Below are positions 1 through 46,852 of a DNA stretch of 46,852 bases, one piece after another; positions within the stretch are counted from its first letter, which is position 1; every line of letters starts with the position of its first letter. Source of the DNA: a virus. A model generated the notes under the pieces. It made no database searches, was not told where the DNA came from, and was given only the letters and a program-made list of their open reading frames with translations. The stretch is from IMG/VR virus record IMGVR_UViG_3300042569_002138, positions 1 to 46,852 of that record. One strand, given 5' to 3'. A program made the translations under genes and the position numbers.

Positions 1-63
1 AATAAAGCCCCCAAAATGTCAGACCCCCCTGCTAGAATTGCAGGTATAAAGAAAGTTATCTAA
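1..63 (+). CDS. 3' end of an upstream gene (partial)
   Basis: Frame 1 is open from the first base of the window to a TAA at 61-63, giving 20 residues that end in ARIAGIKKVI. An internal ATG at 16 could start a 15-residue peptide, but no Shine-Dalgarno sequence precedes it, so a truncated upstream gene is more likely. No function can be assigned. Confidence 0.4.
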   Translation, partial: NKAPKMSDPPARIAGIKKVI

Positions 64-80
64 CGAAAGGATAAACTAAA

Positions 81-236
81 ATGATAAAGAATAACCCTAA
101 CAATAACCTTATTGCGGATATCAGAAAAGCCCAACAGGCTCGCTACGATAGAGAGGATAAGTCCTTGCTTGACGCATTAAGTCAGGCTAACGCTTACCTT
201 TCTGCTCAATACAATTTAGATGAGGAGGTTAAGTAG
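81..236 (+). CDS. Small hydrophilic protein, unknown
   Basis: A 51-residue protein starting at ATG after an AAAGGA ribosome site at 66-71. It is charged, helix-prone and rich in Asn, Gln, Ala and Asp, with no cysteine and no membrane segment. Its 3' end contains GAGGAGGT, which doubles as the ribosome site of the next gene, so the two are probably translated as one unit. I do not recognise a family. Confidence 0.6.
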   Translation: MIKNNPNNNLIADIRKAQQARYDREDKSLLDALSQANAYLSAQYNLDEEVK

Positions 237-238
237 TT

Positions 239-376
239 ATGGAACTATACCTAGATTTAAATTCATTCGGTCTATATGCTGACAGCATAGGATTGCAAAT
301 CAATATACCTACATGGTTATTGGTTGGCACTATCGCATTTATCTATTCAGTTAAATTAATTAGGAGAGATAGATAA
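239..376 (+). CDS. Small single-span membrane protein
   Basis: A 45-residue protein. Residues about 21-40 (INIPTWLLVGTIAFIYSVKL) form one hydrophobic segment followed by the basic tail IRRDR, which suggests N-out/C-in topology by the positive-inside rule. The start lies two bases after the previous stop and uses the GAGGAGGT inside the upstream gene. Small one-span proteins of this kind occur in phage lysis and membrane modules, but nothing here proves a role. Confidence 0.55.
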   Translation: MELYLDLNSFGLYADSIGLQINIPTWLLVGTIAFIYSVKLIRRDR

Positions 377-472
377 GTGGCTGAGTATTCTGCTGAACAA
401 CTAAGACGCAAGGCGCACCTAGACAATGGTGGCAGCCTTGCAGACTATGACAGGGCGCACTACCCAGAGTAG
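377..472 (+). CDS. 31-residue peptide, unknown (GTG start)
   Basis: GTG follows directly on the TAA of the preceding gene and is preceded by AGGAGA at 362-367. The peptide is charged and ends in DRAHYPE. Its last codons and TAG stop lie inside the stem of an intrinsic terminator, so it closes the first small operon. No family recognised. Confidence 0.45.
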   Translation: MAEYSAEQLRRKAHLDNGGSLADYDRAHYPE

Positions 473-492
473 TGTGCTCACTAATTTTTTAT
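455..492 (+). terminator. Intrinsic terminator closing the first small-gene operon
   Basis: A 9-bp stem, GCGCACTAC (455-463) with GTAGTGTGC (469-477, one G-U pair), has a five-base loop and is followed by a T-rich run from about 485. The stem overlaps the stop codon at 470-472. Confidence 0.8.
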
Positions 493-578
493 ATTTTATT
501 TTTTTTAAACATGTATCATACATCTGAGAAAAATATTCAGATTTTATGAAAATAAAAATTTTTTCAGATTTGGCAGGG

Positions 579-584
579 TATAAT
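579..584 (+). promoter_or_regulatory. -10 element for the leaderless gene at 591
   Basis: TATAAT at 579-584 lies exactly six bases before ATG 591, so predicted +1 is the A of the start codon. The preceding bases are GGG, so this is not an extended -10. No -35 is evident. Confidence 0.6.
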
Positions 585-590
585 AGAAAT

Positions 591-749
591 ATGTGCCAAC
601 ACGTATATAAATACACAGGTCCTGGTTTGTGCGGGTATTGTGGTTTGGATACCAATGACCCTAATTGGGATAACATAAACAAGGGCTACTTTCAGTATAG
701 ACAAAAGGTAGGCTTCTTCTATAACACCAACCTCTGGTGGACAATATAG
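591..749 (+). CDS. Small Cys-containing protein, unknown
   Basis: A 52-residue protein. I place the start at ATG 591 because a perfect TATAAT ends six bases before it; an in-frame ATG at 546 lies upstream of that -10 and would not be on the transcript. Visible features are GPGLCGYCG (a CxxC pair at residues 13 and 16) and an aromatic end, LWWTI. The CxxC could be half of a zinc knuckle. No family recognised. Confidence 0.6.
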   Translation: MCQHVYKYTGPGLCGYCGLDTNDPNWDNINKGYFQYRQKVGFFYNTNLWWTI

Positions 750-751
750 TA

Positions 752-757
752 TATAAT
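752..757 (+). promoter_or_regulatory. -10 element for the leaderless gene at 764
   Basis: TATAAT at 752-757 is six bases before ATG 764. It lies just past the stop of the previous gene, so the two small genes have separate promoters. Confidence 0.55.
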
Positions 758-763
758 GATCAC

Positions 764-970
764 ATGGCTATCTTAGATAATATCGACAACCCTTCCTATC
801 CAGAACCTTGGCATAGACAAACCCCTAAAGGCTATGACCCACATTCTAATAACGAAAAAGTTATAAACAATGGTTTGGCATTAAAGGTTTTTGAAGAAGA
901 GGTTTGTGACCATTGTTCATGCAAACCAGTAAACGATCTACTAGAAACACAAACCTCATTTGAAGAGTAA
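764..970 (+). CDS. Small acidic protein with Cys motif, unknown
   Basis: A 68-residue protein. The start at ATG 764 is set by TATAAT ending six bases upstream; the longer in-frame start at 737 would precede the promoter. The sequence has PEPWHRQTPKGYDPH near the N-terminus and CDHCSC towards the C-terminus, a possible metal-binding cluster, with an acidic end. No family recognised. Confidence 0.55.
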   Translation: MAILDNIDNPSYPEPWHRQTPKGYDPHSNNEKVINNGLALKVFEEEVCDHCSCKPVNDLLETQTSFEE

Positions 971-1085
971 CTGTTATACAGGGGCTAGTGAGTGTTGGGG
1001 AGATTACAGTCACTTAAGCAGGAGTTTGTTAATTATTGCAATTGTGGCGGGTATAGTAATAATTACCAAATATTTTAAAAAATAG
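960..1085 (+). CDS. Possible 41-residue single-span membrane peptide
   Basis: A frame from TTG 960 overlaps the end of the previous gene and ends at TAG 1083-1085. It closes with LLIIAIVAGIVIITKYFKK, a convincing membrane span with a basic tail. There is no good ribosome site at 960; AGCAGGAG at 1017-1024 is too close to TTG 1026. The amino-acid pattern is the main reason to list it. Confidence 0.25.
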   Translation: MKSNCYTGASECWGDYSHLSRSLLIIAIVAGIVIITKYFKK

Positions 1086-1113
1086 CCATTATTTAGATAT
1101 AAGACTTCTATAC

Positions 1114-1833
1114 TTATTTAAAAATTTTTTTACTCCAAAACAATTTTTTATATGCATTTGAAAAAAATAAAAGTATTGTTTGATTTGACCTTACTGTTCT
1201 TTCTTGTTCTTTTTTGCCACCAATATTTTTTTTCCAAGAATCCCTTTTAAAAGGTATTACTTGGGCAATAGGTGTTCCTGCTGGGATTATTCCTGACCAA
1301 TTTGGATCTTTTAAAGAAAATGGAAAGTTAACTTCTGAAAAATGCATATCAGTATCTACAATTCCAGGCAGTATTTCAAAAGGTGAGTCTCTGTGCATTG
1401 GGGCTACAAATAAAGTAGAATAGCCCTTTGGTGTTTGTATAGACCATGGATTTATAAATTTAGGGGGGCTTGAGAAATCTTTAAATGATGGGTGTTTATC
1501 CGCTTGTTCTGGATTATGAAACACTACTGGATCAACTTTTCCAAAAGGGCTATTAAACTTATATGCCCACTTATAATCTGAAAATTTTTCCTTTTTTATA
1601 ATCTCTATATCCATACAGGTAACAATAATATATCCAGCAGTAATTGCATCAAAAACTGGAATGCATTTTTTTATTGTAGCATTGACTTTTCCACTATCGT
1701 TAATATTTCTTTTATTATTTGTATATGATGGTTGATTTTTATACCAATCTGGAATATATTCAGATGCAGGTTTTGGATAAAACATTTCCATTACATTATC
1801 ATATAGTGAAGTAAATTTAATATCTTTAGACAT
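1114..1833 (-). CDS. Unknown protein, first of three paralogues linked to 2OG oxygenases
   Basis: A 239-residue leftward protein. I choose ATG 1833 (MSKDIKF) because TACAAT on the same strand ends six bases before it; a longer in-frame start overlaps the next gene's coding end and precedes the promoter. The N-terminus has EYIPDWYKNQP, the middle FDAITAGYIIVTCMDIEI, and the C-terminal third GIIPAGTPIAQVIPFKRDSW. The same order recurs in the proteins at 18401 (PAGTPYLQILPFKRE) and 19861 (AGTPLATIIPI). I recall such proteins as a DUF (perhaps DUF6065) found beside 2OG-Fe(II) oxygenases in aquatic phages, but cannot confirm it. No catalytic motif is evident; the fold looks beta-rich. Function unknown. 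Confidence 0.75.
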   Translation of the reverse strand: MSKDIKFTSLYDNVMEMFYPKPASEYIPDWYKNQPSYTNNKRNINDSGKVNATIKKCIPVFDAITAGYIIVTCMDIEIIKKEKFSDYKWAYKFNSPFGKVDPVVFHNPEQADKHPSFKDFSSPPKFINPWSIQTPKGYSTLFVAPMHRDSPFEILPGIVDTDMHFSEVNFPFSLKDPNWSGIIPAGTPIAQVIPFKRDSWKKNIGGKKEQERTVRSNQTILLFFSNAYKKLFWSKKIFK

Positions 1834-1839
1834 ACAATT

Positions 1840-1845
1840 ATTGTA
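1840..1845 (-). promoter_or_regulatory. -10 element (leftward) for the leaderless gene at 1833
   Basis: On the minus strand TACAAT lies six bases before ATG 1833. It sits just beyond the stop of the gene at 1848-2045, so it gives separate expression of the downstream gene. Confidence 0.5.
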
Positions 1846-1847
1846 CA

Positions 1848-2045
1848 CTACCACTTCCCAATAGGACATTTAGCCTTTTCAAGGGTAGTCTTCAACTTCA
1901 TAAAACATCCGCACTTAACACACTGGTTTGTACGTTTTCTATAGAATTCACACCCACTACAAATTTCGAGACGGTATTGGGCAAGTTCCTCTGGTGTTCT
2001 GGCAGAACCATTGAATAAATCCCAAACCCTAGCGTCATCACCCAT
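1848..2045 (-). CDS. Zinc-ribbon protein, CGCFM/CPIGKW family
   Basis: A 65-residue leftward protein with Cys29, 32, 42, 45, 47 and 60 in a CSGC...CVKCGCFM...CPIGKW arrangement, a compact metal-binding domain that I recall as DUF6171, common in phages of aquatic bacteria. Start ATG 2045 (MGDDARVW) is fixed by TATAAT ending six bases upstream; an in-frame ATG at 2099 lies before the promoter. It is paralogous to the protein at 7833-8066, including the KTxLEKAxCPIGxW end. Both lie next to genes for the oxygenase-associated families. Function unknown; zinc binding is inferred from the cysteines. Confidence 0.8.
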   Translation of the reverse strand: MGDDARVWDLFNGSARTPEELAQYRLEICSGCEFYRKRTNQCVKCGCFMKLKTTLEKAKCPIGKW

Positions 2046-2051
2046 ACATTG

Positions 2052-2057
2052 ATTATA
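2052..2057 (-). promoter_or_regulatory. -10 element (leftward) of a divergent promoter pair
   Basis: Minus-strand TATAAT, six bases before ATG 2045. The rightward -10 at 2068-2073 is only ten bases away, so the two RNA polymerase footprints must overlap. Confidence 0.6.
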
Positions 2058-2064
2058 CATGATG

Positions 2065-2073
2065 TGGTAAAAT
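2065..2073 (+). promoter_or_regulatory. Extended -10 for the leaderless gene at 2080
   Basis: TGGTAAAAT, with the hexamer TAAAAT ending six bases before ATG 2080. It forms a back-to-back pair with the leftward promoter at 2052-2057. Confidence 0.55.
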
Positions 2074-2079
2074 AAAGAT

Positions 2080-2199
2080 ATGACCAATAAATTTGACAAG
2101 TGCTATTTTTGTGAAGAAGAGAGTCTTTACCTACAGCCATATGACTATAAGATAGTTGATGTATGCAAAAAACATTTTAGTATGGCGCTATCCTCATGA
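2080..2199 (+). CDS. 39-residue Cys/His protein, possible zinc finger
   Basis: The start is six bases after TAAAAT, hence leaderless. The sequence contains KCYFCEEE and, after a gap, VCKKHF: a CxxC...CxxxH pattern that could bind one zinc ion. The stop overlaps the next start (ATGA at 2196-2199), so it leads a translationally coupled run of five genes to 3164. Confidence 0.6.
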   Translation: MTNKFDKCYFCEEESLYLQPYDYKIVDVCKKHFSMALSS

Positions 2200-2360
2200 C
2201 CCAATACAAGGTTTTTGACGAAGCAGTAATTTTGACGGTAAAGACAAAGAGACCTGAAAAGTGGCTATTAATAGATAGAGAAACTGGGCAGGTATATCAA
2301 GGAAATCCCAAAGGACACTGGGATATATTAAAACCATACGTAAAGGATGATAAGAAATGA
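2196..2360 (+). CDS. 54-residue protein, unknown
   Basis: Overlaps its neighbours by ATGA at both ends (2196-2199 and 2357-2360), good evidence of translation as a coupled unit. The protein is charged, with LLIDRETGQVYQGNPKGHWD in the middle, probably a small beta hairpin. No family recognised. Confidence 0.6.
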   Translation: MTQYKVFDEAVILTVKTKRPEKWLLIDRETGQVYQGNPKGHWDILKPYVKDDKK

Positions 2361-2455
2361 TAAAGGAACTAATGTTTTCTGTTTTGGCCATATTGGGACT
2401 TTTGCTAGTTGCAAAGTTACAATCTAAAAATTCTAAAAAATGGCATAGAAAATGA
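2357..2455 (+). CDS. 32-residue single-span membrane peptide
   Basis: ATGA overlaps at both ends (2357-2360 and 2452-2455). Residues about 5-20 (LMFSVLAILGLLLVAK) form a membrane span; the tail KNSKKWHRK is strongly basic. Size and topology resemble small phage membrane peptides, but no specific role is supported. Confidence 0.55.
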   Translation: MIKELMFSVLAILGLLLVAKLQSKNSKKWHRK

Positions 2456-3054
2456 AAGAGTTAGATTTTCTTTTAAAACCAGAATATATAGATAATTACA
2501 TAAATCAAAAACCTTTTAAACTTGAAGAAAAAATCCCATTTGATGTTACTTGGGATGAACTTCTCACATTAATTGATGAAGACTTTAACTATGCTATAGA
2601 AAATAATCTTGAATATAATGAGGGATGGAAGCGTGCTGATAATCCTTGGCACAAATATGCTAAATCAGGATATGGTTTTAAATTATTTAACACAGAAAGA
2701 ATCAAGGCGGTAGAAACAATTAAAAATACTCTTTTAACCATATTTGATCCATGTACGTTTGAAGGAGAAATACAGTCTATTCCATCTTTTATTACTTTTG
2801 CTACAAATAAATTACTTGGTAACACCATTCATTATGACCCTACAAACATATTTTGTTGGCAGGTACGTGGAAAAGCCGAATGGAGCATGTACAACAATGA
2901 AACAGAAGAAATAGAATACACCTTTCTTTTAGAAGAAGGAGATATGGTTTTTTGCCCATTTAAGAAAAAACATAGCGTTTTGCCTAAATCTCCTCGTGCA
3001 GGAATTTCATTTGGACTTGGTCATTTAAAAAGTGATAAAATAGGTATACTATGA
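2452..3054 (+). CDS. JmjC/cupin-like Fe(II)/2-oxoglutarate oxygenase
   Basis: A 200-residue protein with the iron-binding triad of the cupin/JmjC class: H127 and D129 in NTIHYDPTNIFCW, and H174 in CPFKKKHSVLP, set in a typical beta sequence with WQVRGKAEWSMY and EEGDMVFCPF between them. After the distal His, PRAGISFGLG is the usual closing strand. JmjC-like hydroxylases act on protein side chains (Arg, His, Asn, Lys) or small molecules, so hydroxylation of a virion or host protein is plausible but unproven. The start overlaps the previous stop (ATGA) and the stop overlaps the next start, so it is the main gene of the 2080-3164 operon. It lacks the YLNDDYEGGE core of the six P4H-like enzymes at 17688-23768 and is a separate lineage. 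Confidence 0.75.
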   Translation: MKELDFLLKPEYIDNYINQKPFKLEEKIPFDVTWDELLTLIDEDFNYAIENNLEYNEGWKRADNPWHKYAKSGYGFKLFNTERIKAVETIKNTLLTIFDPCTFEGEIQSIPSFITFATNKLLGNTIHYDPTNIFCWQVRGKAEWSMYNNETEEIEYTFLLEEGDMVFCPFKKKHSVLPKSPRAGISFGLGHLKSDKIGIL

Positions 3055-3164
3055 GCGATGACCAAGTTACAAGCAATGACCCGCCAAAGCAGTGCTGCGA
3101 CAAATGTATTTGTGAAGTTTTACATTCATCTGTCCCACCAATTGCTCTTGACGAACTAGAATAA
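3051..3164 (+). CDS. 37-residue Cys-rich peptide
   Basis: Starts in an ATGA overlap with the oxygenase gene. It contains KQCCDKCICEVLH (four Cys and one His within 13 residues), so it may bind a metal ion, followed by an acidic tail. It ends the operon one base before the end of the leftward gene at 3166. No family recognised. Confidence 0.5.
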   Translation: MSDDQVTSNDPPKQCCDKCICEVLHSSVPPIALDELE

Positions 3165-3165
3165 G

Positions 3166-3360
3166 TTAATCTTTTAGTATTTTACCTTCAACTAGTCTAT
3201 TATAAAGGTTTTCAGCCATATATGCTAATGATGGTTGACTTTGTTCGATTGATTTTTCAATTTCATCATTTGCCATACCGCCTCTTTGACAAATATCACG
3301 ATTATCCTGATTGATGCTATTGATCATTAAATTAATAAATGTAGCCTTGTCTGTTGACAT
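3166..3360 (-). CDS. 64-residue helical protein, unknown
   Basis: A leftward gene starting at ATG 3360 with an AGGGGGT ribosome site (about 3369-3375) and a minus-strand TGATATAAT at 3390-3398. The protein is helix-prone and charged (MSTDKATFINLMINSINQ...). It converges on the 2080-3164 operon with a one-base gap and no obvious terminator, so convergent transcription would collide. No family recognised. Confidence 0.65.
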   Translation of the reverse strand: MSTDKATFINLMINSINQDNRDICQRGGMANDEIEKSIEQSQPSLAYMAENLYNRLVEGKILKD

Positions 3361-3389
3361 TTTTTTTACCCCCTAGGTATTTGAATATA

Positions 3390-3398
3390 ATTATATCA
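3390..3398 (-). promoter_or_regulatory. Extended -10 (leftward) for the gene at 3360
   Basis: Minus strand TGATATAAT. Unlike the leaderless promoters it lies 29 bases from the start codon, leaving room for the AGGGGGT ribosome site. Confidence 0.55.
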
Positions 3399-3464
3399 GA
3401 AAAACTTTTAAATTGCAAACCATTGTAGCCACATATAGAGTTAATACACATATTGCAACATACT

Positions 3465-3481
3465 TGTATGCGTAGCATACA
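3465..3481. other. Perfect 7-bp hairpin in the 3361-3568 gap
   Basis: TGTATGC, loop GTA, GCATACA. It has no T-run on either side, so it is not a terminator; it could be an operator or a leader structure. The rest of this 208-base gap holds the leftward promoter, a second hairpin at 3513-3539 and the promoter of the gene at 3569. Confidence 0.4.
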
Positions 3482-3512
3482 TTAGAGTTGGTAGGAGGTT
3501 TGGCATCTCTAT

Positions 3513-3539
3513 TTTCGGCTTTGTTGTTTCCCGCCGAAA
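3513..3539. other. Hairpin upstream of the holin-like gene
   Basis: TTTCGGC (3513-3519) pairs with GCCGAAA (3533-3539) around a 13-base loop. It lies 14 bases before the extended -10 at 3553, where a -35 or activator site would be. No T-run follows on either strand, so a regulatory site is likelier than a terminator. Confidence 0.35.
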
Positions 3540-3552
3540 TATAAAAAATTAA

Positions 3553-3561
3553 TGTTATAAT
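3553..3561 (+). promoter_or_regulatory. Extended -10 for the gene at 3569
   Basis: TGTTATAAT with seven bases between hexamer and ATG 3569, consistent with a leaderless or one-base-leader transcript. Confidence 0.6.
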
Positions 3562-3568
3562 TATACTC

Positions 3569-3793
3569 ATGACTCCACAAGACTGGGCTGGATTAATTTT
3601 AACGCTACTATCAATAGTCGGAGTTGTTGCAATCGGAGTTAGATGGATTATTAAAAAATACGTAGAAGATATTATTTACGAAATTAAACCCAATAATGGC
3701 TCGTCGATGAAAGATCAAATTACCAGATTAGAAAGTAAAACTGAAAAAATTTTCGACCTTATGGTTGAGCATTTAAAAGATCATTCTAAGTAA
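3569..3793 (+). CDS. Single-span membrane protein, holin candidate
   Basis: A 74-residue protein with one clear membrane segment at residues about 9-28 (LILTLLSIVGVVAIGVRWII), then a basic stretch and a C-terminal amphipathic helix (MKDQITRLESKTEKIFDLMV) that looks like a short coiled coil. Length and architecture match one-span holins or holin-like proteins of actinophages. The lysozyme is 6 kb away rather than adjacent, so the holin call is only moderate. ATG 3569 lies seven bases after TGTTATAAT and no ribosome site is present. Confidence 0.7.
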   Translation: MTPQDWAGLILTLLSIVGVVAIGVRWIIKKYVEDIIYEIKPNNGSSMKDQITRLESKTEKIFDLMVEHLKDHSK

Positions 3794-4001
3794 CTATATA
3801 TTATATATAAAGATATCTTAAAAACTTATTTACAGTATATTCTTTTCTTTATATATTTTAAGTATACACTATAACTCCTGGATTTTTCGAACTTTACCGC
3901 TAAACTTTATAACAACTTTATAACAATTTTTTATATGTCTGGTTTATAACGATTTGTTACAATTGTACTATTTTGATAATATATAATGTTATAATTTGAT
4001 T
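3794..4001. other. AT-rich non-coding region with short direct repeats
   Basis: No convincing gene is seen between 3794 and 4075. CTTTATAACAA occurs twice in tandem (3905-3915 and 3916-3926), with a related TTTATAAC at 3943-3950. Several TATAAT-like hexamers lie at 3982-3995. The tandem 11-mers could be sites for a repressor or activator acting on the downstream fibre operon. Nothing else is apparent. Confidence 0.4.
3987..3995 (+). promoter_or_regulatory. Extended -10 placing +1 at the start of the 4002 hairpin
   Basis: TGTTATAAT; six bases after the hexamer is G4002, the first base of the 4002-4050 stem. A transcript from here would begin exactly with the hairpin. Confidence 0.5.
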
Positions 4002-4050
4002 GCTAGCACCTAGGTTGCCCCCACCCCCCCACTGCGCCTAGGTGTTTAGC
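4002..4050 (+). other. Strong hairpin with C-rich loop, predicted 5' end structure
   Basis: GCTAGCACCTAGG (4002-4014) pairs with CCTAGGTGTTTAGC (4037-4050) over 13 pairs with one bulged T and one G-T pair. The 22-base loop contains runs of C interrupted by A. No T-run follows, so it does not look like a terminator. A second promoter (4059-4067) starts directly after it. It may protect the 5' end, bind a regulator or be part of a small RNA. Confidence 0.5.
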
Positions 4051-4058
4051 ATATTTTA

Positions 4059-4067
4059 TGGTATAAT
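4059..4067 (+). promoter_or_regulatory. Extended -10 for the gene at 4076
   Basis: TGGTATAAT with eight bases to ATG 4076; no ribosome site is present, so this start is likely leaderless. Confidence 0.6.
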
Positions 4068-4075
4068 CAAATATT

Positions 4076-4477
4076 ATGTGCGTATCCACAATTGAAAAAC
4101 ACGGTGCTACACCAGCCAACATTCAATGGACAGTAGTCCGTGGAGATAGCGCAACCCTTAAAGTAGAGTTTTTTGAAGATGACGAGACCACTCCTTATGA
4201 CACCTCATCTTGGACCTTTAGCGCAACCTCTTATGACTCTAATGGCGATATCCTAGATGAACTAACAACTATAGCCGATGATGGCTATGTAGAGATTTTT
4301 GCTCCAGCATCTATTACTACAAACTGGGGTGCTAATAAATACCGCTCAGTTGTAGCGGAACTACAGTTTGACTTACAGGTCGTAATTGAAGGCGGTAGCG
4401 GAGAAGATGCAGATACAGTCTGGACACCAGTAATTGGAACTATCTGTGTTTTAGGAAATGTAACTCCAGGTTTATAA
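4076..4477 (+). CDS. Baseplate/fibre protein with RGD beta-sandwich (BppU-N-like)
   Basis: A 133-residue protein. After about 20 residues it has QWTVVRGDSATLKVEFFEDD, then alternating strands and a closing GTICVLGNVTPGL. The same plan (VVRGD or YYRGD start, strands, G[ST]I.V end) occurs in the proteins at 5328 and 10843. It resembles the N-terminal domain of phage baseplate upper proteins, a small beta sandwich that plugs receptor-binding parts into the tail. It leads the 4076-5303 unit; its TAA overlaps the next ATG (TAATG). Confidence 0.7.
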   Translation: MCVSTIEKHGATPANIQWTVVRGDSATLKVEFFEDDETTPYDTSSWTFSATSYDSNGDILDELTTIADDGYVEIFAPASITTNWGANKYRSVVAELQFDLQVVIEGGSGEDADTVWTPVIGTICVLGNVTPGL

Positions 4478-4563
4478 TGCCAATAGTAAAAGTATCAGCC
4501 AAAAAAGATAATCTTGCACCAGTTATAAAAATTGGGGCAAAAGTATTTAAAGTTAAGAAGTAG
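4477..4563 (+). CDS. 28-residue basic peptide
   Basis: Starts in a TAATG overlap with the previous gene and stops eight bases before the collagen-like gene. It is strongly basic (about eight Lys) and ends KIGAKVFKVKK. The tight junctions suggest it is translated; it might be a structural peptide or only a coupling peptide. No family recognised. Confidence 0.45.
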   Translation: MPIVKVSAKKDNLAPVIKIGAKVFKVKK

Positions 4564-4571
4564 AGGTTTCC

Positions 4572-5303
4572 ATGGCTAAAAGCATGGATTTTCCAGTTAA
4601 TATAAAAAAGAAAAAATATTCAGAAACAATACAAGAAACTCATAGTACTGGAGTTCAGTATGTTGCCGTTCCTGGAATACAGGGAGAAAAGGGTGAGACT
4701 GGTCAAAAAGGAGATAGGGGTGATGTAGGTCCAGAAGGTCCCAAAGGCCCCAAAGGTGATATAGGTCCCATTGGTCCCAAAGGTGAAAAAGGAGATCCTG
4801 GCAAAGGTGCTGAGGGCTACGATAGCCCATCTGGACAATATCCTGGTTGGGCATATTATGCTAGTAAAAAAATAGGAACTTTTAAAGTTGGTCCAGAAAG
4901 AGGAGAAGATGGCTGGGTTTCTTTTTTCTTAGACATAGATAATAGCCAAACCATTGAAACATATCTTCCAAACAAATCAGTTTCTTTATTAAATGAAGTA
5001 GCAAAAAATATTAACTTAAAAACACTTAAAGTAGGATCAAAAGTGGAAGTGAGATATGATTTTTGTTTAGAGACCTATTCAAATAACACAGAGGTCTGGA
5101 TAAGAACCCTTTTAAAAGATGAAGAATTATCTCCAATAGGATATGTAGGATTGTTAAAATATCAATATCAATACGACCTTTCTTATTCTCAAACCATTTT
5201 TATAAATAGTGACAAAATTAAAAACTATGGTGGTATACCTCAAATAAGAACAGATAATGAGGGGTCTTTTACTTTAAAAGGCATACATATAGCAGTATCA
5301 TAA
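4572..5303 (+). CDS. Collagen-like tail protein
   Basis: A 243-residue protein. A basic N-terminus is followed by an uninterrupted Gly-X-Y region of about 14 triplets at residues 35-76 (starting GIQGEKGETGQKGDRGD), then a globular domain of about 160 residues. Such triplets form trimeric triple helices in phage fibres. Lysine fills the Y position in six triplets (GEK twice, GQK, GPK three times) and proline is mostly in X, which matters for the hydroxylase question: in animal collagens Y-lysines are hydroxylated and glycosylated. The GQYPGWAYYASKK segment after the triplets resembles other phage collagen-like proteins. It is probably a trimeric fibre or appendage exposed on the tail. Confidence 0.75.
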   Translation: MAKSMDFPVNIKKKKYSETIQETHSTGVQYVAVPGIQGEKGETGQKGDRGDVGPEGPKGPKGDIGPIGPKGEKGDPGKGAEGYDSPSGQYPGWAYYASKKIGTFKVGPERGEDGWVSFFLDIDNSQTIETYLPNKSVSLLNEVAKNINLKTLKVGSKVEVRYDFCLETYSNNTEVWIRTLLKDEELSPIGYVGLLKYQYQYDLSYSQTIFINSDKIKNYGGIPQIRTDNEGSFTLKGIHIAVS

Positions 5304-5312
5304 TGGTATAAT
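5304..5312 (+). promoter_or_regulatory. Extended -10 with short SD-bearing leader for 5328
   Basis: TGGTATAAT directly after the previous stop; AGGAGG at 5318-5323 lies five bases before ATG 5328. The leader would be about nine bases and begin in the ribosome site. Confidence 0.6.
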
Positions 5313-5327
5313 GGATCAGGAGGAATA

Positions 5328-5681
5328 ATGGCATTTCCAGGAACTTATAATTTTAATTACTACCGTGGCGACACATCTCAATTTGTTATTCGCCCTAAGA
5401 CGGCAAATGGTGAGGCTTTTGATTTATTAAACTATACCGCTATTTTTACAATTGCAAATTTTCGCCTACCTGGCGCTACCCAATATTCAAACGCTCAAGG
5501 AATGACTGCGGTCGTAAATGCAACAACCGATATTGTTACTTGTACTATAACTCCTGCAGGAGGTAATTTACTTAGCGCTGGAACATATGTTTATGACGTT
5601 CAGATTACAAACGGAACACAAGTTTACACATTGTTAACTGGATCAATTACAGTAACAAACGATATTACAGGTGCAGCGTAA
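5328..5681 (+). CDS. RGD beta-sandwich baseplate/fibre protein, second paralogue
   Basis: A 117-residue protein opening with YNFNYYRGDTSQFVIRP and closing with YTLLTGSITVTNDITGAA, which matches the plan of the proteins at 4076 and 10843. It is probably a small Ig-like or BppU-N-like domain used as an adaptor in the tail tip. It has its own promoter and an AGGAGG ribosome site, and its stop overlaps the next start (TAATG at 5679-5683). Confidence 0.7.
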   Translation: MAFPGTYNFNYYRGDTSQFVIRPKTANGEAFDLLNYTAIFTIANFRLPGATQYSNAQGMTAVVNATTDIVTCTITPAGGNLLSAGTYVYDVQITNGTQVYTLLTGSITVTNDITGAA

Positions 5682-6280
5682 TGCCTGATGTTTTATTAGA
5701 TAACGATGACATTACAGTTTTAGGCCCCCCAGAAACTATAGAACTTTTAACAGATATTGGTGCAACGGGAACTAGAGGCAGTCAAATATTTGTTGGTGTT
5801 GGCGATCCAAATGTTATTGAGATTGGGCAAGAACCAAGATTAAATGATTTGTATATTAATACATCACCAGGTGCAGATTATGGATATCTATACCAATATG
5901 TCTCACAACCTGGAGCAGAAACTTGGATTGAGATTTTAGAATTAAACCCAACAATTTATTCTAAAAATTTTTTAACTACCTACTCTGGCGGAGAGGCTTC
6001 TATAACTATTCCAATTTCAGACATCGTTACTCTTACCGCTACACCATTAGTTGCTGAAAATTTTAGTGTTCAATATAATATTGTAAATGATAATCCAGTT
6101 GCTTCTTCTATGAGCATACCCGCACTTGTCGGGGACGGAGAAGATTTAGTAATAAACTTTAAGGCAGTTGAACATAGAACAGATGTTGATTCTGGCCCGT
6201 ATGGTGATTGGGCGGTACTGGAAGGTCAAGTAACGACACACTTACATATAACTATAATTGGAGTGGATGAAGAATCTTAA
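5681..6280 (+). CDS. Tail fibre/tip protein, unknown fold
   Basis: A 199-residue beta-rich protein. Near the N-terminus it has LTDIGATGTRGSQIFVGVGD, a short collagen-like GATGTRG element followed by DLYINTSPGADYGYLYQY, a combination seen in many phage fibre proteins, where it links a shaft to a tip. The C-terminal half is Thr/Ser/Val-rich strands with several histidines near the end (THLHITIIG). Coupled to the previous gene by TAATG. Confidence 0.65.
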   Translation: MPDVLLDNDDITVLGPPETIELLTDIGATGTRGSQIFVGVGDPNVIEIGQEPRLNDLYINTSPGADYGYLYQYVSQPGAETWIEILELNPTIYSKNFLTTYSGGEASITIPISDIVTLTATPLVAENFSVQYNIVNDNPVASSMSIPALVGDGEDLVINFKAVEHRTDVDSGPYGDWAVLEGQVTTHLHITIIGVDEES

Positions 6281-6292
6281 ACTATATCTTTG

Positions 6293-6301
6293 TGATATAA
6301 T
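6293..6301 (+). promoter_or_regulatory. Extended -10 for the fibre gene at 6318
   Basis: TGATATAAT, followed by AGAGAGGTGAT as ribosome site before ATG 6318. Confidence 0.6.
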
Positions 6302-6317
6302 TCTAGAGAGGTGATAT

Positions 6318-7040
6318 ATGGCAGCAGAATCGATAGGTACATTAGTACCAACTAAAATTCCAGGATTGTCCAACGCTGCCGATATTCAAGCAGCCTTACG
6401 CCTATATCATTATGGCGACGAAAATTATAACCCCGCAAATGCTTCTGAAGGTTCTTTAGTAAACCCATCTATTGCTTACACAATTAATAATTTACAAAGT
6501 CAAATAACTGCTATTGACATTGGATCAACATTAAAAGCAACAGACTTTGCTGCTAAAGGTGACCTACTTTCTGCCTCAGCAAATGATACACTTTCTATTT
6601 TATCTGTTGGAAGTAATGGAACGGTTTTAACAGCCAACTCTGCAACGGCATCAGGCTTAGCCTGGACAGCCCCAGATGTTACTCTTACTAACACCGCAAC
6701 ACTAACTAATAAAACATTGACTGCCCCAGTTATAAACATTTCAATAAATCAACAAGGATCTTCTTATACACTTGTGCTTTCTGATAATGGAAAAATGGTT
6801 GAAATGTCAACTTCATCAACATTGTCAATTCCAACAAATGCAGCGCAAGCCTTTGCAGTTGGTGCACAAATTACAATTCTTCAAACTACCTCTGGACAAG
6901 TAACAATAGCAGCAACAGATGGTGGAACAACGACGGTAAATGGAACTCCAGGATTAAAATTAAGAGCACAATGGTCATCTGCCGTATGTATTAAACGTGC
7001 CACCGACTCTTGGGTTGTTCTTGGAGACTTAGTTGCATAA
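6318..7040 (+). CDS. Tail fibre protein with shared C-terminal module
   Basis: A 240-residue protein. Residues about 75-110 contain FAAKGDLLSASANDTLSILS and GTVLTANSATASGLAW, a segment widespread in phage fibres and also present in the protein at 11957. LTNKTLTAPVINISINQQG leads to a C-terminal module of about 85 residues (TLVLSDNGKMVEMS... to WVVLGDLVA) that recurs at the end of the 698-residue fibre at 14596, including LRAQWSSAVCI versus LRAQYSSATCV. The module is therefore a swappable fibre end, perhaps receptor-binding or trimerising. Its TAA overlaps the next ATG. Confidence 0.75.
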   Translation: MAAESIGTLVPTKIPGLSNAADIQAALRLYHYGDENYNPANASEGSLVNPSIAYTINNLQSQITAIDIGSTLKATDFAAKGDLLSASANDTLSILSVGSNGTVLTANSATASGLAWTAPDVTLTNTATLTNKTLTAPVINISINQQGSSYTLVLSDNGKMVEMSTSSTLSIPTNAAQAFAVGAQITILQTTSGQVTIAATDGGTTTVNGTPGLKLRAQWSSAVCIKRATDSWVVLGDLVA

Positions 7041-7588
7041 TGTCAAGACTAGGACCCGTATTATCATCTGCTGGTCGTAAACCAGGAACACCAACAATTG
7101 GAACCGCAACCGCTGGTGATGGGCAAGCGTCTGTAACATTTACAGCACCAACATATTTGGGTAAACCAGATTCTTCTTTAACTTATACAGTAGTTTCATC
7201 TCCTAGTTCAATTTCACAAACTGGATCTGGATCACCAATTGTAGTTACTGGATTATCAAATGGAACTGCATATACATTTACAGTAAAGTTAAGTAATACT
7301 GTTTTAGATTCTGACTTTTCATCATCAAGTAATCAAGTTACACCAGTTGCCCCAGTACCAACACCACCATTTTTCCCATCCTTCCCAACTCCACCTGCAC
7401 CAACTCCAACACCACCTGCACCAACACCAACTCCACCTGCACCAACACCAACTCCACCTGCACCAACACCAACTCCACCTGCACCAACACCACCACCATG
7501 TGCCGATGGTTGTAGTGGAAATGCTGCATGCTTTAATTGTCAGTGTAACCAGGGTGGAAGTTGGGTTAACGGAATTTGTATAGCATGA
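7040..7588 (+). CDS. Fn3 / proline-rich / Cys-rich adhesin-like protein
   Basis: A 182-residue protein; ATG 7040 is chosen because it overlaps the preceding TAA (TAATG). Residues about 15-100 form a fibronectin type III domain (TPTIGTATAGDGQASVTFTA ... LSNGTAYTFTVK). Then comes a linker starting PTPPFFPSFP, five copies of a seven-residue PAPTPTP-like repeat, and a C-terminal Cys-rich end with about six cysteines (CADGCSGNAACFNCQCNQGG), probably disulphide-bonded. It shares its plan with the protein at 16722, whose tail is a Phe-Pro repeat instead. It may reach out from the virion to bind a host glycan or wall component. Confidence 0.75.
   Translation: MSRLGPVLSSAGRKPGTPTIGTATAGDGQASVTFTAPTYLGKPDSSLTYTVVSSPSSISQTGSGSPIVVTGLSNGTAYTFTVKLSNTVLDSDFSSSSNQVTPVAPVPTPPFFPSFPTPPAPTPTPPAPTPTPPAPTPTPPAPTPTPPAPTPPPCADGCSGNAACFNCQCNQGGSWVNGICIA
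7379..7497 (+). repeat. 21-bp tandem repeat coding PAPTPTP
   Basis: A CCAACTCCACCTGCACCAAC-type unit repeats at 21-bp spacing about five times with near-identical codons, so the array expanded recently at the DNA level. Confidence 0.8.
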
Positions 7589-7594
7589 TATACT
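7586..7594 (+). promoter_or_regulatory. Extended -10 for the 7616-9581 operon
   Basis: TGATATACT just after the previous stop; AAAAGGAGA at about 7602-7610 is the ribosome site for ATG 7616. Confidence 0.55.
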
Positions 7595-7615
7595 TAAACA
7601 TAAAAGGAGAAGTAT

Positions 7616-7825
7616 ATGGCAATTAAAAAATTTGCAGGGATTGTTGATGGAGATATATTTTCAATACTTACAATAGATAGTGAGTTTAGCACAAATGAAG
7701 ATTCAAGCGCTGGAGAAAGACTTATTGCGGGTTTTCAGTCTGATCCAAAAATAGTAGAAATACCTTCAGACTTAGATGTTAAAGTAGGTTGGACATGGGA
7801 CGGTAATAATTTTATAGAAGGGTAA
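7616..7825 (+). CDS. Small tail-associated protein ending in GWTWDGNNF motif
   Basis: A 69-residue protein. Its end, VKVGWTWDGNNFIEG, matches the closing motif of small fibre-linked proteins in many aquatic phages, where a GW.WDG.NF end follows an acidic region. AAAAGGAGA upstream sets the start. It is the first gene of an operon that continues into the zinc ribbon, oxygenase and glycosyltransferase genes, so a structural gene and modifying enzymes share a transcript. Confidence 0.6.
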   Translation: MAIKKFAGIVDGDIFSILTIDSEFSTNEDSSAGERLIAGFQSDPKIVEIPSDLDVKVGWTWDGNNFIEG

Positions 7826-7832
7826 TTGTTTA

Positions 7833-8066
7833 ATGGAAAAAGAATCTGCTTGGAAAAAATATAAAAAAAATCTTGGAGATACTAGACCTTGGCACCTTGT
7901 TAATTTAAAAGATTATGTTTCTGAAGAAATATCTAATAACAGATATTCAATATGTATGGAATGTCCAGAATTAATAAAATTAACAAAACAGTGCAAAAAA
8001 TGTGGGTGTTTTATGGCAGCAAAAACAAAGTTAGAAAAGGCAGCATGTCCAATAGGTAATTGGTAG
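7833..8066 (+). CDS. Zinc-ribbon protein, CGCFM/CPIGNW family (second copy)
   Basis: A 77-residue protein with Cys41, 44, 54, 57, 59 and 72 in CMEC...CKKCGCFM...CPIGNW, paralogous to the protein at 1848-2045 but with a different N-terminal half. It lies one base before the oxygenase gene, suggesting co-translation. Zinc binding is inferred from the cysteines. It might act as a small adaptor or regulator for the enzymes. Confidence 0.8.
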   Translation: MEKESAWKKYKKNLGDTRPWHLVNLKDYVSEEISNNRYSICMECPELIKLTKQCKKCGCFMAAKTKLEKAACPIGNW

Positions 8067-8067
8067 C

Positions 8068-8625
8068 ATGAAATCTCCATATTTGTTAAAAACTATTTTT
8101 CCAGAAAAAGAGCATAAAGAATTACAAAATCTTGCTATGTATTTGTGGTCAACAGACAAAACTACCTTTGATGAAAGTTTTGGAAGACATCAGTGGACAA
8201 TCTGGGAAGGGGATCCTAAAGAAAATATAAAACCATTAAAGAAATTTCATGAAATGTTGCTACCACTAGCAAAAGAACAGTTTGAATCAGAAACTCTTTT
8301 GCCATCATGGTCTCTTATAAGTATTTATGAAACCAATAAAGCAAAACTGTGGAAACATAAAGACGATAATGCTTGTACATATCATATGAATTATACTATT
8401 TTTCATAAAACACCCTGGGATTTTTATGTAGAGGGAAAAAGGTTTCAGCCAGAAGAAAACGACATGGTAATATCTTATGGAAATGATCAAGAGCACTGGA
8501 GGCTAGATTTTCCTAATCCAGAAACAAATTTAGTTGCAAATGCTTTCTTTTTTTATGTAGAGCCAAACCATTGGTTTTTTACTGAAGGTCCACAGTATTT
8601 ATATACAAAAATAAGAAATAAATAA
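8068..8625 (+). CDS. Probable 2OG-Fe(II) oxygenase
   Basis: A 185-residue protein with a candidate HxD at H97/D99 (WKHKDDNACTYHMNYTIF) and distal His at H143 (GNDQEHWRLDF) inside alternating strands, the order of the double-stranded beta-helix 2OG-Fe(II) enzymes. It lacks the strong YLNDDYEGGE signature of the cassette at 17688-23768 and is more divergent. Its TAA overlaps the ATG of the glycosyltransferase (8623-8627), so the two products are made together. A hydroxylase that prepares the site for a glycosyltransferase is the obvious reading, by analogy with Skp1 modification; substrate unknown. Confidence 0.6.
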   Translation: MKSPYLLKTIFPEKEHKELQNLAMYLWSTDKTTFDESFGRHQWTIWEGDPKENIKPLKKFHEMLLPLAKEQFESETLLPSWSLISIYETNKAKLWKHKDDNACTYHMNYTIFHKTPWDFYVEGKRFQPEENDMVISYGNDQEHWRLDFPNPETNLVANAFFFYVEPNHWFFTEGPQYLYTKIRNK

Positions 8626-9581
8626 TGAAAAAACTATTAGTCAGTGTTGTAAATTATTGTGATCCAGAGTTTTATTCAACAATATTTTCTTTGTGGAGTC
8701 AAGCAAAAAATAAAAAAGAATTGTATTTTTCTATTGTGTCAGAAGATAATAAACAATATAACTTATCTTTTATACCAAACAAACAATTATTTTATAGACA
8801 TTTTGATTTATCAGAATATAGAGGTGGAGTTTGTTGGGCTAGAGAATTAGCAACACAGGTAGATATTGAATATGATTATTTTATACAGTTTGATTCACAC
8901 ACACATGCATCTCCAGGTTGGGATGTAATGGCTATTGAAAGATATGAAAAACTAAAAATTAATGATGAAAATTTTATTATTTGTTATGCCCCAGCAGATT
9001 ACGAAATAATGCCAAGCGGTGCAATTAATCTTGATGCAATAGTCAAATCATCCATGTACGGTTCTTTTTTTGCTGAATTAATTCCAGGCTTTAAATTTCC
9101 AGGATACAGTGTATTAGAAATAGATCAAGTTGTGCGTTCATATTGGGCAACATGTTGTTATCTTTTTGCACCTAAAAAATGGGTTAACGAAGTTGGAATT
9201 AATGATGAAGAATCTTTTAACACAGAAGAGTTTGCTTTATCATTAAGAACTTATGCAAAAAATTGGAAAATATACTCTATTGGAACAAGAGATGTTTTTC
9301 ATAATCAGTCACACCGTCAAGCAAACGGTTCGGTAACAAGAGAAATCCTTAGACCTTGGGCAGACGACAGAAAAGAACCTTATTGGAAACATGTTGAAGA
9401 ATCAACTAACAGGCTTTCTATGTTGATGTCTGGACAACTAGACGTTCCAAAAGAAAAAGTTTCTGCGTTTTTTATAGAGTCTGGAATAGACACAAAATAT
9501 TTAGAGTTTATTCCAAATTATGTTTCGCACGTATTTGTAGAACATAGATCTCTTGGGATGCCTCCAAGACGAGACAAATAA
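8625..9581 (+). CDS. Glycosyltransferase resembling the Skp1-type GlcNAc-transferase family
   Basis: A 318-residue protein of GT-A type. The N-terminus LLVSVVNYCDPEFYSTIFSL matches the (S)xxxYxDPE...T start of this family, RGGVCWAR at residues 66-73 matches its RG..WAR motif, and FIQFDSHTHASPGWD at 87-101 holds the metal/nucleotide motif (D90-S91-H92) and conserved W99-D100. I recall this as Pfam GlcNAc (PF11397), which includes the Dictyostelium enzyme that adds GlcNAc to hydroxyproline on Skp1. Phage members exist. It is coupled to an oxygenase-like gene and a terminator follows at once, so it closes the operon. Acceptor unknown: a virion protein, host glycan or DNA base are all possible. 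Confidence 0.75.
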   Translation: MKKLLVSVVNYCDPEFYSTIFSLWSQAKNKKELYFSIVSEDNKQYNLSFIPNKQLFYRHFDLSEYRGGVCWARELATQVDIEYDYFIQFDSHTHASPGWDVMAIERYEKLKINDENFIICYAPADYEIMPSGAINLDAIVKSSMYGSFFAELIPGFKFPGYSVLEIDQVVRSYWATCCYLFAPKKWVNEVGINDEESFNTEEFALSLRTYAKNWKIYSIGTRDVFHNQSHRQANGSVTREILRPWADDRKEPYWKHVEESTNRLSMLMSGQLDVPKEKVSAFFIESGIDTKYLEFIPNYVSHVFVEHRSLGMPPRRDK

Positions 9582-9583
9582 AA

Positions 9584-9620
9584 ACCCTCCAAACCAAAAG
9601 CAAGGAGGGTATTTTTATAT
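9584..9620. terminator. Bidirectional intrinsic terminator
   Basis: ACCCTCC (9584-9590) pairs with GGAGGGT (9604-9610) around a 13-base loop; T-rich runs follow on both strands (ATTTTTATAT rightward, TTTTATTT leftward). It separates the glycosyltransferase operon from the convergent lysozyme gene. Confidence 0.85.
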
Positions 9621-9627
9621 TTAATCT

Positions 9628-10179
9628 TTACGCTTTACATGGATACTTGTTGTACCATTCTTGGTACCGTGGTCCGTTCACAGAACTCCATGCTGACCAA
9701 TCTTTACCACCCTTAGTCATGTGAAATGTTATTTGTGAATTAGTAACTGGGTTAAATAATTCAACGTTAGAGTCAAGATCGAATTTTTCTCTACGATCAG
9801 GACCCAGTTTTCCTATCATGTTTATTTGAAATACTCCATAAGAACTATCTCCAGTTTCTGAGTTGCCATTAAAAGCAAAAGGTCTTCCATTAGATTCAGC
9901 CTTTGCAATTGCACATGCTGTTCTTAATTTATCACCTTTAAACCCTATAGCCTTCAATAGGTCAACTAACTGGCTATCAGTTAATTTATGAGCATTTTCA
10001 TATTTTTTTAATATACTCTCCTTAGAAACCAGAAAAGCCCCTGTAGGGGCTGGAACGGCTTCAACGGATGGTTTAGTCAATAAATTATTATCTAAAGCAT
10101 TAGCAGAATTGCTAAAAGGCGCAACCAAGCCAACGATAGATAGTAACCCCAACCAAACCTTTTTTTCAATGTTTCTCAT
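9628..10179 (-). CDS. Secreted lysozyme / lytic transglycosylase-like endolysin
   Basis: A 183-residue leftward protein. ATG 10179 is fixed by a full AAGGAGGT seven bases upstream. Residues 1-28 form a Sec signal peptide (basic start, hydrophobic core WLGLLSIVGLVAPF, cleavage likely after SANA). The mature part has the lysozyme-like fold motifs: IAKAESNGRPFAF with E95 as catalytic acid and GDSSYGVFQINM at 110-121, as in SLT/goose-type enzymes. It would cleave peptidoglycan. A signal peptide on an endolysin means export through the host Sec path, so its holin may only need to trigger or depolarise. It is the only wall hydrolase visible in the window; a virion role is also possible. Confidence 0.85.
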   Translation of the reverse strand: MRNIEKKVWLGLLSIVGLVAPFSNSANALDNNLLTKPSVEAVPAPTGAFLVSKESILKKYENAHKLTDSQLVDLLKAIGFKGDKLRTACAIAKAESNGRPFAFNGNSETGDSSYGVFQINMIGKLGPDRREKFDLDSNVELFNPVTNSQITFHMTKGGKDWSAWSSVNGPRYQEWYNKYPCKA

Positions 10180-10195
10180 TAGTGTTACCTCCTTA

Positions 10196-10220
10196 GAAAC
10201 AAAAACTACCTTTCGGTAGT
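10196..10220 (-). promoter_or_regulatory. Attenuator-like hairpin in the lysozyme leader
   Basis: On the minus strand ACTACC, loop GAAA, GGTAGT is followed by TTTTTGTTT, before the AAGGAGGT at 10187-10194 and after the promoter. A 6-bp GNRA hairpin with a U-run looks like a weak terminator in the 5' leader and could reduce or time lysozyme expression. Confidence 0.5.
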
Positions 10221-10226
10221 ACATTA

Positions 10227-10235
10227 ATTATAACA
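10227..10235 (-). promoter_or_regulatory. Extended -10 (leftward) for lysozyme
   Basis: Minus strand TGTTATAAT, giving a leader of about 40 bases with a hairpin and a strong ribosome site, the longest leader in this half of the window. Confidence 0.6.
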
Positions 10236-10303
10236 TGATTTAGGGATTTAAGTCAACTTTATCAATATACCCGAACATTTATTAAAAATATTACAGTATG
10301 AAG

Positions 10304-10312
10304 TGGTATAAT
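10304..10312 (+). promoter_or_regulatory. Extended -10 for the gene at 10322
   Basis: TGGTATAAT with nine bases to ATG 10322. The in-frame ATG at 10298 precedes this element, so it cannot be the start of this transcript. Confidence 0.6.
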
Positions 10313-10321
10313 AATAAGATT

Positions 10322-10843
10322 ATGGCAACTGGTGTAACTGCAAACTATGACCTTCCTTATCCGCTTTCTAGCGATCCAGTAGATATTCATGGAGATTTAC
10401 AAGAATTAGCAGAGCAAATCGAACTTATCTTGCCTATTCTTGTAAATCATACAATAGAAGTTAGAAATATAAGTGGTTCAACAATTGCAAAAGCAACACC
10501 AGTTTATGTAACTGGATTTAATACAAAAACAACAATTGAAAAATGTGATTCCGATAATATTAGTACATTTCCAGTATTAGGATTAACAAGTTCTGCAATT
10601 GCAAATAACTCAGATGGCGTTGTTACTATCTCTGGAGTAATTCTTGATGCAAATACAACTTCTTTTACCGCTGGAAATGTTCTTTATGTTGCAGATGGTG
10701 GAGGACTAACAGCAACACAGCCAGCAACTGGTTCTGGTGCGGTAGCAATAGTAGGAAAGTCTAACGCAACAACTGGAATATTAGTTGTTGGTCAGCCAAA
10801 AGGCAACGGCACATGGGGATCACTGAAAGCAGGTTTATCATAA
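10322..10843 (+). CDS. Virion structural protein (fibre/tip), DLPYP N-terminal motif
   Basis: A 173-residue protein starting MATGVTANYDLPYPLSSDPV, an N-terminal anchor segment typical of phage fibre and tip proteins (LPYP...D.HGD..ELA). The middle, VRNISGSTIAKATPVYVTGF, and following strands form the beta domain often called a decoration or fibre domain in cyanophages. The start follows an extended -10, not a ribosome site, and the stop overlaps the next ATG (10841-10845), heading a run of coupled fibre genes. Confidence 0.7.
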   Translation: MATGVTANYDLPYPLSSDPVDIHGDLQELAEQIELILPILVNHTIEVRNISGSTIAKATPVYVTGFNTKTTIEKCDSDNISTFPVLGLTSSAIANNSDGVVTISGVILDANTTSFTAGNVLYVADGGGLTATQPATGSGAVAIVGKSNATTGILVVGQPKGNGTWGSLKAGLS

Positions 10844-11253
10844 TGGCAATACTGAGATCACAACAACAAAGTTCTTATTCTGTTGGCTTAACACCACCTA
10901 CCGTAACTTGGACGGTAGTTAGAGGAGACACTGCAGCATTTAGAGTATATGTAACAGACGACAATAAAGATCCATTAGTTATTGAAGACTGGAACATTGC
11001 AATGGAAATTAAAAGACCAAATACTAAACCAGGAGAGTTTACAGATGATGCAGAGTTAATTGTAGAATTAGCACCTTCTCCAACAGAAACAGATTTAGAC
11101 GGAGAGTTTACAGTTTCACTAAGTGCAAATGATTCAACAATGCTAGAGACTGGCGATATCTTTGATATTGAATTAAGTGATGAGAGTAGGGTTTGGACGG
11201 TAGCCAGAGGAACAATGATAATTATTGAAGATGTAACAAATAGCGAGTCGTAA
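10843..11253 (+). CDS. RGD beta-sandwich baseplate/fibre protein, third paralogue
   Basis: A 136-residue protein; ATG 10843 is in a TAATG overlap with the preceding gene. TVTWTVVRGDTAAFRVYVTD is nearly the same as the VVRGD strand of the protein at 4076, and the closing VWTVARGTMIIIED follows the same plan. It is likely a BppU-N-like adaptor domain. Three copies in one window suggest that each serves a different fibre. Confidence 0.7.
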   Translation: MAILRSQQQSSYSVGLTPPTVTWTVVRGDTAAFRVYVTDDNKDPLVIEDWNIAMEIKRPNTKPGEFTDDAELIVELAPSPTETDLDGEFTVSLSANDSTMLETGDIFDIELSDESRVWTVARGTMIIIEDVTNSES

Positions 11254-11474
11254 TGGCTTTAGCAATAATTATTGATGAAACTACACAAAGAACCAAAAAG
11301 ATTGAGTCAGTAGATTACGCAGTTGCTAAAATTATTCCAATAAACACTGGAATAAAAATTAGTGAAATTTTACCTTTTAGAATTAGATTTACTACAATTG
11401 GAATACCTTCTCCATATTCTGGAGTACCTGGAATTGGACTTCAAATTATTGGAATTAATAACTATATTCTTTAA
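11253..11474 (+). CDS. 73-residue protein in fibre operon, unknown
   Basis: Starts in a TAATG overlap with the RGD protein. It is rich in Ile (FRIRFTTIGIPSPYSGVPGI), most likely a beta-rich structural piece. No family recognised; position in the operon argues for a virion role. Confidence 0.55.
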   Translation: MALAIIIDETTQRTKKIESVDYAVAKIIPINTGIKISEILPFRIRFTTIGIPSPYSGVPGIGLQIIGINNYIL

Positions 11475-11479
11475 TAATA

Positions 11480-11488
11480 TGATATAAT
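11480..11488 (+). promoter_or_regulatory. Extended -10 for the leaderless gene at 11495
   Basis: TGATATAAT with exactly six bases to ATG 11495. Confidence 0.65.
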
Positions 11489-11494
11489 TCCTAT

Positions 11495-11941
11495 ATGGCT
11501 AAAGTATCGCTCTCAGCAGTAAAAGCATTATTTCAAACTGGAGATAGACCAACCCAGGAAAACTATGTTGATTTAATTGACACCCTGTCAGCACAAGCAA
11601 CAGATTTGGGTAGTTCTGGAAATAACGAATCAACAATTAATGGCATTGAAAATTCAACAGTATTTGACAACTTTTTAGCAAGCGAATTTAGATCAATGAG
11701 ATATGTAATCTCAATTAAAAAGACTTCTGGAGGCGCAAATAAATATTACGCCACAGAGATGAATATTCTTGTAGATGGAACAGGTGTTTCAGTTACAGAA
11801 TATGCAACGATAGACAACGATGGGAATATTGGCACCATCTCTGTTTCACGGGCTGGAGATACAGTTTCACTAACTGTTGTTCCAGTGGGAGGACAAACCC
11901 CTATAACTCTACGCTACATGCGTATGGGATTAAAGGCTTAA
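11495..11941 (+). CDS. Fibre protein with LFQTGDRPTQENY motif
   Basis: A 148-residue protein. ALFQTGDRPTQENYVDLIDT near the N-terminus is a motif seen at the start of many phage fibre or tip proteins. The C-terminal 80 residues (RSMRYVISIKKTSG ... LRYMRMGLKA) match the end of the next protein (SSAKYIVQMKKGND ... VKVSKTYIEA), so neighbouring genes share a C-terminal module. The start is leaderless; an AAGGAGAT site at the gene's end serves the next gene. Confidence 0.7.
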   Translation: MAKVSLSAVKALFQTGDRPTQENYVDLIDTLSAQATDLGSSGNNESTINGIENSTVFDNFLASEFRSMRYVISIKKTSGGANKYYATEMNILVDGTGVSVTEYATIDNDGNIGTISVSRAGDTVSLTVVPVGGQTPITLRYMRMGLKA

Positions 11942-11956
11942 CCAAGGAGATAAAAG

Positions 11957-14083
11957 ATGGCAACCGTAACAAAAGATTTTAGAGTAAAAGCGGGACTGGT
12001 AGTTGAAGGATCAACTGCGACCGTTAACTCTCACGATATATTAACAGAAGCATTAGTAGACGCAAAAGGTGATTTACTAGTAGCATCTGCTGCAGACGCA
12101 GTAACTCGTCTCGCCGTTGGAACCGATAACTATGTTCTTACTGCAGACTCAAATGCAACAAATGGAATTGCCTGGAAAGCACCAGCAGCAGTTGGTGTTT
12201 TTGAATCAAGCATTGTGTTTGAAGGCGCAACAGCAGATGACTACGAGACAACTCTTACAGTTGCAGACCCAACAGCAGATCGTACAATTACACTTCCTAA
12301 CGTAACAGGTACCGTAGTTACATCTGGTGATACTGGTACAGTTACAGCAACAATGCTTGCTTCAGATTCAGTAACTACCGTAAAAATTACAGATGCAAAC
12401 GTAACTGCAGCAAAACTTGCTACAGATTCAGTAACTACAGCAAAAATTACAGATGCTAACGTAACAGAAGCAAAACTTGCTGCAGACTCAGTTACAACTG
12501 CAAAGATTACAGACTCAAACGTAACAGCAGCAAAGTTGGCTGCAGACTCAGTTACAACTGCAAAGATTCTTGATGCTAACGTAACAGATGCAAAACTTGC
12601 TGCAAACTCAGTTACAAATGCTAAGATTGCAGATAGTGCTGTAAATACAGCAGAGATTGCAGATAGTGCAGTAACCACAGCAAAGATTACAGACCTAAAC
12701 GTAACCACTGGCAAACTTGCAGATGGCGCAGTAACCACAGCAAAGATTACAGATGCTAACGTAACTGCTGGTAAACTTGCTGCAGACTCTGTAGAAACAG
12801 CAAAAATTGCAGACGGTGCAGTAACCTCAGCAAAGATTGCTAATGACACAATTGTAGATGCAGACATTAATTCTGCTGCTGCAATCGCTCAGTCTAAGAT
12901 TGCAAATCTTACAACAGATCTTGCTGCTAAGTTAGCACTTGCTGGTGGAACAATGTCTGGCGCAATCGCAATGGGTACAAACAAGATTACAGGTCTTGGA
13001 ACTCCTACAGATGCAACAGATGCAGCAACAAAGTCTTATGTAGACTCAGCAGCACAAGGTATTGACTGGAAAGCATCTGTACGAGCAGCAACAACTGCTA
13101 ACGTAACACTTGCTTCTGATCTTGAAAATGGAGATGTCCTTGATGGCGTAACTCTTGCTACTGGAGATCGTGTTCTTGTTAAAGATCAGTCAACTGGTTC
13201 AGAAAACGGTATCTACGTTGTTAAGGCATCTGGTGCCCCAGATCGTTCAACTGATGCAGATTCAGGTGCAGAAGTTACTGCAAACTTTGCAGTATTCGTA
13301 GAACAAGGAACTGTAAACGCTGATCAAGGTTATACATTAACCAATAATGGTGCAATCACAGTTGGAACTACAGCACTTACCTTTACTCAGTTTACTGGTT
13401 TAGGACAAATTGTTGCGGGTACAGGATTAGACAAGACTGGAAACACTCTTGATATTGATTCAACTGTAGTAACATTAACAGGTACACAAACCCTTACAAA
13501 CAAGACACTAACATCACCAACATTAACAACTCCTGATCTTGGAACTCCATCAGCAGCAACTTTAACAAATGCAACTGGTCTTCCAGTAGCAACTGGTATT
13601 TCAGGTCTTGGAGAAGGCGTGGCAACATTCCTTGCAACTCCATCTTCTGCAAACCTTGCATCAGCATTAACTGATGAAGCAGGATCTGGAACAGTAGCAT
13701 TTACTAACAGTCCAACCTTTACTACACCAACTCTTGGTGCAGCAACTGCTACAAGTATTGCTCTTCCAGATGTTCTTCTTGGATCTGCTCTTGCTACCGC
13801 TTCAACTTCAGCAACAACAATTGATACATGGTCAGCAACTACATACTCAAGTGCTAAATATATCGTACAAATGAAAAAGGGTAATGATATTGAAGTAATT
13901 GAATTACTTGTTACAGTTGATGGAAACAATTCCGTTTACTTAACAGAGTATGCAGATGTAATCAGCAATGCTGAACTAGGAACAACTAACGCTGTTTACA
14001 GCAGTGGAAACGTTCTTCTTCAGGTAACTGGTGCATCAGCAGATACTGCTGTTAAAGTAAGCAAAACTTATATCGAAGCATAA
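11957..14083 (+). CDS. Long tail fibre with 20-residue repeats
   Basis: A 708-residue protein. The N-terminus MATVTKDFRVKAGLVVEGS is shared with the gene at 14103. It contains AKGDLLVASAADAVTRLAVG, one copy of the EGAT...ETTL...DPTADRTITLP repeat, then about eight 20-residue repeats of the type DSVTTAKITDANVTAAKLAA (residues about 130-300), a Gly/Ala hinge, the common fibre domain (ATKSYVDSAAQGIDWKASVR ... NGIYVVKASG), LTNKTLTSPTLTTPDLGTPS linkers and a C-terminal beta module shared with the gene at 11495. The repeats likely form a trimeric coiled or beta shaft. It is probably a main receptor-contact fibre. Confidence 0.8.
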   Translation: MATVTKDFRVKAGLVVEGSTATVNSHDILTEALVDAKGDLLVASAADAVTRLAVGTDNYVLTADSNATNGIAWKAPAAVGVFESSIVFEGATADDYETTLTVADPTADRTITLPNVTGTVVTSGDTGTVTATMLASDSVTTVKITDANVTAAKLATDSVTTAKITDANVTEAKLAADSVTTAKITDSNVTAAKLAADSVTTAKILDANVTDAKLAANSVTNAKIADSAVNTAEIADSAVTTAKITDLNVTTGKLADGAVTTAKITDANVTAGKLAADSVETAKIADGAVTSAKIANDTIVDADINSAAAIAQSKIANLTTDLAAKLALAGGTMSGAIAMGTNKITGLGTPTDATDAATKSYVDSAAQGIDWKASVRAATTANVTLASDLENGDVLDGVTLATGDRVLVKDQSTGSENGIYVVKASGAPDRSTDADSGAEVTANFAVFVEQGTVNADQGYTLTNNGAITVGTTALTFTQFTGLGQIVAGTGLDKTGNTLDIDSTVVTLTGTQTLTNKTLTSPTLTTPDLGTPSAATLTNATGLPVATGISGLGEGVATFLATPSSANLASALTDEAGSGTVAFTNSPTFTTPTLGAATATSIALPDVLLGSALATASTSATTIDTWSATTYSSAKYIVQMKKGNDIEVIELLVTVDGNNSVYLTEYADVISNAELGTTNAVYSSGNVLLQVTGASADTAVKVSKTYIEA
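12358..12850 (+). repeat. 60-bp tandem repeats in the fibre gene
   Basis: Exact 60-bp spacing over about eight units (GA[CT]TCAGTTACAACTGCAAA-type blocks), each coding 20 residues. Nucleotide divergence between copies is greater than in the arrays at 7379 and 17310, so this array is older or under selection for its protein. Confidence 0.8.
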
Positions 14084-14102
14084 ATAGAAATAGAGGTCGG
14101 AA

Positions 14103-14555
14103 GTGGCAACCGTAAATAAGGACTTTAGAGTAAAGCACGGCATTAACGTTGCCGAAGGCGGTACTTTTGGAGGAACTGTTACAGTTGCCACACCTACTCA
14201 AAATGCACATGCAGCAACAAAACTATATGTAGATACAGCAGTTGGAACCCCAACAATTGGAACAACAAAGCCAGCAACTCCAGCAAATGGAAATTTATGG
14301 TTTGATACATTAACAGAACGTGTACATGTTTACTACAGTGGTGAATGGCTTGCAATTGCAACATTAGAAGATGCAGAATCACTTCAAGATCACATTCATG
14401 ATACAGCAATTGACGGAAATGGTTTAATCGTAAGTACTTTTATTAGTGGTGGAGCATACAACGAGCCAGGAGTTCTTGTAAGTGGTGGGCTATATAATAC
14501 AGCATCATTTGAAGCAACATATGATGGTGGAACGGCTGTTGATAATTTTAATTAA
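14103..14555 (+). CDS. Short fibre protein (GTG start)
   Basis: A 150-residue protein starting at GTG with AGAGGTCGG before it. The N-terminal MATVNKDFRVKHGINVAEGG matches the start of the 708-residue fibre, pointing to a shared attachment segment. It then has ATKLYVDTAVG and TPANGNLWFDTLTERVHVYY, the widespread fibre segment that ends in a short beta domain, and a Gly-rich C-terminus. It is probably an accessory or alternative fibre on the same anchor. Confidence 0.7.
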   Translation: MATVNKDFRVKHGINVAEGGTFGGTVTVATPTQNAHAATKLYVDTAVGTPTIGTTKPATPANGNLWFDTLTERVHVYYSGEWLAIATLEDAESLQDHIHDTAIDGNGLIVSTFISGGAYNEPGVLVSGGLYNTASFEATYDGGTAVDNFN

Positions 14556-14560
14556 TTATC

Positions 14561-14569
14561 TGTTATAAT
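14561..14569 (+). promoter_or_regulatory. Extended -10 for the fibre gene at 14596
   Basis: TGTTATAAT; the leader of about 20 bases carries AAAGGAG before ATG 14596. Confidence 0.6.
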
Positions 14570-14595
14570 ATATACATACACCAAAGGAGTAATAA

Positions 14596-16692
14596 ATGGC
14601 AACCAGAATGCAGCAACGCAGAGGTACTGCGGCTCAATGGACATCAGCAAATCCAGTATTAAATGCTGGTGAAATGGGGTGGGAGTCAGACACAAATAAA
14701 TTTAAAATTGGTGATGGAACAAATCACTGGGCAGACATAGACTATTTTATTGATGCCAACTCAACTGCAAATCCTGCTTTTGGTACAAGCATTACTTTTG
14801 AAGGCGCTACCGCCGACTCTTATGAAACTACTTTATCAGTAGAAGATCCAACCGAAGATCGCACAATTACAATTCCAAATGCAAGTGGACAACTTGTTCT
14901 TCGTGATACACATGAAACACTTACAAATAAAACTTTACAAGGTCCATCAATTTCAGGACTTATAATTTCAGATAGTTCAATTGTTGTGGAAGGTGCGACA
15001 GCAAATGCATTTGAAACTACTCTTCAATTTACAGATCCAACCGCAGACCGTACAGTTACAATCCCTGACGTAACTGGTACAGTAATTACAACTGGCAACC
15101 TTTCAGATATTACAGCCCTTGGAATATTTAGTTCAACCATTACAATGGAAGGAACTACTCCAAATGATTTTGAATTAACACTTTCTGCAGGAGATCCAAC
15201 TGAAGATCGTGTAATTACTTTCCCAGATGCTAGCGGTACAGTAATTACAACTGGAAATATGTCCGATATTACTAATACTGGAGTATTTTCTGGTCAAATT
15301 ATATTTGAGGGTGCAACACCAAATGAATTTGAAACTACTGTGCAAGCACAAGACCCAACAGCAGATCGTACTATTACACTTCCAGACGTAACTGGTACAG
15401 TAATTACAACTGGCAACCTTTCAGATATTACTTCTGTTGGAGTACTAAGTACATCAGTTGTTTTTGAAGGTACTACAGCAAACGATCATGAACTTACTCT
15501 TGCTGCGGGAGATCCAACCTCTGATATAACTATTTCATTCCCTGATGCAGCAGGAACACTTGTTGTTGATACTGCTACACAAACCCTTACCAACAAAACA
15601 CTAACAAGTCCACTAGTAAGCAATCTACAAATTACCGATGGAAGCATTGTTCTTGAAGGTTCTACACCAAATGATTTTGAAACCACATTAACTGTTGTAG
15701 ATCCAACTGCTGACAGAACAATTACAATTCCAGATGCTTCAGGAACAATTGCTTTTACAACCGATATTACAGTTAGCGCAACATCAACAAATACATTTTC
15801 TAACAAATCTATTTCTTTAGCAACAAATACTGTAAGCGGAACAACAGCCGAATTTAATACTGCTCTTTCAGATTCTAACTTTGTTACTACTGGAGACACT
15901 GGAACAGTTACAAGCACAATGATTACTGATGGAACTATTGTTGATGGAGATATTAATGCCTCTGCAGCAATTGCTCAGTCTAAAATTTCTGGATTAACTA
16001 CAGATCTTGCTGCCAAAGCACCTTTAGCAGATCCAACATTTACAGGAACAGTATCTGCAGCAAATTTAACACTTAGTGGAGATTTGACTGTAAGTGGAAC
16101 TACAACAAACATTAACTCAACTAATTTAGTTGTTGAAGACAAGAATATAATCCTTGGAGATGTAACATCACCAACTGACACAACAGCAGATGGCGGTGGT
16201 ATTACACTTAAAGGCGCAACTGATAAAACCTTTAACTGGGTTGACGCTACAGACGCTTGGACATCTTCCGAGCATATTAATTTAGCATCTGGAAAATCAC
16301 TTTATCTAAACGGTACATTGTTAAAAGATGTAGCAGAAACCTTAACAAACAAAACTTTAACAGCCCCTAAAATTAATCTAGGACTTAATGCTCAAACTGG
16401 AACAACATACACACTTGTTTTAGGTGATGCTGGAAAAGTTGTAACAGCCTCTAATGGTTCAGCAATTACAGTTACTATTCCACCATCAGGTGATGTTGCT
16501 TACGCAACTGGATCACAGATAACTGTTCTTCAAAAAGGTGCAGGCCAAGTTACTTTTGCACAAGGCTCTGGAGTTACTATTAGAAGCACTGGTGCAACCG
16601 CTACTGCTCCAAAACTTCGTGCTCAGTATTCTTCAGCAACATGCGTATATGAAGGTTCAGATGTTTGGTACGTTGTAGGAGATATTAGTTAG
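14596..16692 (+). CDS. Long tail fibre with RRGTAAQW head and 53-residue repeats
   Basis: A 698-residue protein. The N-terminus MQQRRGTAAQWTSANPVLN...GEMGWESDTNKFKIGDGTNHW is the classic phage fibre head domain. Six copies of a repeat of about 53 residues follow (EGATANAFETTL...DPTADRTVTIPD..GT.ITTGNLSDIT), then a segment with NAGE-free linkers, TTNINSTNLVVEDKNIILGD (also common in fibres), and the C-terminal end module shared with the protein at 6318. Repeats build the shaft and the end module probably contacts the receptor. It has its own extended -10 promoter and an AAAGGAG site. Confidence 0.8.
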   Translation: MATRMQQRRGTAAQWTSANPVLNAGEMGWESDTNKFKIGDGTNHWADIDYFIDANSTANPAFGTSITFEGATADSYETTLSVEDPTEDRTITIPNASGQLVLRDTHETLTNKTLQGPSISGLIISDSSIVVEGATANAFETTLQFTDPTADRTVTIPDVTGTVITTGNLSDITALGIFSSTITMEGTTPNDFELTLSAGDPTEDRVITFPDASGTVITTGNMSDITNTGVFSGQIIFEGATPNEFETTVQAQDPTADRTITLPDVTGTVITTGNLSDITSVGVLSTSVVFEGTTANDHELTLAAGDPTSDITISFPDAAGTLVVDTATQTLTNKTLTSPLVSNLQITDGSIVLEGSTPNDFETTLTVVDPTADRTITIPDASGTIAFTTDITVSATSTNTFSNKSISLATNTVSGTTAEFNTALSDSNFVTTGDTGTVTSTMITDGTIVDGDINASAAIAQSKISGLTTDLAAKAPLADPTFTGTVSAANLTLSGDLTVSGTTTNINSTNLVVEDKNIILGDVTSPTDTTADGGGITLKGATDKTFNWVDATDAWTSSEHINLASGKSLYLNGTLLKDVAETLTNKTLTAPKINLGLNAQTGTTYTLVLGDAGKVVTASNGSAITVTIPPSGDVAYATGSQITVLQKGAGQVTFAQGSGVTIRSTGATATAPKLRAQYSSATCVYEGSDVWYVVGDIS
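14782..15760 (+). repeat. Six diverged fibre repeats of about 53 residues
   Basis: Repeated coding blocks centred on EG[AST]T.N..E.TL...DPT.DR.IT.PD..GT. Copies 2-4 share the spacer VITTGNLSDIT. They are homologous to a single copy in the fibre gene at 11957. Confidence 0.7.
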
Positions 16693-16721
16693 TTTAATTA
16701 AAGAACGGAAAGGGTAGGTTA

Positions 16722-17525
16722 ATGGCAACAGATATTCTGGGCACCATTAGTTCCTCTGCGAAGGGTGCTCCTGGCATCCCAACAATTGGAACAGCAACTG
16801 ATGTGGGAACATCTCGTGCATTTAACAACGGTGCTGCCACTGTAACCTTTTCTGAAGGAGCAGGAGCGCCAGCAACATCTTTTACAGTTACATCATCACC
16901 AGGTGGTTATACAGCAACTGGCTCTTCTTCACCTATAACAATTGAAGGATTGCAATCCAATACATCTTATACATTTACCGTTAAAGGAAATAACCTATCA
17001 GGTTCATCACTTGATTCATCTGCCTCTAACTCTATTACAGCAACTACAGTACCAGCAACACCTTCTGCACCAAGCGTAACAACTTCAGCATTGAATGATA
17101 ATGTTTCTTGGACTGCCCCTGCAAATGGTGGTAAAGCAATTACTGGATATACTTGGGCATCTTCTGATGGAAAAGGCGCTACAGTAGGTTCAGGAACAAC
17201 AAGTGTTAATGTTACTCAAGAAGCAAATACTTCACAAACTTATACAGTTTATGCAACTAACGATAATGGTAACTCAGGAACCTCAAATGCATCAGGTAGT
17301 GTAACTACTCCTCCATTTTTTCCACCATTCTTCCCACCGTTCTTCCCATTCTTCCCACCATTCTTCCCGTTCTTCCCACCATTCTTCCCGTTCTTCCCAC
17401 CATTCTTCCCGTTCTTCCCATTCTTCCCACCGTTCTTCCCATTCTTCCCACCATTCTTCCCGTTCTTCCCACCATTCTTCCCGTTCTTCCCAGGTTTCGG
17501 TGGCGGTAACATTATATTCCAGTAA
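16722..17525 (+). CDS. Two-Fn3 protein with a Phe-Pro repeat tail
   Basis: A 267-residue protein. Residues about 17-110 and 112-195 are two fibronectin type III-like domains (TPSAPSVTTSALNDNVSWTA marks the second). Residues 197-257 consist only of Pro and Phe in FFPP and FFP units, followed by GFGGGNIIFQ. A ribosome site AAAGGGTAGG precedes ATG. The plan parallels the protein at 7040, whose linker also starts PPFFP before changing to PAPTPTP. Such a hydrophobic, proline-dense tail is unusual; it may form a rigid polyproline-like rod, insert in the cell envelope or be a substrate of the hydroxylases encoded next to it. It closes the fibre block. Confidence 0.75.
   Translation: MATDILGTISSSAKGAPGIPTIGTATDVGTSRAFNNGAATVTFSEGAGAPATSFTVTSSPGGYTATGSSSPITIEGLQSNTSYTFTVKGNNLSGSSLDSSASNSITATTVPATPSAPSVTTSALNDNVSWTAPANGGKAITGYTWASSDGKGATVGSGTTSVNVTQEANTSQTYTVYATNDNGNSGTSNASGSVTTPPFFPPFFPPFFPFFPPFFPFFPPFFPFFPPFFPFFPFFPPFFPFFPPFFPFFPPFFPFFPGFGGGNIIFQ
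17310..17492 (+). repeat. Tandem repeat coding a pure Phe-Pro tract
   Basis: Units of CCATTCTTCCCGTTCTTCCCA type (21 and 9 bp steps) repeat for 183 bp and code 61 residues of only Pro and Phe. Near-identical copies indicate recent slippage or recombination. Confidence 0.85.
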
Positions 17526-17575
17526 GAACAGTAACATTATGTTTGGTTAATCTTTTTTTAAACAAATAAAAAAAT

Positions 17576-17627
17576 AATAAAAGTAATAAAAAATAATATA
17601 AATTAAATATTTTTTATTACTTTTATT
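17576..17627. terminator. 20-bp perfect A/T inverted repeat, possible bidirectional terminator
   Basis: Positions 17576-17595 and 17608-17627 are perfect reverse complements with a 12-base loop; nearly every base is A or T. It sits between the fibre block and the oxygenase cassette. An all-AT stem is weaker than usual terminators, so termination, DNA cruciform or a protein site are all possible. Confidence 0.45.
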
Positions 17628-17652
17628 GTTTAATAAATAAAACATTTTTTTA

Positions 17653-17661
17653 TGATACAAT
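17653..17661 (+). promoter_or_regulatory. Extended -10 for the oxygenase cassette
   Basis: TGATACAAT, followed by a leader of about 20 bases with ACGGAGAT before ATG 17688. A second TATAAT hexamer overlaps at 17661-17666. Confidence 0.5.
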
Positions 17662-17687
17662 ATAATAAAGAGACGGAGATAATTTAT

Positions 17688-18401
17688 ATGATATATGAAG
17701 ATGAAAATCAAATACCATGGTTTACTAAAGATAGATCAGAAACATCAACAAATAGATATCCAGTAAAAACTATAGGAAATAATATTGTAGTTGAAAATCC
17801 AGAATTGGGTATAAATTTATACAGAAATGTATTTTCAAAAGAAGATTCTGAAAGATATATAAAAATACTTGAATCTAATTTAAATAGTGGCGGTAAATAT
17901 AAGTGGTCAGATGCAACAGTTACAAACTCAGAAAAACCAATAAAAAAAGCAAGAGATTGTGTTGATTTTAAATATAAAAAAGAAAATTTAGGTTTAAGGA
18001 ATGAGCATAATGCGGAACTTCTTGATCTACATGAAGAAATATATCAAAAATTAAAGTTTTGTGTTGATGATTATGCAAAATATTGGGGAATACATATAGT
18101 ATATTATGAAGCGTTTAATTTTGTAAAATATGAGGGTGAAGGTAAACACTTTAATATCCACGCAGATCATGGACCAGCATATAATTGTACAGTTTCTGCA
18201 GTAATATATATTAATGATGATTATGAAGGTGGAGAGATTAGATTTCCAAGATTTAATAACTATACTCATACTCCAAAAATAGGGGATATCTTGCTTTGTC
18301 CATCTAACTATATTTACGAACATGCATCTTTGCCAATGAAAAATGGAGCAAAATATTGTGTTGTAGTTATGACGGACATCAATGAATTAGGACATAAGTA
18401 G
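17688..18401 (+). CDS. P4H-like 2OG-Fe(II) oxygenase 1
   Basis: A 237-residue protein; ATG 17688 is chosen because ACGGAGAT lies just upstream and the in-frame ATG at 17652 overlaps the -10. Motifs: HFNIHADHGPAYNCTVS with H158 and D160, YINDDYEGGEIRFPRF, TPKIGDILLCPSNYIYEHAS with distal H212, and K222 in GAKYCVVVMTD as 2OG-binding base. This is the prolyl-4-hydroxylase-like double-stranded beta-helix. It is closest to the enzyme at 19178 (shared DCVDFK and Y.EAFNF.KY). It is first in the cassette; its stop overlaps the GTG of the next gene. Confidence 0.85.
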   Translation: MIYEDENQIPWFTKDRSETSTNRYPVKTIGNNIVVENPELGINLYRNVFSKEDSERYIKILESNLNSGGKYKWSDATVTNSEKPIKKARDCVDFKYKKENLGLRNEHNAELLDLHEEIYQKLKFCVDDYAKYWGIHIVYYEAFNFVKYEGEGKHFNIHADHGPAYNCTVSAVIYINDDYEGGEIRFPRFNNYTHTPKIGDILLCPSNYIYEHASLPMKNGAKYCVVVMTDINELGHK

Positions 18402-19168
18402 TGTCTTTAGTTGTTAAGTTTAGATCATTTAGACCTTGGTTAAATAAAAAAAGTATTTCTGTTCCAGTTCCAACACAAGACATAATTCCCCAATGGTATA
18501 AAGATGCAGATAGATTTGCAAAAATGCCAAATGGAGAATATTATAAAGCACCAAAAGAGGTTTGTCCTTTTCCAAAGCCAGGAACCAAAGATGATTACGG
18601 CAAGATTCCAACCTGGAAGGCTTGTCCAGCAATTCTAGATGCATTTATGACGGGATATACTTTTAAAACTCCATGTGACTTAACATTTTTTAAAAATTCT
18701 AAAGGCACAATTGATGTTAAGGTAGATGATATAAAGTTTAAAGATTTTTGTAGCGCAAGGCCAGCAATGCCACAATTTGAACACCCTAAAGGATTTTATA
18801 AAAACCATTTTGCTTGGATGCCAGATTGGGGAATAGAACTACCAGAAGGCTATAGCGCTTTATTCATGACGCCCATGAATAGATTTGACTTACCTTTTAT
18901 AAATACTACTGGTATTGTAGATTCAGATAAAGTTCATCTTTTAGGTAGTTTTCCATTTTTTATTGCAGATGGTTGGGAAGGAACCCTGCCTGCAGGAACT
19001 CCTTATCTACAAATTCTTCCATTTAAAAGAGAAGATTGGCAACATGAAATTGATATTTTAAATCAATCAGAAATGTATGATAAAATGGTAAATAATGCAA
19101 GTTTTTATAGACAGCCTGACGGCGGGGTATATAAAAGTAAAGTATGGACAAAAAGAGAATATAAATAG
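18401..19168 (+). CDS. Unknown protein, second of the oxygenase-linked paralogues
   Basis: A 255-residue protein with a GTG start overlapping the previous TAG. It has QDIIPQWYKDADRF near the N-terminus, CPAILDAFMTGYTFKTPCDL in the middle, LPEGYSALFMTPMNRFDLPF and LPAGTPYLQILPFKREDWQ near the end. The same elements occur in the leftward protein at 1114-1833 (Y.IPDWYKN, FDAITAGYI.VT, PKGYSTLFVAPMHR, PAGTPIAQVIPFKRDSW). Sandwiched between oxygenases 1 and 2, it probably serves the same pathway, perhaps as partner or substrate carrier. I recall the family as DUF6065-like but cannot confirm it. Confidence 0.8.
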   Translation: MSLVVKFRSFRPWLNKKSISVPVPTQDIIPQWYKDADRFAKMPNGEYYKAPKEVCPFPKPGTKDDYGKIPTWKACPAILDAFMTGYTFKTPCDLTFFKNSKGTIDVKVDDIKFKDFCSARPAMPQFEHPKGFYKNHFAWMPDWGIELPEGYSALFMTPMNRFDLPFINTTGIVDSDKVHLLGSFPFFIADGWEGTLPAGTPYLQILPFKREDWQHEIDILNQSEMYDKMVNNASFYRQPDGGVYKSKVWTKREYK

Positions 19169-19177
19169 GGGGATAAA

Positions 19178-19861
19178 ATGCAAACATGGACAGAAAAAGA
19201 AAGTCTTGGACAGGGAATAACCTGCTATCGTGGAGTAATAAAAAAAGAATTTGATGTAATTAATAGACTTGAAAGCACTTTGGGTTCTGTTGCTGGGTAT
19301 GGAGAGTTATCATCAGAAGGAAAAGCATACCATTGGATGCCAGCATACGTAGGTTATCAACAATTAATGCCTGACTATAGAGATTGTGTAGATTTTAAAT
19401 TTAAAAAAACTGATATAGAACAAGATAAAAGTGAAGATTCACTAAAACTACAGGAACTCTGGCAAGACGTTTACGATGCTCAGGCAGCAGCCGTTGAAGA
19501 CTATAGACGAGACTACAATATTATGAAATTAAAATATTGGGAGGCTTTTAATTTTATTAAGTATGGTCCAAAACAACATTTTAAAGAGCATCATGATCAT
19601 GGGTATTCTTATAATTGCACAGTTTCTTTAGTTGCATATGTTAATGATGACTACGATGGCGGAGAGTTGTATTTTAGATTGCAGAATTTAAATATTAAAC
19701 CAAAGGCTGGAGATCTTTATATATTCCCCTCTAATTTTATGTATCCACATCAGGCAATGCCCGTTCACTCTGGAACAAAATATTCTATTGTAACAATGTT
19801 AGACTACAGTAAAAAATATCACACACCAGACATGTATGATCCAAAATGGGACAATGAGTAG
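19178..19861 (+). CDS. P4H-like 2OG-Fe(II) oxygenase 2
   Basis: A 227-residue protein with AGGGGGAT upstream. H138 and D140 lie in HFKEHHDHGYSYNCTVS, then YVNDDYDGGELYFRLQN, KPKAGDLYIFPSNFMYPH with distal H191, and K201 in GTKYSIVTML. It is paralogous to oxygenase 1 along its length. As there, a Lys rather than Arg is in the 2OG-binding position, which is common in P4H proper. Its TAG overlaps the GTG of the next gene, so the pair oxygenase plus unknown protein occurs twice in a row. Confidence 0.85.
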   Translation: MQTWTEKESLGQGITCYRGVIKKEFDVINRLESTLGSVAGYGELSSEGKAYHWMPAYVGYQQLMPDYRDCVDFKFKKTDIEQDKSEDSLKLQELWQDVYDAQAAAVEDYRRDYNIMKLKYWEAFNFIKYGPKQHFKEHHDHGYSYNCTVSLVAYVNDDYDGGELYFRLQNLNIKPKAGDLYIFPSNFMYPHQAMPVHSGTKYSIVTMLDYSKKYHTPDMYDPKWDNE

Positions 19862-20577
19862 TGTTAAATATATCAGTTGAAAAAATGCCTGGGTGTAATT
19901 TTGTTATTACTCCAATGTCAATTAAAAGAGATTGGATGGATAATACATCAGAAAAACATGCATACAGGTGTTTCCCAGTAACTCAGGCCAATGTTGTTGG
20001 CTGGAGCCTTTCTTGTTTGGAAGATATTGATTTTATTTGGGATGGGATTAATGATCAAACTAGCGAACATGTTGAAATATTTAGTCCTTCGGGGGCTTAT
20101 GGCGGAAGAGGACAATCATCAATAAGTTTCAATACTAGTTTAATTTTTAAAACAGATAACGATATAAGTATTTTAACAATAAATCCAGTTAATTATTTTA
20201 ATGAATATTTTGAAACAATGTCAAATATAATTAGTACTTCTTTTTATGATAATCCATTGCCCTTAGCAATTAAAGTAAAAAAGGCAAATGAAAGAGTAAT
20301 TATAAAAGCAGGAACTCCATTAGCAACTATAATTCCAATATCTTTAACAAATTTAAATAATACTACAATTGAAATGTTAGAATGGAAAGACGAAGAAAGA
20401 TTAAGAACAAATGCAAATATTTCATATGGCGAGGCAGCACAAAAAATAAATTCTACTGGAGGTTGGACTGATTGGTATAGGGATGCTATAAATGAAAAGG
20501 GAGAGTCTTTAGGTAATCATGAGGTTAAAGTTTTAAAACTTTATGTAAAAGATAAATTACCAAACACAACATTATGA
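19861..20577 (+). CDS. Unknown protein, third and most diverged oxygenase-linked paralogue
   Basis: A 238-residue protein with GTG start overlapping the preceding TAG. It keeps the plan of the proteins at 1114 and 18401: an early tryptophan region (WSLSCLEDIDFIWDG), a middle FKTDNDISILTINPVNYF and the signature AGTPLATIIPISL. The C-terminal part with GGWTDWYRDA is different. Its position after oxygenase 2 repeats the order oxygenase/unknown of the first pair, suggesting a duplicated two-gene unit. Function unknown. Confidence 0.7.
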   Translation: MLNISVEKMPGCNFVITPMSIKRDWMDNTSEKHAYRCFPVTQANVVGWSLSCLEDIDFIWDGINDQTSEHVEIFSPSGAYGGRGQSSISFNTSLIFKTDNDISILTINPVNYFNEYFETMSNIISTSFYDNPLPLAIKVKKANERVIIKAGTPLATIIPISLTNLNNTTIEMLEWKDEERLRTNANISYGEAAQKINSTGGWTDWYRDAINEKGESLGNHEVKVLKLYVKDKLPNTTL

Positions 20578-21029
20578 GTCAATTAAATACATCAAATACG
20601 TATATTCTTAATGAATATCTTAACAAAATTAAAAATGAAAAAGTATATCATTATTTATTGACAGTATGTAGAGATGAAGAAGAAACAATAAGGTCTATTG
20701 TATCTTTTTACAGTTTAGAAGAGGCTATAGAGGGATATGAAATGTATCAAGATGCAGGATTTGCAAAACAACATCAAAAAATATCTTTATATTATCCAAA
20801 CGGGAAAGTTGATACTAAAATTTTAAGAAGAAACCATGCTGGAGATCCATCTTTTGTTAGGCAAAACTATATAGATACTGTCGAGGCGTTGCATTCAGTT
20901 AAAGATAAGTTAGATAAAAAAGATTATGAGGAGTTATGTGTTAAAATTGTAACCTCATTTGCTAAGGATAATTGGAGATTTGACCCAAATAGATTTTTAA
21001 AGCAATTAGAAATACAGATGGAGTTATAG
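20574..21029 (+). CDS. 151-residue helical protein, unknown
   Basis: Starts in an ATGA overlap with the previous gene. It is charged and helix-rich, with no HxD or cysteine pattern. Notable segments are SFYSLEEAIEGYEMYQDAGF and NHAGDPSFVRQNYIDTVEAL. It lies within the oxygenase cassette and ends the first transcription unit; the next gene has its own promoter. No family recognised. Confidence 0.6.
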   Translation: MSQLNTSNTYILNEYLNKIKNEKVYHYLLTVCRDEEETIRSIVSFYSLEEAIEGYEMYQDAGFAKQHQKISLYYPNGKVDTKILRRNHAGDPSFVRQNYIDTVEALHSVKDKLDKKDYEELCVKIVTSFAKDNWRFDPNRFLKQLEIQMEL

Positions 21030-21045
21030 GGGATATAAAACCCTA

Positions 21046-21054
21046 TGATATAAT
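21046..21054 (+). promoter_or_regulatory. Extended -10 for the leaderless oxygenase 3 gene
   Basis: TGATATAAT with six bases to ATG 21061. An ATAGGG/CCCTAT hairpin (about 21026-21046) lies just upstream and overlaps the previous stop; it has no T-run. Confidence 0.65.
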
Positions 21055-21060
21055 AAAATT

Positions 21061-21735
21061 ATGGACAAAACGCAGGCATCGGTAGTAGTTAGAAAACCTT
21101 CAATGACACCTTCTGGGTGGTTTGGAAATAGTAAAGAAATGATTGTTGAGTTAGAAAACTTTATGACTCAAGAAGAAATAGATTTCTTAGAAAAGGCTGC
21201 TAAGTCTATAACTATATGGGATGTAACAGAAACACATGTTAATGAAAATGGCACAGTTGTATACGATTCTGATTATTGGAAAGATAGGGTTGCAACCTCT
21301 CCAACATTAGATAAAAATGATCCTAAAATTGCACCAGTTATTGCTGGATTGTTTCAAAGATTACAACCAATTGTTGAAGAGTTTTATAAGGTAAAAGTTA
21401 TTCCTACTGGCACAACTATTGTTAGATGGCTTCCAGGACAATTTCAAAATCCTCATGCAGATAAAGAATTACATGAAGGTCCAGATGCTGGACTTCCTAA
21501 TGATTTTCCAAACTATGATCTTTCAAGCCTATTTTATTTAAACGAAGACTATGAGGGTGGAGAGTTATACTTCCCATTGCAAGGTGTTCAGTTTAAACCA
21601 AAAAAGGGTGCAGCATATTTTTTCCCAGGGGATATGAATTATGTTCACGGAGTAACAGAGATTAAGAGTGGTATTCGATACACCTGTCCATTTTTTTGGG
21701 AAATTATAGAACATACTGGAGATAGAAAACCATGA
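21061..21735 (+). CDS. P4H-like 2OG-Fe(II) oxygenase 3
   Basis: A 224-residue protein. GQFQNPHADKE carries H132 and D134, LFYLNEDYEGGELYFPLQG the core strand pair, FKPKKGAAYFFPGDMNYVHG distal H196, and SGIRYTCPFFW the 2OG-binding R206. The N-terminal 30 residues (KPSMTPSGWFGN) are a separate extension. A leaderless start follows TGATATAAT. It overlaps the next gene by ATGA, beginning the second transcription unit of the cassette. Confidence 0.85.
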   Translation: MDKTQASVVVRKPSMTPSGWFGNSKEMIVELENFMTQEEIDFLEKAAKSITIWDVTETHVNENGTVVYDSDYWKDRVATSPTLDKNDPKIAPVIAGLFQRLQPIVEEFYKVKVIPTGTTIVRWLPGQFQNPHADKELHEGPDAGLPNDFPNYDLSSLFYLNEDYEGGELYFPLQGVQFKPKKGAAYFFPGDMNYVHGVTEIKSGIRYTCPFFWEIIEHTGDRKP

Positions 21736-22478
21736 ATTTAAATAATAAAAAAAGATTAACCAAAGATATTGTAATTTATGAAAATTTTATAGATGAAGAT
21801 ACTTGTGCAAAATTAATAAAAGTTTTAGACAAACATGCAGATGCTGGTAAAATTACTTGGATGCCTATATCTTTTTATGAATCTTACTCATCTGTATTGC
21901 CAAAAGATAATGATGAAGATGTTATTAATGAAGGTCTTAGTCCTAATATTTTTTCAGAAATTAAACAAGGAATTATAAATGCAGTTGCAAGTGTTCATGA
22001 TCTTGATCCAAAAATAATTTGTCAAATTGGATATCATACACAAAAATGGGAGCCAGGGGCTTACGCTAGAATTCATTCTGATAATACAGATGAACATGGA
22101 AATTCTGGAGCGTTTACTAGAAGTAGGTATGCAGCATTTTTATATTTAAATGATAATTTTGATGGAGGCCTTTTACAATTTCCAAATCAAGATTTAAATA
22201 TTCAACCTAGAGTTGGAACGCTTGCCGCATTTGATGGTGGATTTAATAATATGCATGAAGTGACACTTATTACTAATGGTGTTAGATATACCATAGGTTC
22301 TTTTTGGGATGACCGTGAAGAAGATGCATATCCACAAGAACTAAGAGATGCCTGGGCAGCAGAAATGAAAGAAACCAGAGCAAAACAAGAAATTGAAAGA
22401 GCAGAGTGGCAAGAATTGCTTAAGCAAGGGTGGAAAATAGACGTGTATGGAAATAAGTATAAACCAGAGGAGATATAG
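21732..22478 (+). CDS. P4H-like 2OG-Fe(II) oxygenase 4
   Basis: A 248-residue protein starting in an ATGA overlap. Motifs: YARIHSDNTDEHGN with H115 and D117, AAFLYLNDNFDGGLLQFPNQ, IQPRVGTLAAFDGGFNNMH with distal H175, and NGVRYTIGSFW with R185. An acidic, helical C-terminal extension of about 55 residues follows the catalytic domain and has no counterpart in the other enzymes; it might dock a partner or substrate. It ends one base before the next start. Confidence 0.85.
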   Translation: MNLNNKKRLTKDIVIYENFIDEDTCAKLIKVLDKHADAGKITWMPISFYESYSSVLPKDNDEDVINEGLSPNIFSEIKQGIINAVASVHDLDPKIICQIGYHTQKWEPGAYARIHSDNTDEHGNSGAFTRSRYAAFLYLNDNFDGGLLQFPNQDLNIQPRVGTLAAFDGGFNNMHEVTLITNGVRYTIGSFWDDREEDAYPQELRDAWAAEMKETRAKQEIERAEWQELLKQGWKIDVYGNKYKPEEI

Positions 22479-22479
22479 G

Positions 22480-23139
22480 ATGATTAATAACCTTAAGCAA
22501 CAATTAGCAAAAAATAATTATGAATTTGAAGAAATAACAGAAGAGTTATTATTAGTTAAAAACTATCCATTAAAAGAAGAAGTAGATTTTATATGGAGTA
22601 AAATTAATGAAGCATCTCAAGCAGATTGGGAAGTGGAATATCTATCAAATTTACCAAGATTTTGTATGGAAAAATTTGGTAGAGATGATGTTGAAAATCT
22701 TGTTGCTGAAGGCAAATTTGAAATTACTCAAAACTGGGCTGATAAAAATTTAAACATTTCACATTATAAAGAGTATAAGCCTTTTTATAAAAGACTTAAT
22801 GACATGGTTGTAGAATCAGACCCAAGTACACATTTAAGCGGTTTTGCTACTATTCAAAGAATGCAGCCTGGAATTGAACTAAAACACCATACAGACCAAC
22901 ATACTGATCCATCAATTAAATACGCTACAATACTATATCTTAATGATGATTACAATAAGGGAGAACTGTTTTTTGAAAATCTTAATTTAGAATTAAGGCC
23001 AAAACCAGGAGAACTTTTAATTTTTCCAGGAAATGAAAAATATGAGCATGGAGTAAGACATGTTGGTGAGGGACCAATAAGATATGTTTTGGTTGGCTTT
23101 ATAAAAGAAGTAGACCACTATGTTAAAAATAAATACTAA
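22480..23139 (+). CDS. P4H-like 2OG-Fe(II) oxygenase 5
   Basis: A 219-residue protein; ATG 22480 is favoured because GAGGAGAT sits just upstream and the longer frame would overlap the previous gene by 32 bases. Motifs: IELKHHTDQHTD with H137 and D139, ILYLNDDYNKGELFFENLN, LRPKPGELLIFPGNEKYEH with distal H190, and GPIRYVLVGF with R201. The core has NKGE in place of EGGE, the most diverged strand pair of the six. Confidence 0.85.
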   Translation: MINNLKQQLAKNNYEFEEITEELLLVKNYPLKEEVDFIWSKINEASQADWEVEYLSNLPRFCMEKFGRDDVENLVAEGKFEITQNWADKNLNISHYKEYKPFYKRLNDMVVESDPSTHLSGFATIQRMQPGIELKHHTDQHTDPSIKYATILYLNDDYNKGELFFENLNLELRPKPGELLIFPGNEKYEHGVRHVGEGPIRYVLVGFIKEVDHYVKNKY

Positions 23140-23150
23140 AGGAGAATGCC

Positions 23151-23768
23151 ATGGATAAAGAAATACTTGAAGAAAAAGTCTATTATTACACAAATGTAAT
23201 AGAAGATCCTAAAAAACTTGTTGAAGCAATTGAAAATGATAACAAGAATCCTTGGGGTGAGTGGATGGCTTGTAGTGGACAGGAATATGTGTATGGAACA
23301 GATAAAAATATTGTCGAGTCATTAGAAAATGATTATATATATAAAACATTACAAAAAGCATTTGATGATGTAGCAAGAGACTATGCCAAAGCACAAGGAA
23401 TTACAGATGAGCCAAAATTATTCCCTCAGTATCCAATTAAAAAATATATGCCTGGAACATACATGGGGGCTCACTTTGACCAACAAGAGGGTGACGAAAG
23501 ACTTAAAGTTTCTTTTGTTATGTACTTAAATGATGATTATGAGGGTGGAGAAATTTCTTTTACAATTGCCTCTCCAGAAGGAGTATTGACTCAGCCTAGC
23601 CCAGAGTCAGATTTTGAAGAAGCAAAAAATAATGGAAATTATAGTTTTTATGTAAAGCCAAAGGCAGGAAGTATTATTGTTTTTCCTCCTTCACCACCGT
23701 ATCACCATACAGCACACTTAGTTAAAAGTGGCGAAAAGATAATGGTTCCTCAACACTGGATTCACTAG
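23151..23768 (+). CDS. P4H-like 2OG-Fe(II) oxygenase 6
   Basis: A 205-residue protein with AAAGGAGAAT before ATG. YMGAHFDQQEGDERLKVSFV contains H108 and D110, MYLNDDYEGGEISFTIA the core, YVKPKAGSIIVFPPSPPYHH the distal His (H185 or H186), and K196 in SGEKIMVPQHW. An insertion of about 25 residues lies between the core strands and the distal His. It ends ten bases before the short-chain dehydrogenase gene. Confidence 0.85.
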   Translation: MDKEILEEKVYYYTNVIEDPKKLVEAIENDNKNPWGEWMACSGQEYVYGTDKNIVESLENDYIYKTLQKAFDDVARDYAKAQGITDEPKLFPQYPIKKYMPGTYMGAHFDQQEGDERLKVSFVMYLNDDYEGGEISFTIASPEGVLTQPSPESDFEEAKNNGNYSFYVKPKAGSIIVFPPSPPYHHTAHLVKSGEKIMVPQHWIH

Positions 23769-23778
23769 GTCAGTATAG

Positions 23779-24444
23779 GTGAAAACGGCAATAGTAACTG
23801 GTGCTAGCAAGGGTGTTGGATATGCAACTGTAAAACTTTTATCTGAAAATGGATATAAAGTTATAGCAGTATCCAGAAACTTATCAAAAATTTCAGAATT
23901 AATTTCAGAAAATGTTGAAACTTATAAATTAGATATAACAGATTTTCCAGAAATAGAAAAGTTTTTTGAAACTTACAAAGATATAACTATTGATCTTTTA
24001 GTAAATAATGCTGGAGGTGGGGTCAGTCCTACAAAAATAATTAATGAAACTCCAGAAAATTTTAAACGGGCATATGATGTTAATGTAACAGGGCCAATGT
24101 ATTTATCTCAATTATTTGTGCCATGTTTAAAAAGGTCAGAGTCTGCAACTATTGTGTTTGTAACGTCTTTTGGTGGAAAGATTCCTTATTGGGGAGGGGG
24201 AAACTACACCAATGCTAAACGTGGGCAAAGAGGTTTGGTGGACACGATGAGGTTAGAATTTCCTGAATATAATATAAAAATAACTGAAATCTGTCCTGCT
24301 ACAATCGATACTCAAGAACAAAAAAGAGATGACGCCCTATCTGCAGAAGATTTAGCAAACGCAATTTATTGGGTTGGATCTCTGCCAAAACATGTAAATA
24401 TAAATCAAATAGAGATGTGTAATATAAATAGTCGTAAGTTTTGA
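23779..24444 (+). CDS. Short-chain dehydrogenase/reductase (SDR)
   Basis: A 221-residue protein from GTG 23779. It has the classical SDR set: cofactor loop TGASKGVG (residues 7-14), LDITD for the adenine pocket, NNAGG at 76-80, catalytic S130 (VTSFGG), and Y143-x-x-x-K147 (NYTNAK). R33 in AVSRN suggests NADPH use. Length is slightly short but complete. It ends the oxygenase cassette and is the only redox partner-like enzyme in it. It could oxidise a hydroxylated product to a ketone, reduce a sugar nucleotide intermediate, or serve another pathway. Confidence 0.85.
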   Translation: MKTAIVTGASKGVGYATVKLLSENGYKVIAVSRNLSKISELISENVETYKLDITDFPEIEKFFETYKDITIDLLVNNAGGGVSPTKIINETPENFKRAYDVNVTGPMYLSQLFVPCLKRSESATIVFVTSFGGKIPYWGGGNYTNAKRGQRGLVDTMRLEFPEYNIKITEICPATIDTQEQKRDDALSAEDLANAIYWVGSLPKHVNINQIEMCNINSRKF

Positions 24445-24483
24445 TAATGAGTACAACTTTTACTTTATATAAGTACTTAACCC

Positions 24484-24503
24484 TAAAGTAAACATTTACT
24501 TTA
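24484..24503. promoter_or_regulatory. 20-bp dyad, candidate operator upstream of nrdJ
   Basis: TAAAGTAAA, two bases, TTTACTTTA: 9-bp perfect dyad whose two-base centre is too tight for an RNA loop, so a DNA-binding site is likelier. It lies about 35 bases before the -10 at 24539. Further TTTAC/GTAAA half-sites occur nearby (for example TGTTTAC at 24505-24511). Confidence 0.45.
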
Positions 24504-24535
24504 TTGTTTACGTGTAAATTTTTGTTTTAATGTTG

Positions 24536-24544
24536 TGATATACT
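24536..24544 (+). promoter_or_regulatory. Extended -10 for nrdJ
   Basis: TGATATACT; predicted +1 near A24551. The leader begins with the hairpin CTTTAC-gatta-GTAAAG (24552-24568). Confidence 0.55.
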
Positions 24545-24606
24545 AGGATTACTTTACGATTAGTAAAGCGCTAATAAAATTTTTTAATAGAAAGTTGGAA
24601 AAATCA

Positions 24607-26637
24607 ATGTTGGATATCTTTTCTTTTCGTTTGTCAGATGAGTTTGTAAACAAATACTCTACAGTGCCAGCACCTTTTGGATTTACAGACGCAGGCTCTA
24701 ACTCACTGGGGGAGATCACCTTTATACGAACATACTCCCGTATGAAAGAAGATGGAACAAAAGAAAGATGGCATGAGGTTTGTAAGCGGGTAATTGAAGG
24801 AATGTACTCAGTACAAAAAAACCATGCTAAAGATAATCGCCTACCCTGGAATGACAACAAAGCACAAAAATCTGCCCAAGAAGCATTTCAAAGAATGTTT
24901 GAATTAAAATGGACACCACCAGGTCGTGGTTTGTGGGCATTTGGAACCCCCATGACTATGGAAAAACGTAATTCTGCTTCCCTTCAAAATTGTGCAATGG
25001 TATCTACTCGTGATATTGATCGTAATGATCCAGGAGCCTTGTTTGCTTGGGTAATGGATGCTTTAATGTTAGGTATAGGTGTAGGGTTTGACACTATTGG
25101 TCAAGACAAAGAAATGCCTATTTATGCTCCAACAGAACCACAAAATATATGGGATATTCCAGATACTCGTGAAGGATGGGTAGATTCTGTAAGAATGCTT
25201 TTAAACTCATACCTGCGACCTAATCAGGCTATACAGAAGTTTAACTATGACCTTATCCGTCCTCTAGGTGCCCCCATAAAAGGCTTTGGAGGGGTTGCTA
25301 GCGGTCCAGCACCACTTATTGCACTACATAACAAGATAGACGCAGTAATTGGTGGTAGAGTAGAAGAAAAACTTGATTCCAGAGCAATTGTAGATATTAT
25401 TAATCTTATTGGTACATGTGTTGTGTCTGGAAATGTTCGTCGTTCTGCTACCTTGGCTTTAGGATTACCAGAAGATAAGGATTTTATTAATTTAAAAAAT
25501 GCAGAGGTTTTTCCAGATAGAAACTCATTTGATTCAAAAAATCCAGGATGGGCATGGATGTCTAATAATTCTATTGCTGCAGAGGTTGGAACAAAATATG
25601 AAAACTATGTTGATTTAATTGCAGATAATGGTGAGCCAGGATTTATTTGGCTAGATGTTGCTAGGGATTATGGAAGACTAGCAGATGCTCCAGATTATAA
25701 AGATTCTAGAGTTATGGGATTTAATCCATGTGCTGAGCAACCACTAGAGTCTTACGAGTTATGCACTCTTGTAGAAGTTCATTTAAACCGTCATGAAGAT
25801 AAAGAAGATTTTCTTCGTACATTAAAGTTTGCATATTTATATGGCAAGACTGTTACGTTAATGCCAACACATTGGCAAACTACAAACGGAATTATGCAAC
25901 GTAATCGTCGTATCGGAACATCTCTAACTGGTATTGCTTCATTTGCAGACACAAAAGGTATGCCAGTAATTCGTGAGTGGATGGACGAAGGGTATAAAAA
26001 GATTCGTGCATACGATCACTCATATTCAGAATGGTTATGTGTACGTGAATCAATTCGTGTAACTACCGTTAAACCTTCTGGCTCTGTATCATTACTTTCT
26101 GGTGCAACTCCTGGAGTTCATTGGGGTCCTGGAGGAGCATTTTATCTTCGTGCTATTAGGTTTGGTAATACAGACCCAATGCTTCATTTATTTAAAGCGG
26201 CAGGGTATAAAATTGAAGCAGACCTAGTATCTGCAAACACTTCAGTGGTATATTTCCCAGTAGCATCTGGACATCCAAGATCTGAAAAAGATGTAAGTCT
26301 TTTTGAAAAGATTGGTTTGGCAGCAACTGCTCAAAAGTATTGGTCTGACAATGGCGTATCTGTAACTCTTTCATTTGATAAAGAATTAGAGTCTAAACAT
26401 ATTGCTCCAGCACTCCATATGTATGAGGGTCAATTAAAAGCAGTATCATTTTTACCAATGGGCAACAAGACATATCCTCAACAGCCATATACTCAAATAA
26501 CAAAAGAAGAATATAATGCCTATGTTGGAACAATTGGCAAAATTGATTGGTCTGCTATTTATGATGGCAAGGACAATCTTGATGCTGAGTCTGAGAAATA
26601 CTGTTCAACAGACGCATGCGAGATTAAGTTATATTAG
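24607..26637 (+). CDS. nrdJ: Class II (adenosylcobalamin-dependent) ribonucleotide reductase
   Basis: A 676-residue protein that converts ribonucleotides to deoxyribonucleotides for phage DNA synthesis. Key residues: C129 (SLQNCAMVS) and C386 (SYELCTLVE) as the redox pair, GFNPCAEQ with N373, thiyl C375 and E377, and the C-terminal reducing pair in YCSTDACEIKLY. Length and the single-chain plan fit the monomeric Lactobacillus RTPR type, found in many actinophages and cyanophages. I prefer ATG 24607 (MLDIFSFRLSDEF), matching family starts; TTG 24595 would add four residues. B12 must come from the host. The leader is too short for a cobalamin riboswitch. Confidence 0.9.
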   Translation: MLDIFSFRLSDEFVNKYSTVPAPFGFTDAGSNSLGEITFIRTYSRMKEDGTKERWHEVCKRVIEGMYSVQKNHAKDNRLPWNDNKAQKSAQEAFQRMFELKWTPPGRGLWAFGTPMTMEKRNSASLQNCAMVSTRDIDRNDPGALFAWVMDALMLGIGVGFDTIGQDKEMPIYAPTEPQNIWDIPDTREGWVDSVRMLLNSYLRPNQAIQKFNYDLIRPLGAPIKGFGGVASGPAPLIALHNKIDAVIGGRVEEKLDSRAIVDIINLIGTCVVSGNVRRSATLALGLPEDKDFINLKNAEVFPDRNSFDSKNPGWAWMSNNSIAAEVGTKYENYVDLIADNGEPGFIWLDVARDYGRLADAPDYKDSRVMGFNPCAEQPLESYELCTLVEVHLNRHEDKEDFLRTLKFAYLYGKTVTLMPTHWQTTNGIMQRNRRIGTSLTGIASFADTKGMPVIREWMDEGYKKIRAYDHSYSEWLCVRESIRVTTVKPSGSVSLLSGATPGVHWGPGGAFYLRAIRFGNTDPMLHLFKAAGYKIEADLVSANTSVVYFPVASGHPRSEKDVSLFEKIGLAATAQKYWSDNGVSVTLSFDKELESKHIAPALHMYEGQLKAVSFLPMGNKTYPQQPYTQITKEEYNAYVGTIGKIDWSAIYDGKDNLDAESEKYCSTDACEIKLY

Positions 26638-26646
26638 TTCTCATCC

Positions 26647-26655
26647 TGCTATAAT
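26647..26655 (+). promoter_or_regulatory. Extended -10 for the gene at 26673
   Basis: TGCTATAAT ten bases after the nrdJ stop; ATAGGAGA before ATG 26673 is the ribosome site. Confidence 0.6.
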
Positions 26656-26672
26656 AAGGGGATAGGAGAAAT

Positions 26673-29600
26673 ATGTCTACCCCATCAAATTTGTATGCAG
26701 AAAAAATATTTGCAGAACACCCATTAGCACTATGGGCACTAGATGGCGCAATTGACTATATTAATTTAATAGATTCAGATTATCAAGACATAGAGGATTC
26801 TTGGACGGTAACTGGTGGAACTCCTTCTATAGAGTTATCAGATGTTAACGCTCCATTTCCTACAGTAGAAGTAAATAAATTATTAGGTAGCGTCCCACCT
26901 TCTGGCACAGGGGATATTGTTTGTATTAGTCCAGATTTGATAAATTTTTCAGATTTAAATAATAGTATGGGTACTTTTTGCATAGGCGCCCACGTATATA
27001 TTGATAGCCAATATATAGACTCTATTTCCATTGGATTTGAATATACAGACACAACAACTGCATCTATAGTTCAAAAATTAAAAACATACCCAATAACATC
27101 TACAAGTAAGTGGATTTTTGTTTCTCAAACATCTGAAATTGTTAACGAAAATACAGGGCTAAGATCAGTTATAAAAATTACATCTACTGTTGGCGGATCA
27201 GTTTCAACAGATTATTTATATTATATAAATGGAGTCACAGTTGGTCAATGGTCTGAAGAGTTTAATCATTCATCCCTTGGCCTTACACCAATATCAATGC
27301 CAGCAACAATTGCATTAGACTCAACACAGGTTGTGTCTTCTCCAGCATACGGATTGTCTGGAGACGCTGCTTATTGTGTTGTTGCAGACAAAAGATTGCT
27401 TGCAAAAAATACTAGCATCCCTCTTGTATACGGAGCATCAAATGTTACAACACTTAGTCCAAATCCAAATGGAGAGCCTTCTTTAATTATTCCAGGTAAA
27501 GGGTTTTTAAACAAAGTCGGTCAACATAAAGAATATACTGTTGAGTTTTGGTTAAGAATAAATTCCGACTCCGTAACATCTAAAAAAATCTTTGGCCCAA
27601 TAGCATCAAATGACGGCCTATATGCAGACAATGGATTTTTAACTTTGGTAATTGGTAATGACTTTGTTTCTCACTATGTTGGTGAATGGTTCAGACCAAT
27701 GCTTATTCAAATAAGATTAATTAGAAATGCTACTACCTTGGTTCTTAATGGAGAAGAAGTTGCTTCTTTAACTATAGAAACAGATAATTTAGTTTTACCA
27801 GAAGAGTATGATGAGTCAGACAAAAGTCAAGATTGGCTAGGGTTTTATTCTTATTCAGATATTAATCCAATAGATGTTGACTGTGTCGCTATATATTCGT
27901 ATCAGGTTCCTATAAATGTTGCAAAAAGAAGGTGGGTCTATGGTCAAGGCGTAATATCTCCAGAAGGCATAAACTCAGCATATGGAGGCACTGCAGCGTT
28001 TATTGATTATTCTTTTGCAGACTATACCGCCAACTACTCTTACCCAGACTTTGCTGAATGGCAACAAGGATCTTTTGACAATCTAGCAACAACCTCTAAA
28101 GTATTAAGAACACCAGAATATGTTTTACCAGAAATATATCTATCAGACAAAACTTTAACAGAATTATATCAAGACAATAAGTCAATTCAAAATAGCGTTT
28201 CTGGGCCAATTGATGATGAAACCTTTATAACTTTTCGACCAAATAATTCTTGGAATGCAAAAGCATGTTATTTTAATTTTACAAGTTTTAATATTTTAAA
28301 TACTCAGATTGCTACTTTTTATGGAGTGTTTAGCAATCATAATCTTGATTCAACTCAAACACTATTTAAAGTATATAATTCAATTAATAGCAACTATTTT
28401 GTAATCCAACAAGACGAAGACGTAGTTTCTTACATTTTAAATTATAATGGAGTAAATGAGACCGTATATACTTCAGAAACAATTGAGGAGCATCAACTTT
28501 TTTCCGTAGGTATTAATATAAGTTCTTTAGTAGACACGTACGGAGGAAACCTTGCTACATTTTTTGGAAATAGAAATTCTTTAAAATTATATGTTGGTGG
28601 AGATGGTTCTCTGTCTGGAACATTTTTAGGAAGAATATATTCTGTTGGTTTTTCAACATTAAAAAATTCATTGTCGATATCTGATTATTTTAATAGCGAC
28701 GGTATTGCAACATTTGACGACTTATCAATTAGCGGAGTAACAGAAGAAGAAAATGCAATTGCTTTAGTTGAACATTTAGCAAGTTACACCCTTTTGCCAT
28801 TAGAGTCCTACGGGGCTTACTTTTTAGATATTGGTGTTTCTGGATCCTGGCAAGACTATCTTCCACTATCTTATTTTGGTCAATACGTAACTAACGATGC
28901 TGGCAATCAATTTTATGATTTAGACTTTTTACAATTTAACCTTAGCGCTCCATCCCCCACAACTTTAGCGGAAGAAGAAGTAATTTCTTCATGGACCTAT
29001 GAAGATTTATATCAAAATTATTTTCAACCAGTTCAAAGAACATACTATGATTTTGATAATCAGTTATTAACTGGTTGGAATAACTATGAAGATGTAGAGC
29101 AAAGGTCTACAAAAACATACACCTACGACACCACCAACTCTGTAATTAAAAGTTATGTAACTTTGCAATATGTGCAAGATGGGGCAAATCTACTTGATAG
29201 TAACTTTACAACAATTGAACCAGTCTACCGTGATTCAATTATAGACATTGATGAGTATCCAGATTGGGAAACTACAAAATTTGAGGTTGTTAATAATGCA
29301 CTTATCTATCCAACAAAGACGGTAGATTTTAATGAGTTGGCAATTGTTTATCATTTAGAGTTTAATGTTCGTGGAATATTAAATAAGCCAGTTTTATTAA
29401 GCAAGTTAGAGATTGCTTCTCAAGCGTTTAATGATAACTCATTTAACCCTGTTGGCACTAGGTTTGGTATTGATTTATTTCCATATAAACGTTCAGGAAT
29501 TTACTTTGACTATAAGTCTAAAAATCCATTTACAATTTATAAAGGAAGCACTCCATATCTATATTTAACAAAAGATTCTGGAATTCAGGTACGTGGAGAG

Positions 29601-30311
29601 GTACTATCCTTGGAGAGCCGTGGAATTTCTTTACCTATAAATCAAACCCTGTCCTCAGAATATTTAATAAGTGCTATTCAGATGTGGCTTCGATACTCTG
29701 AAACAGAATTTCCTCCAGTTCCTACAGAACTATTTGAAATTATTTATAAAGAAGATACAATAAAATTTTATATAGTAGCAGATAGCGACACTGGTTTAAG
29801 GGCAAGAATTTTTGCAAAAAGCCTTTTAAATAATCAGGTGGTTGATAATATAGTTTATTATTGGAACGGTTCTATAGTTAGAGAGCCAGTTCTAACATCC
29901 AAGGAATGGGGCGTTTTAGGTATATCTTTTGCCTCTGCCCTTAACTTTGACGAATTCTTAGGATCAATAAATATTAATGGTCCAGTATTATTTAATAATG
30001 TTTCTTACTATCAAGCAAACAATTTACAACAAGTTCAAAAAACAATAACAAGACCTTGGATAAAGGCTAAAACAGACGGTATAACAAATTTTACGTGGGA
30101 CTACTACTTTAATAATGACTTTACATGGAACAGGGTATTAGTAATAGGATCAACAGACTTATATGGTGTAAACCCATCAGAAGTGTATAAAACCTATCTT
30201 GGAACAAATAAAATCATATTTGACGATAACAATGGCTTAAGCCTAGACTCAGATAAAATGAAAATATATCAAGATGTCAGTTGGTCAATAAATACCGCTT
30301 CAGCACTCTAA
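26673..30311 (+). CDS. Large virion protein with LamG/concanavalin-like domains
   Basis: A 1,212-residue beta-rich protein. The N-terminal HPLALWALDGAIDYINLID is the usual first strand of LamG-like jelly rolls. A second clear unit around residues 285-420 has YTVEFWLRINSDS, LVIGNDFVSHYVGEWF and TLVLNGEEVASL. More such units can be seen (VYNSINSNYFVIQQDE, SLKLYVGGDGSLSG). The protein lies directly before the portal module, so it is probably a tail-tip or decoration protein that binds carbohydrates. No enzyme motif is apparent. Own promoter and a ribosome site precede it. Confidence 0.75.
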   Translation: MSTPSNLYAEKIFAEHPLALWALDGAIDYINLIDSDYQDIEDSWTVTGGTPSIELSDVNAPFPTVEVNKLLGSVPPSGTGDIVCISPDLINFSDLNNSMGTFCIGAHVYIDSQYIDSISIGFEYTDTTTASIVQKLKTYPITSTSKWIFVSQTSEIVNENTGLRSVIKITSTVGGSVSTDYLYYINGVTVGQWSEEFNHSSLGLTPISMPATIALDSTQVVSSPAYGLSGDAAYCVVADKRLLAKNTSIPLVYGASNVTTLSPNPNGEPSLIIPGKGFLNKVGQHKEYTVEFWLRINSDSVTSKKIFGPIASNDGLYADNGFLTLVIGNDFVSHYVGEWFRPMLIQIRLIRNATTLVLNGEEVASLTIETDNLVLPEEYDESDKSQDWLGFYSYSDINPIDVDCVAIYSYQVPINVAKRRWVYGQGVISPEGINSAYGGTAAFIDYSFADYTANYSYPDFAEWQQGSFDNLATTSKVLRTPEYVLPEIYLSDKTLTELYQDNKSIQNSVSGPIDDETFITFRPNNSWNAKACYFNFTSFNILNTQIATFYGVFSNHNLDSTQTLFKVYNSINSNYFVIQQDEDVVSYILNYNGVNETVYTSETIEEHQLFSVGINISSLVDTYGGNLATFFGNRNSLKLYVGGDGSLSGTFLGRIYSVGFSTLKNSLSISDYFNSDGIATFDDLSISGVTEEENAIALVEHLASYTLLPLESYGAYFLDIGVSGSWQDYLPLSYFGQYVTNDAGNQFYDLDFLQFNLSAPSPTTLAEEEVISSWTYEDLYQNYFQPVQRTYYDFDNQLLTGWNNYEDVEQRSTKTYTYDTTNSVIKSYVTLQYVQDGANLLDSNFTTIEPVYRDSIIDIDEYPDWETTKFEVVNNALIYPTKTVDFNELAIVYHLEFNVRGILNKPVLLSKLEIASQAFNDNSFNPVGTRFGIDLFPYKRSGIYFDYKSKNPFTIYKGSTPYLYLTKDSGIQVRGEVLSLESRGISLPINQTLSSEYLISAIQMWLRYSETEFPPVPTELFEIIYKEDTIKFYIVADSDTGLRARIFAKSLLNNQVVDNIVYYWNGSIVREPVLTSKEWGVLGISFASALNFDEFLGSININGPVLFNNVSYYQANNLQQVQKTITRPWIKAKTDGITNFTWDYYFNNDFTWNRVLVIGSTDLYGVNPSEVYKTYLGTNKIIFDDNNGLSLDSDKMKIYQDVSWSINTASAL

Positions 30312-30313
30312 TA

Positions 30314-30322
30314 TGGTATACT
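30314..30322 (+). promoter_or_regulatory. Extended -10 for the head module
   Basis: TGGTATACT. ATG 30324 is only one base after the hexamer; ATG 30330 is seven bases after and fits a leaderless start. Confidence 0.55.
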
Positions 30323-30329
30323 GATGGTT

Positions 30330-30701
30330 ATGGATAATGAGATTCTTAAAAAAGTTGGCAATGTACGGCGCAAAGTAATAGAAAAAGATTATAACTGGGG
30401 CCTGTATGTGTACAAAAAATCTAGCGGTGCCTGGTTTACTGACGGCAATGGAAGCATATTAAACATTCCAGCAGAGCGTGGAGACATTTCTAAGATTGCA
30501 GAATTAAGAAAAGTTGCTTTACATTACGGTGATGATGGAGAAGGAAAGGCAGTTTTTGTGCCTGGATTAACAAGAATTAGCGAGGAAGAACATTCTGAAC
30601 AATTAGACAGAATGAAAAGTGGTTTAATTCCTTCCATGAATGATCATGGTGCTTGGGTAGCAGCACGACAAACCTATGATAAGTATGGTAATGATGAGTG
30701 A
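30330..30701 (+). CDS. 123-residue protein upstream of portal, unknown
   Basis: MDNEILKKVGNVRRKVIEKD begins a mixed alpha/beta protein with YVYKKSSGAWFTDGNGSILN and an acidic middle. ATG 30330 is preferred to 30324 on promoter spacing. Its 3' end overlaps the portal gene by eight bases. Position suggests a head-assembly or packaging-related role, but I cannot place it in a family. Confidence 0.65.
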   Translation: MDNEILKKVGNVRRKVIEKDYNWGLYVYKKSSGAWFTDGNGSILNIPAERGDISKIAELRKVALHYGDDGEGKAVFVPGLTRISEEEHSEQLDRMKSGLIPSMNDHGAWVAARQTYDKYGNDE

Positions 30702-32289
30702 AGAATACGTAAGAGTTGGTTTAAATACCCAACCAGAACAAGAAAACGCTTTTACACAACAAGATCCATTTAATAAGTCTTGGGATCAACTTAAAGATTT
30801 TGGTGGACTAGATCAAAACTTCCGCAGAAAAACTGCAAGGAACGTAACTAAAGCAATGAATTTTGCAACAAATCAATATCTTGATTCTGCTAACGCAACA
30901 CCATCTGGTGTAGATGCTGGATCAAAAGCAATTAATCCTGGCACGGTATACAGAAATGGATATGGACTATTTGACGTAATTACTCCTCCATATAACATGT
31001 ATGAGTTAGCGAACTTTTATGACACATCATTTGCTAATCATGCTGCTATTGATGCTAAGGTAGAAAATGTAGTTGGTCTTGGCTACCGCTTTGACATTGC
31101 AGATAGAACAATGCTAAGGTTTGAAATGAACGAGGATCAAGCAGCAGTTGATCGTGCTCGTAATCGTATTGAAAGAATGAAACTTGAATTAAAAGACTGG
31201 TTAGAGAATCTTAACGATGATGATTCTTTTACAAAAACAATGGAAAAGTTTTACACAGATGTCCAGGCTACTGGCAATGGGTTTCTTGAAGTAGGTAGAA
31301 CTGTTACGGGGGAGATTGGCTATCTTGGTCACATCCCAGCAACTACAGTTCGTGTGCGTAGATTACATGATGGCTTTGTCCAGATCATTGGTAATTCTGT
31401 AGTTTACTTTAGAAATTTTGGGGCAAAAAATAAAAACCCGATGACTGCAGATCCACGTCCAAATGAAATTATTCATTATAAAGAATATTCTCCATTAAAT
31501 ACATTTTATGGTATTCCAGATATTATAGCCGCAATGCCGTCTTTAATTGGAGATCAACTTGCCTCACAATACAACATTGATTACTTTGAAAATAAGGCTG
31601 TTCCAAGATATATCGTAACCTTAAAAGGTGCCAAATTGTCATCTGACGGTGAAGACAAAATGTTTAGATTTTTGCAGACTGGACTTAAGTCTCAGTCACA
31701 CAGAACCCTTTACATTCCGCTTCCTGGAGATACAGAAAATAATAAAGTTGAGTTTAAAATGGAACCTATTGAAAATGGTATTCAAGAAGGATCATTTAAA
31801 GAGTATCGTAAACAAAATAGAGATGATATTCTTATTGCTCATCAAGTGCCTATCTCTAAACTTGGAGGTGCAGACTCAGGTATTGCTGCTGCCCTTTCAC
31901 AAGATCGTACTTTTAAAGAACAAGTTTCCCGCCCAGCACAAAAACATCTTGAAAAAGTTGTTAACAAAGTTATTAAAGAAAAGACTGATATTCTAGAACT
32001 TAAGTTTAATGAGTTAACCCTGACCGATGAAATTGCTCAATCTCAAATCATTGAGCGGTATGTAAAGACACAGGTTATGACTCCAAACGAGGCTCGTGAA
32101 AAGTTAGATCTTCCACAAAGAGCCGATGGCGATGAGCCATTTGTAATGTCTGCAAGACAAACAACTGACTCAAGGGCAAACCTGGCAGGAAATCGTCAAA
32201 GAGATGCAGAACGAACAAATAACAACTCTGACTCCACAACAACCATTGCTGGTCGTAATGCACAGGGTGAGGGTAGATCATCTCAATAA
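30694..32289 (+). CDS. Portal protein
   Basis: A 531-residue protein forming the dodecameric DNA-entry ring at one capsid vertex. The HK97/PBSX-type portal signs are FYTDVQATGNGFLEVGRT, EIIHYKEYSPLNTFYGIPDI, SQYNIDYFENKAVPRYIV and the FKEYRKQNRDDILIAHQVPI segment. After it GGADSGIAAALSQDRTFKEQ and a C-terminal helical, Asn/Arg-rich tail follow. Several ATGs cluster at 30676-30694; I use 30694 as the last before conserved sequence. No terminase gene is adjacent on the left, which is unusual: fibre and enzyme genes sit there instead. Confidence 0.85.
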   Translation: MSEEYVRVGLNTQPEQENAFTQQDPFNKSWDQLKDFGGLDQNFRRKTARNVTKAMNFATNQYLDSANATPSGVDAGSKAINPGTVYRNGYGLFDVITPPYNMYELANFYDTSFANHAAIDAKVENVVGLGYRFDIADRTMLRFEMNEDQAAVDRARNRIERMKLELKDWLENLNDDDSFTKTMEKFYTDVQATGNGFLEVGRTVTGEIGYLGHIPATTVRVRRLHDGFVQIIGNSVVYFRNFGAKNKNPMTADPRPNEIIHYKEYSPLNTFYGIPDIIAAMPSLIGDQLASQYNIDYFENKAVPRYIVTLKGAKLSSDGEDKMFRFLQTGLKSQSHRTLYIPLPGDTENNKVEFKMEPIENGIQEGSFKEYRKQNRDDILIAHQVPISKLGGADSGIAAALSQDRTFKEQVSRPAQKHLEKVVNKVIKEKTDILELKFNELTLTDEIAQSQIIERYVKTQVMTPNEAREKLDLPQRADGDEPFVMSARQTTDSRANLAGNRQRDAERTNNNSDSTTTIAGRNAQGEGRSSQ

Positions 32290-32311
32290 ATGAGATAGTC
32301 GTAAAATAGTT

Positions 32312-32320
32312 TGGTATAAT
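32312..32320 (+). promoter_or_regulatory. Extended -10 for the protease/scaffold/capsid unit
   Basis: TGGTATAAT; the ATG at 32319 overlaps the hexamer, so ATG 32331 (ten bases after) is the likely start. Confidence 0.6.
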
Positions 32321-32330
32321 GGATAACGAT

Positions 32331-33662
32331 ATGTTAATAAATAAAGCACATTGGGAAACTAATGGCGACAGCGTTCGTCTATCAATGCCTATTGGCAAAG
32401 TAGATGTTGAGCGCCGAATAGTATCTGGCTTTGCAACTCTTGATAATGTTGATAAGCAAGGCGACATTGTAACAACCGAATCCAGCGTTGAAGCATTTAA
32501 AAATTTCAGGGGCAACTTAAGAGAAATGCACCAACCATCTGCAGTAGGAAAGATAGTGTCATTTAAAGAAGATCGCTACTTTGATCCATCAGTAAAAAAG
32601 TTTTATAGCGGAGTTTATGTATCTGCTTATGTTTCAAAAGGTGCACAAGATGCATGGGAAAAAGTATTAGATGGAACCTATAAAGGTTTCTCAATTGGCG
32701 GTAATATTAAAAATTGGGATGATGCATATAACGATGATTTAAAGAAAAGTATTAGAATTATTAAAGAATATGATCTATATGAGTTGTCATTGGTTGATAA
32801 TCCAGCAAATCAATTTGCAAACATTGTGTCCATTGAAAAGGTTAATGGTCAAAATGTAATTAGTGGATATCTTTCAAAGGCAGAAATTGAAAATGTATTT
32901 TGGGATTCTGAAGCAGGTATTGTAATGGTTTCAGAGTCTGATAGCGAAACAAGCCCTACATCTGGGAAGCCAATGCAAAACATTGGGTTTATTGAAAAGG
33001 GCGATAAGAATAACACAGAAACAATAAAGTTCTTAGTTGATAGTGCTAAAGGCATTAGTACAATTAAGATTACAAAGGAGGTTAGTCCTATGACTGAAAC
33101 AACAGATGCAGTAATTGAAACTGCAGTTGAAGAAGTAAAGGTCGCTCCAGAGGCACAGCCAGCAGAGGTTGTTGCAGAAGCAACAAATGCCCCTGCAGTC
33201 GATGAGGCAGCACCAGCAGTTGAAGAACTTGCTATTGCTAAATCAGAAGATGGTAGTGCAGATTCTTCCGTTGAAAAAACAGAAGAGGGAGAGGTAGCAG
33301 CAGTAGAAACTGTTGTTGAAAAATCTAACGAAGCAATTGTTGAAGCAGTTGCAGAAATTAAGAACTCTCTTACAAATGCCTTTGGCGATTTAGCAACAAC
33401 CGTTAAGTCTCTTCATGAGCAGGTAGTTGCATTAAGCAAGTCTCTTGACAATGTATCAGGTGAGGTTAAAACCGTATCTGCAGAAGTAAACAATGTTAAG
33501 GGAGTTTTTAATGAGTTTGGTAAGCGTGTAGATCTTGTAGAGCAAGACACCGCTTTCCGCAAGTCTGGCGATCTAGGCGAGATCGTGCAGTTTGAACCTT
33601 CAAAAGTTCAGAAATCCCTATGGGGCGGTCGTTTCCTCACATCAACCGACCTATTTAAATAA
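32331..33662 (+). CDS. Prohead protease fused to scaffold domain
   Basis: A 443-residue protein. Residues about 15-165 are an S78/U35 (HK97-type) prohead serine protease: SGFATLDNVDKQGDIV, catalytic H67 (REMHQPSAVGK), S121 (YKGFSIGGN) and E151 in DLYELSLVDNPAN. A linker of about 90 residues leads to an acidic, Ala/Glu/Val-rich region and a coiled coil (about 330-410) typical of scaffolding or delta domains. The protease matures the prohead and removes scaffold. A very strong internal ribosome site and in-frame ATG at 33090 probably give the scaffold alone. Followed by the major capsid gene after 29 bases. Confidence 0.85.
   Translation: MLINKAHWETNGDSVRLSMPIGKVDVERRIVSGFATLDNVDKQGDIVTTESSVEAFKNFRGNLREMHQPSAVGKIVSFKEDRYFDPSVKKFYSGVYVSAYVSKGAQDAWEKVLDGTYKGFSIGGNIKNWDDAYNDDLKKSIRIIKEYDLYELSLVDNPANQFANIVSIEKVNGQNVISGYLSKAEIENVFWDSEAGIVMVSESDSETSPTSGKPMQNIGFIEKGDKNNTETIKFLVDSAKGISTIKITKEVSPMTETTDAVIETAVEEVKVAPEAQPAEVVAEATNAPAVDEAAPAVEELAIAKSEDGSADSSVEKTEEGEVAAVETVVEKSNEAIVEAVAEIKNSLTNAFGDLATTVKSLHEQVVALSKSLDNVSGEVKTVSAEVNNVKGVFNEFGKRVDLVEQDTAFRKSGDLGEIVQFEPSKVQKSLWGGRFLTSTDLFK
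33090..33662 (+). CDS. Nested scaffolding protein (internal in-frame start)
   Basis: ATG 33090 is in frame with the protease gene and preceded by AAAGGAGG (33074-33081) at eight-base spacing, one of the two best ribosome sites in the window. The 190-residue product begins MTETTDAVIETAVEEVKV and contains only the acidic region and the C-terminal coiled coil. This reproduces the lambda C/Nu3 design, where the scaffold is made in excess from an internal start. Confidence 0.75.
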   Translation: MTETTDAVIETAVEEVKVAPEAQPAEVVAEATNAPAVDEAAPAVEELAIAKSEDGSADSSVEKTEEGEVAAVETVVEKSNEAIVEAVAEIKNSLTNAFGDLATTVKSLHEQVVALSKSLDNVSGEVKTVSAEVNNVKGVFNEFGKRVDLVEQDTAFRKSGDLGEIVQFEPSKVQKSLWGGRFLTSTDLFK

Positions 33663-33691
33663 GCAATAAAATCACTAGGAGGTGAAAAATA

Positions 33692-34846
33692 ATGTCGGAA
33701 CAAAATAAAGACCTAGAAAAAAACTATCCAGGCGCAGCAAGCAATTCCACAGCAGAGATTAACTCTGAAGGTGGATTTGTATCTGGTGGTATTGGTGGTG
33801 CAACAGGTTTAGATTCAGCAGGAGCGTCTGTAGGATCACAACTTGGTAACACTGCAACTGCAGCATTCGGTTCAACAACTGGAGCAAATGCAGTAAACCC
33901 AACAGGCGTAGCAGGTGGTATTCTAGCACCTGAACAGGCTCGTAGATTCATCGACTATGTGTGGGATGCAACAGTTCTCGCTAAAGATGGTCGTAGAGTT
34001 ACAATGCGTGCTAACACAATGGAGATCGAAAAGGTCAACGTTGGAGAGCGTGTAATCCGTGCAGCAGCACAAGGTGCACCAGATTATACAAACATCGGCG
34101 CAACTTTTACAAAGGTTGAACTAACTACCAAAAAGATTCGTCTTGATTGGGAAGTATCAACAGAAGCACTTGAAGACAATATTGAAGGTGGAGCACTTGA
34201 AGATCATCTAGTTCGCTTGATGACTAACGCTTTCGCAAACGATATTGAAGATCTTGCTATTAATGGTTTAGGATCAGGCAATGATGCCTTCCTTTCAATC
34301 ATGCCTGGCTTCGTAAAGCAAACTCGTGGAACAGTCGGAAACGATGCTCACGAATATGCTGCAACAGTCGCAGACGACAATTACACAACATCAGTAATGC
34401 AAGGCTTGCTATTAGCAATGCCTCGTAAGTACCGTGCACTTAAGAGCAATCTTAAGTTCTACGCAGGTACTGATGCTTTTGCTGGTATTGTTCGTAACAA
34501 CGGTACACTTGCAGATGCAATCTCAGCAGCGTTCTCAGACCGCACTGGTAGCACTCAAGCAAATCGTCAAGAATATCTTGATGGTGGAACACAGACACTA
34601 GGTAATACACGTACTACTCGTGTACTTGGTGTAGATGTTCTTGAAGTTCCTTACTACCCTGCAGGTTATGTCGATTTGACATTCCCTCAGAACCGTGTAT
34701 GGGGCTTCCAGAGAGACATCACTGTAAACCGTGAATACAAGCCAAAGAAAGACACCATCGAATACACAGTATTCGTACGTTTTGGTATCCAATGGGAAGA
34801 ACTAGATGCAGTCGCTTATGTCGACTCAGATAGTGCTGATTCCTAA
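33692..34846 (+). CDS. Major capsid protein (HK97 fold)
   Basis: A 384-residue protein with AGGAGGTG before ATG. A Gly/Ala/Ser-rich N-arm of about 75 residues precedes LAPEQARRFIDYVWDATVLA, then the E-loop and P-domain (KIRLDWEVSTEALEDNIEGG, the spine helix DHLVRLMTNAFANDIEDLAI), the A-domain with VLGVDVLEVPYYPAGYVDLT, and the closing strands DTIEYTVFVRFGIQWEE. These elements are standard for HK97-fold coat proteins. An intrinsic terminator follows directly, isolating the high-level capsid message. Confidence 0.9.
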   Translation: MSEQNKDLEKNYPGAASNSTAEINSEGGFVSGGIGGATGLDSAGASVGSQLGNTATAAFGSTTGANAVNPTGVAGGILAPEQARRFIDYVWDATVLAKDGRRVTMRANTMEIEKVNVGERVIRAAAQGAPDYTNIGATFTKVELTTKKIRLDWEVSTEALEDNIEGGALEDHLVRLMTNAFANDIEDLAINGLGSGNDAFLSIMPGFVKQTRGTVGNDAHEYAATVADDNYTTSVMQGLLLAMPRKYRALKSNLKFYAGTDAFAGIVRNNGTLADAISAAFSDRTGSTQANRQEYLDGGTQTLGNTRTTRVLGVDVLEVPYYPAGYVDLTFPQNRVWGFQRDITVNREYKPKKDTIEYTVFVRFGIQWEELDAVAYVDSDSADS

Positions 34847-34868
34847 GATCTAAAAGATCAAATATTAG

Positions 34869-34904
34869 GGCGGGTAGCGTAAAAACTACCCGCCTTATTC
34901 TTAT
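34869..34904 (+). terminator. Intrinsic terminator after the major capsid gene
   Basis: GGCGGGTAG (34869-34877) pairs perfectly with CTACCCGCC (34886-34894) around an eight-base loop, followed by TTATTCTTATT. It is the most GC-rich stem in the window. Confidence 0.85.
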
Positions 34905-34906
34905 TC

Positions 34907-34915
34907 TGGTATAAT
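34907..34915 (+). promoter_or_regulatory. Extended -10 for the neck/connector genes
   Basis: TGGTATAAT immediately after the capsid terminator; CATAGGAGAA before ATG 34938. Confidence 0.6.
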
Positions 34916-34937
34916 TACAAATAAGCATAGGAGAATT

Positions 34938-35291
34938 ATGAACTTAACAATTGAAGAGTTATCAACTAAAACCGTAATGGCATTAAAGGCATACGCAAAA
35001 AAAAATAAAATAGAATTATTTGACGCAACAACTAAACTTGAAATATTAGAAATTCTTGCTAGTTGGATACCGCCAGTAAATAAAGAAGAACGAGTAGAAG
35101 AGGCAAACAAGGCAGAAAAATTAACAAACAAAGTAGCCCTACATTCACAAAGAAATCTACACATGGATAGTTTAGGTGCTTTAAAAGTAGGTTATAACAT
35201 AGTCTCAAAGGAGGCATCGAAAAAGTGGTTAACTCACAGGTTGGTAAGAATAGCACCACCTGAAGAGGTAGCCGCATACTACGGTAAATAA
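34938..35291 (+). CDS. SAP/Rho-N-like small protein between capsid and connector
   Basis: A 117-residue protein. Its N-terminal 42 residues (LTIEELSTKTVMALKAYAKK ... KLEILEILASW) look like the short two-helix SAP or Rho N-terminal-like domain that many phages encode after the major capsid gene. The second half is basic (KKWLTHRLVRIAPPEEVAAY). It might bind nucleic acid or serve as a head-completion factor. Confidence in the domain is moderate. Confidence 0.65.
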   Translation: MNLTIEELSTKTVMALKAYAKKNKIELFDATTKLEILEILASWIPPVNKEERVEEANKAEKLTNKVALHSQRNLHMDSLGALKVGYNIVSKEASKKWLTHRLVRIAPPEEVAAYYGK

Positions 35292-35293
35292 AA

Positions 35294-36280
35294 ATGCAGA
35301 TATTACGTCTTCCCCCATATCCACTTTCTGTAACTTACACAGTTCCAGACGCTAATGCTGATTATATAATCGTTATTGAAAACGTTGCAGAGTTAACAGA
35401 AATTGAAGAGGCTGTAGAGTCTAACGCTAGCAAACAAATTACCTATTCTTTAGACGGTAACTTTATTAAATATGACAAATCATATGCATTAACAATATAC
35501 GAAGATGGCGGATCATCTGGAGAAATTCTTGTTCGTGGCGACATTGTTGTAGAAGATAATTTAGAAATTATGAGACCTTACGTAGACCCTACACCACTTG
35601 CTACATCTGGAACAGCAACAGATATAGCCTTGTATAAAGGTTACGAAAATTTAGCAAGAGCAATAATTGACAGTATTGTTGGTGGATTCTACTATGACAG
35701 AACTTATTTAGAAGTAGTTGGTCAAGGAAATGATTATTTACCGCTTTGGAAAAAAACACATAAACTTTTAAAAATATATGAAAATGCAGAATTAGTATAC
35801 GATATAGAAAATGAAGAAGGTCCAGCCTTAACAGATTATACTTTTTTTATAACTAAAGATAAGACAGCAATTACTAAAGATCCACTTGAAAACGTTGACT
35901 CTATAAATCGTGCAGAAAGAAGATATTCTCGCATACCTTTAGGCATATCTGACTCTATGAGTTTATTTGACACAGAAGATAGTGGAAACACCCAAACCGT
36001 TGTTCCAGGCGTAGCATTTTCAGAAGGTGCAGATTATATTATATTAGCAGAAACAGGATATAAAGTTGTTCCATACGATATTCAAGATGCAGCACTTATG
36101 CTCATTGATGATATTAAATGTGGTAAATTAGATTATTACAAGAGATATGTTAAAAACTATAGCACCGATCAATTTAAAATTCAATATGATGAACGCCTAA
36201 TTGACGGCACTGGAAATATATTAGTAGACAAAATACTAGATAAATACAAAGAAACGATTATCCGTCCAGGAGTATTATAG
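35294..36280 (+). CDS. Putative head-tail connector protein
   Basis: A 328-residue protein starting two bases after the previous stop. The N-terminal 90 residues are a beta domain (YPLSVTYTVPDANADYIIVI), followed by EDNLEIMRPYVDPTPL and a helical core (LYKGYENLARAIIDSIVGGF) resembling connector/adaptor proteins that bind the portal. The C-terminal helical region has YDIQDAALMLIDDIKCGKLD. Its place between capsid and head-closure-like genes supports the adaptor role, which is inferred from gene order. The stop overlaps the next GTG. Confidence 0.65.
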   Translation: MQILRLPPYPLSVTYTVPDANADYIIVIENVAELTEIEEAVESNASKQITYSLDGNFIKYDKSYALTIYEDGGSSGEILVRGDIVVEDNLEIMRPYVDPTPLATSGTATDIALYKGYENLARAIIDSIVGGFYYDRTYLEVVGQGNDYLPLWKKTHKLLKIYENAELVYDIENEEGPALTDYTFFITKDKTAITKDPLENVDSINRAERRYSRIPLGISDSMSLFDTEDSGNTQTVVPGVAFSEGADYIILAETGYKVVPYDIQDAALMLIDDIKCGKLDYYKRYVKNYSTDQFKIQYDERLIDGTGNILVDKILDKYKETIIRPGVL

Positions 36281-36729
36281 TGGAAGACTGTACAACAACA
36301 GACTTTCTTTATCCAATGAAGGCTGATTTATATTATCCCATTATAACTCAAACACAATATGGACAAGCAACTAGAGAATGGTTTTATGATAGAACTATTA
36401 TCTGCAATGCCACCTCTATAGGAGGAGCAGGTACTGAACAAATTAAGCCAGAAGCATTTTTACAACATGAAAACAAACTAATAGCAAGAACAAAAACAGA
36501 TCCTAGAACATCCTCAACTCAAACAGATAATGCAATCACTAACATTTTAGTTACAAACATTCGTAATGCTAATGACGAAATTATTTATAAAGAAACAGCA
36601 GGACCAAGATCTGGACGTGGAACTATTTATGAAGTAGCAACAGTAGATCCTTTTAGTGGGCCATTTGGATCAGTTGAATACTTTAAAATATTATTGCGTA
36701 GAACAGAAAATCAAACTATAACAGACTAA
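36280..36729 (+). CDS. Putative head-closure (stopper) protein
   Basis: A 149-residue protein from GTG 36280, overlapping the previous TAG (TAGTG). Beta-rich with DLYYPIITQTQYGQATREWF and FKILLRRTE at the end, in keeping with the SPP1 gp16-like closure fold of small beta barrels. The call depends mainly on position: second after the connector, directly before the tail-completion-like gene. Its TAA overlaps the next ATG. Confidence 0.6.
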   Translation: MEDCTTTDFLYPMKADLYYPIITQTQYGQATREWFYDRTIICNATSIGGAGTEQIKPEAFLQHENKLIARTKTDPRTSSTQTDNAITNILVTNIRNANDEIIYKETAGPRSGRGTIYEVATVDPFSGPFGSVEYFKILLRRTENQTITD

Positions 36730-37406
36730 TGATAATTACAACAAATACCAAAGGCTTTAACAAACAGATGAACAACATTGTTCAATACGCTTTTGGATTT
36801 TTAGATGGTGCTCAAAAAGGTAAAACTGTTTTTTTAAAAAACCTAGGTGCAGGAACAATAGAGGCAATGGCTAGGTATGTAGATGTTTCAGCAAGAGGAA
36901 ATCCAGCAGCACTTCAGCATGTTTATGAGTGGTATCAAGTTGGAAGCCCTAGTGCAAGATTGTTTGATATTAATTACACCGTCAGCAATTTAGGATTAAG
37001 TATTAATTCAAAATTTAAACAATCAAAAACTGTTAAAAAAGATTCTAACGTACCATTTTATAATAAAGCAAAAATCATGGAAGATGGTATTCCAGTTAAA
37101 ATTAAACCTACAAGATCTCCAGTGTTGGTATTTAATGAAGGTGGACAAACAGTGTTTACCAAAAAATCAGTAGTTGTTTCTAATCCTGGAGGAAGTGAAG
37201 CAAGAGGTTCGTTTGAAAAAATTATGGATGAGTTTATTTTAAGATACTTTAAGCAATCATTTTTAAGGGCTAGTGGAATATATGACTATATTAAAAAACC
37301 AACAATATTTAAGAAAAATATTAAAGTTGGTTCTAGAATGGGCAGATCTAAGGGTATTGATACTGGCTTTAAATGGATTGCTAATGCAAAGATTGGTGTA
37401 GAATAG
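36729..37406 (+). CDS. Putative tail-completion / HK97 gp10-like protein
   Basis: A 225-residue basic protein (TAATG overlap). It shows an N-terminal helix (FNKQMNNIVQYAFGFLDGAQ), a central ALQHVYEWYQVGSPSARLFD and several strands, ending in a basic region. Size and position fit the gp10-like or minor tail family in siphovirus neck modules. No diagnostic motif, so the assignment relies on synteny. Confidence 0.55.
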   Translation: MIITTNTKGFNKQMNNIVQYAFGFLDGAQKGKTVFLKNLGAGTIEAMARYVDVSARGNPAALQHVYEWYQVGSPSARLFDINYTVSNLGLSINSKFKQSKTVKKDSNVPFYNKAKIMEDGIPVKIKPTRSPVLVFNEGGQTVFTKKSVVVSNPGGSEARGSFEKIMDEFILRYFKQSFLRASGIYDYIKKPTIFKKNIKVGSRMGRSKGIDTGFKWIANAKIGVE

Positions 37407-37410
37407 TATT

Positions 37411-37980
37411 ATGGCACTAAATGTATTAAGTCAAACTGGCTTCCCGCCAACCTTTGTAAATGCTTTTGTTAATAGTGAATTAAAAGAGTTTGGCTTAATG
37501 CCAACTGGACCAGAACCATTTCAGCCATTTTTTCCAGCACAGGTTCCTGATAGTGTCGAAGGTATTTATAATGACATTCCATTTATCAGAAATAATCCAG
37601 ATACAACAGTTATTATATTTGATAGGCTTATTAGATTTAGACCAACGACATTTTACAGACATAAAAGAGAGCAATTGATATATTTTATTTATAGTCCAAA
37701 TCTTTCTAAACTAATTGATACTACTAGGGTTATTATTGAATGCTTAGATAGAGAGGATGCCGCTGCTCAAGACCTAAACCTCTGGATATCTCAAAATGAC
37801 ATTCTTGATGAAAGCGGCAATGCTATCCCTAAAAATGTATTTTTTCATAATATAAAGGTTTATCAAGCAGACGAAAGTAGGGATATCCTAGAATTAGCCT
37901 CTGCCAGAACCCTTGCACTCAACAAACTTGTAATAGAGTATGACTATCATACAAGCGGGGCATCAGAAAGATACACATAA
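37411..37980 (+). CDS. Putative tail terminator protein
   Basis: A 189-residue protein. Sequence such as VPDSVEGIYNDIPFIRNNPD and FYRHKREQLIYFIYSPNLSK with alternating strands suits the tail-terminator fold that caps the tail tube. The gene lies directly before the major tail protein, as in lambda (U before V) and many siphoviruses. Start ATG 37411 follows the previous stop by four bases. Confidence 0.6.
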   Translation: MALNVLSQTGFPPTFVNAFVNSELKEFGLMPTGPEPFQPFFPAQVPDSVEGIYNDIPFIRNNPDTTVIIFDRLIRFRPTTFYRHKREQLIYFIYSPNLSKLIDTTRVIIECLDREDAAAQDLNLWISQNDILDESGNAIPKNVFFHNIKVYQADESRDILELASARTLALNKLVIEYDYHTSGASERYT

Positions 37981-37985
37981 AACGG

Positions 37986-37994
37986 TGTTATAAT
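37986..37994 (+). promoter_or_regulatory. Extended -10 for the major tail protein unit
   Basis: TGTTATAAT, just past the tail-terminator stop. The major tail protein ATG is 61 bases downstream, the longest leader among the rightward units of the head-tail region. Confidence 0.55.
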
Positions 37995-37998
37995 TAAC

Positions 37999-38055
37999 AT
38001 GAGGAAACAAACGCCAAACAACTTAATATCTATTTCTATAGAAAGAGGTGAATAA
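37999..38055 (+). CDS. Possible 18-codon leader ORF for the major tail protein
   Basis: ATG 37999 starts four bases after the -10 and reads MRKQTPNNLISISIERGE, ending in TAA at 38053-38055, directly before ATG 38056. Its last codons GAA-AGA-GGT-GAA form the ribosome site of the main gene. Translation of the leader could feed ribosomes into the main gene. The small distance to the -10 makes actual initiation uncertain. Confidence 0.3.
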   Translation: MRKQTPNNLISISIERGE

Positions 38056-38694
38056 ATGGCATACAGTCGTGGAACATCGACCAACATTATCGTTGGCGCT
38101 GCAGCACTTTTTGTTGCAGACACAACCCTAACTCCAGGTACTCTGGAAAGTTTTGATACTGAAGAATCATTCAAGGAAACCCTTGCTGATGATGCAGGTT
38201 ATACAAACGTAGGTTACACCATGAACGGTCTTGAATTACAGTTCCAACCAGACTTCGGTGAAGTACAGGTTGACCAAATTCTTGACGTTGCTAAACTTTA
38301 CAAGCAAGGCATGCAGGTAAATCTTGCAACTGCTTTTGCTGAGGCTACCCTTGAGAATCTTCTTTTGGCTCTAGCATTTAACTCAGACGAACTATCTGGA
38401 TCAAAGGCATCTAACGCAGGACAGGTTTTAAACCTATCAGGTGGAGATATCGGCGAATGTCCAGTAGAACGTGGAATTGTTGCAGTAGGACCTGGCACAG
38501 GTGATTGTATTGACTCTCCATTCGTGGAACGTGTTTATACAGCATACCGTGCTTTGTCAATCGAAAACGTAACAGTTTCAGCAAAGCGTGACGAGGCTTC
38601 AATGTTTGAAGTTTCATTCCGTTTGCTACCAGAAGATACTTCAGGCTCATACGGTAAGATCGTTGACCGTACCTTTGGAGACCTATTATCTTAA
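38056..38694 (+). CDS. Major tail protein
   Basis: A 212-residue protein that polymerises as the tail tube. It has the abundant-structural-protein composition, strands such as MNGLELQFQPDFGEVQVDQI, a helix AKLYKQGMQVNLATAFAEAT and a C-terminal pattern VERVYTAYRALSIENVTVSA ... MFEVSFRLLPE, common to siphovirus tube proteins. GAAAGAGGTGA is its ribosome site. Its codons are more GC-rich and regular than those of the neighbours, like the capsid gene, as expected for a highly expressed product. A UUCG-loop terminator follows 19 bases after the stop. Confidence 0.8.
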   Translation: MAYSRGTSTNIIVGAAALFVADTTLTPGTLESFDTEESFKETLADDAGYTNVGYTMNGLELQFQPDFGEVQVDQILDVAKLYKQGMQVNLATAFAEATLENLLLALAFNSDELSGSKASNAGQVLNLSGGDIGECPVERGIVAVGPGTGDCIDSPFVERVYTAYRALSIENVTVSAKRDEASMFEVSFRLLPEDTSGSYGKIVDRTFGDLLS

Positions 38695-38713
38695 TAGTTT
38701 AACTATTCTACAT

Positions 38714-38747
38714 AGCCCATGTCTTCGGATGTGGGCTTTGTTGTTTT
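38714..38747 (+). terminator. Intrinsic terminator with UUCG tetraloop after the major tail gene
   Basis: AGCCCATGTC (38714-38723), loop TTCG, GATGTGGGCT (38728-38737) with two G-T pairs: a 10-bp stem closed by the extra-stable C(UUCG)G loop, followed by TTGTTGTTTT. Confidence 0.85.
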
Positions 38748-38748
38748 A

Positions 38749-38757
38749 TGGTAAAAT
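38749..38757 (+). promoter_or_regulatory. Extended -10 for the long tail chaperone
   Basis: TGGTAAAAT abutting the terminator, nine bases before ATG 38767; no ribosome site. Confidence 0.5.
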
Positions 38758-38766
38758 TGAATTTAT

Positions 38767-39480
38767 ATGGCAACTACAATATATAACTCTCAAACAGTGT
38801 ATTTATTCGACGGTACGGAATTAGAAATAATACCATTGAAGATAAAATATTTGCGTGAATTTATGCAAACCTTTAAAGAGATAAAAAAAACAAAAACTGA
38901 TGACGAGGCAATAGAAGTATTGGTTGAATGTGTGCGGGTATGTATGAAACAATATTACCCTTCAATATCTAAAAGCGTTCAAGATGTAGAAGATAGTATA
39001 GATATGCCTACAATATATAAAGTATTAGATACCGCTGCTGGAATTAAAATTAATAAAAAGTCAGAAGAACGAGTCAAGGATCAGGCATTAGACAGTGGCC
39101 AAACCTGGGAAACATTAGATCTTGCAAAGTTAGAATCTGAGGTTTTTTTGCTGGGTATATGGAAAGACTATCAAGAATTAGAAACATCATTATCTATGCC
39201 AGAACTTATGGCAACCCTAGAGGTAAGTAGAGAATTAGATTATACAGAAAAAAAATTTATGGCTGCAATTCAGGGGGTAGACTTAGATAAAGAATCAAAT
39301 AAAGACAAGGGTCAAAAAGAGTGGGAAGACATGAAGGCTAGAGTATTTAGTAAAGGTCAAACAAAAGATAGCAATGATGTTTTAGCATTACAAGGTGTTA
39401 ATGCCCAAAAAGCAGGGTTTGGCATAGGGGATGGTTTAGATTATGAAGATCTTAGAGATCCATCTGTTATTAAAAAATAG
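38767..39480 (+). CDS. Long tail-assembly chaperone (G-T type), separate gene
   Basis: A 237-residue protein. Residues 1-95 (ELEIIPLKIKYLREFMQTF ... MPTIYKVLDTAAGIKI) match the whole of the short protein at 39526. A second part has VFLLGIWKDYQELETSLSMP and RELDYTEKKFMAAIQGVDLD, the usual T-like extension that binds the tail tube subunit, then a Gly/Asp-rich end. In most siphoviruses this long form arises by -1 frameshift from the short gene; here it is an independent, paralogous gene placed first. It probably works with the short form to coat the tape measure during tail assembly. Confidence 0.8.
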   Translation: MATTIYNSQTVYLFDGTELEIIPLKIKYLREFMQTFKEIKKTKTDDEAIEVLVECVRVCMKQYYPSISKSVQDVEDSIDMPTIYKVLDTAAGIKINKKSEERVKDQALDSGQTWETLDLAKLESEVFLLGIWKDYQELETSLSMPELMATLEVSRELDYTEKKFMAAIQGVDLDKESNKDKGQKEWEDMKARVFSKGQTKDSNDVLALQGVNAQKAGFGIGDGLDYEDLRDPSVIKK

Positions 39481-39488
39481 ACTCCTTA

Positions 39489-39497
39489 TGCTATAAT
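39489..39497 (+). promoter_or_regulatory. Extended -10 for the short tail chaperone
   Basis: TGCTATAAT after the long chaperone's stop; TAGGAGGAT before ATG 39526 gives a strong ribosome site, in contrast to the leaderless long form. Confidence 0.6.
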
Positions 39498-39525
39498 TGA
39501 CATAGCCTATATAGGAGGATACACA

Positions 39526-39858
39526 ATGGCAACAACAGTACATGAGGGCGCAGAACTTACTCTCATTGATGGTACAAAAATCAAGGTACGTCCACTTAAG
39601 ATTTCCTTGCTTCGTCCATTTATGAAGAAGTTTGAGCAAGTGGCAGGGGTAGCAGAAGATAATGAAAAGTCAATGACTCTTCTTATTGAATGCGTACAGA
39701 TTGCTATGGAACAATACAGTCCAGAACTATCTAAAGATGTTAGTAAACTAGAAGAGGTCCTAGACCTTCCAACAGTTTATAAGATTATTGAAGCCGCTTC
39801 TGGAGTTAAATTAGCAGATGCAAACGCTCTTTTAAACACAGTGCTTGCAAACAATTAA
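39526..39858 (+). CDS. Short tail-assembly chaperone (G type)
   Basis: A 110-residue helical protein, MATTVHEGAELTLIDGTKIK at the start and LPTVYKIIEAASGVKL near the end. It is homologous over its length to the N-terminal 95 residues of the protein at 38767 (LIECVQIAMEQYSPELSK versus LVECVRVCMKQYYPSISK). It has its own promoter and a strong ribosome site, suggesting more short than long form, the ratio that frameshifting sets in other phages. An in-frame T-TTA-AAC heptamer lies at 39831-39837 near its end. The tape measure gene follows after 22 bases. Confidence 0.8.
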   Translation: MATTVHEGAELTLIDGTKIKVRPLKISLLRPFMKKFEQVAGVAEDNEKSMTLLIECVQIAMEQYSPELSKDVSKLEEVLDLPTVYKIIEAASGVKLADANALLNTVLANN

Positions 39859-39880
39859 ATAATAAAAGAGGTGTAAATGA

Positions 39881-42800
39881 ATGGCTGACGTAAATGCTAA
39901 TATTGGCGTACATATTGATACGTCAGCGGCATTGGCAGAACTTAAAAATCTTCAACGTCAGTTAGCAAATTTTCATTCATCAGTGTCAAAAAGCAGCGCT
40001 GCTGCTGCAATGGCACAAAAAGGTTTACAGACTAATCTCTTAAACTCAATAAATGCAACGGGCAAGTTCCGTGCACAAATGGGGTTAGTAAGAACCTCAA
40101 CGGAATCATTTACTCACGCACTGGAGACCAATAAACTCTCTATGCGTGAGTATTTCCGTTTTGCAGGCGGATCTACAAAAACATTTGGAAAACTATTTAA
40201 ACAAGAATTTAACACAATTGGCAAGGTAGCCGAAGAACGTGTTAAGAAAATGCAGACCCAATATATTAAGATGGGTCGTGATGCTTCTGGAGCAATGAAA
40301 GCAATTTCAATAACTCCAAATACATTAAATATGAAAGACTACTCTACAAAGTTAGCAGTAGCAGCACAAAAACAAGCATTATTAAATCAATTATTAAAAC
40401 AAGGATCTACCAACCTTTTAAACTTTGGTAAAAATACCCAATGGGCAGGACGCCAACTTATGGTTGGTTTTACAATTCCTCTTGCTTATTTTGGTACCGC
40501 TGCTGCCAAGACCTTTATGGATCTTGAAAAACAAGCAATTAGATTTAAACGTGTTTATGGAGATATGTTTACAACAACTGAAGAAAGTAATAAGGCTTTA
40601 GCAGATGTTCAACGACTTGCAGAAGAGTTTACTAAATATGGAGTTGCAGTTGCTGATACTATGGAAATGGCAGCAAATGCAGCAGCAATGGGTAAAACTG
40701 GTGCAGACCTTACAGCACAAGTTGCTCAGGCTACTCGCCTTGCAGTTCTTGGCGGCGTAGAACAAGCCCAAGCACTTGAAACAACTATATCCGTTACAAA
40801 TGCTTTTGGTGTAGCAGCAGAAGATTTAGCAAGTAAAATTAACTTTTTAAACGCAGTAGAAAACCAGACCGTAGTATCTATTGAAGATTTAACAATTGCA
40901 ATTCCTAAAGCAGGTCCAGTTGTAAAGCAACTTGGTGGAGATGTAGAAGATCTAGCATTCTTTTTAACCGCTATGAAAGAAGGAGGTATTAATGCCTCAG
41001 AAGGTGCTAACGCACTTAAGTCTGGTCTGGCATCATTAATTAATCCAACAGAAAAAGCAAGCAAAATGCTTGCAGGGTTTGGTATTAACATAAAAGGAAT
41101 TGTTGAAAGCAATCAAGGAAATATTAGAAATACAGTAATTGGTTTTGCTCAGGCTTTAGACACACTTGATCCATTAAACCGTGCTCGTGCTATTGAGCAA
41201 TTATTTGGTAAGTTTCAATTTTCACGTCTATCAACTTTATTTCAAAACGTAACAAAAGAAGGAACACAGGCTGCCAGAGTATTTGATCTTGCTGGGGCAT
41301 CAATTGAAGAACTTGCAATATTATCTGAGCGAGAACTTGGAGTATTAGAAGATTCAATTAGTACAGACTTTAAAGAATCTATAGAAAATCTTAAACTTGC
41401 AATAGCCCCAATAGGTAAAGAGTTTTTAAAGGCAGTTACACCAATTGCAAAAGCCCTTGGAGGATTTTTAGAAAAATTTAATAATCTTGGAGACGGAACT
41501 AAGAAATTTATTGTTATAGCAACAACACTTGTTGGTGTAATTGGACCAGTATTGTTAATGACCTTTGGTTTACTTGCCAATGGTGTTGCAAATATAATAA
41601 AACTATTTATAACAATGCGTTCAGGATTTTTAAAGGCTGGAAGTAATACCACTCTTCTTGCACAACAAACTCAATATTTAAATACTGAACAGTTAGAAGC
41701 AGCCACAGTTGCTGCATCTTTAAATCAGGCACATACAAGATTGACCCAGTCATTTGCAATAGAAACAACAGCGGTTAAATTATTACGTCAAGCATATATT
41801 GATGCAACTTTTGCAGCACTAAACTTTGCTAGAGCAAATCCAGGAATGATGATGCCAGGATTTAAACCTGGTATGCAAGGTGGAAAACCAAAAGGTTTTG
41901 CATCTGGAACAACTGGATTGCCAGGACCAAAAGGTGCAGGAGATATCATTCCAATTCTTGGTGCCCCTGGAGAAGCAATTATTCCAGCAAAAGTTGCACA
42001 AGATGAAAGATTTAAACCAATTATTAATGCAATGGTTAATGGAAAACTTCAGGGATATGAAACTGGAACAATTGGACTAAAAGTTCCTGCAGATCTTAAT
42101 CCAGAAAATAAAAGTTATAATGCTAGTCAAAGATCTGCAAATGGTATTCAACAACTTTTAAATGAGTTTGTTAAAAACCCTAATGGAACTTATAATTATA
42201 TTGATCCTGAAGGTAAATACAGCAGATTAAATATACCAGCAGCAGAAATATCAAAAGCAATAGACGAAAGATATGAACAAAATAAAAATAGAGTGGGTGG
42301 TAATGTATTTACAGCAAGTCAAATTAAAGACAAACTTGGTTTAACTAAAACTGGAAGTGTTGCTCGAAACACTAGACCAGGAGATACGTCTAAATCGAAC
42401 GAAATTAAAAAAGTTATTGAAAAAATAAGAGCACAAAACATTTTTGATTTTGAAGGTCAAGGAGAAGCAGACGCAATAAAAAAACGTCTTCAAGAAAAAG
42501 GTCTTTTTAATGAAAGACAATTTAATAAATTAATTCAGGTAGAGGCTTCACACATTAAACCATCAATTGGTCCAGATGGGAAAAAGGTTTGGGATCTTAA
42601 AAATCTTGTTTTAGACAGAGGATATGTAAACAATTTTCTTTCAACTAATTTACAAGGAAATCTTGGCAAAAATTTAATACAAATGTCTGCAGAGGAACTT
42701 AAATCAAAAGGAATTGATAAAAACGTACTATCAGATTTTTATCGTAAAAAAGGAATTAAAGGTTCTGAAACTCATCCAGTAACACAAACACAAGCAAAAA

Positions 42801-45800
42801 CTTTACAAGGAATTGCTCGTTACGTAATTTCACAAGATCCAAAATCTTTAAAGAAAATGGGAATATCAAATCCACAAAATGCTTTATATCAAGCACATGC
42901 GCTAGATGCTGGACTAGATCATAGATTTAAAAATAATACCTATGGAACTAAAGGATTAAAAAATTTACAAGATTTTCAAAATATTATTTTAACTAAAAGA
43001 GAAAAGGTTCAATTTAACGATGGTAAAGAAAAAACAGTAACTGGACAAACTGGAACATCAAAGCCACCAGGAATGCAAGTATCTGGCGGTGCAGCATCAG
43101 ATAAAAGAGTTATACCTGCAAAAAATGTATCAAGAGTTATACCTGCTAAATTTGGATTTAAAGGTTCTGGAAGTGTTGCATTTGGTGCAGCAGGTGGTTT
43201 TGATGCTAATGGAAATCCTATTTCAACAAAACCAGGAATGGCTATTTCTGAAATAGAAAAACAATTCCGTGCCGAGCAAAATTCACTAAGACGTAAAGTT
43301 CAAAAAGCAGAGAGAGATAGAATTCGTGCATTAAAAGAAGAAACAGTTGCAACTCAGAAAAAAACAAAGGTAGTTAATGAAACGATTCCTTTAACAAAAG
43401 AACAAATAAAACAACAAAAAGAACAATCAAGACAAATGAGATCACAAGCAATTGGTAGAGTTGCAGGACCAACAGCAGGACTTGCAGGTATGGCTTCTAT
43501 GGGTGCATTTATGACTGGCAATGTTGGTGCGGGTACGGCACTAATGGGTGTGTCTGCAATTGCTTCTATTGCCCCTATGTTAACAAATCCACTTGCAATA
43601 GCAGTTGCAGCAGCAGCCGCACTTGCTGGAGGATTTTTCTTATTAAATAAACGAATGGCTGATGCAAGAAAAAAACAAATAGAATATATTGACTCTGTAA
43701 CATCAGGAACCAAACAAATGCAAAAGGTTGGTGAAATAACTGGAAAAGTTGGAGCATCACAAATTGCACAAAGACAAAGAGAAACTGGTGCAAGAACAAA
43801 TGAATTTAGAACGGGATATGATCGTGAAGATAATCAGTTTGGAACTAATTTCTTAGCATCTGATATTGGCAAAGAAATATTTAAAGGATTTAATGACACT
43901 GTAGCACAAGACGGACCAAAGGCTGCTAAATTATTAGCAACACAACTTGCAACTTATATTTCTGATGGAGTCATGTCAGCAGAACAAGCAAATAGTGTAG
44001 CAAGAGCAATTGGTATTAATCTTGGAGATATGTCTATAACTTCACAAATAAATGGTACATTAAGAGAACTTGTTGGTCCAGACGGACAAGATTTATTAAA
44101 AGATCCGCTTAAAGTAAGAATAAATATTGTTACTCAACAAAATGAAAACACCCAAGATCTTGTTGATGTATTTCAGGCAGAAAGTGGAACAACTACACAG
44201 TCGGATAGGGCAAGAATGGGTTATGTTTCTGCTGCTGCTGTCTCGGCAACAAAAAGTTTACAAATAACACAAGCACAAAGAGATGCTCAATATCAAAATA
44301 ATCAAGCAATTATTGATGGTTTAGAAAAACAAAAAGCAGCAACTACAGACAAAGTAAAACAATTACAATTAGAAAATCAGATTGTTAATGCAAAAACAAA
44401 ACAAAAATTAGAAGATCAAGTTCTTGCAGAAAAGAATAAACAAAATCTTAAAACTGTAGAAGACAATTTTAAAAAAATAGATCAAGAAGCAACAAAATAC
44501 GGAGATACATATATAGCAACTTTACGTGATAGTATTAAAATAAGTCAAAAAGATAATCCATTTAAACAACAATTCCTTGACGCAATGTCAGATCTAAAAG
44601 ATGAATCACTAGAGGTTAAAATAACAACAGCAGTAGAGGGTGGACTGTTAAGTCCAAAAACAACAATAGATTTAATAAATATGTTTGCGGGAGAAAAAGA
44701 TTCCGAAGCAAAAATTAATAATATTATAAATACAACATTAACATCACAAGATCCAGGAGTTTTTGCAACTTATATGAGCATTGTAAGTGGTAAAAATATA
44801 GATTCAAAAATAAAACTGGAAATTTTATCAGATCAAGAAAAATTTGAAGACAGGGTAAATGTTTTAAATAGATTAAAAGATCTTGATGGAGACGCTATAA
44901 ATCTTGAAGTTTTAGTAAATGAACTTGATACTGAAGGTTTAGATAAACTTGCTAAAAGTTATAGAGCAATAGAAAATATTAAAGGTCCAATAACTTTAAA
45001 AACTATAAATGAAATAAAAACAATTACAGGTGATGAAGGTTTAAACATGTCTGGTCTAGTTGATATTTGGAGTAAATATGAAAATTCAACTGATGAAATA
45101 AAGAAAACGGTAATACAAGAATACATTGCTATTTATAAAAGTATTGGTGATAAAGAAGTAGAAGATTTAATAAAAAAAGAACTCTCAACTGGTGGATCTC
45201 CTGACGGATTAGAGCGTAAACAAACAGCATTAAAAGCAAAATATTATAACAAAGATGGTACGGTAAATGCCCCAGCAGTGGCAGCCGCATTAGTTTCACA
45301 ACGGGGTGCAAAAGCACCAAATGAAATTCCAAAAGGACCCCAAGATCCTTTAGATTCTGGATCAAGAGATACTACACTTGATAATCTTTTAAGGAAATTA
45401 AAACTAACAAGAGATGCAAGCATTAATGCTCAAGGAGGATTAGAAGAACTTAGAAGGGTATTTAAAAAGTCAAACGGAGATATAACAAAGTTTTCAGGAG
45501 TTATACAACAACTTAATGCAGCAGGTGCTGACACAGGCTTTATTGATTTTGTTTCTAGTCTAGACAATGAAACTCAACGGGTATATCTTAATACCGAACT
45601 TCTTAAAAAAGGAATTGTACAACTCACTAAAGATGGTAAAATCGCAATGGACTTATACAAAGAAGCAGCCTTGGGTGCTTTTCAAGAAGATGCAGATTCA
45701 CAAATTAGAAATATAAATGCACAAGTTGATGGTTTTAAAAGATTAACTGCTGCTGGAGTTGGTGTTGCAGATAGTATAAAATTAATAGCAGATGCAGAAT

Positions 45801-46852
45801 TTATGAGATCACTTTCTCAAGCAAAAACTATTAAAGAACTTGATGCTTTAATTAAAAAAAATAATGAGTTAAAACAAGCACAAACAAATCTATTACTTGC
45901 TACTGATCCAACACAAGCATTTAAAGACAGAATGGAAGAAAGTTTAAAATATTATGATTTTCTTGAAAGACAGGCAAAGGCTTCTGTTAAATTAGAGATT
46001 GATAGAATAAATGATCTTATTGATGCAAATGAAAGATTAATTCAAACACAAGAAAGATACATTGAAGAAAACATTAATAGAGTAATTGAGCAATTTAATC
46101 AAGATTTAAATTTAATTGATAGATCCATTACAAAGATTAATGAAAAATATGATGCACAAGAAAAGGCTCTTCAGGAAATATCAGACATTAATGATGATAT
46201 TGCTGCTAAAGAATCATCAAGAATTTCAATTGCTGACGCATTAACAAAAGGAGATATTTCTGCAGCAGCAAAGGCTATACAAGAAGAGCGACAAGCCGCC
46301 GCTCAACGAGCACAAGAAAAAAGTTCTAAACTTTTACAAATTGCAAGAGAAAAAGAAATTGCTAAAATAACAAGTGCTAGCGGTCTAACAAGAGTACAAA
46401 TTGAAGAAAAAATATATTCTCTTGAACAAGAAAGAATACCTCTTGTTGCTAAAATTTTAAAACTACAAGATGATAATTATAAACTTCAAAATGTTACATT
46501 GCGTGCACAGGAAGATTCTTTAAAGGCAACACTTAAGGGTATTGATGCTGCAAGGTTTGCATATGAACAACAAGTAATTGCTATAGAGGCAGCACAGTAT
46601 GAAGCAAACGGTTTTAATGGTATTTTATTAGTTGCTGAAGCCACACTCTTAAGAATGAAAGCCATTTGGGATTCACTAAATTCAAAGTCTGCAATAAAAA
46701 CAACAACTGTTGCAACTGGAACTAGTCAAGAAATTTTACAAAAATCATCTTTGGCTAGTGCAAATAAAGAGTATTTTGAAAAACAAGTATTTCCCGCAGT
46801 TGAGTCTGGCACTATAGGTGGCAATGAACTTAGGGATTATGCAAAAGCATAT
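39881..46852 (+). CDS. Tail tape measure protein (3' end beyond window)
   Basis: At least 2,324 residues, open at the window edge. ATG 39881 follows AAAAGAGGTG; the ATG at 39877 stops after three codons. Residues about 195-560 form the tape-measure core (GRQLMVGFTIPLAYFGTAAA; MEMAANAAAMGKTGADLTAQ; LRAIEQLFG-like region; hydrophobic FIVIATTLVGVIGPVLLMTF). At about 665-710 comes the conserved Gly/Pro motif (GFASGTTGLPGPKGAGDIIP then APGEAIIPAK). An insert of about 330 residues with several His follows, then hydrophobic helices (about 1190-1250) and long coiled coils (about 1460-1560 and 2030-2210). It sets tail length and contacts the host membrane at DNA entry. Confidence 0.9.
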   Translation, partial: MADVNANIGVHIDTSAALAELKNLQRQLANFHSSVSKSSAAAAMAQKGLQTNLLNSINATGKFRAQMGLVRTSTESFTHALETNKLSMREYFRFAGGSTKTFGKLFKQEFNTIGKVAEERVKKMQTQYIKMGRDASGAMKAISITPNTLNMKDYSTKLAVAAQKQALLNQLLKQGSTNLLNFGKNTQWAGRQLMVGFTIPLAYFGTAAAKTFMDLEKQAIRFKRVYGDMFTTTEESNKALADVQRLAEEFTKYGVAVADTMEMAANAAAMGKTGADLTAQVAQATRLAVLGGVEQAQALETTISVTNAFGVAAEDLASKINFLNAVENQTVVSIEDLTIAIPKAGPVVKQLGGDVEDLAFFLTAMKEGGINASEGANALKSGLASLINPTEKASKMLAGFGINIKGIVESNQGNIRNTVIGFAQALDTLDPLNRARAIEQLFGKFQFSRLSTLFQNVTKEGTQAARVFDLAGASIEELAILSERELGVLEDSISTDFKESIENLKLAIAPIGKEFLKAVTPIAKALGGFLEKFNNLGDGTKKFIVIATTLVGVIGPVLLMTFGLLANGVANIIKLFITMRSGFLKAGSNTTLLAQQTQYLNTEQLEAATVAASLNQAHTRLTQSFAIETTAVKLLRQAYIDATFAALNFARANPGMMMPGFKPGMQGGKPKGFASGTTGLPGPKGAGDIIPILGAPGEAIIPAKVAQDERFKPIINAMVNGKLQGYETGTIGLKVPADLNPENKSYNASQRSANGIQQLLNEFVKNPNGTYNYIDPEGKYSRLNIPAAEISKAIDERYEQNKNRVGGNVFTASQIKDKLGLTKTGSVARNTRPGDTSKSNEIKKVIEKIRAQNIFDFEGQGEADAIKKRLQEKGLFNERQFNKLIQVEASHIKPSIGPDGKKVWDLKNLVLDRGYVNNFLSTNLQGNLGKNLIQMSAEELKSKGIDKNVLSDFYRKKGIKGSETHPVTQTQAKTLQGIARYVISQDPKSLKKMGISNPQNALYQAHALDAGLDHRFKNNTYGTKGLKNLQDFQNIILTKREKVQFNDGKEKTVTGQTGTSKPPGMQVSGGAASDKRVIPAKNVSRVIPAKFGFKGSGSVAFGAAGGFDANGNPISTKPGMAISEIEKQFRAEQNSLRRKVQKAERDRIRALKEETVATQKKTKVVNETIPLTKEQIKQQKEQSRQMRSQAIGRVAGPTAGLAGMASMGAFMTGNVGAGTALMGVSAIASIAPMLTNPLAIAVAAAAALAGGFFLLNKRMADARKKQIEYIDSVTSGTKQMQKVGEITGKVGASQIAQRQRETGARTNEFRTGYDREDNQFGTNFLASDIGKEIFKGFNDTVAQDGPKAAKLLATQLATYISDGVMSAEQANSVARAIGINLGDMSITSQINGTLRELVGPDGQDLLKDPLKVRINIVTQQNENTQDLVDVFQAESGTTTQSDRARMGYVSAAAVSATKSLQITQAQRDAQYQNNQAIIDGLEKQKAATTDKVKQLQLENQIVNAKTKQKLEDQVLAEKNKQNLKTVEDNFKKIDQEATKYGDTYIATLRDSIKISQKDNPFKQQFLDAMSDLKDESLEVKITTAVEGGLLSPKTTIDLINMFAGEKDSEAKINNIINTTLTSQDPGVFATYMSIVSGKNIDSKIKLEILSDQEKFEDRVNVLNRLKDLDGDAINLEVLVNELDTEGLDKLAKSYRAIENIKGPITLKTINEIKTITGDEGLNMSGLVDIWSKYENSTDEIKKTVIQEYIAIYKSIGDKEVEDLIKKELSTGGSPDGLERKQTALKAKYYNKDGTVNAPAVAAALVSQRGAKAPNEIPKGPQDPLDSGSRDTTLDNLLRKLKLTRDASINAQGGLEELRRVFKKSNGDITKFSGVIQQLNAAGADTGFIDFVSSLDNETQRVYLNTELLKKGIVQLTKDGKIAMDLYKEAALGAFQEDADSQIRNINAQVDGFKRLTAAGVGVADSIKLIADAEFMRSLSQAKTIKELDALIKKNNELKQAQTNLLLATDPTQAFKDRMEESLKYYDFLERQAKASVKLEIDRINDLIDANERLIQTQERYIEENINRVIEQFNQDLNLIDRSITKINEKYDAQEKALQEISDINDDIAAKESSRISIADALTKGDISAAAKAIQEERQAAAQRAQEKSSKLLQIAREKEIAKITSASGLTRVQIEEKIYSLEQERIPLVAKILKLQDDNYKLQNVTLRAQEDSLKATLKGIDAARFAYEQQVIAIEAAQYEANGFNGILLVAEATLLRMKAIWDSLNSKSAIKTTTVATGTSQEILQKSSLASANKEYFEKQVFPAVESGTIGGNELRDYAKAY

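Follow-up and report, generated by a model that had tools for sequence, protein, structure and literature searches.

Gene organization of the oxygenase cassette

The window analysed here is the whole 46,852 nt stretch (positions 1 to 46,852) of the IMG/VR virus record IMGVR_UViG_3300042569_002138, and the phage genome it comes from is, like those of its relatives, uncultured. Six oxygenase genes spanning 17652–23768 form a cassette on the forward strand, directly 3′ of a gene of the same orientation (16722..17525) for an FN3 protein (fn3, E = 2e-8). This protein, the proposed substrate, ends in a C-terminal (PPFFPPFFPFF)n tract, read in the translation, whose codons vary between CCA, CCG and CCT for proline and between TTC and TTT for phenylalanine. 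Directly 5′ of it, and also on the forward strand, lies a gene for a tail-fibre-like protein with an N-terminal Mtd_N (major tropism determinant) domain (14596..16692; PF18454, 2e-12).

The cassette begins with P1 (17652..18401), a P4H-type 2OG-Fe(II) oxygenase, followed in the same orientation by the DUF6065/phrog_7084 protein D2 (18401..19168), the oxygenase P3 (19178..19861), the DUF6065 protein D4 (19861..20577; PF19541, 1e-26), U5, an unknown 151-aa protein found in some relatives only (20574..21029), and the oxygenases P6 (21061..21735), P7 (21732..22478), P8 (22447..23139) and P9 (23151..23768). The last gene encodes a short-chain dehydrogenase (SDR, 23779..24444; adh_short, 5.7e-41), which only some cassettes carry, and a ribonucleotide reductase gene (phrog_367) neighbours the cassette at 24595. 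Comparison of orthologues identified P3 and D4 as the most widespread pair within the cassette. The initial annotation had described six adjacent P4H-like oxygenases, two interleaved members of a second family and a terminal SDR; profile searches bore this out and identified the second family, at 18401 and 19861, as DUF6065/phrog_7084. It had passed over U5, the upstream Pro-Phe-repeat gene, a glycosyltransferase gene at 8625 and a third DUF6065/phrog_7084 paralogue, D0, on the reverse strand (1114..1869; phrog_7084, 1.5e-53).

Active sites and relatives of the oxygenases

All six oxygenases exceeded the curated PF13640 cut-off of 27 bits (37–57 bits, E = 3.5e-15 to 6.1e-9). The HxD...H triad and the 2OG-binding residue were located in P1 (2.2e-9; H170, D172, H224, K234), P3 (3.5e-15; H138, D140, H191, K201), P6 (6.1e-9; H132, D134, H196, R206), P7 (3e-9; H115, D117, H175, R185), P8 (8.2e-11; H148, D150, H201, R212) and P9 (4e-10; H108, D110, H186, K196), so that Lys occupies the 2OG site in P1, P3 and P9 and Arg in P6, P7 and P8, exactly as first annotated for enzymes 1, 2 and 6 and enzymes 3, 4 and 5, respectively. 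In alignments of 52–163 non-identical orthologues per paralogue, the Fe triad showed no substitution wherever it was aligned in ∼665 orthologues (98 of P1), apart from a few gaps at the distal His; at the 2OG site the choice between Lys and Arg was paralogue-specific and retained in 82–99%.

The enzymes are divergent paralogues: P1 and P3 share 41% identity over 208 aa, and the remaining local alignments mostly range from 22 to 34%, with one short 58-aa match at 45%. Among solved structures they lie closest to prolyl and lysyl hydroxylases of polypeptides (P3H1, BaP4H, PxP4H, LH3 and PHD2), and TET-like dioxygenases rank far below these in the same list. The TET/JBP profile PF12851 (Tet_JBP, cut-off 34.9 bits) was missed, P6 scoring only 19.8 bits (E = 5e-4). 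The six cassette genes are thus members of the P4H-type 2OG-Fe(II) oxygenase family with intact active sites, for which prolyl hydroxylation is predicted. They have the fold, the HxD...H triad and the Lys/Arg for 2OG in common with bacterial P4Hs (Bacillus anthracis P4H, Pseudomonas PxP4H) and PHD2, but differ from these in being just 22–45% identical among themselves and in lying in a dedicated operon with DUF6065 partners.

DUF6065 proteins

The AF2 monomer model of D4 (pLDDT 93.6) matched dUTPases in Foldseek (E = 7e-5, TM to target 0.66). The catalytic Asp of dUTPase motif III is lost in D4-type proteins, whereas it is kept as GIVDSD in the D2 type, including D2 itself. An active dUTPase of the D4 type was therefore rejected although the predicted fold agrees, and DUF6065 was not filed as a dUTPase. 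As canonical dUTPase (PF00692) occurred in only 1 of 26 records, the D2-type proteins might conceivably have a nucleotide role.

Searches of bacterial genomes with D2 peptide patterns found no DUF6065; out of 385 genomes from a single class, the Pfam profile matched in 45, in 41 above the cut-off. Sampled standalone bacterial DUF6065 genes adjoined neither P4H nor Cupin_8 genes. Alphaproteobacteria have fusion proteins that combine DUF6065 with a Cupin_8/JmjC_2 domain; among the bacterial proteins only these fusions were informative on an oxygenase link. They likewise couple DUF6065 to a 2OG-oxygenase-type domain, but the oxygenase is of the JmjC/Cupin_8 type, both domains reside in a single protein, and there is no phage or Pro-repeat context.

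Linkage of the cassette to Pro-Phe repeat genes

Loci retrieved from IMG/VR by the DNA pattern for PPFFPPFFP alone carried a P4H gene within 3 kb downstream in 55 of 70 cases, compared with 1 of 61 PTPTPTPTP controls. Conversely, a Pro-rich gene was found immediately upstream in 74 of 81 cassettes retrieved through other genes; among non-identical cassettes this was true of 33/36 fetched with D4 and 41/45 fetched with P1, and among loci fetched with P1 of 48/52. Within records, 80 of 126 P4H genes had a PPFFP site no more than 8 kb upstream; over 5000 shifts the corresponding number averaged 17 and never exceeded 55. In bacterial assemblies, the sequence retrieved around all four loci with at least three PPFFP copies contained P4H genes, DUF6065 genes or both, and that around the 21 loci with one or two copies contained neither. 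Furthermore, the order P1-P3-P6-P7-P8-P9 is retained in orthologues down to ∼40% identity.

As this pairing of Pro-Phe gene and cassette recurs in many phages, the enzymes probably hydroxylate the adjacent protein. An explanation by hitch-hiking, in which both belong to an inherited variable tail-region island and are chemically unconnected, appears unlikely to us. Synteny is common to related phages, and in phages related by descent gene linkage can be plain inheritance. Moreover, 15 of the 70 PPFFP genes have no P4H nearby, a few cassettes (L117/L119, L384, L407 and L432) have no Pro-rich gene upstream, and of the 14 clusters that the carrier N-termini formed at 50%, just 5 were P4H-linked in the majority. 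On the other hand, the association was recovered by pattern alone and withstood the within-record shift control, multi-copy PPFFP in bacterial assemblies was exclusive to these loci, and the linkage persists as carrier and repeat change, from PPFFP to PPGFF-Hint and to short carriers devoid of FN3 (L448).

A second module with a predicted hydroxylase and a glycosyltransferase

Upstream in the window and on the forward strand, an FN3-like protein with a (PTPTPPA)n tract (7040..7588), which shares 47.9% identity with the 16722 protein across 98 aa, is the proposed substrate of a second module. It is followed in the same orientation by a small Cys-rich protein near DUF6171 (7833..8066; PF19668, sub-threshold), conserved in both modules, and by the genes F (8068..8625) and G (8625..9581), the start of G overlapping the stop of F. 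The oxygenase-like character first assigned to F holds at the level of the predicted fold (AF2 pLDDT 91.9), with PHD2 as the top PDB match (E = 8e-8, TM 0.65) and the Dictyostelium PHD 6t8m also among the matches, a likeness of fold. H97, D99 and H143 of F are invariant; past the distal H143 the sole invariant Arg/Lys is R145, two residues on, where a 2OG-binding spacing of ∼9–10 is expected. G belongs to PF11397, the family of the Skp1 hydroxyproline-GlcNAc-transferase Gnt1 (1.2e-19; 71.4 bits against a cut-off of 21), and the His of its D-S-H motif is invariant; no solved structure matched G.

In the Skp1 pathway of Dictyostelium and Toxoplasma, the product of the prolyl hydroxylase PhyA is capped by a GT60 GlcNAc-transferase, and Gnt1 requires the hydroxyproline made by PhyA (PMC6939170). 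Module 2 is likened to this system through the PHD2-like predicted fold of F and the family of G; unlike there, F and G overlap in one operon and a P/T-rich repeat protein takes the place of Skp1 as putative acceptor. By this analogy, the Pro-rich tail-associated protein of module 2 is perhaps glycosylated.

The forward-strand gene at 2452..3054, also first annotated as oxygenase-like, gave a JmjC_2 match (PF08007, 6e-7) and may encode an additional protein hydroxylase. A collagen-like protein (4572–5303) is another possible substrate, its relatives lying mostly around module 2 and more rarely beside the cassette. A tracking of PPFF versus PT repeats by an extra P4H in module 2, seen when counted per locus, was rejected after lineages were collapsed (p = 0.55).

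Proposed function

Taken together, we consider it fairly probable, judging from gene families and linkage, that the Pro-rich FN3 tail-associated protein is the substrate of the cassette hydroxylases, and that the cassette with its DUF6065 partners constitutes a dedicated protein-modification operon. The FN3 protein, which probably belongs to the virion given its Mtd_N and tail-fibre neighbours, would be made with its long C-terminal Pro-Pro-Phe-Phe repeat, and the six P4H-type oxygenases would hydroxylate prolines, possibly also phenylalanines, of the tract in a reaction that requires Fe(II), O2 and 2-oxoglutarate. Each paralogue would probably serve another position or context within the repeat, and the dUTPase-fold DUF6065 proteins could be non-nucleotide partners of the oxygenases, e.g. 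for substrate binding. In module 2, F would hydroxylate the P/T-rich tract of 7040–7588 and G would then add a GlcNAc-type O-glycan, analogous to Skp1 PhyA and Gnt1. Family membership and intact active sites of the enzymes, the gene order among orthologues and the statistical linkage to Pro-rich repeat genes are observations; substrate, hydroxylated residue, role of DUF6065, glycosylation step and virion location are proposals.

The initial annotation had considered that the six enzymes probably do not share one substrate. Since the orthologues keep their order behind a single Pro-rich gene, different enzymes acting at different positions of one polypeptide fit better than unlike substrates. 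Among the targets it had suggested, tail fibres, host glycans or modified bases, a tail-type protein is clearly favoured by the genomic linkage; no base-modification genes were seen in the window and TET-like enzymes ranked low.

An auxiliary metabolic role, in which the enzymes steer host metabolism by draining 2-oxoglutarate or by acting on small molecules or surface glycans of the host, is in our estimation improbable. Such roles have been proposed for cyanophage 2OG oxygenases (PMC3037559; PMC10611076), and an SDR is the last gene of this cassette; yet many cassettes have no SDR, and a simple draw-down of 2-oxoglutarate would not predict six specific, order-conserved paralogues behind a structural-type gene. 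Genomes of T4-like cyanophages contain as many as five 2OG-Fe(II) oxygenase genes (PMC3037559), of the same PHROG (phrog_61) as the cassette, but these were attributed to repair of DNA or to 2OG/nitrogen metabolism, and the passages of that report considered here show no Pro-repeat linkage. Annotations of phage arrays of this kind call them metabolic genes, or else ferrochelatase, DNA endonuclease or endonuclease V. The isolate phage collection yielded only distant oxygenase matches, in cyanophages and Methylophilales phages, and nothing matching D4 or G.

A DNA or nucleotide modification pathway, with TET/JBP-like base hydroxylation, DUF6065 handling the nucleotide and the ribonucleotide reductase at 24595 feeding it, is very unlikely, for the sub-threshold Tet_JBP match of P6 and the predicted dUTPase fold of D4 are set against oxygenase profiles closer to protein hydroxylases, the missing catalytic-motif Asp of D4-type proteins, a linkage that points to Pro-repeat tail-type genes and the lack of any base-modification enzyme among those genes of the window that were scanned (replication genes lie outside it).

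Protein hydroxylation by a virus has a close counterpart in the chlorovirus PBCV-1, whose prolyl 4-hydroxylase (P4H) is likewise virus-encoded and small, is active and acts sequence-specifically on Pro-containing peptides (PMC7019647). It differs in being a single gene of a eukaryotic virus that is not known to follow a Pro-repeat gene. Hydroxyproline was sought in purified PBCV-1 virions and not detected (PMC7019647), which counts against a hydroxylated virion protein in the phage. We found no report of phage hydroxyproline in the open-access literature.

Arrays of 2OG oxygenases in phages are known already; what is new is the Pro-rich repeat protein as their candidate substrate, the linkage naming the adjacent Pro-Phe or Pro-Thr repeat protein. 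A more far-reaching reading, which we put forward tentatively as possible but doubtful, is a hydroxyproline-rich, partly glycosylated tail appendage resembling plant extensins or mucins, built by at least six position-specific hydroxylases, DUF6065 recruiters and a hydroxyproline/threonine GlcNAc-transferase. If true, it would amount to an O2- and 2-oxoglutarate-dependent maturation of a virion protein, for which we found no precedent in bacterial viruses. Should the proposed substrate be the true one, hydroxyproline would be a new feature of bacterial viruses, the cassette would represent a toolbox of repeat-specific hydroxylases, DUF6065 would gain its first functional context, and virion adhesion or assembly would hinge on O2 and 2-oxoglutarate.

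Cassette genes and their conservation

The window, an IMG/VR virus record of 46,852 bases, stems from a tailed phage and is probably a genome fragment. Besides tail-fibre-like proteins, it encodes a portal (30676), a head maturation protease (32319), a head protein (33692) and a probable tape measure protein (39881-46852), whose open frame of more than 2324 aa runs open past the window end. A 1212-aa protein (26673-30311), encoded between the genes for ribonucleotide reductase and portal, gave no PHROG matches.

The initial annotation had proposed a cassette of six oxygenase genes, each with an iron triad and a 2OG-binding residue. All six, P1 (17652-18401), P3 (19178-19861), P6 (21061-21735), P7 (21732-22478), P8 (22447-23139) and P9 (23151-23768), matched PF13640 above cut-off, and both sets of residues were found as stated. 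Among 52-163 non-identical orthologues per cassette paralogue, the iron triad showed no substitutions, its only gaps being a few at the distal His, and which 2OG residue is present depended on the paralogue (Lys in P1, P3 and P9; Arg in P6, P7 and P8). Judged by sequence, the cassette is a set of six active-looking enzymes, each maintained separately. When a profile of the six was compared with solved structures, prolyl 3-hydroxylase 1, Bacillus P4H, PxP4H, lysyl hydroxylase LH3 and PHD2, all polypeptide hydroxylases, ranked near the top. Up to 12 PF13640 genes were present in one record. Proteins of 2OG-oxygenase type in the window (17652-23768 and 8068-8625) matched PHROGs labelled ferrochelatase, DNA endonuclease or DNA endonuclease V (phrog_3531, 2954, 2297, 274); these labels look like annotation errors that have since spread into phage records.

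Each oxygenase in the relatives was labelled by its nearest window paralogue, which revealed the same order P1, P3, P6, P7, P8, P9, other orders being rare. Successive adjacent pairs along this series were counted 139, 176, 155, 81 and 77 times, and P7 adjoined P9 47 times where P8 was absent. The most widespread pair, P3 followed by the DUF6065 gene D4 (19861), persisted at orthologue identities of only ∼40% (P3) and ∼27% (D4).

DUF6065 proteins and further oxygenases

The second family noted as interleaved with the oxygenases was identified as DUF6065/phrog_7084, with members at 18401 and 19861 and a third copy at 1114-1869 on the minus strand. The AlphaFold2 model of the 19861 product (pLDDT 93.6) matched dUTPases (E 7e-5, TM to target ∼0.66); the dUTPase-like motif G-I-V-D-x-D is kept in 18401-type and lost in 19861-type proteins. 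DUF6065 was present in 45 of 385 sampled Alphaproteobacteria genomes, 41 above cut-off. Four alphaproteobacterial proteins (L501, L507, L511, L506) are fusions, three pairing it with a Cupin_8/JmjC_2 domain and one with SapC. The Cupin_8/JmjC_2 gene fusions suggest that DUF6065 works in partnership with 2OG oxygenases. The standalone bacterial copies sampled had no oxygenase neighbour.

Two oxygenase-like genes predicted outside the cassette also gained support, 8068-8625 from a confident PHD2-like predicted fold (pLDDT 91.9; E 8e-8, TM 0.65) and 2452-3054 from a JmjC_2 match. In the 8068-8625 protein, R145, two residues past the distal His (H143), is the only invariant candidate for the 2OG-binding residue, for which a spacing of about 9-10 residues would be expected. 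One cassette that lacks a Pro-rich gene has upstream of it the gene for an aspartyl/asparaginyl beta-hydroxylase (L384:3875-4468; PF05118, 1.6e-12), a further oxygenase class among these phages. Two small Cys-rich proteins, 1848-2099 (minus strand) and 7833-8066 (plus strand), are paralogous (49% identical) and near DUF6171; both genes adjoin an oxygenase or DUF6065 gene, and in relatives similar genes often separate the Pro-rich gene from the cassette.

Linkage of the cassette to a Pro-Phe-repeat protein

Directly upstream of the cassette lies an FN3 protein (16722-17525) with the C-terminal end PPFFPPFFPPFFPFFPPFF.... Relatives fetched with DUF6065 showed a recurrent layout, FN3-(Pro-Phe repeat) followed by P-D-P-D-(U)-P-P-P-P, where P is a P4H-type gene, D a DUF6065 gene and U a 151-aa protein (20574-21029 in the window). 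Linkage was then assessed independently of the oxygenases by searching IMG/VR with a DNA pattern for PPFFPPFFP and a matched control pattern for PTPTPTPTP, counting PPFFPPFFP loci with enough downstream DNA and scoring P4H genes within 3 kb on the same strand. Among the matches listed, 55 of 70 PPFFPPFFP loci had a downstream P4H gene, as against 1 of 61 control loci. The 70 loci formed 47 clusters (carrier N-terminus, 80% identity), with a P4H majority in 36. In the reverse direction, a Pro-rich gene lay directly upstream of 48 of 52 P1-like genes, and of the non-identical cassettes in 33/36 fetched with D4 and 41/45 fetched with P1. As an internal control, 80 of the 126 P4H genes listed in 20 long records had a PPFFP site no more than 8 kb upstream; 5000 random shifts gave a mean of 17 and a maximum of 55. 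Shared descent explains part of the linkage among related phages, and absences are weak evidence because the records are fragments.

In 84,980 species genomes of bacteria and archaea, the PPFFPPFFP pattern occurred at 55 places. Only four loci, in Verrucomicrobiales, Gammaproteobacteria (two) and Chitinophagaceae assemblies, had tracts of at least three copies; each of the four had P4H genes, DUF6065 genes or both in the stretch fetched, and all appear to be phage contigs assigned to bacterial bins. Neither gene was found at any of 21 bacterial and archaeal loci with one or two copies.

The cassette stays in relatives while the repeat changes from PPFFP to PPGFF, while the carrier protein changes, and while a Hint/intein-like domain is added C-terminally to the Pro-Phe protein (L022:7012-8733, L088:3705-5021, L102:7886-9166; Intein_splicing, Hint_2 and Hint matches all sub-threshold). 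Some of these proteins end in HN, and the domain suggests that the tail protein undergoes autoprocessing or ligation.

A second module with a glycosyltransferase

A separate gene group begins with an FN3 sister of the 16722-17525 protein (7040-7588; 48% identical over 98 aa) carrying a (PTPTPPA)n tract. Next come a small gene, a small Cys-rich gene, the PHD2-like gene F (8068-8625) and G (8625-9581), whose start overlaps the F stop. The sole family match of G was PF11397 (1.2e-19), to which the Skp1 hydroxyproline GlcNAc-transferase belongs. G has a D-S-H motif with an invariant His; D-x-H is the metal motif in polypeptide GalNAc/GlcNAc-transferases. A P/T-rich or Pro-Phe-rich protein was encoded upstream in every G lineage with a visible F and enough upstream DNA. 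In the Skp1 pathway, Gnt1 (GT60) depends on hydroxyproline that PhyA produces (PMC6939170), and the best-supported account of module 2 is likewise hydroxylation, perhaps with GlcNAc-type glycosylation to follow. A tendency of extra module-2 P4H genes to track PPFF over PT repeats failed after lineage collapse (p = 0.55).

Relation to published work and proposed function

That a single phage can encode several 2OG-Fe(II) oxygenases has been clear since a 2010 cyanophage comparison, which proposed DNA repair or 2OG/nitrogen effects (PMC3037559); the same interpretation has been given for lake phages (PMC10611076). A Baltic Sea survey termed viral use of P4H cryptic and mentioned collagen tail fibres (PMC9301287); PBCV-1 has an active P4H, yet hydroxyproline was not detected in its virions (PMC7019647). 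The open-access literature searched described neither an oxygenase cassette linked to phage proteins with Pro-Phe repeats nor a phage F-G pair. Virus-encoded prolyl hydroxylation is already known, and the cassette would be a variant of it.

The best-supported function, drawn from gene content and order, is that the P4H-type set, probably with DUF6065 as partner, would hydroxylate the Pro-rich tract of the FN3 tail-associated protein post-translationally and in a position-specific manner. A tail location of this protein is suggested by its neighbours, as the tail-fibre-like protein just upstream (14596-16692) carries an Mtd_N (major tropism determinant) N-terminus. The residue hydroxylated could be Pro, Phe or both. 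As guesses at its effect, hydroxylation may make polyproline-II segments more rigid, help a strongly hydrophobic tract to stay in solution or provide an adhesive surface.
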